Assembly: GCF_963576615.1 (NCBI RefSeq)
Contig: NC_088710.1
Coordinates: 186,001 to 250,000, forward strand
Length of the DNA stretch: 64,000 nt
From: Watersipora subatra
Lineage: Eukaryota; Bryozoa; Gymnolaemata; Cheilostomatida; Watersiporidae
Direction of reading: 5' to 3'
Translations under genes and position numbers: made by a program
Shown: one piece after another, positions 1 to 64,000 of the stretch
How positions within the stretch are numbered: position 1 is the stretch's first letter
Layout: each line of letters opens with the position of its first letter
Notes under the pieces: model-generated
What the model was told of the DNA's origin: nothing
Databases searched by the model: none
The model's input: only the letters and a program-made list of their open reading frames with translations

Positions 1-359
1 TGACAAAAGTGTTTAGTTTTTCTCTTGCAAGACTTAAAAGTTCTGCTATTATAACTGTTTATTTTTTCCAATCACTTTTATTACTAGAAATTTCCCTGTC
101 ATACAGCCCACGATCAAAGTGATAATGGAAAAAGAAAGGGTACTGATGGTTGAGAAATGCAATATTAGCATTCAAAGTGCAGTGCAATAGGGGAACTGCA
201 ATGGTAGCTGCAATGGTAGCTGCAATGGTAGCTGTAATGTACTGGGTGTTATTATGTACAACAAACAGCAATAATGAAAGAAAAAGATTATATGTTTATA
301 TCTTTCCCTGCAATAGGAGAGATGCAATATTAGAAGTAAAATGGCAAGCTGCTGTGGAA

Positions 360-500
360 TATACATATATACATACATATATACATGTATATTTATACAT
401 ATATATATATTTATACATACATATATACATACATATAAGTATATATATATTTATACATACATATATATAAATATATATATATATATACATGTATATATAA
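360..500. repeat. TA/TACATA microsatellite
   Basis: A run of TATATA and TACATACATA units lies inside the left arm of the fold-back element. The right arm has no equivalent, so it expanded after the arms formed. Open frames across it are low-complexity artefacts. Confidence 0.85.
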
Positions 501-2270
501 TTGGGCACAGCCGTAGTGCTTTAGAAAAGAAATAACAGTAACATATTGAGCACCATCGGTCACTATACACTTCAATCCTGTAAATTTAAATAATTATTCT
601 TATAACTAAATCTTATAAAATCGAATAATTATTCTTACAATTAAATATTGTAATAATCTTATCAGAATCGTTAAAAAAATATCATCGTTATTTCCTTTAT
701 TTCACTGCTTTGAACATCAGTTGGAATACCACAGTACTCATTATAAGTATCCAAAATGTCAGAGTCCAGTAGAATCGGCAAGAAGAAACAATTAGTTTTC
801 AGTACTTGTATGTTAATTATATATTGTACCGTTATGAATCGTTAAAATAGAAAAAGAATCGTTACAAAAATATGATCACCATTTCTTTTACTTTCACTGC
901 TTTGGACATCAGTTGTAATACCAAAGTATTCATTATAAGTGCCCAAAATGTTAGAGTCCAGTAAAATCGGCAAAAAAACCATTACTTTTCAGTAATTCAA
1001 AGTTAATTACAGAAACCTTTGGCAATTAGTCAATGTGATAGACTGGTGAAATGTGCACACTTTTTTTCGGGAAGTGCGCACAACTTAATAGTTCTACTCT
1101 CTGTCGCACCGCCTTATCGGCGTTTTGTTGGCCAATCTTAATTTTGATTAAAATAGGCTTGGCAAGTTTTTATATCGATTATTAGCCCGAATTAATCTGT
1201 CTATTTATGTATTATCCGATCAGATGGGTTAGTTTTAGGATATTGCGGTAACCTTTCAAAGACTTTGTGACATATTTAAATAGGTTTATATGTGTTTTGT
1301 ATCATTATTATACTAAAACGGCTCTACACAAAAATGGTCAAATTTGTTGAAAAAATTTTGGTACAAGAGTTTGGTAATGGCGGTTAACGGACCATTTTTC
1401 GGGAGTTGTGTGCACATATGCATTTATCATAAATCTCCCGACCAATCGCTTCGCTCGTGTTTGGTCGTGGGATAATTAATTTGCTGAGCCATACATCTAC
1501 AAATTTGCCTTTTGTTATGTGAAACTTTCTACATATTGGCTGCTCTTCAACTTATTAGATGTTTTATAAATTAATCCAGCATCAAACATATATGTTATTG
1601 ATCACTGTTGCTATACCTTCTTACTTATCTTATAGCCATATTAACTATCTTGGAGTTATCATAACTTTACTCATTTACCTTGATTAATACCATTCAGAGC
1701 TCTAAACTAGTGTTAATATGAACTATATCACCATCTAAGCTTGTAGTTTAAAAAAGATGAAGCTGTTTCTATTTGTTGTTCTTTGTACACATTTTATACA
1801 CTTTTGTACTCACTGTACACATACAAATGTATATAAATGAAGTTGTTACAGCTTGCTCCATGAATTATCATTTCCTATTTGTGATACCAAGTGTGTCTGT
1901 TACAAGTATATGGGATGAATGAAATGTGTCTGCTATGTGTATTTGGCATGATAGAGCAAGTGCTTGCAGATGTAAACATACCATCAAATAGTAGTAATAA
2001 TAAAGTGGTGTAACTTCTAAAAAGGTTCTACTAAAGTTACACATAAGTTAGTCAGAGAGCAGAAAATTTTTAACAGTTGTAAGTATGTAGCAGCAAAGCT
2101 TTTTGATCACTACAGAAAAAATAAAAGAATAAACTGTACTAAGAGGTAAAATGGCAGACTGCTCAAAATTAATATAGACTTAAAGTCAAAGTGGTTTTGG
2201 GTTCCTGTTATTAAAATATGCTAAAAAATGATATTACAAATAAGGTATGCTTTACTACATCACCTATTTA

Positions 2271-2600
2271 TACCAAAGTACACCTTCTCATAATATTTAC
2301 CCTTCTATGACTGCTATTTCTACCAAAGTACACCCTCTCATAATATTTACCTTTCTATGACTGCTATTTCTATCAAAGTACACCCTCTCATAATATTTAC
2401 TCTTGTATGACTGCTATTTCTACCAAAGTATACTCTCTCGTAATATTTACTATTGTACGACAGATATTTCTACCTAGGTATACCTCGTCACGAGTTCTAC
2501 TCTGGTATAGCAGATATTGCTACTTGGGTGCACCTACCCATTTGATCTACTCTGGTGTAACAGCTATTTCTAGTTAGGTTTACTGGCTCATGAGGTTTTA
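2271..2600 (-). repeat. Degenerate minisatellite, about 60 bp unit, in the fold-back spacer
   Basis: About five units begin with TACCAAAGTACACC and contain CTGCTATTTCTACC; they decay towards the right. Read on the opposite strand, the rightmost units (acctaactagaaatagctgtta) match the 50-bp family at 4510-5100 and 7425-7690, so this is an inverted relative of those arrays. Confidence 0.65.
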
Positions 2601-3613
2601 TTTTTCACTTACCGCAGCACTCAAATGTCATATGAAAATACCCGACCCTTACAGACAAACCATTCTTCCTCTCTTCACATTATTGAGAAGCCAAGTTGAA
2701 CAAAGCTTAACACTTCATCAAAGTTTTCTACCAAAGTAAAGCTGCTAGTTACAAATTGTTAAAAATTGTCTTAAAACAGTTTATAGCAATTGTTTAAAAA
2801 GTTTTATTTTCATTATTGCATTTAAATTGCACTTCATTATGGTAGTCATTTGGTTCCAGATAAATAACTTTTTCACACTGAATAGCTAGGTTATGATGCT
2901 GCGTTGTTTCCTTATGATATATATGGCTGACTTAAACAGAGAGAGGCATTATCCCACGACCAAACGAGCTGGAGCGAAGTTTGAGAGTTTTTATGATAAA
3001 CGCATATGCACACAACTTACGAAAATTATTCATCAACAAAGTCGCAAACCATTGTCTCAAAATCTCATCAACAAATTTAACTATCGTTTTGTAGAGTCGT
3101 TAAAGTATAATAACGATACAAAACACATATAAGCCTATTTAAATATGTTACCAAGTCTTTGTAAATTGTCGACAGTCTCTTAAAACTTACCCATCTGAAC
3201 GAATTATACACAAATAGACAGATTTATTTGGCCAAAAATCGTTATTAAAACTTGCTAAGCTTTCCAGTCTTAAAGTTAAGACCGGAAATTGAAACGCCGA
3301 GCGACAGAGAATAGAACGATTAAGTCGTGCGCATTTCACAAAAAAAGAACGTGCACATTTCACCAGTCTATAGCATTGTCTAATTGCCGAAGGTTTCTGC
3401 TATGAGCGTAGGAGTACTGAAATCATTTCATTTTGTGCCGATTTCAAAGTAACTGACATTTTAGACACTTTTGAGTACTTTGGTATTCTAACTGATGTCC
3501 AAGGCAGTGTAAGTAAAGGAAATGACGATGATATTTTTTGCTAACTATTCTTATGAGATTATTACAACATTTAATTATAAGTTAGGATGACTACAGAACA
3601 ATGACTACGTAGG

Positions 3614-3799
3614 CAGACCTGCCAACCCAAGAGTGGAGCAATGCGTGAGATTTGGTTTTGGGGCAATTGATGTATCAATGATAGTATATATAAAATTGTA
3701 GAAATTGGGGCAAAAATTTTACACATTTCTCATGCATTTTCTTTTTTTTTGGGGTTTTGCGTGAGTCTCACGCCCAATGCGTGAGAGTTGGCCGGTATG
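3614..3799. mobile_element. hAT-like MITE, copy 1, nested in fold-back arm
   Basis: This 186-bp element begins CAGACCTGCCAA and ends in the inverted complement TTGGCCGGTATG. Internally it has inverted TGCGTGAGA / TCTCACGC motifs. It is flanked by TACGTAGG (3606-3613) and TACGTAGT (3800-3807), an 8-bp target duplication with one mismatch. Eight-bp duplications are typical of hAT-superfamily elements. A second copy lies at 52365-52542. There is no coding capacity. Because it sits inside the right arm only, it inserted after the fold-back element formed. Confidence 0.8.
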
Positions 3800-4509
3800 T
3801 ACGTAGTACAGATTTTCTAAACATCTATATGAATATCACAACTTCTTGATATTGCTAGCTATGACGTTTTGAAATGTAAACAAAATTGTGCATTGGTTTT
3901 ATATTATTACTATATTAACAACATTGGTTAGTCTAATAATATCAGTGCATTTTACTTCTAATATTGTCCAATATTGCATTTCTCCTATTGCAGGGGGAGA
4001 GATATAAACATATAACCTTCTTTTCATTATTGCTATTTGTTGTATATAATAACACTCACACCCAGTACATTACAGCTACTATTGCAGTTATCCTATTGCT
4101 CTGCAGTACCATTTGACTGCTAATATTTCATTTTTCAACCATCAGTACCCTTTATTTTTTCCCAATGTTTTTTTGGTCCTGGGCTGTATGACAGTGGAAT
4201 TTCTAGTTAAATTTATTTATTCAAAATACTTTGTACTGTATATATTGCAGTCGATGTAAAAGATTTGTTTCTGCTCTAATCATAGTAATAATTCATTGAA
4301 TTTTTAATACCAGTGATAGACTTCTGCATAAGATCAAAGTTTAGGGGTGACCAAAAGTTTCACAGCAAGAGTTTATTAAAGAGATGCACAACAAATGATC
4401 TATTTATAACTATGGTCATGTTTGCCATCATTTCCTGATAATGGACAACTAGCTGTGACAACACAAAATAAGATTGTAGCTAATTTAATATGGATGTTAC
4501 AACAGAGTA

Positions 4510-5100
4510 AAAATTAAAAGCAGGTATATCTACGTAAAAACAGCTGTCATATCAAAGTTGATCTCATGAGCAGGTGTACCTAAGTAGAAATAGCTGTCAT
4601 ATCAAAGTTGATCTCATGAGCAGGTGTACCTAAGTAGAAATAGCTGTCATATCAAAGTTGATCTCATGAGCAGGTGTACCTAAGTAGAAATAGCTGTCAT
4701 ATCAAAGTTGATCTCATGAGCAGGTGTACCTAAGTAGAAACAGCTGTCATATCAAAGTTGATCTCATGAGCAGGTGTACCTAAGTAAAAACAGCTGTCAT
4801 ATCAAAGTTGATCTCATGAGCAGGTGTACCTAAGTAGAAATAGCTGTCATATCAAAGTTGATCTCATGAGCAGGTGTACCTAAGTAGAAACAGCTGTCAT
4901 ATCAAAGTTGATCTCATGAGCAGGTGTACCTAAGTAGAAACAGCTGTCATATCAAAGTTGATCTCATGAGCAGGTGTACCTAAGTAGAAATAGCTGTCAT
5001 ATCAAAGTTGATCTCATGAGCAGGTGTACCTAAGTAAAAACAGCTGTCATATCAAAGTTGATCTCATGAGCTGGTGTACCTAAGTAGAAATAGTTGTCAC
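4510..5100 (+). repeat. 50-bp minisatellite, about 12 near-identical units
   Basis: Units contain ATCTCATGAGCAGGTGTACC followed by TAAGTAGAAATAGCTGTCAT and ATCAAAGTTG. Only a few substitutions occur between units (tagctg/cagctg, gtagaa/gtaaaa), so expansion was recent. It lies directly upstream of the Skeletor-like gene and is followed by an AAGTCAGGCTGACA-type repeat (5170-5260) that recurs in intron 1 at 7790-7960. Confidence 0.9.
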
Positions 5101-5456
5101 ATTCAAGCAGATTCAGAAAACCAACCGCTTCATAGTTTAAAGCAGGCTGTAGGTGTGTAACAAATACAGCTTCCAAGTCAAGCTGACATGTTCGCATAGT
5201 CAGGCTGACAGGATTTCTAAGTCAGCTTGACAAGTTCTCTAAATTAAGCTGATATGTTAGATGCCTGTATGCAGACTCTGTGTAACCAAATGTTAGTTGA
5301 GGGTTTGGCACCTTTTATGTCATAGGGCTTTGCATTTAGCTCTATTATAGTACAACCTAACAGATGATGGGAATTATTATATGTCCCTTGTAATAAGACT
5401 TTCTGGCTCCGCCCTTGCAAATCTCTTAGCCGTTCAACCAAATCTAATCAGGTTCA

Positions 5457-5463
5457 TATAAAT
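5457..5463 (+). promoter_or_regulatory. Possible TATA box of the Skeletor-like gene
   Basis: TATAAAT lies about 95 bp before the chosen start codon, with a GC-box-like CTCCGCCC about 45 bp further upstream. Placement is plausible, but the surrounding AT richness makes chance matches common. Confidence 0.25.
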
Positions 5464-5556
5464 TATTGTAAAAATCCCAGATTTATTCACATATTCTTTT
5501 CTACTGCCAGATAGGAAATCTTGCGCACCTAAAGTTTGGGTCAGCCAGCAGAGAAC

Positions 5557-8500
5557 ATGAAGATACTAAAATTTCTTTTATTGGTAACTCTTGGTAAGTT
5601 ACAGTTCGAGAGCACCGCCGGAGGACAGCGTTTATTGGAGTCATTTTCTTTCAGAGTCCTTTAACTGTTGAACTGTGTTTCAGAACCTAGAGATATAGGG
5701 ACCATCATTTTGCTCTATATAGGGGTAAAGGTATTAGCCTGTATCTGTGTATATTTCTACACCATTGCTCCACTATCTTATACTTAACATAGTGCTTGCA
5801 GTGGCAGGCAAATCCTCATTGTAATAATCTCCTAAACAGCTGGTCGAGTTCTGGGATCTACTCAAAAGATTTTCCTATATTAAGTATCTTATGCTTTTTT
5901 GGATTTCCTGTTTGTTTAGCTTCACCATTCAATTACATGCGGGCAATTTCCCAGCTGATTTCCCAGGCAAAAGTTATAACAGTGAAATTTGTTAAGTCCT
6001 TTATAACCATGAAAAATGAATATTGAGAATATTTTACCCTGTTATATGTGAGACCTCGAGCGCCCTTGCACACATACTAGCCATATACCACAGTATATAA
6101 CCAATAATTTAACATAATGTCATACAAGTTGTGATATAAGCTGTCATAGTGCTGACGGCAATTCTGGTTGGTGTAAAAATGTTCTACGGGCAGCAAAAAT
6201 ATAATAGAGCTTCTAGATATCAAATAAAGATAATTAATTCAAATAGCATTAGATGTTATGCTAAACAGCTTCAACGGAAGGGGGGGAGAAATGAATCACA
6301 AAGCACATAGGAAATACCTTGACTTTATAGTGATAAAATACAGTATTGATTAAGGCAGTGCATGAAACAGTGACCTGTGACATGACAGCGTCAAGTGTAG
6401 TGTCATCAAGTGTGGCACACTCAGGTCATACTTCATGTACATAGTTAATCTGCAGATCATCATGTGTGGTACAGTCAGGTAGAGAGGTAACCTGTAGAAC
6501 AGCATGTGTGGTGCATTCAGGTAGATAGATAACCTGTAGAACATCATGTGTGGTACACTCAGGTAAGGAGGTAACCTGTAGAACATCATGGGTAGTACAG
6601 TCAGGTAGAAAGGTAACCTGTAGAACATCATGTGTGGTACAGTCCGGTAGAAAGTTAACCGGTAGAACATCATGTGTGGTACATTCAGGTAAAGAGGTAA
6701 CCTGTAGAGTTGAGTATGTCTTTTCTCAAGACCATGTTGCACCTCTTTGGTATTCTGATCTGCTGTCAGAGCAGCGAGCATACAATATGGTCTAAGCATT
6801 GCAACAATTTATCTATATATTTATTAGGTTATTTAGTTCTGTGGTCTGTATATAGTTCAGTATTTTGCATATAGCCTAGCATATAGCCTAACATGTAGCC
6901 TAGCATATAGCCTAGCATATAGCCTAGCATATAGCCTAGCATATAGCCTAGCATATAGAGATACAATTACAGCAAGTATACCATGGTATACTTGATAGGC
7001 ATGTGGCCAAAGAAGGTAATGAGCTGTGTGTATCACTTCCACTGCATCATTAAGCAAGTTTATTTAAAACGTTTTATGATCATTAGGCCTTTGAAAATGT
7101 GTCCCATTGGGACTATTTAGGTTTTTTATTTTGGTAAATATGCTAGAATTCTAATACTCATAATTACTTATGACTTTATCAATTTCATTTATCAATTCTA
7201 ACAGACTAATTGAAGTCAATTATTAGGTGGCATGACTGGCACTAAAAATATAGATTAGATTTATCTATGCTGACACACTTTGTGAGGTGTTAACATCATT
7301 ATCACTCATCAATGTGGACATTCATGCCAATTAACACCCCAACAGTGTTAAAGCTTAATAGCTGATGTTGAGACAGCATCAAAAACAAATACAAAATGTT
7401 GGTTGTGGAAAGTTAACATGAATAGGTGTACCTAACTAGAAATAGGTGTTATACCAGAGATCACATGAGTAGGTGTACGTACCTAAGTAGAAATAGCTGC
7501 TTTATTAGAGATCACATGTGTAGGTGTACCTAAGTAGAAATAGCTGTTATAATAGAGATCCCATGTGTAGGTGTACCTAAGTAGAAATAGCTGTTATACC
7601 AGAGACCAAATGAGTAGGTGTATCTAAGTAGAAATAATTGTCATATCAGAGTAGATCTCATGAGCAGGTATACCTAAGTAGAAGCAGCTGTCGCAGTAAA
7701 GCAGATCCAGTTGTTTCATAGCTTAAAGAAAGTTGTAAGTGTCTAACAGTTGTAAGTGTGTAACAGTTGTGTGTAACAGTTACAGCCTCCAAGTCGAGCT
7801 GACATGTTCCCTTAGTCAGGCTGACAGGTTTTTCAAGTCAGCCTGACATTTTCTGTTAATCAAGCTGACATGTTCTGTAAGTTAGGCTCTCACACTTTCT
7901 AAGTCACGCTACTGCGTTCCTAAGTCAGGTTGATATGTTTTTAAATCAAAGTGGCACATTGCAGGATGTAGCTTCGTTCTAGCAGACTACCCATACTATG
8001 GTAAGTTGCTTCAGTCAGGATGGAGCAATCCCAGGCTACGAGAACAACTAGATGGAGATATCTACATCGCTGACTCTTCCAGAGTTCAAGTCGTTGATTT
8101 TACCTTTGACAGCTCACTCGGAGGTAAGACTACTTAAGACTCATTTGTCTTGTGAACCAGTTTGGTTTAGCTTAAAACTCCCTTGACAAGTTACATCTGA
8201 TACAGTTTATCTGGTCGTGCTATTTATAGAATTATTATCTTTTGGGTGTGTCTGTTCCCAGAAACACTTATTAAATAGCATGACATATGTACAGACTGTT
8301 AATAGTACACTCTTACCTTTGTATACCCCTTGAGGGGTACGGCTATATATTGTATAATTTTAGTTTGAGCTTTTCTCTTTTAAGTTGAAGACCTTGTGAT
8401 TGATGTACTACAACTTTTGTTGACAAAACTTCAGGTTTATATATACATATGTCTACGTATATACTTGAACACATTTTGATTTTACATTTTAGCAACCGTA

Positions 8501-11500
8501 ACTACAGTATTAGTCTCTTAATTACCTGACTGAAGACAAAGCTGTACATACCAAAGTTACTAATAGACTCATTGTATACAAATATATTGACCAATGAAAA
8601 TTGATTTCTGTCAAGTGAAGACTATGTCGACCTTGTTGAAATTTTTGTCATTATGGTTGGAGCATGCTGATCGTATTAATTGTCAATTACAAATCATCAA
8701 CAGTTTCTGACAGCCTTAAAATATATGATAGCCTTAGCATTTATAATAGCTTTAGTATTTATACAGCACTTGCACTGTTCTATTGTTATTTAAGAAGAAA
8801 ATGGTAGCTAACCTGCATTACATTTTAATCATGAAAATCAGATGAATACAGAAAGAACGAGGTCATAAAATGAGTTCAAGGTCATAAAATGAGTTTAAGG
8901 TCACAAAATGAGTTTGACTTCATCAAGTGAGTTTGAGATCCTAAAATGAGTTTGAGGTCGTGAAATGAATTTGAGGTCATGAAATGAATTTGAGATCATG
9001 AAATGAGTTTGAGATCAAGAAATGAGTTTGAGGTCATGAAATGAATTTGAGGTCATGAAATGAGTTTGAGATCCTAAAATGAGTTTGAGATCATGAAATG
9101 AGTTTGAGGTCATGAAATGAGTTTAAGGTAATGAAATGAGTTTGAAATCATGAAATGAGTTTGAGGTCATGAAATGAGTTTGAGATCCTAAAATGAGTTT
9201 GAGATCATGAAATGAGTTTGAGATCCTGAAATGAGTTTTACGGTAATGAAATGAGTTTGAGATCATAAAATGAGTTTGCGATCATGAAATGAGTTTGAGA
9301 TCATAAAATGAGTTTGAGATCCTGAAAAGAGTTTGAGATCCTGAAATGAGTTTTAAGGTAATGAAATGAGTTTGAGATCATAAAATGAGTTTGCGATCAT
9401 GAAATGAGTTTGAGATCATAAAATGAGTTTGAGATCCTGAAAAGAGTTTGAGATCCTGAAATGAGTTTTAAGGTAATGAAATGAGTTTGAGATCATAAAA
9501 TGAGTTTGAGGTCATGGAATCAGTTTGAGATCATGAAATGAGTTTGAGGTCATGAAATAAGTTTGAGATCATGAAATGAGTTTGAGATCATGAAATAAGT
9601 TTGAGATCATGTGAGTATCTGATTTCAAATATTATTAGCTTGTGTTTTGAATTAACAGCATGCATTATAGAATTATGCTAATCAGGAATTTGTGAATTTC
9701 GCAAATGGGAATTTGCGATCACCAAAGTATTGTGGGTTGAACACCGTTATACGGCGATATAGTGTAAACCAGTTTATACATTTATATGCGCCAGTTTTGC
9801 TCCACTAACCTAGACCATCATGTTTGTTCACAGACAATGTGTCATGCAGCTGTCAGCAACGCATTGGTGACACGCTGAAAACACAAATGCAGAATTTTGC
9901 TGGCGCATGTAGCTGTGCCTTTCACTGCTGCATCCAAAGCAATGTCATTCTTTATCAAATACTCATATTTTCTAATGCATTTTTAATGCTTACCTTTGTC
10001 ATGCAGATGAAAGAACATAATTTTGTATTTAAAGATGCAGCATTTATCCTGGGTACATCACAGTCTTATGGAGAGGTCATGGCAGCTGGTGGATTTGACC
10101 CCACGGCTGTAGTCTTAGCAAACCCAACTGCAGAGACGTACGTCGTATATTCAACTCAATCTGCTTTTATGGCTGTTAAATGTTAGTTTGATATTGGTCA
10201 GGTTGAATCCCTATGTTCAGCTATGATATCCGTCTAATAAAATTTTAGCCTTTCATCTTTAGCATTGAAGTTGCTATGGTAACGCTTACCATAGCAACTT
10301 CAACCTTTACGATAAACACAGTTCTCTTTACCTGAGAACGTGTCTCATATACACACTTCAGTGGTACAGTCGGGTGCATGCACAGTCTTAATTTATCAGA
10401 AAAGAGTGTAAAAGTTATTTTGTGTTACTTGTATACAAAGATAGAAAGCTCCATTTTTATAATTTTAATATACTGACATAATATGACATATGTTTTTTTA
10501 TTTTTTTGCTGTCAGTCTAATTTTGCTGCAACCTGGCAAAAAGAATTTATTACATTCTTTTCATTCAAATATTTTAAACTACTAGTAATTATTAACAATT
10601 CATGAAATAATGAGTAGTAGGCCCTGTTTTCAAAAACAAAGATTATTTTGCATGCTGGTACCACACCTTTTTATTGTTTGACATAACGCATAATGTCCCA
10701 CTTTTATGGTTGACTTTATAAGTAAACATTAACTTCCTTGAGAGCTTTTCTAGTGAATTTTCTACTTAAATTAATATCATAATACTTTGTAATAAGCTGG
10801 ATATTATTTCCTAAACTACTTGACAGTTAAGCAATGACTTTGCAGATCTGAGACACAGATTAGCTATGGCAGGCTTAATGGCACTGCCATGTTATTGCTG
10901 TTGCTGTAGCAACCTACATTGTTATTTGAAGAGGGACATTCTTTCACATCATCTAAATACATTTATGTATTTGATCTACTATATCAGTCCAGCAATAATA
11001 GCTTTTTATTTTTTCAACTTGAACCCTTGTTATACAATTCTTTTAACCTCTTCTCTAAGGCGTATTTTCTTTTTCTCCCTCTTTTCTTCTGATATCTGTA
11101 GCAGTTTGAGGGTAACCAAGTGATCTGACTTCTGTAGCAGTTTGAAGGTAACTAAGTGATCTGATACCTGTATTAGTTCCAGAATAATCAAGTTATCTGA
11201 TACCTGTAGTAGTTCAAGAGTAACCAAGTGATCTGATATCTGTAGTAGTTCAAGGGTAACCAAGTGATCTGATATCTGTAGTAGTTCAAGGATAACCAAG
11301 TGATTTGATATCTGTAGTAGTTCATAGATAACAAAGTGATCTGATATCTGTAGTAGTTCAAACATAACCAAGTTATCTAATATCTGTAATAGCGCAAGGA
11401 TAACCAAGTGACCTGATATCTGTAGTAGTTCAAGGGTAACCAAGTGATCTGATATCTGTAGTAGTTCAAGGGTAACCAAGTGATCTGATATCTGTAGTAG

Positions 11501-14500
11501 TTCAAGGATAACCAAGTGATTTGATATCTGTAGTAGTTCAAGGATAACCAAGTGATTTGATATCTGTAGTAGTTCAAAGATAACAAAGTGATCTGATACC
11601 TGTAGTAGTTCAAGGGTAACCAAGTGATCTGATATCTGTAGTAGTTCAAGGATAACCAAGTGATTTGATATCTGTAGTAGTTCAAAGATAACAAAGTGAT
11701 CTGATATCTGTAGTAGTTCAAACATAACCAAGTTATCTAATATCTGTAATAGCGCAAGGATAACCAAGTGACCTGATATCTGTAGTAGTTCAAGGGTAAC
11801 CAAGTTATCTGATATCTGTAGTAGTTCAAGGATAACCAAGTGATCTGATACCTGTAATAGTTCAAGGGTAACCAAGTGATCTGATACCTGTAGTAGTTCA
11901 AGGGTAACCAAGTGATCTGATACCTGTAGTAGTTCAAGGGTAACCAAGTGATCTGATATCTGTAGTAGTTCAAGGGTAACCAAGTGATCTGACATCTGTA
12001 GTAGTTCAAGGATAACAAAGTGATCTGATATCTGTAGTAGCTCAAGGATAACAAAGTGATCTGATATCTGTAGTAGTTCAAGGATAACCAAGTAATCTGA
12101 TATCTGTAGTAGTTCAAGGGTAACCAAGTGATCTGATACCTGTAGTAGTTCGAGGATAACAAAGTGATTTGATATCTGTGGTAGCTCAAGGATAACCAAG
12201 TGATCTGATACCTGTAATAGTTCAAGGGTAACAAAGTGATCTGATACCTGTAGTAGTTCAAGGGTAATCAAGTGATCTGATATCTGTAGTAGTTCAAGGG
12301 TAACCAAGTGATCTGATACCTGTATTAGTTCAAGGGTAATCAAGTGATCTGATATCTGTAGTAGTTCAAGGGTAACCAAGTGATATGACATCTGTAGTAG
12401 TTCAAGGATAACAAAGTGATCTGATATCTGTAGTAGTTCAAGGATAACCAAGTTATCTGATATCTGTAGTAGTTCAAGGATAACCAAGTGATTTGATACC
12501 TGTAATAGTTCAAGGGTAACCAAGTGATCTGATATCTGTAGTAGTTCAAGGGTAACCAAGTGATCTGATACCTGTAGTAGTTCAAGGATAACAAAGTGAT
12601 CTGATATCTGTAGTAGTTCAAGGATAACCAAACGATCTGATACCTGTAATAGTTCAAGGGTAACCAAGTGATCTGATATCTGTAGTAGTTCAAGGATAAC
12701 CAAGTTATCTGACATCTGTAGTAGTTCAAGGATAACCAAGTGATCTGATACCTGTAGTAGTTCAAGGATAACCAAGTTATCTGATATCTGTAGTAGTTCA
12801 AGGATAACCAAGTGATCTGATACCTGTAGTAGTTCAAGGGTAACCAAGTGATCTGATATCTGTAGTAGTTCAAACATAACCAAGTTATCTGATATCTGTA
12901 GTAGTTCAAGGATAACCAAGTGATCTGATACCTGTAGTAGTTCAAGGGTAACCAAGTGATCTGATATCTGTAGTAGTTCAAGGGTAACCAAGTGATCTGA
13001 TACCTGTAGTAGTTCAAGGATTACAAAGTGACCTGATATCTGTAGTAGTTCAAGGGTAACAAAGTGATCTGATATCTGTAGCAGTTCAATGATAACCAAG
13101 TGATCAGATACCTGTAGCAGTTCAAGGATAACCAAGTGATCTGATACCTGTAGTAGTTCAAGGATAACAAAGTGATCTGATATCTGTAGTAGTTCAAGGA
13201 TAACCAAACGATCTGATACCTGTAATAGTTCAAGGGTAACCAAGTGATCTGATATCTGTAGTAGTTCAAGGGTAACCAAGTGATCTGATACCTGTAGTAG
13301 TTCAAGGATAACCAAGTTATCTGATATCTGTAGTAGTTCAAGGGTAACCAAGTGATCTGACATCTGTAGTAGTTCAAGGATAACCAAGTGATCTGATACC
13401 TGTAGTAGTTCAAGGATAACCAAGTTATCTGATATCTGTAGTAGTTCAAGGATAACCAAGTGATCTGATACCTGTAGTAGTTCAAGGGTAACCAAGTGAT
13501 CTGATATCTGTAGTAGTTCAAGGATAACCAAGTGATCTGATACCTGTAGTAGTTCAAGGGTAACCAAGTGATCTGATATCTGTAGTAGTTCAAGGGTAAC
13601 CAAGTGATCTGATACCTGTAGTAGTTCAAGGATAACAAAGTGACCTGATATCTGTAGTAGTTCAAGGGTAACAAAGTGATCTGATATCTGTAGCAGTTCA
13701 ATGATAACCAAGTGATCAGATACCTGTAGCAGTTCAAGGATAACCAAGTTATCTGATATCTGTAGTATTTCAATGATAACCAAGTGATTTGATACCTGTA
13801 GTAATTCAAGGGTAGTCAAGTGTGTTTTTATTTTTAGTAAACAAACAACAAGATTAAACATGGAGTGTGAACATAAAGTGAACATGCATTTTTACAGTTA
13901 TAGGGTTAGTTATACATGTCTAAATTAAAATGTGCTTTCAACTTGGTAGCTTTAAAGCTTTGCAACTTCCACTTCTGTGGTTTCTTCCAACTCACATTTT
14001 CTGCTTCCCTTTCAGGGTCATCTTTTTTCAGACTTCAACTCCAACTTGTTACTTAACCTGGCAACCAATCATTTACATAACCCAAACATAAAAAATTCTA
14101 GTTTATGCTCATGTAGTTATTGGGCAGTTTAACCGATTTTAACACTGGAGGGGCCACCTATTAGCTAAGGCTGTACCAGTTTAGGATCCAAGTCTACTGG
14201 TAGTCATTCTTACTCCTTATACCAGCAAATGCAATGAGACACAAATTTGTCTTTTGTTTAAGAGTCTTTGTACACCTGTCTGTCTGTTTGTCTGTGATGA
14301 ATTAATCTGTTAATATTATTTACAAAAACAGCTCATTTTTATTATTGTGTAACTTACTTTTTTAATGCATAATAGTTCCTATGCTGAATAATTATTATAT
14401 AACTGATGTATATAGGTCATTGTACTACTAGAACTACAAACTCATAGTTTTATAGATAAGGCTGCTCTTATTCAATTAGTGATTTCAATTTCTTCATATG

Positions 14501-17500
14501 AGTTCAGACTCATACAAGTTTATTCCTAAAATACTCATTCTGTAGAAAACCTTTTTATCCAAAGATAATCTTGCAGAGTTTCCTTGTTTGTTTCAACCCT
14601 GGTGGTTTACTACTACTAATAGTTCAGGCGTCTCACATATGTAAATCTTTCAATTAATCTTATTTCTTCACTAGTAATGATTATGCTTAACTTATTATAA
14701 GCTTATGCTTATTATGATTAATAGACATCATTGTGATCTCTTTAAAGCTGGTTTTATGAACATTTGTAACCACATGTTAGTACCTGCCATCACTTGCCAT
14801 CATATCTGTCAGTTGCCTACCTGAAACAGATCTAGAAAAGTGCTGAATCAACATTTTGACATACTCGAACTATCATGCTACAAGTTGTTTCATGTACTCC
14901 GTGCTATCTTTCCTAGTCTGGAGTGTTTGAAACAGAAGCTTCAGTCGTCCACATTATATCATATTATTTGCTGGAGTTGTATGCATTAGCCAGTAGACTT
15001 CACCATGGACTCTTCTAGTATGATGAGCAGTTTTCTTATTTCTTACTCACATCTGATGGATGCTGATCAGTGAATGACTGTTACAAGATGAGTGAGGATA
15101 TTTTGTAGGTCAGGTTTAAGGTCATATGAAAGAGAGAAACTGGTTCTTCAACTTCCTAATGGCAGCTCTATTACGCAATTTACTTACATAGGTGTGGGAA
15201 TACTTTCCAGTATGGTAAGAAAATCTCAAACAATAAAATTCACCATGATGAATCAGATCTCTGACTGAAAGCCTGGATAAGCTAGAATATTAGCAATTAA
15301 TGAAGCATTTATTTCTTTAAAATCAACAGCGGTATTAAGTTCCGAAGTCTCCTGTATCCTCAAGTTCAGAATTAGGTTTTGTATAAAGATGACTTTTGTT
15401 TATGTATTTTATGTTGCTGCCTTTTCCTACACCTGGACTCTTTCGTAGCGGATCTTCTTTAGTTTAACTCATATCTATACATTTGAAATGAAAGCCCTAG
15501 TGTACATACAGATATCTTATACATAGAGGATATGTGTATAGTGTACATACAGATACCTTATACATAGAGGATATGTGTACAGTGTACATCCAGATACCTT
15601 ATACATGGAGGGTATGTGTATAGTGTACATACAGATATCTTATACATAGAGGGTATGTGTATAGTGTACATCCAGATACCTTATACACAGAGGGTATGTG
15701 TATAGTGTACATACAGATACCATATACATAAAGGGTATGTGTATAGTGTACATACAGATATCTTATACATAGAGGATATGTGTATAGTGTACATCCAGAT
15801 ACCTTATACACAGAGGGTATGTGTATAGTGTACATACAGATACCTTATACATAGAGGATATGTGTATAGTGTACATACAGATACCATATACATAAAGGGT
15901 ATGTGTATAGTGTACATACAGATACTTTATACATAAAGGGTATGTGTATAGTGTACATACAGGTACCTTATACATAAAGGGTATGTGTATAGTGTGCATA
16001 CAGATACCTTATACATAAAGGGTATGTGTATAGTGTACATACAGATACTTTATACATATAGGGTATGTGTATAGTGTGCATACAGATACCTTATACATAA
16101 AGGGTATGTGTATAGTGTGCATACAGATACCTTATACATAAAGGGTATGTGTATAGTGTACATACAGGTACCTTATACATAAAGGGTATGTGTATAGTGT
16201 ACATACAGATACTTTATACATAAAGGGTATGTGTATAGTGTACATACAGGTACCTTATACATAAAGGGTATGTGCATAGTGTACATACAGATACCTTATA
16301 CATAAAGGGTATGTGTATAGTGTACATACAGATACCTTATACATAAAGGGTATGTGTATAGTGTACATACAGATACCTTATACATAAAGGGTATGTGTAT
16401 AGTGTACATACAGATACCATATACATGGAGGGTGTGTGTATAGTGTACATGCAGATACCTAATCCATAGAGGGTATGTGTATAGTGTACATGCAATTACC
16501 CTATCCATAGAGGGTATGGGTATAATGTACTTGTAGATACCTTATACATATAGGGTATGTGTACAGTCTACAGTGTACATATAAATACTTTATATATAAA
16601 GGGTATGTGTACAGTGTACAGTGTACATACAGATACCTTATATGTGCATGGTATTTGAAATGATTTGTAGGCCTCTCACAGCAGCAGAATAACTAGATTA
16701 GTTTATTTGCTGATTGTCATACTCATATGCCTTGTTTATAGAGGGTCAATGTAGGCCTGCCTAGATTTGTGTAAATGCTCAATAACTGAATGCCTGCCAT
16801 ATACCAGGAATGTTATTGCTGGTGTCAACCGCGAATCATCTTTTCAACCTATTTATTACCATATTAATAGGATAATGTTGAAAGTCGCGTGTAGAAGATA
16901 ACTCCAAGTTTATGATAGTTATTCAGCACACCTTTACCTCATCAACGCTAGAGTTGTTTTTTTTACCATTACAACAGTTATTACATACATTTCAAGGAGC
17001 TACTAGGAGGAGCAGATATTCCTACTAGCTTTAGTGTTCCGGCTCCAGTAGAGATAGGGACATTTACAACGCGTGCCCATTTGGTCAGCTCTGGTACTGT
17101 CACTGTACTCACAGATCGATTGATTCAAATTAAAGCATTCACTTATGATGGCAATGGTCCAGGTATGTATTTCTCAGTGGAACTCTTGTGTCGTATGTGA
17201 AACTTTTAGTAAATAAATGAGGTTGTCAGAGACTTTACAGTCCATTAAAGCAATAGTTTCAATAGATTTAATTAGCAACACCATTCATAGTTTAAGTTAA
17301 TAGTGTGCTTCATAGACTTATCTGCTAGCATATTCATTAGTTTTGTGCTACAAGTGCCTCCAGTAAAGCCTCAATATGACTTGGATGCCTGTTGGTAATA
17401 CATATACATGTAGATAGCACATGTTCCGGTCTTTCTCCTTCAAGGTTCAATTGATGTGTAACAGTTTGGAAATTTCCTAGAATGACATCCAAGTCCTATT

Positions 17501-20500
17501 GCTTTTTGGTACAAGTGCATTACTCCATCTTGCACATTTAGACCGTGACAATCTTAATTGTTCACGATGCCAACTCATTGGTTTGGACAACTATTCACTT
17601 TAGGAATTAGTGAGTCATAATTTCCTGCTACTCTAAAACTCTGGGTTACTGTACAGGCTTGTCTCTCTCTAGGCCTATAAACTCTGGGTTACTGTACAGG
17701 CTTGTCTCTCTCTAGGCCTATAAACTCTGGGTTACTGTATAGGCTTGTCTCTCTCTAGGCCTATAAACTCTGGCTTACTGTACAGGCTTGTCTCTCTCTA
17801 GGCCTATAAACTCTGGGTTACTGTACAGGCTTGTCTCTCTCTAGGCCTATAAACTCTGGGTTACTGTGCAGGCTTGTCTCTCTCTAGGCCTATAAACTCT
17901 GGGTTACTGTACAGGCTTGTCCCTCTCTAGGCCTATAAACTCTGATATTTTAATCACAGTTTTGCTAATCAAGATGGCTTGAGAGCTTGAATCTCAACCA
18001 ATGTTTAGTTTTAGTAACTGAAAAAACAACGCTCTTGCTTTGGTTAGTAGATGAGTTTCTAAATTTAAACTAAGAACTAGTTGCGAGTTATTTTTATTGC
18101 AGATGCTTTCTTTTACGTTGGTACTACAGACAGAGTGTCTATCCAGAGAGCACCTTATGGAATAATACCAGATGAAAATGGAGTAACGTAGGCTTTATTT
18201 CTGTTTACTGCTTGCCAAAACCGTGTTCCGGTTAAACTATTCTGTTTTGGAATACCTGAGACTTGCAACAGCTACTAACAGCTATTAACAGCTACTAACA
18301 GCTACTAACAGCTATTAACAGCTACTAACAGCTATTAACAGCTTATTAACAGCTATTAACAGCTTATTAACAGCTATTAACAGCTACTAACAGCTATTAA
18401 CAGCTACTAACAGCCACTAACAGCCACTAACAGCTATTAACAGCTATTAACAGCTATTAACAGCTACTAACAGCCACTAACAACTATTAACAGCTATTAA
18501 CAGCTGCTAACAGCTACTAACAGCTATTAACAGCTATAAAATGGCAAACCTGAATATTTTTCCTCTTGCATATTTTGATGTTCATTATAACCTATTCTTA
18601 CCTACTTGCTATATGAAAGCACTTGTTATATGCAAGCGCTTGCTATATGTAAGAACTTGCTATATGTAAGCGCTTGCTATATGTAAGCACTTGCTATATG
18701 TAAGCGCTTGCTATATGTAAGTACTTTCAGTACAGCTTTTGTTGGCCTGTTAACAAACCGGGTGTAACACTGAGCCGTTAAACTGTGTTATGTTATGAGT
18801 GAAAGTGTGGGTTTCAGGAATCTGTCATATGCTCTGGATTATTCTAAAAAAACTTGCTTGTGTTTTGTCGAATTATGGTTCACTGTTTTTGCTTATTTTT
18901 TTCATGTCTTCCCTAGAGCTACGAAGGCAGGCCGATACAACTCTAAAGACATAACTCTCACCCTCCCCAGCACCATATCAGCTACAGATCTTAAATGGCT
19001 CAGCATGTTTTGCATCTCCTACAGCCACAATTTTGGAGAAGTTGTCTTTCCAAGCAACTTGAATGTGCCGGCTCATATTGATACAGGTGAGGATATGGTG
19101 TATGATTGGCTCAAGTAAAAACCTATAGAATAATTTGCTCAGTTATTCATTGTGTTAAACATATTTTAACATGCACTATGAGTTGGTTTGTTAAAACCTA
19201 TTTAAGGCTGGATGTGTGGTTCTGTTGTAACTTGCCATTGTTGTCAAAAGAAAACCATGGTTGAAAGAGAGTTCATAACAACAGGAATTGTTGAGGGTCT
19301 TCCACTGACTTCTGTGTTCAGTTGGTTAGTAGCTACAAAAGTATTTATGCAGAGGTCAATGCTCCTGTTGAGGCATTGTCTCCATAGTGTCTAGTAATCG
19401 GCCTTGGTTAGTGGTAGCTACAGTTGTCAGCCTTAGTGGTTGCTACAGCTGTCAGCCTTGATCAGTGGTAGCTACAGCTGTTAGCCTTGGTCAGTGGTAG
19501 CTACAGTTGTCAGCCTTGGTCAGTAGTAGCTACAGCTGTCAGCCTTGGTCAGTGGTAGCTACAGCTGTCAGCCTTGGTCAGTGGTGGCTACAGCTGTTAG
19601 CCTTGGTCAGTAGTAGCTACAGCTGTCAGCCTTGGTCAGTGGTAGCTACAGTTGTCAGCCTTAGTGGTTGCTACAGCTGTCAGCCTTGATCAGTGGTAGC
19701 TACAGCTGTTAGCCTTGGTCAGTGGTAGCTACAGTTGTCAGCCTTGGTCAGTAGTAGCTACAGCTGTCAGCCTTGGTCAGTGGTAGCTACAACTGTTAGC
19801 CTTGCTCAGTGGTAGCTACAACTGTTAGCCTTGGTCAGTAGTAGCTACAGCTGTTAGCCTTGGTCAGTAGTAGCTACAGCTGTTAGCCTTGGTCAGTGGT
19901 AGCTACAGCTGTCAGCCTTGGTCAGTGGTAGCTACAGCTGTCAGCCTTGGTCAGTGGTAGCTACAGCTGTTAGCCTTGGTCAGTGGTAGCTACAGTTGTC
20001 AGCCTTGGTCAGTAGTAGCTACAGCTGTCAGCCTTGGTCAGTGGTAGCTACAACTGTTAGCCTTGCTCAGTGGTAGCTACAACTGTTAGCCTTGGTCAGT
20101 AGTAGCTACAGCTGTTAGCCTTGGTCAGTAGTAGCTACAGCTGTTAGCCTTGGTCAATGGTAGCTACAACTGTCAGCCTTGGTCAGTAGTAGCTACAGCT
20201 GTCAGCCTTGGTCAGTGGTAGCTACAACTGTTAGCCTTGCTCAGTAGTAGCTATAGTTGTCAGCCTTGGTCAGTGGTAGCTACAGCTGTTAGCCTTGGTC
20301 AGTGGTAGCTACAACTGTCAGCCTTGGTTAGTGGTAGTTACAGTTGTCAGCCTTGGTCAGTGATAGCTACAGTTGTCAGCCTTGGTCATTAGTAGCTACA
20401 GTTGTCAGCCTTTGTTAGTGGTAGCTACAGCCGTCAGCCTTGGTCAGTGGTAGCTACAGCCGTCAGCCTTGGTCAGTGGTAGCTACAGCTGTTAGCCTTG

Positions 20501-23500
20501 GTCAGTGGTAGCTACAACTGTCAGCCTTGGTTAGTGGTAGCTACAGCTGTTAGCCTTGGTCAGTGGTAGCTACAGTTGTTAGCCTTGGTCAGTGATAGCT
20601 ACAGTTGTCAGCCTTGGTCAGTGGTAGCTACATCCGTCAGCCTTGGTCAGTGGTAGCTACAGCTGTTAGCCTTGGTCAGTGGTAGCTACAACTGTCAGCC
20701 TTGGTTAGTGGTAGTTACAGTTGTCAGCTTTGGTCAGTGATAGCTACAGTTGTCAGCCTTGGTCATTAGTAGCTACAGTTGTCAGCCTTGGTCAGTGGTA
20801 GCTACAGCCGTCAGCCTTGGTCAGTGGTAGCTACAGTTGTCAGCCTTTGTCATTGGTAGCTACAGCCGTCAGCCTTGGTCAGTGGTAGCTACAGCTGTTA
20901 GCCTTGGTCAGTGGTAGCTACAGTTGTCAGCCTTTGTTAGTGGTAGCTACAGTTGTTAGCCTTGGTCAGTAGTAGCTACAGTTGTTAGCCTTAGTCAGTA
21001 GTAGCTACAGTTGTTAGCCTTGGTCAGTAGTAGCTACAGTTGTTAGCCTTGGTCAGTAGTAGCTACAGCTGTCAGCCTTGATTAGTAGTAGCTACAGCTG
21101 TCAGCCTTGGTCAGTAGTAGCTACAGCTGTCAGCCTTGATCAGTAGTAGCTACAGTTGTCATTTGGTTTAAAATATTATTGTATTGTTCCTCTCGTCTCT
21201 GTAATTTACCATTTAGCTGAAACTTAATAAAAACTCAATGTATTTTTTTTACGATTATGAGTGTCTCCTTCCATTGAAAACAGATTCACGTTGAACTATG
21301 AAAGTCTCATGTATGATAAGGCAAATATGATGAGTTATGGATTAGAAGTAATGAAGCTGTTAGGGTGAGCCACTTATTATACATGTACTTGTCAACTCTC
21401 TGAACATTATATGATAAAACTTTTACAAGGCCTTCAACTATGTTGTCTGGAATCACTGAGTGGTTAATCTTGACTATATTAGAGCTCATAGCATCTGTCT
21501 CTGACTAGAGTAAACTAAGAAGTAAAACCAACCAAACACACTCAGACTTCTTAGTAATTGCATCAATGAAATTATTTATAGCTGCTGACTACTTTGTCAC
21601 ATGTTTTATTTGATTCACTATAAAGCATTAGCTAAGAACCTATCATGTATTATAGCACTAGACATTTTGTGTCCAGCGGGTAAGCGGGTAACGGCCTAAC
21701 AGTTTCAGTGTATGGATTGTAGTTGTACCAGCTGCCAATGAGGAAGTTAACTGCGAAGCACTGAGTGATGACCTTCAGATATCTTGGTCCATATCTGGAG
21801 GCAACATTATTATGGAGTTGGCTGGAAGAATCGGTAAGTCATGGCCATTAGTTGTTAAAATTATGGTAACGGTGCTTCTTAGGTCGGTAAAACGCGCATA
21901 CAACGCATGCGCAACATGCATACAAGGCTCTAGCAACGCACAAACATTACGAATACAACGCGCATACACTAGCATCACAACGAAAAAAACGCATTAAAGA
22001 GCTCAAGGTTGCTATACAAAGGAGTTTAATGTTTTAGATAACTGTTTTATAACAGATAATAAATAGAATACTTTGTGTAATGTTTTAGACTTGTTTTATT
22101 AACACACTATAAATATAAATATTTTGTTGTTAATGCGTTGTTAATTATTAGTGTCGGAGTTGTATCCACAATGTATGTGCGTTGCTAGTGCATTGTGTGT
22201 GTGTTGCTAGTGCGTTGCTAGTGCGTTGTATGTGCGTTGCTAGTGCGTTGTATGCGCGTTTTACCGACCTAAGATGCACCGTTACCAAAATTATTGCTTT
22301 CAATGAGATTGTTTAGAAATTATTTACAAAATAATTCGGTGGAAAACTTTGTTTTAGCATTGAAACCTTCCCTTCTAAACAGAGATAGTGCAACAACAAT
22401 GTTTTTAATTAACGTCATTGTGCAATATACGTATATATATATATACATATATGTATACAATATGTGTATATATACATATATTGTATACAATAATTGTGTA
22501 CAATATATGTATACAAGTAGTCTAACTAACCATTGGCTGCCTGAGGACTGGCGTAAGTAGTCTGACTATTGGCTATCTGAAGACTGGCCATAACTAGTTG
22601 AGCTAACTATTGGCTCTCTAAGAATTGGCCATAAGGAGTCTAGCTAACTATTGGCTATCTGAAGACTGGCCATAACTAGTCGAGCGAACTATTGGCTGTC
22701 TGAGAATTGGCCATAAGTAGTCTAGCTAACTATTGGCTGCTTGAGGACTGCAGGAAATACCCGTATTCGTCCTGGTCATGTCATGAGATGCTACTGGAAA
22801 CCTTTAAGGCTGTTTGATCAAGAGTTGTCTTGCCATGTAAATTAGTTCCACCTAAGCAAGCTAATTGGGAAACTAGTTGATGAGTAAAGTTACATGTATC
22901 TGTATTGTGCAATGAAGGTTAGACTAATGTAGACTGAATGATTGATGTATGAAGGCACAGTGACACACCAGGAACATCTTGCTCTAATGAATAGATAGCA
23001 TGGTCACAACACTCTCTGATTATTCCTTATCTGCTTTACAACTGCTATTACACAGACAGGAGCACTGACTACATGGCATTTGGACTGAGTGGCAGCACCG
23101 AAAGACCCATGATGATTGGCTCAGATGTAGTGGTAGTCGACTATAGAGAAGGCATGGAGCCTCGAGCAATAGATTATTATATTGAAGGATACTCACAGGT
23201 ACATGTATAAGCGTTGTTAACAAACCTTGTAAGTAGGTACATACATGTACCTACTTGTGGAAAAGTTTTCAAGTTCAGTCTACTAGTTCAATAGGTTTTC
23301 TAGATAAGAGTTGTCCGTGTACTTAATTCTCAAATGTACATATCTGCAGCTTGAGTATGTGTATTCAGTGCTCAACATTTGGAGGAGTGTGTCCAGATTC
23401 AAGTCCATTTCTCTCTTCAAATGATGATGCTTCTGTGATAAATGGAGAGGTAAATCAAGGGATCACACGTGTGTCGTACCGCAGATCACTGACCACAGGT

Positions 23501-26500
23501 ACACAGGCTAGACAGTCACTTGATGCAAAATTTATATTTTGCTGTGATTCAATAGATGCTATTTACTTATTGTACCTTTGATCTTCTTTTATATATACTT
23601 GTACCGCCTATATTTTCTCAGCATTGAGTCACTCTGTAACTCTCCATGCAACTATATACCTACAGCTGACATTGCAACCGGCAAAGATCAGGAGTATTTG
23701 ACAGATGGCACTTTTCAGCAGATAGTCTGGTCTGTTGGTCCAATTAACTCCCTCGATCAGGCAGCTAAACACTATACTGTTGGAGGACGAATAACTGGTA
23801 GGAGTTATCCGCTCAGCTCTCTAGTTTAGATTACTTTAGTAAATCTGAACAAAATCAAACAGTAATATAATATTTTCTTCATCTGCGTGCATTTTTCTAT
23901 TTCAGCTTCAAAAACTATCAACTTTGGGCGATCAAAAATTAACAACTGTCCAGTATTTGGCGTTCAGGAAAGACAGGAGTTGCCTCTTTTCAAACCTCAT
24001 CACCTTTATGGAAAGGAAGGAGTTGTCTTCACAGTAGAGATCGGTCCATCATGGTCAGAGCAAGGCTATAAAGCTATCACAGGTAAAGAGACTGAACGCC
24101 TTCCTGATGAGGCTGCAAGGGCTTTAAAACTAGACTACTATTTATCCATTTAAAGAATGGTGACAGAAACTAGTAAACAACAAGTAGACGTCATACTTGT
24201 CACAGTTGCAGAAAGAATACTGACGAGCATCTTCATTGTTATTATTATTATTGTTATTATTATTATTATTACGGCTGCTACATTGTTTCTCTGTTTCTGC
24301 CAAGCTTTAATTTTAAAAAACATTAAATATATTAAAATATATTATTATCCTCTTAAATTGTTAACAAATTTTGCCAGGTAATCTCTCTTTTTTATCACCA
24401 GTACACTTTAACTGTGAGATCTGAAAAGATTTAGCCTGTTCACTCTCGAAGCGTCTCATAGAAAACTTACACTTGTTTGCCTAAGGTAAAGCATTGGAAC
24501 ATATATTTAGTTTTTAACAAACTACCGTAGCAAGTACATGTATATATTTCAACTTCCATTCTACGTGTAGCTGGGGCACTATATATAAACTAGTATGTAT
24601 TTTGTTTAACATTTGCTTTGCTTTGTATAGATTTCTATTAGGATTTCTCTTGCCCTGTCTATGCAGTATGAGCTATTAAACTGCATTGTGGGTTTGCTGT
24701 AAGAAAAGATGTACAGTTAAATGTGCGCCGATAATTTGCTGTTTAGATTTTTCCAACGTTTCTTCCTAGGCCTCCCTTCATGGGGCATAGCTTGGTACAT
24801 CAATGGACTCCTTGTACCAGAGTTGCATTTGAAGAGAGGCGTGTCATATACATTCAAAGTAGCTGGAGGAACTGACAGTAGGGAAGCATCAAGATACCAC
24901 CCCTTCTATTTCACCGATAGCCCCGAAGGCGGCTATGGACAGGTAGAGTTAAACTAACCTGTTTACCAACTTTCATACACACATCTATGATGAGGTCTGA
25001 TCCTTCCTTTGTCCTTGATGAGAAACTTTACCTTCTGTCATGTGTCCGTACCTTGGTTACAGAACTTCATGTATAATTAATGTTTGTATCTTTGGTCATA
25101 CATATTCACTGTCAGTCATACACCTTTGTTTCCGGTTACAAAATTTCGCCTTTTGTTACAAAACAGTTTTTTTGTTACAAACCCTCTTTTTGGTTACACT
25201 CTTTTATTTTAGTTAACTTTTTAGTAGCAGAACTTCACTCATTGTTATATATTGTGGTTGCGTTGCAGTCTGGAGAAGGGAACATCTATGAAGGAATGGT
25301 AGCAGAAGAGCTGCAGAACTTTGCAGGTAATTGTTGTACCCTGACACTTTGCATGCCTTCAACCTGCTTTTCAGGTGTTTATGCAGCATTCTGCTAGCCA
25401 ATCAACAGCCACAACATACCCCTTAAATTATTAGACAATTTGTATTTTTCAATATTTTTCTGCAGTGGGTGACTATTGTGAGTGGAAGTTCAACATTGAA
25501 GCAGAAGACAAAATTTACCAATGTTTTGAGGAATTACAGAAAGACCTCTATTTGGAGTGTGTAAATGACAGCATCGGGTACACGGAATTTGTTTTCACTC
25601 CTGGCAGCCAGCATCCAGACACCATCTACTACCAGGTAAAGAGAAGATGTCATGGAATGGCTTTAAGCTATTGAGTAGCGATCAGCTCATACTTTAAAAA
25701 GGCAAAGTTTAATTAATAGACCAAAACAGAAGTTTATTTAAGGATACAAACACGAATAGTTCACTGCTCATCCCATCTCAGTGAGCTTATCTCAGGCTCT
25801 TTGTTTAGCAATGTGCCATAAACTTTGAATAGTACAAAAACATGCCATTTAGCAATTGTTACATGAAAGGTTTTGCTGCAAAACTGACCGAGCTGATCTA
25901 AAATTTCTGATATTATATTAATTATAATTATATTAATAAATTTATAAAATTTCAATCAAAATTATTATAGAAAGTAATATTTTTATTGAAGGGTTTTTTA
26001 TGAATTATCCTTTACATATGAAGTTAGTTCATTTTGAGATCTGCCTTGAATGTTGGAGGAAACATTCGTATGACAACAGATTGTAATTTGTCCAACCATT
26101 TTGACAGCTGAAAGACTTATTATAGTCACTGCAGGTAATGACAGATGTAAGGTGAAAGCTACGTGTAGAAAACTAAATTATTAAAGAAAAAATAAATACA
26201 AATATATTTTCATTACTACTTTACTCTTTGAAGCATACAAGGTGCAGTGTAGGATTCCCTAGAGACATACAAGGTGCAGTGTAAGATTCCCTAGAGACAT
26301 ACAAGGTGCAGTGTAGGATTCCTTAGAGACATACAAGGTGCAGTGTAGAATTCCTTAGACACAAGGTGCAGTGTTGGCTTAGAGACATACAAGGTGCAGT
26401 GTTGGCTTAGAGACATACAAGGTGCAGGGTTGGCTTAGAGACATACAAGGTGCTGTGTTGGCTTATAGAGATATGTAAATTTAAAAACAAAGGTAATAAT

Positions 26501-28250
26501 AAATGCGAAGCACACCTTACTGCAATCGTGACTAGGTACGGTTTACATTAACTTATTTTATACCTTCTTATTTTTGTTATGTATTTCTGTGTCTTAATTT
26601 TAACCTTTACCAGCTCTTTCATCCTGACACTCAATGAGCCACAGAACTTTATGGATCTAAAAATGTTCAAATGCTACTTAATGCATTAAAAATTGTATAT
26701 TCATGTGACCATGAATAGTGGTTGTACTGTACAAGCAATTTATAAAAAACCAAAGGTCATTTTATTTTAAGTGTTACACCCACAAGAATCTTGGCTGGAA
26801 AGTACGTATCTATGATGAGCTGCCTACAGAGGAAATTCCTGCGCAGGATTGCACTGCATCTGCTGGTTGGTATTGCAGAGCATAAAGTCCAATGGCTGCC
26901 TCTAGTTACCTCTAATTTAGTCATCTGCAGGTTTTACATCATCATTAACCTGAGGTCAGATAACTCTTCATGAAGATAAGATATCCATTTGTAAATAACT
27001 TTTCACAAATACAATGCATCCGATTCTTGGGGTGTAGGTTTAGCAATGTGTAGACTCAGCTATGTGTAGACTCAGCTATGTGTAGACTCAGCAATGTGTA
27101 GACTCAGCTATGTGTAGACTCAGCTATGTGTAGACTCAGCTATGTGTAGACTCAGCAATGTGTAGACTCAGCGTTGTGTAGACTCAGCTATGTGTAGACT
27201 CAGCTATGTGTAGACTCAGCAATGTGTAGACTCTGCATTGTGTAGACTCAGCTATGTGTAGACTCAGCAATGTGTAGACTCGGCTATGTGTAGACTCAGC
27301 TATGTGTAGACTCAGCTATGTGTAGACTCTGCATTGTGTAGACTCAGCTATATGTAGACTCAGCTATGTGTAGACTCAGCTATGTGTAGACTCTGCATTG
27401 TGTAGACTCAGCTATGTGTAGACTCAGCTATGTGTAGACTCAACAATGTGTAGACTCAGCAATGTGTAGACTCAGCTATGTGTAGACTCAGCTATGTGTA
27501 GACTCTGCATTGTGTAGGTTCAGCGTTTCAATGGTACAAATATGCAGCAAAATGTATTTTTAACTTTTATTTATTTTTTATGGTTTAAATTAATGTACTT
27601 GACTCAATTTTGTCAACTTTTTACATTCATCTACAAAACTGATGTTTCAAGAAATTTTGGGGATTTTATGTTGGATGTGCTTTATATGTAGAGACACACT
27701 TTAGTCAAATTTTATGTTGTATGTCAAAATGTCTGTACATGTAGAGGTAAAACCTAAGTTGAGGTTTGACTTTACAGTATATTCTGTACTCAAAGGCAGC
27801 GCTTTGTGGCAGCACTTGATGACTCTCTTAAAAAGCTGTCTTAACGTGCTATTTTAAACTCTACAATATGTTATGCTGTATAATATTCTTTAAATACGCA
27901 CTATTAGTTCCCGTTCTATAATATAGGTTGTCTAAAGCCTTCATTTTATAGTTGTAGGTAGCTGCATTTCTCCTGATCCTCTAATAAGCCAGAAATGTCG
28001 AGGTTCAGGCACTATACAGTGCTCAGAAGTGACAAGGAGACAATGCAGAAGCTGTGAGACCATACAAAGCACTTGCTGCAATGCATGCTGGGTATGCAAG
28101 GACTTGAGAGAAGAGCGGTCAACATGCAGAGCTATGAGACGGAACTGTTCCAATAGGGAAGAATCTCTGGAATGTCGAGAGCAGTGTAGCGGGGCTAACA
28201 AAGAGAAGTGCTGTAAAACTTGCTGCAGGCTTTACCCAGACACCTGCTAA
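5557..28250 (+). CDS. Skeletor-like secreted protein (2x DM13, DOMON, Cys-rich tail), 17 exons
   Basis: Proposed exons: 5557-5593, 7965-8123, 10035-10137, 15109-15214, 16997-17162, 18103-18187, 18917-19086, 21732-21833, 23056-23198, 23369-23498, 23666-23797, 23906-24082, 24770-24942, 25269-25326, 25466-25635, 26772-26865, 27952-28250. They sum to 2304 nt (767 residues), keep phase and use GT-AG sites. Residues 1-19 form a signal peptide ending SFVLA before DYPYYGKLL. DM13-1 is about 21-144 and DM13-2 about 154-264 (FTYDGNGPDAFFYVGT, DITLTLP, NFGEVVFP). DOMON starts about 284 (LQISWSISGGN, DYMAFGLSGS), and the Skeletor hallmark HPFYFTDSPEGGYGQ follows near 550. Residues about 669-767 hold 18 cysteines in C and CC groups; I do not recognise that tail. 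DM13/DOMON proteins are thought to be extracellular redox- or haem-linked; the Drosophila family member Skeletor was described in the spindle matrix. Exon 4 is the weakest exon (LVLQLPNGSSITQF). The last exon could start at 27958 instead. The ATG has an A at -3. Function here is inferred from domains only. Confidence 0.85.
6445..6715. repeat. 42-bp minisatellite in intron 1, about 6-7 units
   Basis: Units run GTACAGTCAGGTAGAAAGGT then AACCTGTAGAACATCATGTG. The length is a multiple of three, so it produces repetitive open frames on both strands that I do not regard as genes. Confidence 0.85.
6866..6957. repeat. 12-bp minisatellite (GCATATAGCCTA), about 7 units
   Basis: A short, nearly perfect array in intron 1 of the Skeletor-like gene, directly followed by CATATAGAGATAC. 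Confidence 0.85.
7425..7960 (+). repeat. Diverged second copy of the 50-bp minisatellite block plus flank
   Basis: Five or six degenerate units (AGGTGTACCTAAGTAGAAAT plus AGCTGTTATA) are followed by the same non-tandem flank as at 5100-5260 (a CAGATCCAG...TTCATAG...TAAAG stretch, then AAGTCAGGCTGACA repeats). The whole block is thus duplicated either side of exon 1. It ends just before the acceptor of exon 2. Confidence 0.75.
8862..9611. repeat. 19-bp minisatellite in intron 2, about 39 units
   Basis: The unit is ATGAAATGAGTTTGAGATC with ggtc/atcc/taag variants. A higher-order block of about 114-115 bp (six units, marked by GATCCTGAAAAGAGTTTGAG and TTTTAAGGTAATG) is itself repeated between 9220 and 9480. 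Confidence 0.92.
10265..10303. other. Perfect 18-bp hairpin carrying an X-box-like motif
   Basis: TTGAAGTTGCTATGGTAA (10265-10282), loop CGC, then its exact reverse complement (10286-10303), in intron 3. GTTGCTATGGTAAC fits the RFX-factor X-box pattern (GTTGCYATGGNAAC). It could equally be a tiny palindromic element. Confidence 0.6.
11105..13830. repeat. 36-bp minisatellite in intron 3, about 75 units
   Basis: The unit is CTGATATCTGTAGTAGTTCA then AGGATAACCAAGTGAT, with a few recurrent variant positions (atc/acc, gga/ggg, cca/aca). It has higher-order structure: 11341-11420 recurs exactly 360 bp (10 units) later, and a GATCAGATACCTGTAGCAG variant recurs 612 bp (17 units) later. Since 36 is divisible by three and the minus strand has no stop in the unit, a 951-codon antisense frame (11030-13885) of 12-residue repeats (LELLQISDHLVT) arises. 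I treat that frame as a by-product. Confidence 0.95.
15490..16640. repeat. 41-bp minisatellite in intron 4, about 28 units
   Basis: The unit reads GTACATACAGATACCTTATA then CATAAAGGGTATGTGTATAGT. Subtypes (atagagg, ataaagg, cacagagg) occur in blocks. It lies between exon 4 (ends 15214) and exon 5 (starts 16997) of the Skeletor-like gene. Confidence 0.92.
17636..17945. repeat. 43-bp minisatellite in intron 5, 7 units, acceptor-like core
   Basis: The unit is AAACTCTGGGTTACTGTACA then GGCTTGTCTCTCTCTAGGCCTAT. It is nearly homogeneous. Each unit holds a pyrimidine tract ending in AG (CTTGTCTCTCTCTAG), which resembles a 3' splice site. Confidence 0.92.
18262..18540. repeat. 10-bp minisatellite (CTAYTAACAG), about 27 units
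   Basis: CTATTAACAG and CTACTAACAG units lie about 75 bp after the donor of exon 6. CTACTAAC equals the optimal branch-point consensus and each unit ends in CAG. Confidence 0.92.
18610..18725. repeat. 17-bp minisatellite (CTTGCTATATGTAAGCR), about 6 units
   Basis: Near-identical units with GCG/GCA ends, in the intron between exons 6 and 7 of the Skeletor-like gene. Confidence 0.85.
19395..21165. repeat. 29-bp minisatellite in intron 7, about 60 units
   Basis: The unit is GGTCAGTGGTAGCTACAGCT then GTCAGCCTT. Blocks recur at higher order: 19415-19560 reappears about 225 bp later, and the TTGCTCAGTGG variants at about 19800 reappear near 20065. The core AGCCTTGGTCAGT resembles the unit of the array in choline transporter intron 3. 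Confidence 0.95.
21865..22286. mobile_element. 422-bp TIR element with perfect 8-bp target duplication
   Basis: The left end GGTAACGGTGC, then TCTTAGGTCGGTAAAACGCG, CATACAACGC, is matched by its inverted complement at the right end (TIRs of about 50 bp with one mismatch near the start). AAAATTAT flanks it exactly on both sides (21857-21864, 22287-22294). Eight-bp duplication suggests a hAT-type non-autonomous element. The interior is built from CGTTGCTAGTG-like subrepeats. It sits in intron 8 of the Skeletor-like gene, 31 bp after the exon 8 donor. Confidence 0.85.
22425..22515. repeat. TATA/TATACA microsatellite
   Basis: Low-complexity ATATATAC and ATGTATACAATA units in intron 8 of the Skeletor-like gene. 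Confidence 0.8.
22535..22750. repeat. About 42-bp minisatellite, 5 degenerate units
   Basis: Units contain GTAGTCTAGCTAACTATTGG then CTGTCTGAGAATTGGCCATAA. It lies in intron 8 of the Skeletor-like gene. Confidence 0.8.
26225..26472. repeat. 28-32 bp minisatellite in intron 15, about 8 units
   Basis: Units start ACATACAAGGTGCAGTGT. The first half carries AGGATTCCCTAGAG and the second half the shorter TGGCTTAGAG, so two unit lengths coexist in one array. Confidence 0.88.
27035..27525. repeat. 16-bp minisatellite (TATGTGTAGACTCAGC), about 30 units
   Basis: Variants AATGTG, GTTGTG and CTGCATTG recur in a patchwork. It lies in the last intron of the Skeletor-like gene. Confidence 0.93.
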
Positions 28251-28335
28251 AACCACGGCTTTTAGCTTGTAATGTCATTGTTAAGTCACAGCCTGCTTTC
28301 GCTGCTGCCTTGGCTGCTGCTCTCTTTTTCTTTTC

Positions 28336-28341
28336 AATAAA
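28336..28341 (+). terminator. AATAAA polyadenylation signal of the Skeletor-like gene
   Basis: AATAAA lies 86 bp after the stop codon at 28248-28250 and is preceded by a T-rich stretch. It is a good fit for a short 3' UTR. Confidence 0.55.
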
Positions 28342-28384
28342 AAACTATCGATGTAATATGCATTAAATGTTATCACACATTACT

Positions 28385-28465
28385 ATTATATGTTATAATT
28401 ATATATTATACATTGTTATATATTATACATTATTATATATTATACATTATTATATATAGTATATT
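28385..28465. repeat. ATTATA/ATACATTATT microsatellite
   Basis: AT-only repeats just beyond the presumed 3' end of the Skeletor-like gene. Confidence 0.75.
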
Positions 28466-28844
28466 TACCAACGAAAGAGATGAGCAATTTTTTCACTAAA
28501 ATAAGGTTGTAATTTGTAATCTTCTTAAGGCCTCTACAGGCAGGTCTGTAGTGCAGCTTGTCACATGATGAATGCTGACACGGAACATGCCGGCAGCTGT
28601 CGGACTTGGAGCACAATAACAGGCTCATCATAATTATGTACAGTAGATGCTCCAATAACGTAAACCTCCTCTCACGTAAATTCCACCTAATGTAAGAAAT
28701 GATATAAAGTTTTTGTATTTCATAAGAAATTAAATATAAAGTAAAGCGTCAAGCTGGTGCAAGCTTTCAAATTTGATTTGGCAAACAAGAGTCCCATAGC
28801 CTTAAAAATACCGTGTTCTTTCTCGCCGCCGTTGCAAGAGAAAA

Positions 28845-29105
28845 CAATGTATAGAGGTATCTCTATTATATGTACCCTGGCAGTCTATAGGGGTATCTCT
28901 ATTATATGTACCCTAGTAGTCTATAGGGGTATCTCTATTATATGTACCCTGGTAGTCTATAGGGGTATCTCTATTATATGTACCCTAGTAGTCTATAGGG
29001 GTATCTCTATTATATGTACCCTGGTAGTCTATAGGGGTATCTCTATTATATGTACCCTAGTAGTCTATAAGGGGTATCTCTATTATATGCACCCTGGTAG
29101 TCTAA
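28845..29105. repeat. 36-bp minisatellite, 7 units
   Basis: The unit is GTATCTCTATTATATGTACC then CTGGTAGTCTATAGGG, alternating with a CTAGTAGTC variant. Units form a dimer pattern (ctgg/ctag). The length is a multiple of three, so it yields a 12-residue repeat frame on the + strand that I do not call a gene. Confidence 0.92.
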
Positions 29106-29424
29106 TGTGCGCTGAAAGATGTTCACATGTGCCGATAAACAACAGCGATTAAGTAGCTGCCCAATTCAGTGTGTTCAGGTGATGAAGTGCCGGTCTACTG
29201 AGCTGAATGTCACGAGCTGGAGTCTTGCTGGAAGAAATCTTTCATTCTATTCTTGAACTCCAGTTTTAGCCAGACGGAGAGATAGACATACACCGCTCTT
29301 ATTATGGTAAACATACATGTTTGCTTGATTTTATTTTAGACATGCAACATTTGGTATTTGCAGTGCAGACCTTCCTGTCTAAAAAAGTTACAAAAATCAA
29401 TTTAAATCGACAGTACAGGTGTGC

Positions 29425-29720
29425 AAAGACTACAGTAATTATGAACAATAAGCCACTTAAGACTACAGTAATTACGAACAATAAGCCACTTAAGACTACA
29501 GTAATTACGAACAATAAGCCACTTAAGACTAAAGTAATTACGAACAATAAGCCACTTAAGACTACAATAATTACGAACAATAAGCCACTTAAGCCTACAT
29601 TAATTACGAACAATAAGCCACTTAAGACTACAGTAATCACGAACAATAAGCCACTTAAGACTACAGTAGTCACCAACAATTAGCCACTTAAGACTACAGT
29701 AATTACGAACAATAAGCTAA
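29425..29720. repeat. 33-bp minisatellite, about 9 units
   Basis: The unit is ACGAACAATAAGCCACTTAA then GACTACAGTAATT. Open frames on both strands (11-residue repeats) follow from the unit length and lack other support. Confidence 0.92.
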
Positions 29721-30765
29721 GTGAAAGTGATTAGAAAATAAGAAAAAATCTGCTGATACAAACCAATAATATTACAGATATTGTACTGTAATTAATTTGA
29801 AAAATTGATTTTGATTTTTTTCTTATTTGAAAAACCAAAGGGATGAGTGAATTTGGAGCAATCTTAGAACGGATTAGGCATTTAACGTGTAGCTTATGTT
29901 ACAGCTCGTACCACATAAAACCTCTGTAATGTAAACGTTGTCAGGGCCGATTGTTTACATTGTAGGAGAGTCTACTGTTTTTGCCATATTTTTTTCATAC
30001 AAATCAACATGATTTGCGGAGTTATCTTTCCAATAATATAACAACAAATAAGTATCAAGATTGTCTCCTCAACAAGAAAGAATTATACTCGTGTCACACG
30101 AGCATCACATTTCTTTCATACTTGTACCAAATTTGTGTCATATTGGTCAATGGTCATGTTACGTTTGTGTTACGTTTATATTACGGTTATATTACGGTTA
30201 TGTCTCACCTCTCATAAGTGTCACGGTTATGTGTGCCACGCTCGTGTGTCACAAATATGTCACATTTGTGTCACCCTTGTGTCCAACTTTTCCTCAGTTT
30301 TTTCGAATTTTTTATTAATGAGAAACATATGTTGACATCAACATTACATAGACAAGTGCTGCTGCCAGGATTTATCTTTGTACCAGTAGCTTCAGACTCA
30401 CTTACTCAACTAATATAGATACGCTGTTTTTGCGTCTGACATAATGACCTCTTCAACACATTTCAGGCAGCCTTTTTTAAGCTCAGAACTTCTACAGGAA
30501 TTAATCCTCAATTCAAATCTATGAGTAACGAGTGTTAAGATTTCTGGCTACGTAGCACTGAAGTTACTATTGCAGAGATTCGTGTTTAGCTGAAAATGCA
30601 TTATAAACATTATGGGCAAGAGGAACAGTAAGAAGATTGTGAAAGCTTTGAAGCTTGGAGTTGTCTTTTCATCACAACAATTTTCTTGAAGCCACCATTA
30701 CAGGCGCATGTATATGATTAAAAACATACAATCAAAATCACATCAGTAGAAAAACTTACACAGTT
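29721..30765. other. No gene recognised; loose TTACGGTTAT repeats
   Basis: I see no exon-like or conserved coding segment. Bases 30130-30290 contain irregular GTGTTACGTTTATATTACGG and GTGTCAC words, a degraded short repeat. Confidence 0.5.
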
Positions 30766-31130
30766 ATTATATAGCAGGTATTCCACCAATATACCTGCTA
30801 TATAATATACCTGCTATATAATATACCTGCTATATAATATACCTGCTATATAATATACCTGCTATATAATATACCTGCTATATAATATACCTGCTATATA
30901 ATATACCTGCTATATAATATACCTGCTATATAATATACCTGCTATATAATATACCTGCTATATAATATACCTGCTATATAATATACCTGCTATATAATAT
31001 ACCTGTTATATAATATACCTGCTATATAATATACCTGCTATATAATATACCTGCTATATAATATACCTGCTATATAATATACCTGCTATATAATATACCT
31101 GCTATATAATATACCTGCTATATAATATTT
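30766..31130. repeat. 16-bp minisatellite led by an inverted unit, about 21 direct units
   Basis: ATACCTGCTATATAAT is repeated from 30791 almost without change (one CTGTTATA variant). Just upstream, 30766-30781 is the exact reverse complement of one unit, separated by a 9-nt spacer, so the array begins with a hairpin. Confidence 0.93.
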
Positions 31131-33800
31131 ACAAAATATTTGTACCTTATCACAAATACAGTCTTATAAACTTGAATAAATTATTAAAAAATTCATTAAA
31201 ACTTATTTTACAAATAACAAGTAGAGAGACCATGTCATTGTTAAATACAACATTGTGTTGTCTAGTCTTATCAAAATTTGGGAATTTTTTAAAACTAAAT
31301 GGTTCTTCTAAGCGATTCCCTCACACAGCTGTACAAGGTTTAGTGAACAAGAGTATAAACTTTCTAGCAATATTGGAACCTAACGCGCTAAATCAATTAG
31401 ACATACCCTAAATGAATGGAATCAGAACACAATAGCTTTGATCAATAAATATAGAATGGAGGCACCGGCGCAGGCAAAATTGTTTATGATATCTCTCCCC
31501 ATTCTTTGTGGCTCAACTCCTGCGCCTACGCACAATAACAAGTTCCTAAATAATTGCGTAATCACTAAAACTCCTTAAACTGGAGAAAATTGTGTTGATA
31601 CTCCTCGAGGCCATAATTTATTACGCAGTTGAAACAGCCAATAAATTGTCAATACTAATTAGCTCTACAATAGTTCTACATGAAATTTGCAAGCATGAGC
31701 AAAATTAATTGTAACCCAAATATTGATCGGTATTCATCTATGTGCAGGCATAAGCTTGAAGAAACCAATAAAAGATTTACACAGTCAATGTCTTCTGGTT
31801 GGAATACAACTGGCTCAGTCGGTAGCCATCCTATAGGACAAGACTTTCTACATCATCTCTTTCCTTAGCAAACATTCCGGATGACTTGTTGGACGGTTTA
31901 GCTTCTTTCTGTCACGACTGTGTAGTTGGTAAGTATACAGTTTTACAAACTGGTTCATCCCGCTATAACGCAGGCAAGTCAACTAAATTTACCTACCAGA
32001 GGTTTCCTCTGCAAATTCTACATTGTTTTTTTCGTGTTGTTTAGCATTACGGAGCTTGTACAAAGATGATGCTCTCTATACACTGAAGTCATGCATGTTT
32101 TACCATTTACAGAGCTGTCTGTAGTTGAAGACTTAACTCTCTAACTTGACCCTTTATCTTCTCTGACTGCCCAATTTGTTAGATATACATGTAAGTGTTT
32201 GTCAATAAGTGAAAGCGAGGCATGGTACACAGCTGATAGCTGTCAATGACTCCAATATTCCCTAATAATATATGCAACTGCTGTGTCACATCTCTACCTA
32301 GCAGTCTTTGTAAACTGATAGCTCTGGTGGTGTATTATTAAATTGTCAATAAGAATGTATTATTATGTTTCTCCTACGTGCATGACCTTTTCTTCAGTGT
32401 CTCCTCGTCTGATATTCTAGATAGTAATTGTTTTAGTGTCCATTACCGAGTCTCGTCTTTGTATCTTACGTGAGTTCAGATGGGTAGAATCAGTAGTGAT
32501 AATCAGCTGAGAGAACTTACTTAATAGTCTTCAATAAAGATAATATAGTTGCAGTTGGGTAAGCCTGTTTTTACTCTGTTAGGTTTTTTTCTTATAGAAA
32601 CTAAGTTTAATTTAAACAATCTACAGATTTTTCCTTTAAGCATTCTGGTTCATGAGCAGAGTTAAAACCAGAGCGGTTCCAACTCAGTAGTGGTTTGAGA
32701 GCTTCAATACTCAAATGTTTAAAACCGACAGTTGCTGTGATTTGATTTGAGTTCATTTAAGCAAAGGCAAGAATAATTTAGGGCTTGATTTAAAAAACAA
32801 ATAAAGTACTTTAGGATATAGCAAACAGGTTTGATTACTAAGAAACATGTTTCCATCTACCTGTGATAATAGACAGCTTATTGAGTTTAACATAAAAGTA
32901 ATAGCTAAGCCAGATACTTACACCTATTACTGCAAAAATATCATCAAGAGTTGTTTGCATAATGAATAGGAACAATAGTGATGATAGAGCAAGAACATAC
33001 AGTGTATACTCATCATGTAACAATGAACTTTGCAGTACTATAGCATCATTCTTCAAACAGGTACATCTCCTTTCCTTCTTAGATGTTCTTTTGCTCAATA
33101 ACCACATCAACTGGATTAGGATTTAACCCGTCAGCTGTCACTTAAGCGTATCAGCTGCGGATTTCCTATGCTAGTTATTAGTTGACTAGTTGACTTGTAC
33201 ACGTGAGTTGATTTTAATCAAACTAGTTTTCAAATCATTTCATTTTATTTCAAATGAAATAATTGATTTGGGCACTGCTGTAGCTGACACAAAGAATCGA
33301 GATACATATAATCATTATTCTGTACTTATTGTAACCACATAGTATCAAGAGTACTGAACTATATGATCTAGTAGCTTCTTCTTGTTTGGGACAAAGTAGC
33401 GCAGACCTGTTTATATCGTATACAGAATGTTGCCAAATCGGGAAAGTTTGCTGACAATGTATGTATAAAGACTGATATAGAATCAATAGACCCACTGAAT
33501 CAGCCTGTTTATCAGATGAAACCACTCAGACAGTCTAAAATAACCTATAAAACTTATAGGTTAGTTTGGTTTCTATTAATTATTCATATCGAGCATGTGC
33601 TGTGTCAATACATCGATCTCAGGCTACACACTACTTATTGATGTCCACAGGAAATGTCAATCGTAAGAGGTTCCTCCTCTGTTATTTATTAGCTCTTCCG
33701 GTCAACTTAAGCGTGATAATGTAGTCTTCAACTCTTCCTCCTGCTCAAGAGAGCTGCTCGTGTCTCCTCGTGCTGACCGTGTCATAAGTTTTGGTTTCAA
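31131..33800. other. Intergenic, no gene confirmed; one orphan exon candidate
   Basis: Nothing here resembles a known protein family. The only exon-like segment is 31869-31928: CTCTTTCCTTAG acceptor, 60 nt open (NIPDDLLDGLASFCHDCVV), GTAAGT donor, both junctions in phase 1. The stretch upstream of 33828 has no clear TATA box. A TTTTCTTTGTTAG at 33802-33814 could be the acceptor of a 5' UTR intron of the choline transporter gene. Confidence 0.4.
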
Positions 33801-33827
33801 CTTTTCTTTGTTAGAACCGAAGGTGAG

Positions 33828-36800
33828 ATGGAGGTCAACATTATCGGCCTCGTCGCTGTCGTAGTTTTTTACATTTTAATCTTGGCCGTTGGAATAGTTG
33901 CTGGCAGAAAGAGCAAGTCAACAGAGAGCAATGCTGACACTGAAGAGGTTATGGTGGCCGGCAGAAATATTGGACTCGTTGTTGGCGTGTTTACTATGAC
34001 AGGTAAAGAAGTGATATATTTATAGAATCAGTTCTGTCGAAGCCTTTTGTTTCATCGGTGGCTTCACTGTTACATCATATTTTAAAAGTTTAGTTTTTTA
34101 TATGTTGTGGTTATGTACATCTTGTTTAAATGGCATGCTCAGGGTAAAATTGTTCCCCAGCCTCTCATAGATACCTAGCTTAACTGTACTATGTACTCAG
34201 CAAAACCTTTCTTTTGGCAGCATAGTGATGGAAGGCAAATTTGCTTTTGAAGAAGTGAATTGTTGAAGGCCAATGCAAAGCGCATTATTGCCGATATGTC
34301 TTTAAACCGATCAACAATTGCAAAGACTTGTTGTCGTAAATACATTGCCAAAAACTCAAGCTTAATTGTTAGGTATTCATTTCTAAATGGGAGTGCTTTT
34401 CAAGTGATTGTGGGTTTTAGAAATTTTAAACAAATTTGAACATAGTTTGCGTTAAACTAATAGCTGCTCACTTGAAATCCGGTAAGGTTTAAAAGAGGCT
34501 TTATAAAATTTTATTGCAAGATTTCAAAAATTAGTTTTTCAGCAGTTTACCAGCCAATCTAGGTATTTGAATTCATGCTTTCACCATTGGCCACTTGGAC
34601 AGAGTTAACCTTGAATATATTGACCAACTCCTAATATAAGAAGTTGTACCTCACTTAGAGCAATAGTTTCTAGCTTGACAGTTTTTTCTGTGATGTCACG
34701 CAGGTTAGAAGTGATGGGAATTCCTACCTGCAGATAACACTATTCTGATACTTTGCTTATTTCATTTTAGTGGAAGTTTTTTTATCAAACTTAACAGCAA
34801 CAATTTTATGCATACAAACATGTAATTGGTGTTATTTTTAGCAACATGGGTTGGAGGTGGATATATCAATGGCACATCAGAGAATGTCTACAGACAAGAC
34901 GTTGGCTTAGTCTGGGTTCAGGCACCATTTGGCTACTGTCTCAGCCTCATTTTTGGTAAATATGATATTCTTACATATAAAGACCTCACTGCTTGCGTGT
35001 CTGCTTCATATTGTTTTATGGGTCTTTAGAATCTCTTAAATTTTTCCTGTTTTATTTAGGAGGCATATTCTTTGCTAAGAAGATGAGAAAGGCTGGATAT
35101 GTTACAATGCTCGACCCTTTCCAGCAGAAGTTCGGAGAGAGGATGGGAGGCTTGCTGTTTATACCTGCACTTTGCGGTGAAATCTTTTGGAGCGCTGCCA
35201 TATTGGCAGCCCTAGGTCAGTAGTGTATAGTAGCCTTAGGTCAGTATTTTATAGTAGCCCTAAGTCAGTATTCTATAGTAGCCTTAGGTCAGTATTCTAT
35301 GGTAGCCTTAGGTCGGTGGTTGATGGTAGCCTTATGTCAGTATTCTATGGTAGTCTTAGGTTAGCATTCTATGGCAGCTCAAGGTCACTAGTCTATGGTA
35401 GCCTTAGGTCAGTGTTCTACAGTAGCCCTAGGTCAGTATTCTATAGTAGCCTTAAGTCAGTATTCATGGTAGCCGTAAGTCAGCATTCCAGGGCAGCCCT
35501 AGGTCCGTTGTCTATGGTAGCGTTAGGCCAGTATTCTATGGTAGCCTTGGCTCAGTATTTTATGGTAGCCTTAGGTCAGTATTCTATGGTAGCCCTAGGT
35601 CCGTGGTCTATGGTAGCCTTAAGTCAGTATTCTATGCTAGTTTTAGGTTAGTATTCTATGGTAGCTCAAGGTCAGTAGTCTATGGCAGCCTTAGGTCAGT
35701 AATCTAACTAAATCTCCAATTACTGCTTATCTAGATATGTGAGTCTTCCATGTTTCATGAACCTACGTCCATATTCACTCTGCAGGTTCTACACTCTCAG
35801 TAATTATTGGTCTGAAGATAGAAATATCGGTCATCATATCTGCCTGCATCGCTATCCTCTACACATTGTTTGGAGGCCTCTACGCCGTCGCCTACACAGA
35901 TGTGGTGCAACTTATCTGCATATTCGTTGGTCTGGTAAGAACAAGGACGTCTGGCTGCCCAGAATGTTTGGCATGAGTCGTGCAATCAAGCATACTCTGA
36001 GGCTATGAATCAAGCATACTCTGAGGCTGTGATAATTGATTAAATATTGGTTTTTAAACCTAGTTGAGGTTTCTTTAAATTCAATTATGCTTCTGTCAAA
36101 CTGGCTTATAGATTTGACCAGCAAAACTAAGCTTGTCTGTTAATTGACTTAGTTCTTTCTATCGATAAGAAATGCAAAGATAATGGTAGCGGTGTTTAGG
36201 AATCTTGCGCTGGCGTGATTGCTAATTTACGGGGAGCCGTGTCAAGGGACGGCGGTTTGCCCACATGCCTATTACATCCTTCTTTCTCAAGGGTATGCAA
36301 TCTTGTAGGTTGTCTCTGCTCCATTTGTTCTCACAAATGAGCATGTTCGTCCCATTCTTGAGACAGCGCAGAACAGTGTCAATGAAAATGGCACAGCAAC
36401 TACTGGCTGGTTGGGATCCCTCGAGGTTGGCCCAAGCATTGGGTACTACATAGACACCGGTCTAATGCTCATGTTTGGAGGAATCCCTTGGCAGGTAAGG
36501 AATTATATTCTTGTAATATCTGAGTCACACTAAAACTCTACCAAACCAGCGGAAGCAGCTTTCCACAAAGGTCATCTCGCTGAAGTACATGTAGTTAGTA
36601 TCTTATTATCTGATTGGTTACTGAGACATGGCCTTAAGCGAGCCTAGTCGCAGATCATAGTCTATGTAAAATCTATTAATTCTAGACAAGCGATCTATCA
36701 TCTTTTTAGGTCTACTTCCAGAGAGTCCTCTCTTGCAAGACTTCTCAGGGTGCACAACTCCTTTCATTTGTAGCAGCTTTTGGTTGCTTTATCATGGCCA

Positions 36801-39800
36801 TTCCTCCAGTGCTAATAGGAGCAGCAGCATTTAGCTGTGGTAAGTACACTGAAAGTATTTACATGTAGATATAGCAAATACAGTCAAACCATTTTGGTGA
36901 AATTGATAAAGTCAAACCATTTAAATGTGGTAGATACAGTCACACTATTTAGCTGTGGTAAGTACAGTCACACTATTTAGCTGTGGTAAGTACAGTCACA
37001 CTACTTAGCTGTGGTAAGTACAGTCACACTATTTAGCTGTGGTAAGTACAGTCACACTATTTAGCTGTGGTTAGTACAGTCACACTATTTAGCTGTGGTA
37101 AGTACAGTCACACTATTTAGCTGTAGTAAGTGCAGTCACACTATTTAGCTTTAGTAAGTACAGTCACACTATTTAGCTGTGGTAAGTACAGTCACACTAA
37201 TTAGCTGTGGTAAGTACAGTCAAACAGAAGTAACCTTTTGGTTACACTCATAGAGCCGATTATTGCAAATTAGGAAAATTTGCATTTCACTCTTAGTATG
37301 ACATTTATTTTTACTGTTTTTGTTATGGTTATATTATGGTTGTATTATATTATGGCTGTATTACATTATGTTATATTATATTATGTTAAATTATATTATG
37401 GTTATATTATGTTATATTATACTATATTATGTTATATTATATTATGTTATATTATATTATGTTATATTATATTATGTTATATTATAGAAGAAAAGTTATA
37501 CAATTCAACCTCATAATGCTGTCTGGTCATTAATAGACATTCGTTCTAGACCTCTAAAGATTTAGTGTGAATGAGGGAGTTGTAAGTGTCGCTAGCCCGC
37601 TGAAGGTACATGTATTTGTTAATACATGAAAAAGTTTTCATAGTAGATAATATAAGTATAAACATAAATATTCATAGTTGTTAACAAAATTAACATACAT
37701 GTTTATAGTGGTTAATAAAATTATTAACATAAATGCTTAGTCATTAATTAAATTAATAACACATGTTTTAGTAGCTGATAAAACAGAGATCTGAACAGTT
37801 GAGCATTTTGTGTGAATATTTGAAATTTGTGTGCAATTGGATACTTGCTAGAAATCATGTAGATTTATCACTTCATAAATTATTGATCAGCCACTGAAGA
37901 CCTAACTATAAAATTTGATGCGCTTTCCTAATTTGGAGAGTTGAAACAGGCTAGCACTGCAAAGGTTGCCAAACTTATGTACAGTAGCTGTATAACAAAT
38001 GGTAGAGGTTATTATTGTTTAACTGTTAGTTCTGTAGTCTGCTTCACGTCTTGTAAAGGCAGCCAGCGCTACTTGCTGCCTAACTGCTTACATAAAATGA
38101 AGCTCATCAGCATCTCTGCATGGCTAGAAAATACCAGAAAACAATCATTCCTTTTAGACTGGGAGAAAGCTCTCAATAAGTCAACTGTTCATCACGCTCC
38201 TCCTGATCCAACAATGATTCTTCCGATGTCACTGCAGTACCTTGTGCCACCCGCTGTCTCATTTATCGGTCTGGGAGCGATATCCGCAGCTGTAATGTCT
38301 TCAGCTGATTCGTCCATTCTTTCCGCTAGCTCAATGTTTGCAAGGAATGTCTATAAGCTAACAATTCGACCAAAGGTACGAAAAATGTTTAGAAACAGGA
38401 TACGAGTGTGTTGAGTCAAGATAAGGCTATGATTGTAGTAAGAACTAGTTTGAGATGAGGTGATGATGGAAGTTGAAACACCTAAATCTTCATTCTATTT
38501 TGTAATTCTACATCATTAGGCTTACTTTGATCAAGTAGGTGAATTTTATACCATCATTAATATTAACATAACTTAATATCACATGAGCACATTTTATGTA
38601 ACACCAGCATTATTTCTCTTCTGCATATTTGAAGTATATTATGTGTCTACATGTTGACATCCCTATTATACTTTAATAAAAGTCTACGGCTCTTTTTTGC
38701 AGGCGAGTGAAAAGGAGATTGTGTGGGTCATGAGAGTTTGTGTGTTTGTTTTTGGGGCACTAGCAACTGTGATGGGCATTCTTATAAAGACTATATATGG
38801 CCTCTGGACTCTCTGCTCCGATCTTGTCTACGTAATCCTCTTTCCCCAACTCGTCTGCGTTGTTTACTGCCCATTCGTAAGCAAACTTATTATAAACTCT
38901 TTGCCTTCATTGATTGGTTACTTTACGTCATGATTACAGAGGGTAGAGACGTATGCTTATATGTGCAGGTCAACACATATGGCGCTCTCAGTGGATATAT
39001 CGTTGGTATTACCCTAAGGCTGCTAGGAGGTGAAAGTATTCTCAAACTCCCACCAGTCATCAAGTACCCTATGTATGAAGATGGAGTACAGAATTTCCCT
39101 TTCAAAACTCTCAACATGCTCATTGCATTGTTCACTGAAATCGCTGTGTCGGGTATGGTTACGTTTGATCTGCTCAGTCGTGTCATGCCAATATTACAGT
39201 CGCTGTCTGTAGTCTCTAGAATGTTCTCCATACCTGCTAGATGAGTCACGAACATTGTATTCATTTGCCTTTAGCTTTAATGAAAAGGCTGTTCGACAAG
39301 GGTACACTCTCTCCCCAACATGATTTCTTGAAAGCTGTTGTTGAAGAGCGCACAGGCAATGCTTATATTTCATCTACAAGTGGTATGGCTGATAAGACTG
39401 CAAGTAAAACAGATGTCACTCAACAGGAAGCAGATGAGGTAAACTCTATAAAACTATAAATAATCTATATACATTTTTCAAAGTTAGTCGTGCGTGTAGT
39501 CGTTCATCATTGTGATTGTCCAGCTATAGTTATTAAAACCTTGGAATGAAGAATCCGTATCGCATGAGATTTGATCTCTGAACCTCCCATTCACCAACCC
39601 GACACCTTACTAATTAAGCCACACGAGCTCAGTACATTCATCAGGCAATAAATGTCAACATATGGGAGCAAATACGCTACCGCTTTCCGTCACAATGCAA
39701 AGTGATGGTGTAACGTCATGAGAAGCTGTAGCTCTTATTAGTAAGCTTAATCAAATTGTCCTTTGGCAATGTGCCAGGCTAATAGCGAGTGGCAGGCAAC

Positions 39801-40139
39801 TCTCATTACCTCTCATTGTTTACAAGCTGATTTTAACAACCAGGCAACGCCAAGCATCCAGCTAGTTTATTTTTAAGTCTCAACTCACCTCATTAGCTTA
39901 ATTCATTTCCGATTTGGTTCACTGCATTTTATGAGCAGCCATTTTTCTAGCCAAACTTGTGTCCATCGGTTCAACAACTGGCTAAGATTAAATACCTACT
40001 GCAATTAAGTATTTTCTTATTACAGGTTGAGTTGACAGGTTATGACCCTAAGTATGGTGTGATTTATCAGGAATCTGAGTCGAAGCACCTTATGCCTCCT
40101 CAGACCATTCAACCAATCGTTCCAGCAGCAACCAACTAG
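33828..40139 (+). CDS. SLC5A7: High-affinity choline transporter 1 (SLC5A7-type Na+ symporter), 11 exons
   Basis: Exons: 33828-34002, 34842-34955, 35060-35215, 35786-35934, 36309-36494, 36710-36839, 38158-38375, 38703-38876, 38969-39152, 39275-39438, 40026-40139. The total is 1764 nt, 587 residues, with all phases consistent, and the length is close to the vertebrate protein. The product imports choline with Na+ and Cl- at cholinergic terminals, the limiting step for acetylcholine synthesis. Family-specific blocks are visible: [16 protein letters not shown] (about 60-75), [80 protein letters not shown] (about 342-361, the SLC5 Na+-site helix) and [15 protein letters not shown] putative N-glycosylation sequon NGT sits at 225-227. 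The C-terminal tail is divergent and holds YGVI (560-563), a candidate YxxPhi endocytic signal. The ATG has G at -3 and +4. I saw no AATAAA in the 500 bp after the stop. Identification is secure; the exon 9 donor (TCGG|GTATGG) is chosen by phase and homology. Confidence 0.96.
35202..35710 (+). repeat. 24-bp minisatellite seeded on the exon 3 5' splice site, about 21 units
   Basis: The unit is GTAGCCTTAGGTCAGTATTC then TATG. The first copy (GGCAGCCCTAG|GTCAGTAGTG) is the real exon 3/intron 3 boundary at 35215/35216, and later units reproduce exon end plus donor, including exact CCCTAGGTCAGT copies. It lies wholly in choline transporter intron 3, apart from the first half-unit, which is coding. 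Confidence 0.92.
36925..37228 (+). repeat. 28-bp minisatellite copied from the exon 6 5' splice site, about 11 units
   Basis: ATTTAGCTGTGGTAAGTACA, the 20 bases across the exon 6 donor (36829-36848, junction after 36839), recurs about every 28 bp. Five copies are exact and five or six have one or a few changes, separated by GTCACACT. The first, most degenerate units start about 85 bp downstream of the junction. Confidence 0.93.
37320..37490. repeat. TTATATTATG low-complexity repeat
   Basis: AT-rich 10-bp-like units in choline transporter intron 6. Open frames here are compositional artefacts. Confidence 0.8.
39555..39640 (-). mobile_element. tRNA-derived SINE head
   Basis: On the minus strand this reads as a degenerate tRNA: an A-box-like TGGCTTAATTAG (39610-39621 on the plus strand as its complement) and a B-box GATCAAATC (39568-39576), about 34 bp apart, as in internal Pol III promoters. 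It sits antisense in choline transporter intron 10. Loss of clear cloverleaf pairing, and the non-tRNA sequence that follows on both sides, favour a SINE over a functional tRNA. The tail limit is not determined. Confidence 0.55.
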
Positions 40140-42400
40140 TTAAAAAGATGGTACTGTGGGTTAGAAGACTCGAAGGGAGACTCTAAGACTCAACAATCTT
40201 AGCCAATTCGAATACCTCCTTATGAAGTAGCATTATTTTAGCTTAGAGCCTTACCCTATTCATTTTAAGTGGTCGTATAAAAACAATGGTTGGAGGTGCA
40301 GCTTGGTTAGTAGGTGTTAGTAGAGAGTTGTTAGACATTCCTTATTAGAGAGAAAGATAGAAACAATGATATATCCATCACTGGCACTATGTCAACAGCG
40401 TGCTGATCCAAGTATTCGCAGTTTCTGTTACCAAATAATTTACATGTTAAAGTGATGTGTTGTTTCACATTTAAATCACGGCAGCAAACTGTAATATCCT
40501 TAATATTCTATTGACTGTTTTTGAGTGCCGTTAGATATTTATGTACTAAATGCTGTAGAATTTATCGAGTCAGTTTTATATTTCTATAAAGAGTTTTAAG
40601 TTTCAACAAACTCAGTCCAGTGACAAATGATGGCAGAATTGACTCTGACTACCGAACAGATTATAATGGCAAAAAAACAGACGTCTTTGCTCGCATAAAA
40701 TAACAAAAAATTAGTAAACAGCTATTTGAAGAAAATCCTCTATTTATATTTAAAATGTACTACCTATGATCTGGCCTATCTGCTAAGCTTCCTACACTGC
40801 TACTGAATGTACCCAACTATAATGATATATTGTTCATGTAAATTGTGCTCAGTTGAAAACATGTTTTCGCCACGATGGTCACCTTTTATAACTCTGCCAA
40901 AGAACCAATTAGGTCGGGCTATATTGATCATCTGTGTGAATTGCAGCAGAGTTCACATATGGTGGCAGAAGTTGACAATGAAGGTCAATGTTGCTCCAAC
41001 ATTTTGAGCAGTTCTGTTGCAGATTTGTTGAAGTTTTCAACTGGTTTGGGTAAAAATGTATGATGCGCTAAAGCTACCATTGAATTCATCATAAGGCATT
41101 CTGAATTCCAGAAGTACTTTTGCTAAAGGATTAAAGCACTGCTTTAGTTGTGTGCCATGAAAGTCTGGGAAGAGCGGCTTCTTCAAGTCTTAGAATTTGT
41201 GTCTGTCTTGCAAACTAAAGACGGCCAGTTGTTATACCCTCATAGAGGCAGCATTCGTATTTGACTTCAGAGCATGCATTCAGTCTAAGGAGTTACTTTC
41301 AAAAGAGCTACTCGCTATAACAGAGTTGGAGCATAATCAAATTGTGACATTAAAAATGTCACAAGATCACATAGATTGTCTGTCTGTTCATCAGAGTTTG
41401 CAGCATGGGTGGATGTTTAGATGTGCTTAGATCTGCAATTTGTACCCTTTTTGAGCAACAAATATTTGCATCATCATCTGCTAATCGTGCTGATTCAGAT
41501 GTTAGCGGTGCCGTATTTGGTCTGAAATGGTCCACGAGGACAAGGCTTTCTGGATGATCTGTATTTTGAAAGCTCATGCGAGGACACAGATAACACATAT
41601 TTAACAGTTTGAACTCCTTTTCACTGTCATCTATGAAGACCAACATAACATACTGCACAGGAGGATACATAGAATGTAAAATGATTTAGCAATTGACCTG
41701 CGCTAAATGCACGGAACAACTGAAGGCAAGGTGTTGTCCTTCCTCACTCTTTTTAGACCATCATGTACTGTATATTCAACACTACCTCTACCATATACAA
41801 CGCACTTAGTAGGAGCCAAAGACAGGAGGATCTTACATAACCCATCCAAAGCCTTGTTCAACGCGCTTCAACTGGTGAAATTAATATTTTGTTCCATCTT
41901 CAGAGAGAGAACATAGGACAGCTCCATAAACTTTAAACTCCTATCTTGAAGGCTATATTAGAAGGCAGCAGAGCGGTGCTCTTCTCTCATCGGTTGAGCA
42001 TGATAACTAGCTGCAGGAAAAGTTTCTCATGGCTACCCTTTGGCAAAACACATTCTAGCTCACTCATTAAGCTCTGTATGCAGTAACATGGCAAGGTATC
42101 TATAGGGGAGATACGCATGTAACAATCTAGTGACAAAAACTACCAATCTCGAGTCTCAGTCATTGATGGTTTATTTATCTCATATCCATTTAAATTGTGT
42201 TAAAATTATATTTTGTGGTAACTGGAAGGCAGATACTGTACTATATTTTATGTGAATATTTGTTAATTTGTTTGCAGTCTGTATTAGTCATTGTAATATA
42301 TGACAGGTGAGAATATGGGGTGTGTATGTGTGTGTTTGACTGACTAAACAACAACTGACCTCAAGTTAGTAACAGCTATATAGGATAATACAATATTATT
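40140..42400. other. 3' flank of choline transporter; no further gene recognised
   Basis: The stretch probably includes the transporter 3' UTR. Several short open frames (for example 40875-41063 plus, 41359-41670 minus) show no family resemblance or splice support that I can defend. Confidence 0.45.
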
Positions 42401-43280
42401 GACCGTAGCTATACAGGATAATACAGAATAATAGACTAGCTATACAGGATAATACAGGATAATAGACCAGCTATACAGGATAATACAGGATAATACAGGA
42501 TAATAAACTAGCTATAGAGGATAATACAGGATAATAGACTAGCTATACAGGATAATACAGGATAATAGACTAGCTATACAGGATAATACAGGATAATAGA
42601 CTAGCTATACAGGATAATACAGGATAATAGACTAGCTATAGAGGATAATACAGGGTAATAGACTAGCTATACAGGATAATACAGGATAATAGACTAGCTA
42701 TAGAGGATAATACAGAATAATAGACTAGCTATACAGGATAATACAAGATAATAGACTAGCTTTACAGGATAATGCAGAATAATAGACCAGCTATACGGGA
42801 TAATACAGGGTAATAGACTAGCTATACGGGATAATACAGGATAATAGACCAGCTATAAAAGATAATACAGGATAATAGACTAGCTATACAGGATAATACA
42901 GGATAATAGACTAGCTATACAGGATAATACAGGATAATAGACTAGCTATACAGGATAATACAGGATAATAGACTAGCTATACAGGATAATACAGGATAAT
43001 AGACTAGCTATACAGGATAATACAGGGTAATAGACTAGCCATACAGGATAATACAGGATAATAGACCAGCTATAAAGGATAATACAGGATAATAGACTAG
43101 CTATACAGGATAATACAGGAAAATAGACTAGCTATACAGGATAATACAGGATAATAGACTAGCTATATAGGATAATACAGGATAATAGACTATAGTTATA
43201 CAGGATAATACAGAATAATAGACTAGCTATAGAGGATAATACAGGATAATAGACTAGCTATATAGGATAATACATAGTAA
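42400..43280. repeat. 31-bp minisatellite, about 28 units
   Basis: The unit is ACTAGCTATACAGGATAATA then CAGGATAATAG, itself an internal duplication of ACAGGATAAT. Variants (agagg, acggg, agaat) are scattered. Confidence 0.93.
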
Positions 43281-44079
43281 TGACTTAAGCAGTATCGGTC
43301 ACACAAATATGTAAAATATAGTTTGCATGGATTACAACATGTGATGACTTGATAACAATTTTCCAGGCATTTATTTCCAGATATCGTGTATAAATTATTG
43401 AAGATATGTGAAACTTTCTACAAATATGAAAGAGTAATCTGTACAAGCTATTGTAGAAATTCTAATTTCCATCTTTCTGTTCATACATGTTGTTATTGCA
43501 ATGTAATTGAGTCAACTTTTAATACTTAAAAATAAAATGTTGTAGTGTTGAAATTCCTGGACTGGTATGTGAATAGATTTACACATACTATAGAACTTGT
43601 AGTATGCATAAATGTCTATTACCACTGATCATATTAGCATTATTAATTTATTACCATTATCTGTCTTTTACCGTTGATCGTTGGTTACATTACTTAGGCA
43701 TGCTGCCTTAATCTAGCACAAATAGTGTAAGAGCTTAATTATGTTTTAAATAATGATGTGAATTGTTATCAATTTTGAGAGGTCAGCAACTTTTCGCTGC
43801 GAATTTGGTAATATGAAATGTGGAAGTAGATTTTATGTGTGCAAATGCAAAGTTATCTTTATAATAAAATGTTTTTGAACTTCAAATTGACATCTAAAAT
43901 ACAATTATAAGTGGCGAGAGGACTCTTTACAGCTACACTGAAACCGTCAAGCTCCTTAGATTTTATTTACGAAATGGCATGCATCTAGGTAGAGGTAATG
44001 TGTAGTTTTTCCGATTGTATGTCTGAAAACATAGCTTTTACTGCAAGTTGTTTGTTTTAATAAGCAGCTCATTCAAAAA

Positions 44080-44979
44080 TGGGGGACCATCACCTATGTT
44101 CACAAAGATTCTAACCACTCGCCTAACATCATTAAAATTATACTACTGGCAATTAACAAAAGACTCTCAGAAATTTCATCAGAAGAAAATGCCTTCAGCA
44201 AAGCTGCCCCTATTTATCAGGAAGTATTAGCAAAGAGCGGATACCAACACAAGCTAGAATTCTCCTCACCTAGAGCTCAACAACTAAAGGCAAGAAATAG
44301 ACAAAGAAAGAGAAATACAATCTGGTATAACCCCCCTTACAGCAACACCGTACACACCAACATCGAGAAAACTTTCTTCAAATTAATCGATGAAGAATTT
44401 TCCACTGACCACCAGCTACACAAAATCTGTAACAGAAATATTATAAAACTAAGCTATAGCTGCATGAACAATGTGAAACAGGCAATCAACTTTCACAATC
44501 AGAAGCTACTATCACTGAACAATCAAGAAACAACTAATCCTGGCTGCAATTGCAGAAATAAGAACACCTGCCCATTACCAGACAATTGCCTAGCAAAATC
44601 AGTGATATACCAGGTAAACGTAACAACCACCGATAACAAAAAACCTGTAGCCACATGTGTAGGGCTAACCGAAAACAGCTTCAAAACTAGATATAGCCAT
44701 CACAAATTGACATTCAAAGACATTTTTAAACCCCACTCTACCGAGCTAAGCAGCTACATATGGGACCTCAAAGAAAGCAGCACCGACTATCACATAACTT
44801 GGAAGATTTTATCACACGCCAAGCCTTACTCTAAAAACAGCGGAAATTGCAAGTTATATACTTTGGAAAAATATTTCATCATTTACAGACCTGAGAAGGC
44901 AACTCTAAACAAACGTAGTGAACTAATATCTACCTGTAAACATTCTAAGAAAGATCTTTTACGAAATAGCGTTACATAA
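44080..44979 (+). mobile_element. Penelope-like retroelement, 3' fragment with GIY-YIG nuclease
   Basis: A single open frame of about 300 codons ends at TAA 44977-44979. It begins inside the element (ITYVHKDSNHSPNIIK), runs through the IWYNPPYS...KLSYSCMNN block typical of the linker after the reverse transcriptase, then a cysteine cluster (CNCRNKNTCPLPDNCL) and a GIY-YIG endonuclease (VIYQV, TCVGLTENSFKTRYSHH). The reverse transcriptase core is missing, as expected from 5' truncation on insertion. The reading frame itself is undamaged, which suggests a fairly recent copy. This matches the canonical RT-plus-GIY-YIG architecture of Penelope-like elements; mobility is lost. Confidence 0.85.
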
Positions 44980-45249
44980 TAGACCCCATCCATTTAGCTT
45001 TTAATACCTGAGCTTATATTTCAGTTTACCAGCTAATACAGAACTTCATGTATAGTCCTCACTGAGCATTTTATCTGATGAGTGTTACACACCTTTTGTG
45101 TTATATAGAACTTTTAGTAATTTTTATGCTTCGTCAAATTTTAATAAATTTCTTACCAAATTTATAGTAAGCTCTGCTTTAGTATTGAGCACTTTATGCT
45201 GACTTTTAGCCTATACTTTATTGTAAAAGTTTCAAAATAATTATAACAA

Positions 45250-45656
45250 ACAAGATGACGACATGCTTTCATTAGGTTGGAAATCAATGTATCACCTTCG
45301 TCATAATCACTCCATAGCTTCATCAACCCTCCCTCAACTGTCTTAGATGATTTTTCAGCCCTTTTTGTGTTTTTTTGCTGATTTGAGTTTCTCATTGATT
45401 ACAGTGAATAATGTAGAGATTTGAGCACCATTGCTAAATACCCTGAGGTGGAACTGCCGGTGCCACCCTTCTACCTCGTTGGTGGTTCTTGTAGGACTCG
45501 TGAACTGAGCCCATGAATGGGTGGCCATATAGTCGATGTCATCCACAAAAACCTGATATACTCAGCAAATCCTTCGTCTGTCATCTCTGTTTGCCAGCCT
45601 AGACCACCATCTTTGAATAGAGTAGCAAACCCTAATGTCTGTACCTTTCTGTGCAC
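45250..45656 (-). pseudogene. MULE-like transposase remnant
   Basis: On the minus strand, three overlapping frames together give HRKVQTLGFATLFKDGG, then DDIDYMATHSWAQF, then RTTNEVEGWHRQFH. RTNN-x-VEGWH is a hallmark of MULE-domain transposase-derived proteins, and the order agrees with that family. Shifts between frames near 45540 and 45360 mean it is broken. It begins about 270 bp after the Penelope-like fragment and is not related to it. Confidence 0.6.
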
Positions 45657-45659
45657 AGT

Positions 45660-47640
45660 TTGGGTTCAGTGAAAATGGGATCCATGCATTGGTACATTAT
45701 ACATGTATATGGCTTTGGGGGCTTTCCATAAACTTGTTGGGCAAGTAATAAATTAGTTTTGTTGTCATGTTGCAAAAAGATCAGCCTTGTTTAATAAAAC
45801 CAAATGGTTTCTATATTCTCATGTAGTCTGCGGTTTATTGGAATTTCGCAATAATATGTTGTTTTTTTCAACAGCACTTGCCTGTTGAAGTAACTTTCCT
45901 GTTTTATATACATATTGTGGGAATAGCAGTATCATACAATTAGCAATATGCATGTTATCTAATATATCAAGCTAGACAAAGTCAATTACATAATGATACT
46001 TTTTAATATTCTCTAGAACATGTTGCTTTTTCATGTCCTTCTAGTCTACTTTGTAGAACATCTGTCGATCGGGTGAGGATGATAACAGCCAGAAGAAAGA
46101 TATATGGCAATGTGTTATTGACGTACAAATACTACCATTTCCAGATGTACCACTGACATGATGGTGCTAATATGCGATTAATGAAAAAATTGAAAAATCA
46201 ATCTGCACTGGATGTTTGTATTTTTTTGCAGAATAAATTTTAAACTCGTAATTTATCTGCTGATTCAATTGATGAATTGAGAAAACTTCAGCAAGTGAAA
46301 ATACTACTGGAATGTGTATTTAGCATATGAACTGTAGTCGGTGTAAAATTGGCGTAATCCCTCTAAATTATACATCGGAAATCTATGTTAAAACAGCCAA
46401 CTTATGAGATATCCATATTAAGATTCTCTGTCATAACTCTTTCTCTTCTTGTGAACTCCGATCTATCAATGTTTTTGTCAGCATCCTGGTAAATAATATA
46501 TAATATATTTATTAGCATACTTAAGTGGGTAATATAGTAACACTGTAATAAAATTAATATATTTGAAGTATGAGTGGTAGTTGGAAGCTATTTATATCTT
46601 TGATTTACCAGGTTTTGGCTATTGATAAAACAGTTTTGCAAAATTTAACTGCCAAAACTCTTTTACATATTACAAGTGAGTGTAAAGGGCAAACAATTCA
46701 TCATAATTACATTTATTTGGCTCTATATTTAAAGATGTATATATAGAAACGCTAACATTTACTAATTGAGCAAACCATCCTTTTATCTGTTGGCATTCGC
46801 TTACAACCTACTGTATGTACATACTAGCCATATGGATTTGATCACATGAGAGTTGTCTTAATAATGATTTGACAACTCCTTAACACGGACACCAAATGCT
46901 GCACTATTCAGTTGAGATACGTTATATTGTAATAGCATTGTGATAGATTTATCATGTAGAGACATTCAAACGATTTCCCTAAAAATGCATAAACGATGAT
47001 CTCAACCAGCTGTGAAGGAAGCTCTATGCAAGAGTAGGACATAATGTTAGACAATAGAAGACAAACAAACACCTCCAAATGTATGCCATGATATATTAGC
47101 TGACAATTGAGTATCACTTTTTGTGATAGGCCGCCCATAGTATATAGAAATATTCAGCTATCGATGTGTGTTTGTATGTACGGTATAAGACTAACAACTT
47201 AAAAAATCAATTCACCTATTTTTTGCTTTATGACTCATTAAAATATAGTTTTAACCTTAGAAACAGTTTTTACTCTGTGGTAAATGAACAGCTTTTAAAA
47301 CTACCATGATCCCAATAATCTACTCAAAGTAGATTTATATATTTTGTTTGATGACCATAAAATGAAAACATTGCTTTGCACCCTCATCATTACATGTGCT
47401 TGTCACGCAATTTTATACTTTTTTAGCATTATTGATTTGTGTGTTTTAATTCTTAGTTAAAAGTGTATGTGCGTGTCCCTGTGTATACATATATATGTAT
47501 AGCTATAGCACATATATACTATATATGCTGTATACTATATATGTATATACATACTGTATACATACTTATACTTTTTTAGCCGTATTGTACTTTACTTACT
47601 GATGTATTTTTCGTGTAGAAGGGATAACAAGATCTGATCT
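45660..47640. other. No feature recognised
   Basis: AT-rich unique sequence with no supported exon, RNA gene or repeat; only short TATATG runs near 47490-47570. Confidence 0.5.
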
Positions 47641-47654
47641 AAAGATACTTTATT

Positions 47655-48190
47655 TACATATACAATACATCCACACATATATACAATACATTCACACACA
47701 TAAACAATACATCCACACACATATACAATACATCCACACACATATACAATACATCCACACACATGTACGATACATCCAGACACATATACGATACATCCAC
47801 ACACATATACGATACATCCACACACATATACAATACATCCACACACATCTACAATACATCCACACACATATACAATACATCCACACACATATACAATACA
47901 TTCACACACATAAACAATACATCCACACACATATACAATACATCTACACACATATACAATACATCCACACACACATATACAATACATTCACACACATAAA
48001 CAATACATCCACGCAAATATACAATACATCCACGCACATATACAATACATCCACACACATATACACTACATCCACACACATATACGATACATCCACACAC
48101 ATATACGATACATCCACACACATATACAATACATCCACACACATACAATACATCCACACTCATATACAAAACATCCACACACACACACAT
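47655..48190. repeat. 21-bp minisatellite (ACAATACATCCACACACATAT), about 25 units
   Basis: Near-identical units with acgata, tctaca and cattcaca variants. The multiple-of-three length makes all six frames largely open, giving cysteine/valine/tyrosine repeats on the minus strand; these are artefacts. Confidence 0.93.
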
Positions 48191-48264
48191 CCAAAACATA
48201 CATTCATCATGTCATTCTTTCTTTTATACATTACACAGTTGGCCACAGTTAGAGTAGGTGTAAT

Positions 48265-48362
48265 ATCTTAGATCGTAGGTATAATCATAGAGTTATCTCC
48301 CCCAGATAAATGGGAATAACACGGGAGATAACTCTATGGGTATAATCTCCCAGCCTACGATG
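48265..48362. repeat. Short inverted repeat (GAGTTATCTCCC arms)
   Basis: ATCGTAGG and ATAGAGTTATCTCCC on the left face their complements GGGAGATAACTCTAT and CCTACGAT on the right across a short spacer, giving a small imperfect hairpin element. Confidence 0.6.
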
Positions 48363-48714
48363 TTACCGTTGATACCTACCGTATGCTACCTACCTAGACT
48401 CGCTAATGCATAGCCTGTCCACGTAATTTTACCACATTCTCCACCCCTAAATGTAGCTCAGATATGGAAAACATCAAAATGCTACATCGGTAGAGTAAAT
48501 TTCATGGTGAGATATAATACAGGCTGTGAGAACGGTTAATGCTACCTAATATACTGTTAGAACTAGTATACCGGTAATAGGTAGATAATATAGGCTGTTA
48601 ATCTGGCGTAACTTTATCGTTGTCCCGTGTTGACGTTTCGTTTTATATTTTTGCTGAGCGGAAACAAGGCTGTCCAATAGCCTTCAACCTCTGCTTGATT
48701 CGTCTTTTCATCTA

Positions 48715-49515
48715 GATTGGATCGGTGTCGTATAGTTTCACAGAGTCTCGTGACCAAAAGCCGAAAACAAAAACGCTTGATTCCAAACAAACCCGGTCGA
48801 CATACTGATATCTAATGGAATATTCTTACCTCGCTCTCAACATCTCACTCTTTTGCATTTACTTTACTTTATTACAAAAAATAATTGTAGTTTCTTGTAG
48901 GGAATTTTTTTCAAGTGGTGTATAATACAACAATCAATTTCTGAGCGACTGCCAATGGGAGTAATTTTTGTTGGTTAGTGTTGCGGCCTCTCCAATATAA
49001 CTTATATAAAACAATAATGGGCGCGGCTTGTTTGTTTGGAGCCGTGTGAGCTCCGATATGCGCATCCGTTATTAGCAAAACTCGGTGAAGTTATACAGCT
49101 CTGTACTGGCAGAGTCATATAGCTTTAAAAAGTCTCGCGACCAAAACCAGAAACAAAAACGTCCGATTCCAAACAAACCGTATCGACATACTGATCTCTA
49201 ATGGAATTTTCATACCTCGCTCTCAATACCGCTCTTTTTTGCATTTACTTTACGTTTTTACAAAAACGTTATTAGGAGCTTTTTGTAGGAAATTTTGTTT
49301 TCTTTCAAATGATTTGTGATACAACAATCAATTTTAAAGCGACTGCTAATGGGAGTAGTTTTTGTTGATTAACGTTGCGGCCTCTCCATTATAACTTACC
49401 GGTATATAAAAATAGTAGGCGTGGCCTGTTTGTTTGGAATCGAGCGAGCTCCGTATACGCTTCTGTTGGTCGCGGGACTCTGTGAAACTAAACGGCTCTG
49501 GATTGGATAGAAACA
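48715..49515. mobile_element. Two adjacent, related TIR elements of about 370-400 bp
   Basis: Copy 1 (about 48715-49095) and copy 2 (about 49095-49515) share their interior (TCTAATGGAAT, ACCTCGCTCTCAA, CTTTTTTGCATTTACTTTAC, GCGGCCTCTCCA-T-TAACTTA). The outer ends are inverted: TAGTTTCACAGAGTCTCGTGA at the left faces its complement in GGTCGCGGGACTCTGTGAAACTA at the right, and GATTCCAAACAAAC faces GTTTGTTTGGAATC. No transposase is present. Confidence 0.65.
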
Positions 49516-50408
49516 TTGAACTTAACCCCTGGAATGGCAATCACGTGACTTGTACGTTGATAATAATACGTAACGTATGCGCCATATTGGAGAGCTAATC
49601 GAATGCTAGTTTCGTTTGTAAACAAACGGTGAAAAATGACAGAAATGTACTTGTTGAATAGTTATTTTCCAGCTGGGTGTTAATGAAAACTCCTCCTACA
49701 CAACGTTTAGAGTGCCCTGATAGAAGAAAACCTATTTATAACATATGGAGTGGGATATATCAAATGATAAGTAGATGTAAAATAGATTTTCGTGGATCAT
49801 GTTATTCATACAAACTGTTGTATTACAAATGCATAAACCCAGCAAATGATATATTCAGGCAAATAACAACTGTTCCATTATATTAAAATTTATATTACAC
49901 ATGCATAAATGCATATGGAAAAACTTAGCACATGAAGTATTTCAATAAAAACAACACATAAGTGTGCTTCCAAAACAAACTGTTTTCAAGATTTAAGTGA
50001 TAATAGCTTATGAATGTATGATATGTATAATACAGTATCTGTAAAAGATGGAATGAACTCTTGCAACAACTAAACAGAAATTAAAAACAATTGTAATAGA
50101 GAATAATCAAAATAATGCAAACAAGGAAATGCAGGCATTAGTGTAATCAAATGATTAAACTTATACATACACGTTACAGAAACTGTGTAAAAGGAGATTT
50201 GTATAGCACTGGATATTGAGCCAAGGTGCATCAGAGTTTCTTAGAACTAAATCAGATTAGGAATAACAGCACAACAACAGCTGCAGATGAATATTACAGT
50301 GATTACATTGTTACTGGCCTTTAAAAAGTACTACTTTAGTATTGTATGCCACAAAGATGCACCTTGCAGTTTGAGTGTAGGATTTTAGCATAATGATGCT
50401 GTCGGAGG
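49516..50408. other. No gene recognised
   Basis: AT-rich unique sequence. A 69-codon frame at 49677-49886 has no recognisable motif or splice support. Confidence 0.45.
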
Positions 50409-50990
50409 TCATAAAATGACTGAATAAGGTTTTTCATCAATGACGCAATGGTTGGATATGCCATCTGCCGTATCCGTAAGGTGTTTCCCAAAGCATAACA
50501 CATCACTAGATCTTACACTACTGATAAAATACACCACACAATGGAGTGGATTTGGCTTTGTATGAATACGAAAGTATTGATCTGCAACTAGCAGGATCCT
50601 GATGACATCGTCTGATGGACGCACCAATCCTCCATTGTTTTGTAGCTTGAGTAGAGTATAGAGATGTCGGTACTGGATACTTGATTTAGTGGTAACCAGC
50701 AACTGACGGCCAATGTCACGACAGCACTTTAGTTAGCTTTTGCACAATGTAGCCAGCTATATAGACTATACTGTTACCTATAACAGAAATTTGACATCTG
50801 AAATCATTGAGTTCCACAAACTGATCAACTTCTGGAGTAGCCTGTATGATGAGAATCTCATTTTAAGCAGTAACATTACCTGTCTTACTAGCATCTGATT
50901 GTGCACCACATTTGCTGATAAGTTTGCGAAAGGTAGCCTTAAACTGAGTAACAGTAGGATTATTATTCCAACCACCTAAACAAAAGCATC
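50409..50990 (-). pseudogene. P-element/THAP9-type transposase C-terminal relic
   Basis: On the minus strand the pieces read GWNNNPTVTQFKATFRKL, then VYIAGYIVQKLTKVLS, then LLKLQNNGGLVRPSDDVIRI. These correspond in order to conserved C-terminal blocks of P-element-like and THAP9 transposases (NNNPT, YxAGYIVxKL, K-x-GGL-x-xPS). Stops interrupt the frame (after NVTA and after KVLS), so it is dead. The N-terminal THAP domain and catalytic core are absent from the window. Confidence 0.65.
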
Positions 50991-52364
50991 AATTATAACA
51001 ATTACATAAAATCAACAAAAATGAATGTCTTATTCACATAAACACAGTACCCTTAATATACAACAATACAACTAATAAAATAAACGAAAATAAAACAGCT
51101 CAAAACGCTACCATATCACTATGTAAAATGAGAATGTGGCAATTTTCACTGGAAGTCATTCATAACCCATTTTAGGCATAAAGCTTAAAGATGTAACTTG
51201 CAACAAAATTCACATTACCGTTATTTGATATGAAAAGATTCACCAAGTCTTACTCTGTTGTGTTGTAGGCAGGGTTGTTAAAATTCGATGATTTTTTTTA
51301 AATTTAAAAAATCGATTTTTATTGATTTATGTGATTTTTTATTTAAATCGATTTTCGTAATTGTTTTTTGTTTCAAAAAGATGTTTTGTGTTCTAAATTG
51401 CAAGTTATTGCTATAAATTTGGAATTTATGATTTGCAGGGGTATTATGTAGTTTTATTACAACTATTAGGAAATGACAAAAACATTTACACAGTTAACAC
51501 ACGATAAAAAGGACAGCATAATTCATGCGTTGGACATTAAATCCCAGAAACGAAGATGAAGAATCACAGAGAACAGATCACACAACTGCTAAGCTGCAGA
51601 CATATTCATAGGCACTTGCTGTGGCAGCTGTCACTGTTTTGCGTGCGGTTTGAGGTTTTTAAATTTTTTTAGATATATCTACTTTAAGTTGAGCAACCTT
51701 GCAGCACTGTGCTTGACAATATGGTTTTAAATTCAATCATTGAAAAGTATCATTCAACATTGAAAAATATTACCTTTGAATGACTTCAGTCGAACGTTTT
51801 AACCTGCTGTCAAGACATGGATCATTGAAATGTTCGTTGCAGATAAGTGCTCAAGGATCAGGCTTATTCACTCTTCTGCGGTTGCGATACCATTGTAAAT
51901 AATGAGAGTTCTCAGTTGCTTTGTTTGGAAATCTAAAAATTAAAATGAAACTGTAGTAGTTAGTTAGCAACAGTAGTAATAACAATAGTATTATCACTCT
52001 TATCTCCTTACTGCTAACTATATCCAGGTATAACAATAAATAATATTATAGGCACGACAAAAATTTCCTTCAAATATAAATATTTAGACATAACCTAATG
52101 GTTTGTAGTTCCAAAATATTAATATAAAAAAAATTCCAGTTTTAAATAATAAAAAACCTTCGTTCTGAAGGAAGAACAGTTCACTCACTAGCTTATAAAT
52201 TTATCTAATCACCGACAAAATACAGTCAAACTCGTACACTCAGTAGTGACGCTGATCGACTCTCACTCACCCAGTGACTAGTGTAGTAGAACTAACTAGT
52301 GGCAGTACTAACTAGTAGTAGCACAATTAGTAGTAGTCGTAGACTTGAGCAATAGTAATAGAAC
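50991..52364. other. No gene recognised; AATCGATTTTT-type repeat at 51270-51370
   Basis: A low-complexity AAAATTCGATGATTTTTTTT / TTTAAATCGATTTTCG block suggests an old dispersed element. Otherwise I see nothing supportable. Confidence 0.4.
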
Positions 52365-52542
52365 CAGACCTGCCAATCCAAGAGTGGGGCAATGCGTGAG
52401 ATTTGGTTTTGGGGCAATTGAAATATCAATGATAATATATATAAAATTGTGGAAATTGGGGCAAAAATCTCACGCATTTTCGTGTTTTCTTTGGGGTGAT
52501 TGCGTGAGTCTCACGCCCAATGCGTGAGAGTTGGCAGGTATG
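52365..52542. mobile_element. hAT-like MITE, copy 2, with perfect 8-bp duplication
   Basis: 178 bp from CAGACCTGCCAA to TTGGCAGGTATG, flanked by AATAGAAC on both sides (52357-52364 and 52543-52550). It aligns along its whole length with the copy at 3614-3799 (GGGGCAATTGA, TCTCACGCCCAATGCGTGAG). The intact duplication fixes the element boundaries. Confidence 0.88.
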
Positions 52543-52924
52543 AATAGAACTAGTAGTAGAAGTGACTCACTTGTGAAATGTCATGCCTTTTCCTTTAAAA
52601 GTCCATTCTTGCGGTTTTTGCAGTTCATGGAATAGCAATAGCACTGTGCACCTACACCCTTCTCTCTCTTACATAAATTATTAGTAGTAATCTCAGTAGT
52701 CTGTTCCGTTGATTGAGCGGTGTATTCGTGATCTTCCATAGCTGTTAAATCTAAAATTAGATTTCTTTCTCACATTGAACACAATGAAATTAACTCATAC
52801 GCTACCTGAAAATGGCGTCGGCCAGATTTCCGTACTCGCAAATGACCTTTGCCCTTTCAGGGGTTTTTAGTTCAATGGATAGAACAATCGCACGAAATGC
52901 AGGCTCCGTATATGGATAGGTGAC

Positions 52925-54970
52925 AGGTCTATGTTCCGCACGCCCTATGTTCCGCAAGGCCCTATGTTCCGCACTTTTCCGCAAAATCGGATAAAATTTC
53001 TGAAAAGGACAGACAACTTCTAAAGCAAATGCAATTATTGCTGTTTAAATTAAAACCGTCGTTGTGAAATCACGCCGTTGGGAAAATACAAACCGCTCTG
53101 CTGAACTTGAGAGAAAATAAAAAGATCTGACGAATGAACGTTCACTAAAAATTAGTAGTGATAATACACGAATTATCAAATTAGAATACGCAAAAAAAAC
53201 CATCTTTTTCAGTCATTTTTATTTTAAAGTAATATAGATAAATTCAAAGGCTACTTCATTTTTTATTTAATTATAGACAAGCGTTCATGTAAGCCTACAT
53301 TTCTAATTATAAAAGCCATAAACTCTATATATCTCACTCCATAACAATATTAACATAATTATGTAAGCCTATGTTACGTACTTTGTAATATTATACAATT
53401 TTTCTTCTAGGCGTAATGTTCCACCATATGATATTGTATGCCAAGAAAACCGACGCTCTACACTAAATGATATAGTAAATAAACATAATCATGAGGCTAT
53501 GTTCCTCACTCAATTATAATACTGTGTAAATATAATCATGAGGTTTATACTCCTCACTCAACTATATTATAAATAAAATCATTAGGGCCAAAGTTCCTCA
53601 TTCGATTATATTATAAATATAGTAATAAGGGCCTATATTCTTAATTCTATTATATTATAAATATAATCATGAGGGCCTATGTTCATCACCCTAATATATT
53701 ATAAATATAATCGTGATGGCCTATGGTCTACACTCTGTTATAAAGATAACCCTGATGGCCTGTGTCCTTCATTCTATTAGCATAAAAATAAAAACCGTGA
53801 AAGGCCTATGTTCCTCACTATACTTTATTATAAATATAATTATGTTATATTATAAATATTTTATTAGTTAAATTATTTATATTATTAGCTATGTATAGTT
53901 ACGTATATTATAAACATAATATGTTTCTCATTTTATTGTAATATAAACATAATCATGAGAGTTTTTGTTCGTCACTCTATTTTATTATAAATGTAACAAT
54001 GTTGTATTATATATATTTTATTAGTTAAATTATTTATATTATCAGCTGTATATAGTTATGTATATTATAAAATAATATGTTCTTCATTTTATTATATTAT
54101 AAATGTAATCATGAGGGTCTCTGTTCCTCACTCTATCATGTTATAAATATAATAATGAAGGCCTATGTTCCTCGCTCAATTATAATATAAATACAATAAT
54201 GAAAGACTATGTTCCTCACTCTATTTTATTATAACTATAACAATATTATATTTTTAATATTTTATTACCTAAATTAGTTATATTATTACTAGTTACGTAT
54301 ATAGTTACTCACTCATAACTATATATAGTTATTTATATTATAAATATAATATGTCCCTCATTCTATTATAATATAAATATAATCATGAAGGTCTCTGTTT
54401 CTCACTCTATTTTATTATAAATATAATAATGAGGGCCTATGTCCCTCACTCAATTATAATATAATTATAATCATGAGGGCTTATGTTCCTCACTCGATAT
54501 TGTACAACGTACTCGCTTGAGCCTATGTTCCTCACTCGAGATATTACGATATAAGTATTCACTAGGGCCTAAATTCCTAACTCCATAACGAGCATACTAC
54601 ACTTGCTTGGGTCTATGCTCCTCACTCAAGATTGCGCAATATACTCAAAGGGCCTATACTCCTCACTTCATAATGAGCATATTATAAGCCCTTGGGTCTA
54701 TGTTCCTCACTCGAAATTGGGCAATATAATTAAAGGGCCTATACTCCTCACTTCATAATGAGCATGTTATACTCACTTGGGTCTATGTTCCTCACTCAAG
54801 ATTGCGCAATATACTCAAAGGGCCTATATTCCTCACTTCATATTGGGCAATATACTCCCTTGGGCCTAGGTTTCTCACTCGATTGCTTGGGCTTATAATC
54901 CTCAATTGGTAATGCGGAACATGCTCAAAGAGGCTATGTTAGTCACTCAATCCTGATATAAATACAATCA
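52925..54970. repeat. Degenerate repeat field around GGCCTATGTTCCTCACTC
   Basis: CCTATGTTCCGCA is present three times at 52930-52980. From about 53480 to 54970, a unit of roughly 45-60 bp (ATAATCATGAGGGCCTATGT then TCCTCACTC plus TATTATATTATAAATAT filler) repeats irregularly. Towards 54480-54880 it changes to a CTTGGGTCTATGTTCCTCAC type with CATAATGAGCATATT. No coding capacity is evident. Confidence 0.75.
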
Positions 54971-57900
54971 GTAGGATCTGTGTTCTTCATTCTGTTATAT
55001 CATGAATAGTCATATGGCCGAGGTTTTTCCTTGATATTGCATGTTAGTCTTGCTAGATCATATAAAGCTCTTAAGATCTCATAAAGTCAGACACGGCCAT
55101 TTTTGGCATGATTGTGAGGCGCAGCACATTGGAATGCTCCCTCGCATACTTTACAGCCTAGATGTGAACTTTTGCTATCATTTATGCTGCTTTAGGCAGC
55201 ACTTGGCACCAACTATCACTGAATGAGGTTTCATCCTTGTCATGTAATGGATTGAAAAATTATTAAATATCAAACCTGGTGTGATAACCATAATTTGACA
55301 TCAAAAACTGATTTGTGATCAATTGCAAAAATCTTCTGAAGTTTTTGACACATGATATTATTGTTCAGCAAGCTCATATCTCTACTACCCTTCTACTAAA
55401 AATATGTACTGTTTTGTTTTTTAGGACCAAGTTTAATGATTCTGTGAGGTTTGAAAGAAGACTACCACCTGTGACGCGCGGAACTGTGACGCGCGGTACT
55501 GCGACGCGTGGGACAAGAATAACACTACGAAAAATCCAGAATTTCTCTACGTTTTGTAGTATTTAGACAACAAATTGTCATGATTTGGAGTCACAACATC
55601 TACCCATATACATGTGGTCAACCAACTAATAATTTAAAATTAGTATATATTATACTTATTTTATTTAACCGTGAATTATAAGACACATACGATTCAAAGA
55701 TTGTGAGACTTTTATGCAGTAAACAATTTTTTCTTAAAATCGTCATATTCTGCCGTTATCATTTTCTCATTTTTTAGTAAAAAGTACCACAGTGACCTGA
55801 TAGTTACCCCTGGTGCAATAACTGGAGATACTTTAAGAGGAAAGTTCATCTGGGTGGTTCTTTTGTCGTTGGGGTTTGGCTGCATGAACTTCTTGCGTGC
55901 ACTGTGCATGTACTTTATAGTTCAGCTACTTTCATTGGCCTTTGCAATGAGAATTTCTCCCGTGTTGACTTCAGAGTCATAGGCCAATGCGACCAGCATT
56001 TGTGGTGAAAACTCCATTAATGTTTGTGAAGTATCTCTTGTGGTAACTTCTTGATTAGGTTCGCTGCTCTGTGTGTGTGGAATTGGCTGCCAGGTGGGAT
56101 CAATCAATCAGAGCAACATAACTATTTTTTAATTGCAATGTGATGGCACGATCAAATGCCATGAATTAAAGGCACCATGGACCAGGGTTCTTTGCACATT
56201 TGCGCAGTTTCAGTAATCTTATCTTTTGAGATAGAGAATATCTTTATTGGTTTCGCTGATTTGGAAGTTATTGTTGTTGCAGCTTTCGCAAATGACTGCA
56301 GAGTTTACGACATACTTTTTTCCGGTACACTGCCATTAGCACCTGTTGTTTGATGCTTTTCCTCAATACCATCTATTACACCTTCGCCATGCGATGTGAT
56401 TTTTGTAATCATACATTAAAAACACACATTCAGTTCAAAGATTACCTCACAATTTGACGGGCATCACGCCAAGTGTTTGTATCAGTAGGGTAATATTGAC
56501 CAACTCCATGTTTTGAGTTCGAAACATCGTAAATTAATTCTAATTTTTTATTTCTCTCAAAGAAACTGGCTTTTTTGCCTTGGAATATCCAGCGATGTTT
56601 TCCCATGCAAGGTATCAAAATGAAATCTCAAACAAAGGCAGACATCGTCATATTATTAAAATTGTTCGGCGTGTCACAAATACTTCCATGTGCCCATAAA
56701 ACCGAAACTAGCTATATTTTCAGCTCATTAGCAAGTTTGGCTGGTCAAACTCGCCAATTCTCGCCAAATCTCGTTTTATAGATAAAAGATTTTTACCTCA
56801 GATAGCTTAGGAAGAACAGGCTGCAACTAAATGCACTAAAATTGTGACACGTGGAACAAGCTATTCTTTGCTCACGCGAATGGTAAAAAAAAGTTGCATT
56901 TGTTAGGAAAAAACGCCTAAGCTAAAAATCTACTTTTGTATTGATTATAAAAGAAAAGCAAAATTTATTTCAGAATGAATAGCAAAATTTTAAAAAAGAT
57001 GACCTATTGTGCCGCCCGTCACACACCATACCAGAAAAATCTACTTGCATACCCCATATCATCATGAGAGATTATTTCATTATAAAAACTTTCTTGTTTC
57101 TGTATGTCTGAACATGTTTACTCACTAATTGACAGAAAATTATGATCACAAAAAAGTAAAAAAAAATTGCCTATGTGTGTGACCCTATGTTTGGCTCTGC
57201 CCAGTCGGATTTTTCTTGCTTGTTCTCGCGTAAAACAACTCGCTGTTGCTCACTGGGGTGAGCCATGCTGAAACTGACAATTCAGTTATGTATACTGTAT
57301 ACAAAAAAAAACCTTTTTTTTGGCATTATACAAAACATGCCTTTATAAATGACCTCAAGACTCAAATTTTGGAGTAATACATTTACACTCTTTCCTTTTA
57401 GAATACAAAAACCTGTGGTGAAACCTTATGATGCTCAAGTTAATCAATAACTTTTGGGAACTTGGGTTTGGGAACGTTCAGGAAATTCAATCTTATTGCA
57501 TTTTAACCATAGTGTGATGAGGTATTCCAAGTAGTGATGAGATTTTGAATTTAGCGATGTATAATGTATTTGTGTCTACTTGCTACCAAGCCAGCAACAG
57601 CGCATTTTAAGCAGCTTTGGAAAAATTTGCAACTGACCAAAGAGGTGCAGTTTATCTTACAACTACCAGCAAGTATGTTTGGGGCCTATGCTTATGTGAT
57701 GTTAGGCCTATTATAAATGTAGGTTATTCAGGGAGTCCTGTTTGTCATTCTACTCTAATTCAACTTTGCTTATGCAGGCTCCCTGGGTGGTGTTCATAAA
57801 GCTGAAAGATCATATTTCACATCAGAAGGTTATGCTCGCAGCAACAATAAATATGTCGTATGTTTCAGCCAACTCATACTCACTCAGGCTCTGTAACTCT

Positions 57901-58500
57901 GAGTCTGATCATCAGGGACCACCGAGAAAGGAGATGGCTGTAGATAGCCGTTTTCTTATGCCTATGGTGTTTTTATAAAAGCACCTATACTGATCATCCC
58001 ACTGAACACGTAGCCAGCAGAATAAATCAGGCTTATGGGGGAATATGGGCACTAATTCAGGACTGACAACTGCCAGCTTATCAACCTGAGAATTGTTTTT
58101 CACTTTTTTAGTTTTCCTTGTGCCCAGCAGCAGTTGAGCATAAGTTATGTTGTGACATTATTATTTGTGTTCATAAAAATTAAGGCTATTGGAGGGTATG
58201 TCAGAAAAGTGTCTTATTGCAGCCACATTTATATACATGTAGTCGTAAACATTTGCTCCGTTTGATTGTCTGACTTAATAATTTAAGTCAGAAGTTTAAG
58301 TTCTTAAAATAATGTTTTTACTTTGATAAGGTTTATCATCACCGCTATGTACAATATCTTTAACATACCATGAAATTTTTAGTAAGTGTTTGTCTCAACA
58401 CACAAAGTAATGACATTACATGAGGTCGAGTTTTTCAAAACATTCTCTTTTTGCAAATTAAAATAAAAAGGCAAGTAAAAATAATAAAGCATTAAGGCTT
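54971..58500. other. No confirmed gene; a few weak coding hints
   Basis: A small GTGACGCGCGGAACT repeat lies at 55470-55515. On the minus strand, 55712-56107 holds two open pieces (MLVALAYDSEVNTGEI and KKFMQPNPNDKR) that faintly recall an accessory domain of transposon proteins; I would not assign them. The remainder is AT-rich unique sequence. Confidence 0.35.
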
Positions 58501-60018
58501 TACTGTATACATTTGTAGATGCTCAAGGTAGTCAACGGCACTGAAGAATTCAGTGCCTTTGAGGTTGTTTGCGACTTTGAGATCAGTCTGCACGAAGCAA
58601 TAAAAGCAGCAGGACCCAATGTAGAAGTATGTGGGTGCTATTTCCACACCACCCAAAGTATTTCTTGAAAGGTTGCAGCTTTTGGTTTGAAATTGGCATA
58701 CAATAAAGATTGTAATGTACTAGAGATCGTACAAACATTCTCAAGTATAGGATCTTTTTCGCCACATCACGTGATCGGGGCATTGAGTAAGTTGTATTAA
58801 ATTAATATGATTATTGTAAGGTAGATTTTTGTTGTTATACAATTTTATTAATTTCATTTGAATATTATTTGACATGATAAACATTTGAACAAAAGCTGAT
58901 CAGCAATTGTGCGCATTAAAAAGTTATTTAAAAGTTAATACACCTGGTTATCGAAAAATGGTGGTGATAGGACTAACGATCAAATCAAGAGTGGAAAGTA
59001 TTTTACTGATTAATAAGCAAACTACAGTAGAAGTTGTTTAATGCTATAGTAATCAATGCAGTTCTATGCCTGGAAGATTAGCTCTACATAGAGTATTTGG
59101 TTAATAGAATCTTACAAAAATATATGAAATGAACGCTTACATTAGTATAAATGGCAATTCTTTACAAGTGGATAGGCATTTTTAAGGCAAAAATTGTATT
59201 ATTATAAGTATTACTCATGTATAAGTTCACCCCGCTATTCCAGAATATTTTAGAAGCACTATAACTGTATCGATTGTTGCTATCCGAAAAAAAATATAGC
59301 TTTCAAAAGTTTTTTATTCGATATGATAAATAGAGTTCATCGGCATGTTTTAAATGAGGTTTTGGTTGACTCACTTATGATATTGTTTGTGAATGGATCA
59401 CATGCTAAAACAAAAGTTAAGCATTGCCTGTTCTCAATTGGGTGTGGGCTGCTCAGGAGGTAGTAAAAAAACAAACAGTGCATATCTATAGTCTATTTAG
59501 AATTTACAGTTGGAATATTTCGCCTAATGTTTTCCGAATATATTACTTGTTAAACTTAAAACCGATCGGTAGTAGTTCAGCATAACATTAGCGCCTGCCA
59601 TATTATGATTGAAAGTGATGTACTAAGCATGTTCAGTAGAAATATATATGGTATCTTCGCTGATATTTGATACTGGTACTTCTGTGAAATAGCTTTAACA
59701 TTTATATGCTGAACTATCATTAATATGAGTGTTTGTGAATCTGTAGACAAATGCATGCTTCGTCGCCATTAAATTGGCTATTTGGCTTATTTGCTATTTG
59801 CTATTTATGAAAGGGTTTCAATAATAACGGCTTTTGCTGGAAAGTCTTTCGTCTTCAACAACCATGAACAATTGTTTTTTATTTATCCACATTGCTCGTG
59901 CCATCAAGATTTTGTTAATTAGTAACTATGGATAGTATGAACACGAGCTATATGAGATAAGAATTGATTTTCATATTTAAAAATTTTTTTTTTTTAATAC
60001 AGCAAATTTTTTTTTTTC

Positions 60019-60057
60019 TGATTTACAGCAGATTTTAGCAATCTGCTGTAAATCAGA
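60019..60057. repeat. 17-bp-arm hairpin
   Basis: CTGATTTACAGCAGATT, a 5-nt loop, then the exact reverse complement. In copy B (about 63465) only the right arm is present. Confidence 0.75.
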
Positions 60058-60385
60058 AACAAGCTTCCACAAGGTTAAAATAAAAACTGTATGCGATTTT
60101 CATCCAAAATTTTGGGTTGAAAAAGATAATTCGTATAGCTTAATCATATTATAAGCTTATTCAGCAAAGTGTTTTTCCTTAATGCCTAGCCTGGAACAGT
60201 CATTTCAATGCATGGTTGGAAAAAGCACCCTTCGATATAGCTTCTCATTTCATGTTTAGAGGACGAAGAAGTATTGTATAAACAACAAGCCGCAGCAGCT
60301 GCTGAATATAGGAACTATCATTGTAATCTACTTTTTTTGGCAGACTTTGTGTGACATAATGATTAATTTGTATTGCTGAGTGAGT

Positions 60386-60430
60386 ATAAATTGTGTCATA
60401 GAGCAATAATTGCTCTATGACACAATTTAT
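60386..60430. repeat. Perfect 45-nt palindrome (22-bp arms, 1-nt loop)
   Basis: The left arm begins ATAAATTGTGTCATAG and the right arm ends CTATGACACAATTTAT, with a single A at the centre. It lies in the region inserted into copy A and is followed at about 60450 by TATAGGCATAGAATTTACCA, a piece also present in the palindrome at 61144-61628. Confidence 0.85.
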
Positions 60431-61143
60431 GCTTAATACTTAATTACTTATAGGCATAGAATTTACCAAGTGTAACTGAAAAAAACCTCATAGTCTCAGA
60501 TTTTGATGATTTTTTAATATGTTGTTGCCTATATTGAAAAACGCTCAAATCCCAAATTTTTATCCTCTAGGGTCATCGGTTCAGGTGCTATGAGGATTTG
60601 AACTTTGACTATTTGTCGCCTGAGTTTGAGGGCAAGTCACATCTAGCTTACTTTAGACTCATATAAATTCAAGAATATACAAGTTAGAGGTCTAGATTTT
60701 TATTTGTCTACACACAATTTCAATATTTACACAAACAAATAGGTTTGAAATTTTTCGGATGAATAATGTGGGAGATAACTCCGAACAAGAATGACCGAAA
60801 ATGCTATTTTAGCCACTATTCAAAAACAATTATCACTATTAACATATAATTTGCCATTGTTTCTGTTAATATTTCTGAAATTCTCCAGGCCTCAGCTATC
60901 CAAAACAAGTCTCATCTTCTCTGTCGATTCATCGGGTCAGCATCTAGAAGCCATACAAGATTAAGCTCTTTGTAGAAATACTGCAAAAGTAGAAGTCAAG
61001 GTCAACCTGTGGTTTCAACAAAGTCACACATTTTTCTCATGTTTCATACCAATTAACATATGCCAATTTTATTAAAACCATCAAAAGTTTGTGTTTCAGA
61101 TTGTAAAATGCTTAAAATTGAGTTCCAAATTCAATGCCCTCCA

Positions 61144-61628
61144 GACACCTTTGTAAATCGCCTTAATTAAATGAGATTATCCCCCCTTATCAAGCTTTAA
61201 CTTGGCTGATTATTATCCTATTGAATTCAAACTTGCTGTGTGCTTGTGGTTTGTGATAGTAATGAGTTTTAAAATATTTTCTTAACTTACATTTCTCAAT
61301 GTTATCCATTGTTGTAGCTTGGTAAAATCTATGCCTATAAGAAATTCTATTTGACGCATACATGTATATATATATATATACATGTATATATATACATGTA
61401 TATATGTATGTACGCGTCAAATAGAATTTCTTATAGGCATAGAATTTACCAAGCTACAACAATGGATAACATTGAGGAATGTAAGCTAAGAAAATATTTT
61501 AAAACTCATTACTATCACAAACCACAAGCACACAGCAAGTTTGAATTCAATAGGATAATAATCAGCCAAGTTAAAGCTTGATAAGGGGGGATAATCTCAT
61601 TTAATTAGGCAAATTTACAAAGGTGTTC
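61144..61628. mobile_element. 485-bp near-perfect palindrome (fold-back element)
   Basis: The two arms (about 61144-61365 and 61410-61628) are almost identical in inverted orientation, from ACACCTTTGTAAAT at the outside to GACGC-TACATGTATATA at the TA-rich centre near 61386. The same 57-residue reading (MDNIE-CKLRKYFKTHYYH, ending IIISQVKA) is therefore encoded from both arms outward. It matches no family I recognise and may be a captured exon. It interrupts the copy A MULE pseudogene. Confidence 0.85.
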
Positions 61629-61634
61629 ATATAT

Positions 61635-61664
61635 TCCACTATTCATATATATGAATAGTGGAAC
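61635..61664. repeat. 30-nt palindrome
   Basis: TTCCACTATTCATAT is followed directly by its reverse complement, immediately outside the larger palindrome. Confidence 0.75.
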
Positions 61665-61840
61665 TGATAACAAACCCCAAAATGCTTTTTAAATGCATTT
61701 TTATTTATATGCAATAACTTTCATTTCAGGGAAACTGATAGTTCGCAGGCGGAAAAAATAACAGAAGTTAGAGGAACAGATTCAAAAGCTCAAGAGACAG
61801 CTGGAGCAGGGAAAACGAACAATAAATAGCTACTGGCGGG

Positions 61841-64000
61841 AATGCTCTGGAGGTTGTTTGTGATTTCGAGATTAGTCTCCACGAAGCGGTAAAATCAGCA
61901 TGGCCCAATGTAGCAATATGTGGGTGCTATTTCCACTTCACCCAGAGTGTTTCTCGGAAGGTGGCAGCGCTTGGTCTGAAATCCGCATACCAGAAAGATT
62001 GTAATGTTCAAGATATTGTACAAAAGCTATCAAGTATGGGCTTCCTTCCACCACATCACGTGATCGGGGCATTTGAGTGAGTTGTATTAAATTAGCATGA
62101 CTGTTTAATGAAGATTTTTATTGTTATATATGTTTATTTATTTCATTTGAAATTCCTATAGTAAAAACGTGGTCTGCCTTAACATGATAATCATTTGAAC
62201 AGTTGAAACTGGGTTGTGAAATGTATATATCCTTGGATAGTTTTCTCAAGTTAAACACCTTTATTAGACAAAGTCCAGGCAACAACTGTTACAGGTGCGA
62301 TGACTAATTATGCAATGAACTGGCTTATTAAGATATAAATTATCTAAACATACAAGTAGGAGACAATAATGATGTAAGGTCACAGAGAAAGGGTTATAGT
62401 ACCATTTTCAACATGAACAAATGCTGATCAGCAGATGTGTGCATTAAAAATTGGTTTAAAAGCAAATAGGCCTGTTTTCTGAAATATGGCATTGATAGGA
62501 TTAACCATCACTTTATTACTAACGAATATATTGGATGAAACCTTTCATCTGGCTTCTTCAAAAATAATATAACTTATAAGTATAATATAACTTCAGTGTA
62601 AATTCAAAGCAACCAAAAAATATGAGCTACCAATTGCCATGAAACAGTTTTACAAAGTACATATTTTGCAAGAGAGCAAATGCAGCAAACGTTTGAGTTC
62701 GCCACCTATAAATCCAACCAAACATCTCATAGTATGATTTCCACCATGCTTCCTCGATGACATCTGAATCCTTAATTAATGTTTTCTCATTTCCTATTGT
62801 AGTAGCTTAAAGAGCTCAGTAGCTGTAAGAGAGGCGGCGAAACATTTCCCAGCCATGGAGATGTTACTAGCCTATTTCCATGATACCTTTATACACGGAG
62901 TCATTCCAATCAGTGTATGGAATGTATATTTTCGAGACATAAGCACACGGACTAACAACTATGTGGAAGGTGAATATAAAAAGCTGAAACAAATTACAAT
63001 ATCAAAAAACTCAGACATCGTCCTTTACACAATATTAGTGATGCTTGGAAATTCGGCTTCCCCAGTTATTGCATATTGTTTACATTTGTGGAATATGTTG
63101 AATCTTGTTAACAAAAATATCTGTCAGCAAAACAATTCTCGCCAGCAGTATGCAGGCAGATTTTTATTCTTAAGACTATATTCTATAATGATACATCATG
63201 TGCCGATATCCTTTGATTCTGATTCATATTATTCTGCTGTTTTAACATATTGAAAACCAGCAAAGTTTATTGACACTCAATTTATAATTTTGTCTTCCTC
63301 AAAGTAATTCAATAAAAAAGAGAAGCGTTCAAAAAGCCGCTGCCTTCACTACAAACTTTAAGTATTTTACTGCATATGTGCATATCAAACATTACGTAGA
63401 CGACAGTGCGAATGTGCAGTCCCCAGTATTTAGGCTAAGATCCTAAAAGGCTCGTGAGCATACAGCAATCTGCTGTAAATCAGAAATAAGCTTCCACAAA
63501 AAAAATAAAAGCTGTATGCAATTTTTATCCGAAATTTTGGATTAAAAAAGATCATTCGTATAGCTTAATCATACTATGAGTTTATTCAGCAGTGTTTGTC
63601 TTTTATGCCTAGCCTGGAACAGCCATTTCAATGACGTCGTTGGAAGGAAGCACCCTTCGATATGGCTTCTCATTTCATGTCTAAAAGATGAAGAAGTGTT
63701 GTATAAACAACGAGCCGCAGCTGCTGAAAAAGGTTTGTCTTTTTACGAAAAAATATAGGAACGATCATTATAATCTACCTTCTTTGGCAAACCATATATA
63801 TATATATATATATACCCTAAACGCTTTTCAAATGCATTTTTATTTATATGCAATAATTTTCATTTCAGGGAAACTGATAGTTCGCAGGCGCAAAAAGTGG
63901 CAGAAGTTAGAAGAACGAATCCAAAAGCTCAAGAGACAGCTGGAGCAGGGAAAGCGAACAATAACTAGCTATTGGCGAGCGATAAAATATGCTGTGAATG
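61841..64000 (+). CDS. MULE-domain transposase-derived gene, copy B (open, 5'-truncated, runs off window)
   Basis: Exons: 61841-62076 (ALEVVCDFEISLHEAVK, CGCYFHFTQSVSRKVAALGL, GFLPPHHVIGAFE), 62803-62969 (ISVWNVYFRDISTRTNNYVE), 63613-63732 (WNSHFNDVVGRKHPSIW) and 63869 onward (GKLIVRRRKKWQKLEERIQKL). Splice sites are GT-AG and phases 2, 1, 1 join without stops. This is the MULE transposase-like fold: the DFE acidic motif, the C-x-FH motif and the RTNN-VEG signature are in the expected order, with a coiled, basic C-terminus. The first exon has no acceptor; it is fused directly to the coil exon of copy A at about 61838-61841, which is the duplication breakpoint. Whether it is expressed is unknown; the missing 5' end argues against a full transposase. 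Confidence 0.65.
63786..63812. repeat. TA microsatellite
   Basis: A short (TA)n run in the intron before the coil exon of copy B. Confidence 0.8.

Follow-up and report, generated by a model that had tools for sequence, protein, structure and literature searches.

The window, i.e. the whole stretch of 64,000 nucleotides that was analysed, contains a gene related to the high-affinity choline transporters. Its translation, spliced from coding exons 1 to 8 and most of exon 9 (503 residues), is matched to human CHT1 over residues 3-498 (E-value: 3.2e-177), with 292 of the 490 aligned residues identical (60%). This protein has the Pfam SSF domain (E-value: 8.7e-41), and among solved chains that are not choline transporter entries the best match has an E-value of only 4.8e-11. 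On the basis of this similarity, the gene is predicted to encode a high-affinity choline transporter of the SLC5A7/CHT1 type, closest to CHT1 within the SSF family. All eight placed introns of the choline transporter (CHT) gene have GT-AG borders. Two minisatellites, designated arrays A and B, begin inside its exons and continue into the introns behind them. The coordinates of these features are listed in Table 1, where, as in the text, a slash marks the exon-intron junction.

Table 1. Choline transporter gene of the window, its coding exons and the two arrays that begin at its splice junctions.
Feature	Position	Strand	Basis
CHT1/SLC5A7-type gene (3' end provisional, more exons may follow)	33828..39244	+	homology, spliced model
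Coding exon 1	33828-34002	+	homology-placed
Coding exon 2	34842-34955	+	homology-placed
Coding exon 3, end ...AAILAAL G/	35060-35215	+	homology-placed
Array B: 24-bp minisatellite, 21 units (one of 23 bp)	35204..35706	+	TRF, unit cutting
Coding exon 4	35786-35934	+	homology-placed
Coding exon 5	36309-36494	+	homology-placed
Coding exon 6, end ...GAAAFSC G/	36710-36839	+	spliced model vs human CHT1 8j74
Array A: 28-bp minisatellite, 14 units (unit 2 of 34 nt), unit 1 being the exon 6 junction	36829..37226	+	TRF, pattern search, unit cutting
True exon 6 donor GTAAGT (GTG/GTAAGT), U1 pairing -8.8 kcal/mol	36840..36845	+	
Decoy donors of array A, whole set	36958..37215	+	copy counts, U1 pairing
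Decoys reading GTG/GTAAGT	36958, 36986, 37014, 37042, 37098, 37182, 37210	+	
Weaker decoy variants	37070, 37126, 37154	+	
Coding exon 7	38158-38375	+	homology-placed
Coding exon 8	38703-38876	+	homology-placed
Coding exon 9	38969 on, open frame to stop ending 39244	+	homology-placed

The positions of the two junctions follow from protein similarity. Exon 7 opens with AC TGG, such that splicing gives ...AFSCDW... over the exon 6/7 junction. Because the aligned counterpart of this segment is ASTDW in human CHT1 and FSADW in 9rws, another choline transporter chain (u172541; GFSADW in full), the exon 6 donor is well placed, and both the numbering of exon 6 (by coding exons) and its boundary, as given in a preliminary description of this DNA, are backed by homology to human CHT1. 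Exon 3 ends in AALG (compare human SALG), and the alignment with the human protein is gapless at both the exon 3 and the exon 6 junction. Both exon ends code for residues that have similar counterparts in related proteins, so the exons are likely to be the source of the arrays.

Unit 1 of array A consists of the last 11 bases of exon 6 plus the donor, and the register of the array starts in the exon. The 20-mer across this junction, ATTTAGCTGTGGTAAGTACA (36829-36848, donor G at 36840), has five exact copies in the intron (starting at 36947, 36975, 37031, 37087 and 37171). At up to 3 mismatches it has 11 matches, compared to a mean of 0.05 and a maximum of 1 in 100 dinucleotide shuffles. TRF reports a 28 bp period with 11.2 copies and 94% matches (36910-37222). 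These results confirm the preliminary description of a 28-bp minisatellite derived from a real 5' splice junction. Units 2 and 3, on the exon side, are decayed and unit 4 is partly so, with donors lost or weakened in units 2-4; units 5-14 are clean, with changes at 9 of 280 positions. All ten clean intronic copies keep GT, but the statement that each copy retains GTG/GTAAGT was too strong: seven of them do, and the remaining three read GTG/GTTAGT, GTA/GTAAGT and TTA/GTAAGT. GTGGTAAGT is found at only eight places on the + strand of the window, namely the true exon 6 donor and seven copies in array A. Each of these seven has the same U1 duplex energy as the true donor (-8.8 kcal/mol), so the suggestion that the array offers decoys to U1 holds for these, but not at equal strength for the three variant clean copies. 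By U1 pairing alone, seven copies are thus indistinguishable from the true donor of exon 6.

Array B is a second instance of a splice-junction array in the same gene, and was missed in the preliminary description. Exon 3 ends in ...GGCAGCCCTAG/GTCAGT, and unit 1 of array B is made up of the last 12 nt of this exon and the first 12 nt of intron 3; the boundary set by TRF itself (35204) also lies 12 nt inside the exon. The array accounts for 491 of the 570 nt of intron 3 (86%). As the residue of approximately 79 nt is near the length of the short introns of this gene (92 and 104 nt), most of intron 3 can be described as copied junction, which provides a concrete route for intron growth. Among the 20 intronic copies, GT is present in 18, AG/GT in 13 and the full TAG/GTCAGT in six, and six copies equal the true exon 3 donor in U1 pairing. 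Units 12 apart (approximately 287 bp) show on average 3.11 differences (9 pairs), compared to 4.5-5.7 at the other 14 lags in the range 1-15. Because units at this lag are the most alike, duplication of several units as one block is probable. The edge of array B is not more diverged than its interior (two changes in the last unit, up to six in inner units).

Splice sites were surveyed at 18 donors, eight in the CHT gene and ten in a second gene with DM13 and DOMON matches, which we take to be Skeletor-like, and at 16 acceptors. The ten donors of the second gene were set by eye from the DM13/DOMON matches and the splice consensus; for the two that lack a placed acceptor, 2000 nt were searched. 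A junction 24-mer was counted as recurring at 16 or more of 24 positions, and for acceptors up to 3500 nt of the preceding intron were searched. By this measure (best match 21), 20 copies of the exon 3 junction are found in intron 3 and 12 copies of the exon 6 junction in intron 6, whereas none of the other 16 donors has a match in the stretch behind it and none of the 16 acceptors (0/16) has one in the preceding intron. Donor arrays are therefore present at 2 of 18 placed donors and acceptor arrays at 0 of 16. Shuffled introns (first-order Markov samples, 100 per junction) gave matches as high as 18/24; for introns 3 and 6 the best matches in shuffles averaged 14.2 and 14.4, with maxima of 18 and 17. 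Because matches of 16-18/24 occur by chance in shuffled introns, the case rests on copy number and on the 28- and 24-bp registers. Two other arrays were considered and rejected, as the junction upstream of each has no intron match above shuffles: a 2-copy 24-bp repeat (35984-36032; upstream donor C4) and a 61-copy array (19401-21161; upstream donor S2). The former lies approximately 50 nt past the exon 4 donor.

Arrays of this kind have been described before. Mirages are minisatellite-like tandem repeats over exon-intron boundaries, reported in amphioxus Adh3, the globin genes BflGb6 and BflGb9 and other loci in PMC3087553, which also describes length instability, homogenised interiors and the exclusion of edges. 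The Adh3 mirage has units of 10-72 bp (Canestro et al. 2002, as relayed in PMC3087553), a range that includes the 28 and 24 bp of arrays A and B. PMC3902484 adds a mirage in TnC and, as a similar case, duplications in PGBD5. Like the amphioxus mirages, arrays A and B consist of boundary-spanning tandem units with splice signals in many copies: their units run in register from the ends of exons 6 and 3, at junctions placed by homology. A homogenised interior with diverged edges, as in BflGb6, is seen in array A and is absent from array B. The globin mirages differ in that their units are 150-160 bp long, with no more than six per described haplotype, and in that they are found at 3' junctions as well, unlike arrays A and B, which are two 5'-junction arrays of 14 and 21 units in one gene. 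By their anatomy, arrays A and B are a pair of mirages in a single gene, of a type already known from amphioxus. Among the open-licence papers listed, none showed a mirage in a choline transporter, and in PMC3188502 the word 'mirages' is used in a different sense. Mirages would be known from a wider range of animals should the host prove not to be a lancelet. With two arrays of donors equal in strength to the true sites, this gene offers a natural test of 5' splice site choice.

A second system that arrays A and B resemble is a minisatellite reportedly located in the human 6-16 gene (IFI6/G1P3), an assignment that fits the papers on G1P3 and IFI6 in which the report on this minisatellite is cited. 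That report, Turri et al. (1995), describes by its title a minisatellite that gives multiple splice donor sites, and it has been cited for 'interfering with gene splicing'. The likeness lies in the multiple splice donors that are carried. The difference, as far as the title goes, is that the human repeat provides donor sites in the transcript, whereas in the CHT gene the use of a decoy would meet an in-frame stop. Reading on past the true donor, the stop is reached after 5 nt of the intron behind exon 3 and after 26 nt of that behind exon 6, so splicing from array copies further downstream would give a truncated frame.

The model that we consider very probable is that arrays A and B are mirage-type minisatellites that grew from a duplication spanning a donor, and that the first donor is the one used. 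The initial event would have been a tandem duplication of short length, 28 bp for exon 6 and 24 bp for exon 3, that took in the last 11-12 bases of the exon together with the 5' splice site. The array would then have extended into the intron through slippage or unequal exchange. Its first copy, being both coding exon and working donor, would be held by selection, and the remaining copies would drift. Splicing most likely proceeds from the first, exon-attached donor, with the decoys removed as part of the intron; rare use of a decoy would run into the in-frame stop and probably yield a transcript that is discarded. The main effect of the arrays would then be a lengthened intron. Against this model stand the seven decoys behind exon 6 and the six behind exon 3 that equal the true donors in U1 pairing, and some use of the intronic copies is possible, by analogy to the human 6-16 (IFI6) minisatellite.

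What caused the arrays to form at donors is a separate matter. In sequence this rich in minisatellites some arrays may simply land on donors, with no link to splice sites, and to this coincidence of cause we give an even chance. TRF finds 48 merged arrays in the window, covering 24% of the sequence; 28 have a period of 9-100 and at least three copies, and cover 22%. If these 28 arrays were seeded at random, 0.19 donor-spanning arrays would be expected (P of at least two: 0.015), or 0.36 with acceptors counted (P = 0.049). When every merged array with a period of at least 6 is included (47 in total), the expectation is 0.31 (P = 0.037), rising to 0.58 with acceptors (P = 0.11). Two of the three arrays of at least three copies in the CHT gene are anchored at donors, which speaks against coincidence, though the seeding test was made after both donor cases had been seen and has little power. 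Exons were placed for the CHT and Skeletor-like genes and arrays outside these were inspected by eye, so the window may contain further mirages. The excess of donor-spanning arrays over random seeding is suggestive. Coincidence bears on cause only, and leaves the anatomy of the arrays and their classification as mirages unaffected.

The opposite view of cause is that donors are preferred birthplaces of minisatellites in this genome, with breaks linked to transcription at the border of exon and intron as one conceivable cause, such that an intron would lengthen at its 5' end as its own splice site is copied. Mirages would in that case drive intron length generally in such animals, with the spliceosome routinely passing over long runs of donors of equal strength. 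At present we regard this broader proposal as doubtful.

The preliminary description had also raised the duplication of AGGT-type junctions as a route to new introns. Intron gain by tandem duplication has been proposed or described in several cases (Rogers 1989; ATP2A1, Hellsten 2011; fission yeast, Zhu & Niu 2013; potato RdRp), as summarized in passages of PMC4974935. The remark on AGGT does not fit array A, where the duplicated segment reads TG/GT, but does fit array B, with its AG/GT segment and AGGT in 13 of 20 intronic copies. The 24-bp units of array B also recall the fission yeast introns that lie across a duplicated 24 bp AGGT exonic segment (Zhu & Niu, via the same passages), and in PMC3087553 amphioxus mirages are themselves put forward as a way for introns to arise. 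In gain by tandem duplication, the intron arises between copies, whereas the copies in arrays A and B sit within a single intron, downstream of that intron's own donor. With 12 and 14 of 24 positions shared, the acceptors of introns 3 and 6 resemble the unit no more than random sites of the window do (means 12.3 and 12.7, 95th percentiles 14 and 15); neither acceptor falls within a copy, as the Rogers scheme would have it. Because creation of an intron by AGGT duplication would put a copy at the acceptor, intron birth is unsupported. The introns already exist, and the aligned human protein is gapless at both junctions. Intron gain or sliding under way, whether by the Rogers-type or the mirage route, is improbable.

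It is similarly improbable that the arrays form a splicing-control device, in which tandem donors would tie up U1 or redirect splicing towards forms that contain a stop, with copy number tuning the level of the transporter. Such a device would be consistent with the seven intronic copies that match the exon 6 donor in U1 pairing (-8.8) and the six that are identical to the exon 3 donor, and an unproductive-splicing switch would require in-frame stops past the true donors like those found. The stops fit either a switch or a harmless error that is discarded. In units 2-4 of array A, donors are lost or weakened. In array B, which is diverged enough for a test of column constraint (array A has too few changes), changes fall in 18 of the 180 cells of the nine donor columns, compared to 40 of 300 for the remaining 15 columns (Fisher P = 0.31; P = 0.25 when column labels are shuffled), such that neither preservation nor purging of decoys is detected. 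RNA folding of the two arrays is like that of shuffles (z = 0.50 and 0.23, 100 shuffles each). Published mirages are reported without aberrant mRNA where this was tested (PMC3087553 and PMC3902484); in the former, Adh3 data and globin RT-PCR suggest that regular splicing is undisturbed. The control device put forward in the preliminary description thus finds no backing in the donor columns, the RNA folding or the fate of decoy use.

False expansion of the junctions in assembly, to which short tandem arrays are prone, is extremely unlikely given the private variants of individual units, the units of 34 and 23 nt, the block-duplication signal and the many unrelated arrays elsewhere in the window, although the exact copy number of both arrays may be wrong.

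Several other features are present in the window. The Skeletor-like gene (16993-25635, +) has the halves of its DM13 domain on two exons, and its DOMON matches are below the Pfam cut-off. Its span includes four arrays with a period of 9-100 and at least three copies, in which none of its ten placed donors recurs. No tRNA and no Rfam match were found in the window, and the array unit has no copies in collections of viral and prokaryotic contigs, a result with little bearing on an animal array. At 61826-62080 (+) there is a fragment of a MULE transposase domain (E-value: 0.00014; 22.7 bits, below the Pfam cut-off of 27.6). An open frame of 314 aa (44035-44979, +) has only a weak Pfam match, to Dam (E-value: 0.0081), and presumably resembles the GIY-YIG end of Penelope-like elements. 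The longest array of the window measures 2.7 kb (11088-13822, 36 bp x 76). Three further arrays (2264-2583, 4519-5099 and 7416-7691) have units of 47-50 bp that appear related by eye (GGTGTACCTAAGTAGAAATAGCTGT-like), the first being oppositely oriented, and seem to belong to one dispersed minisatellite family.
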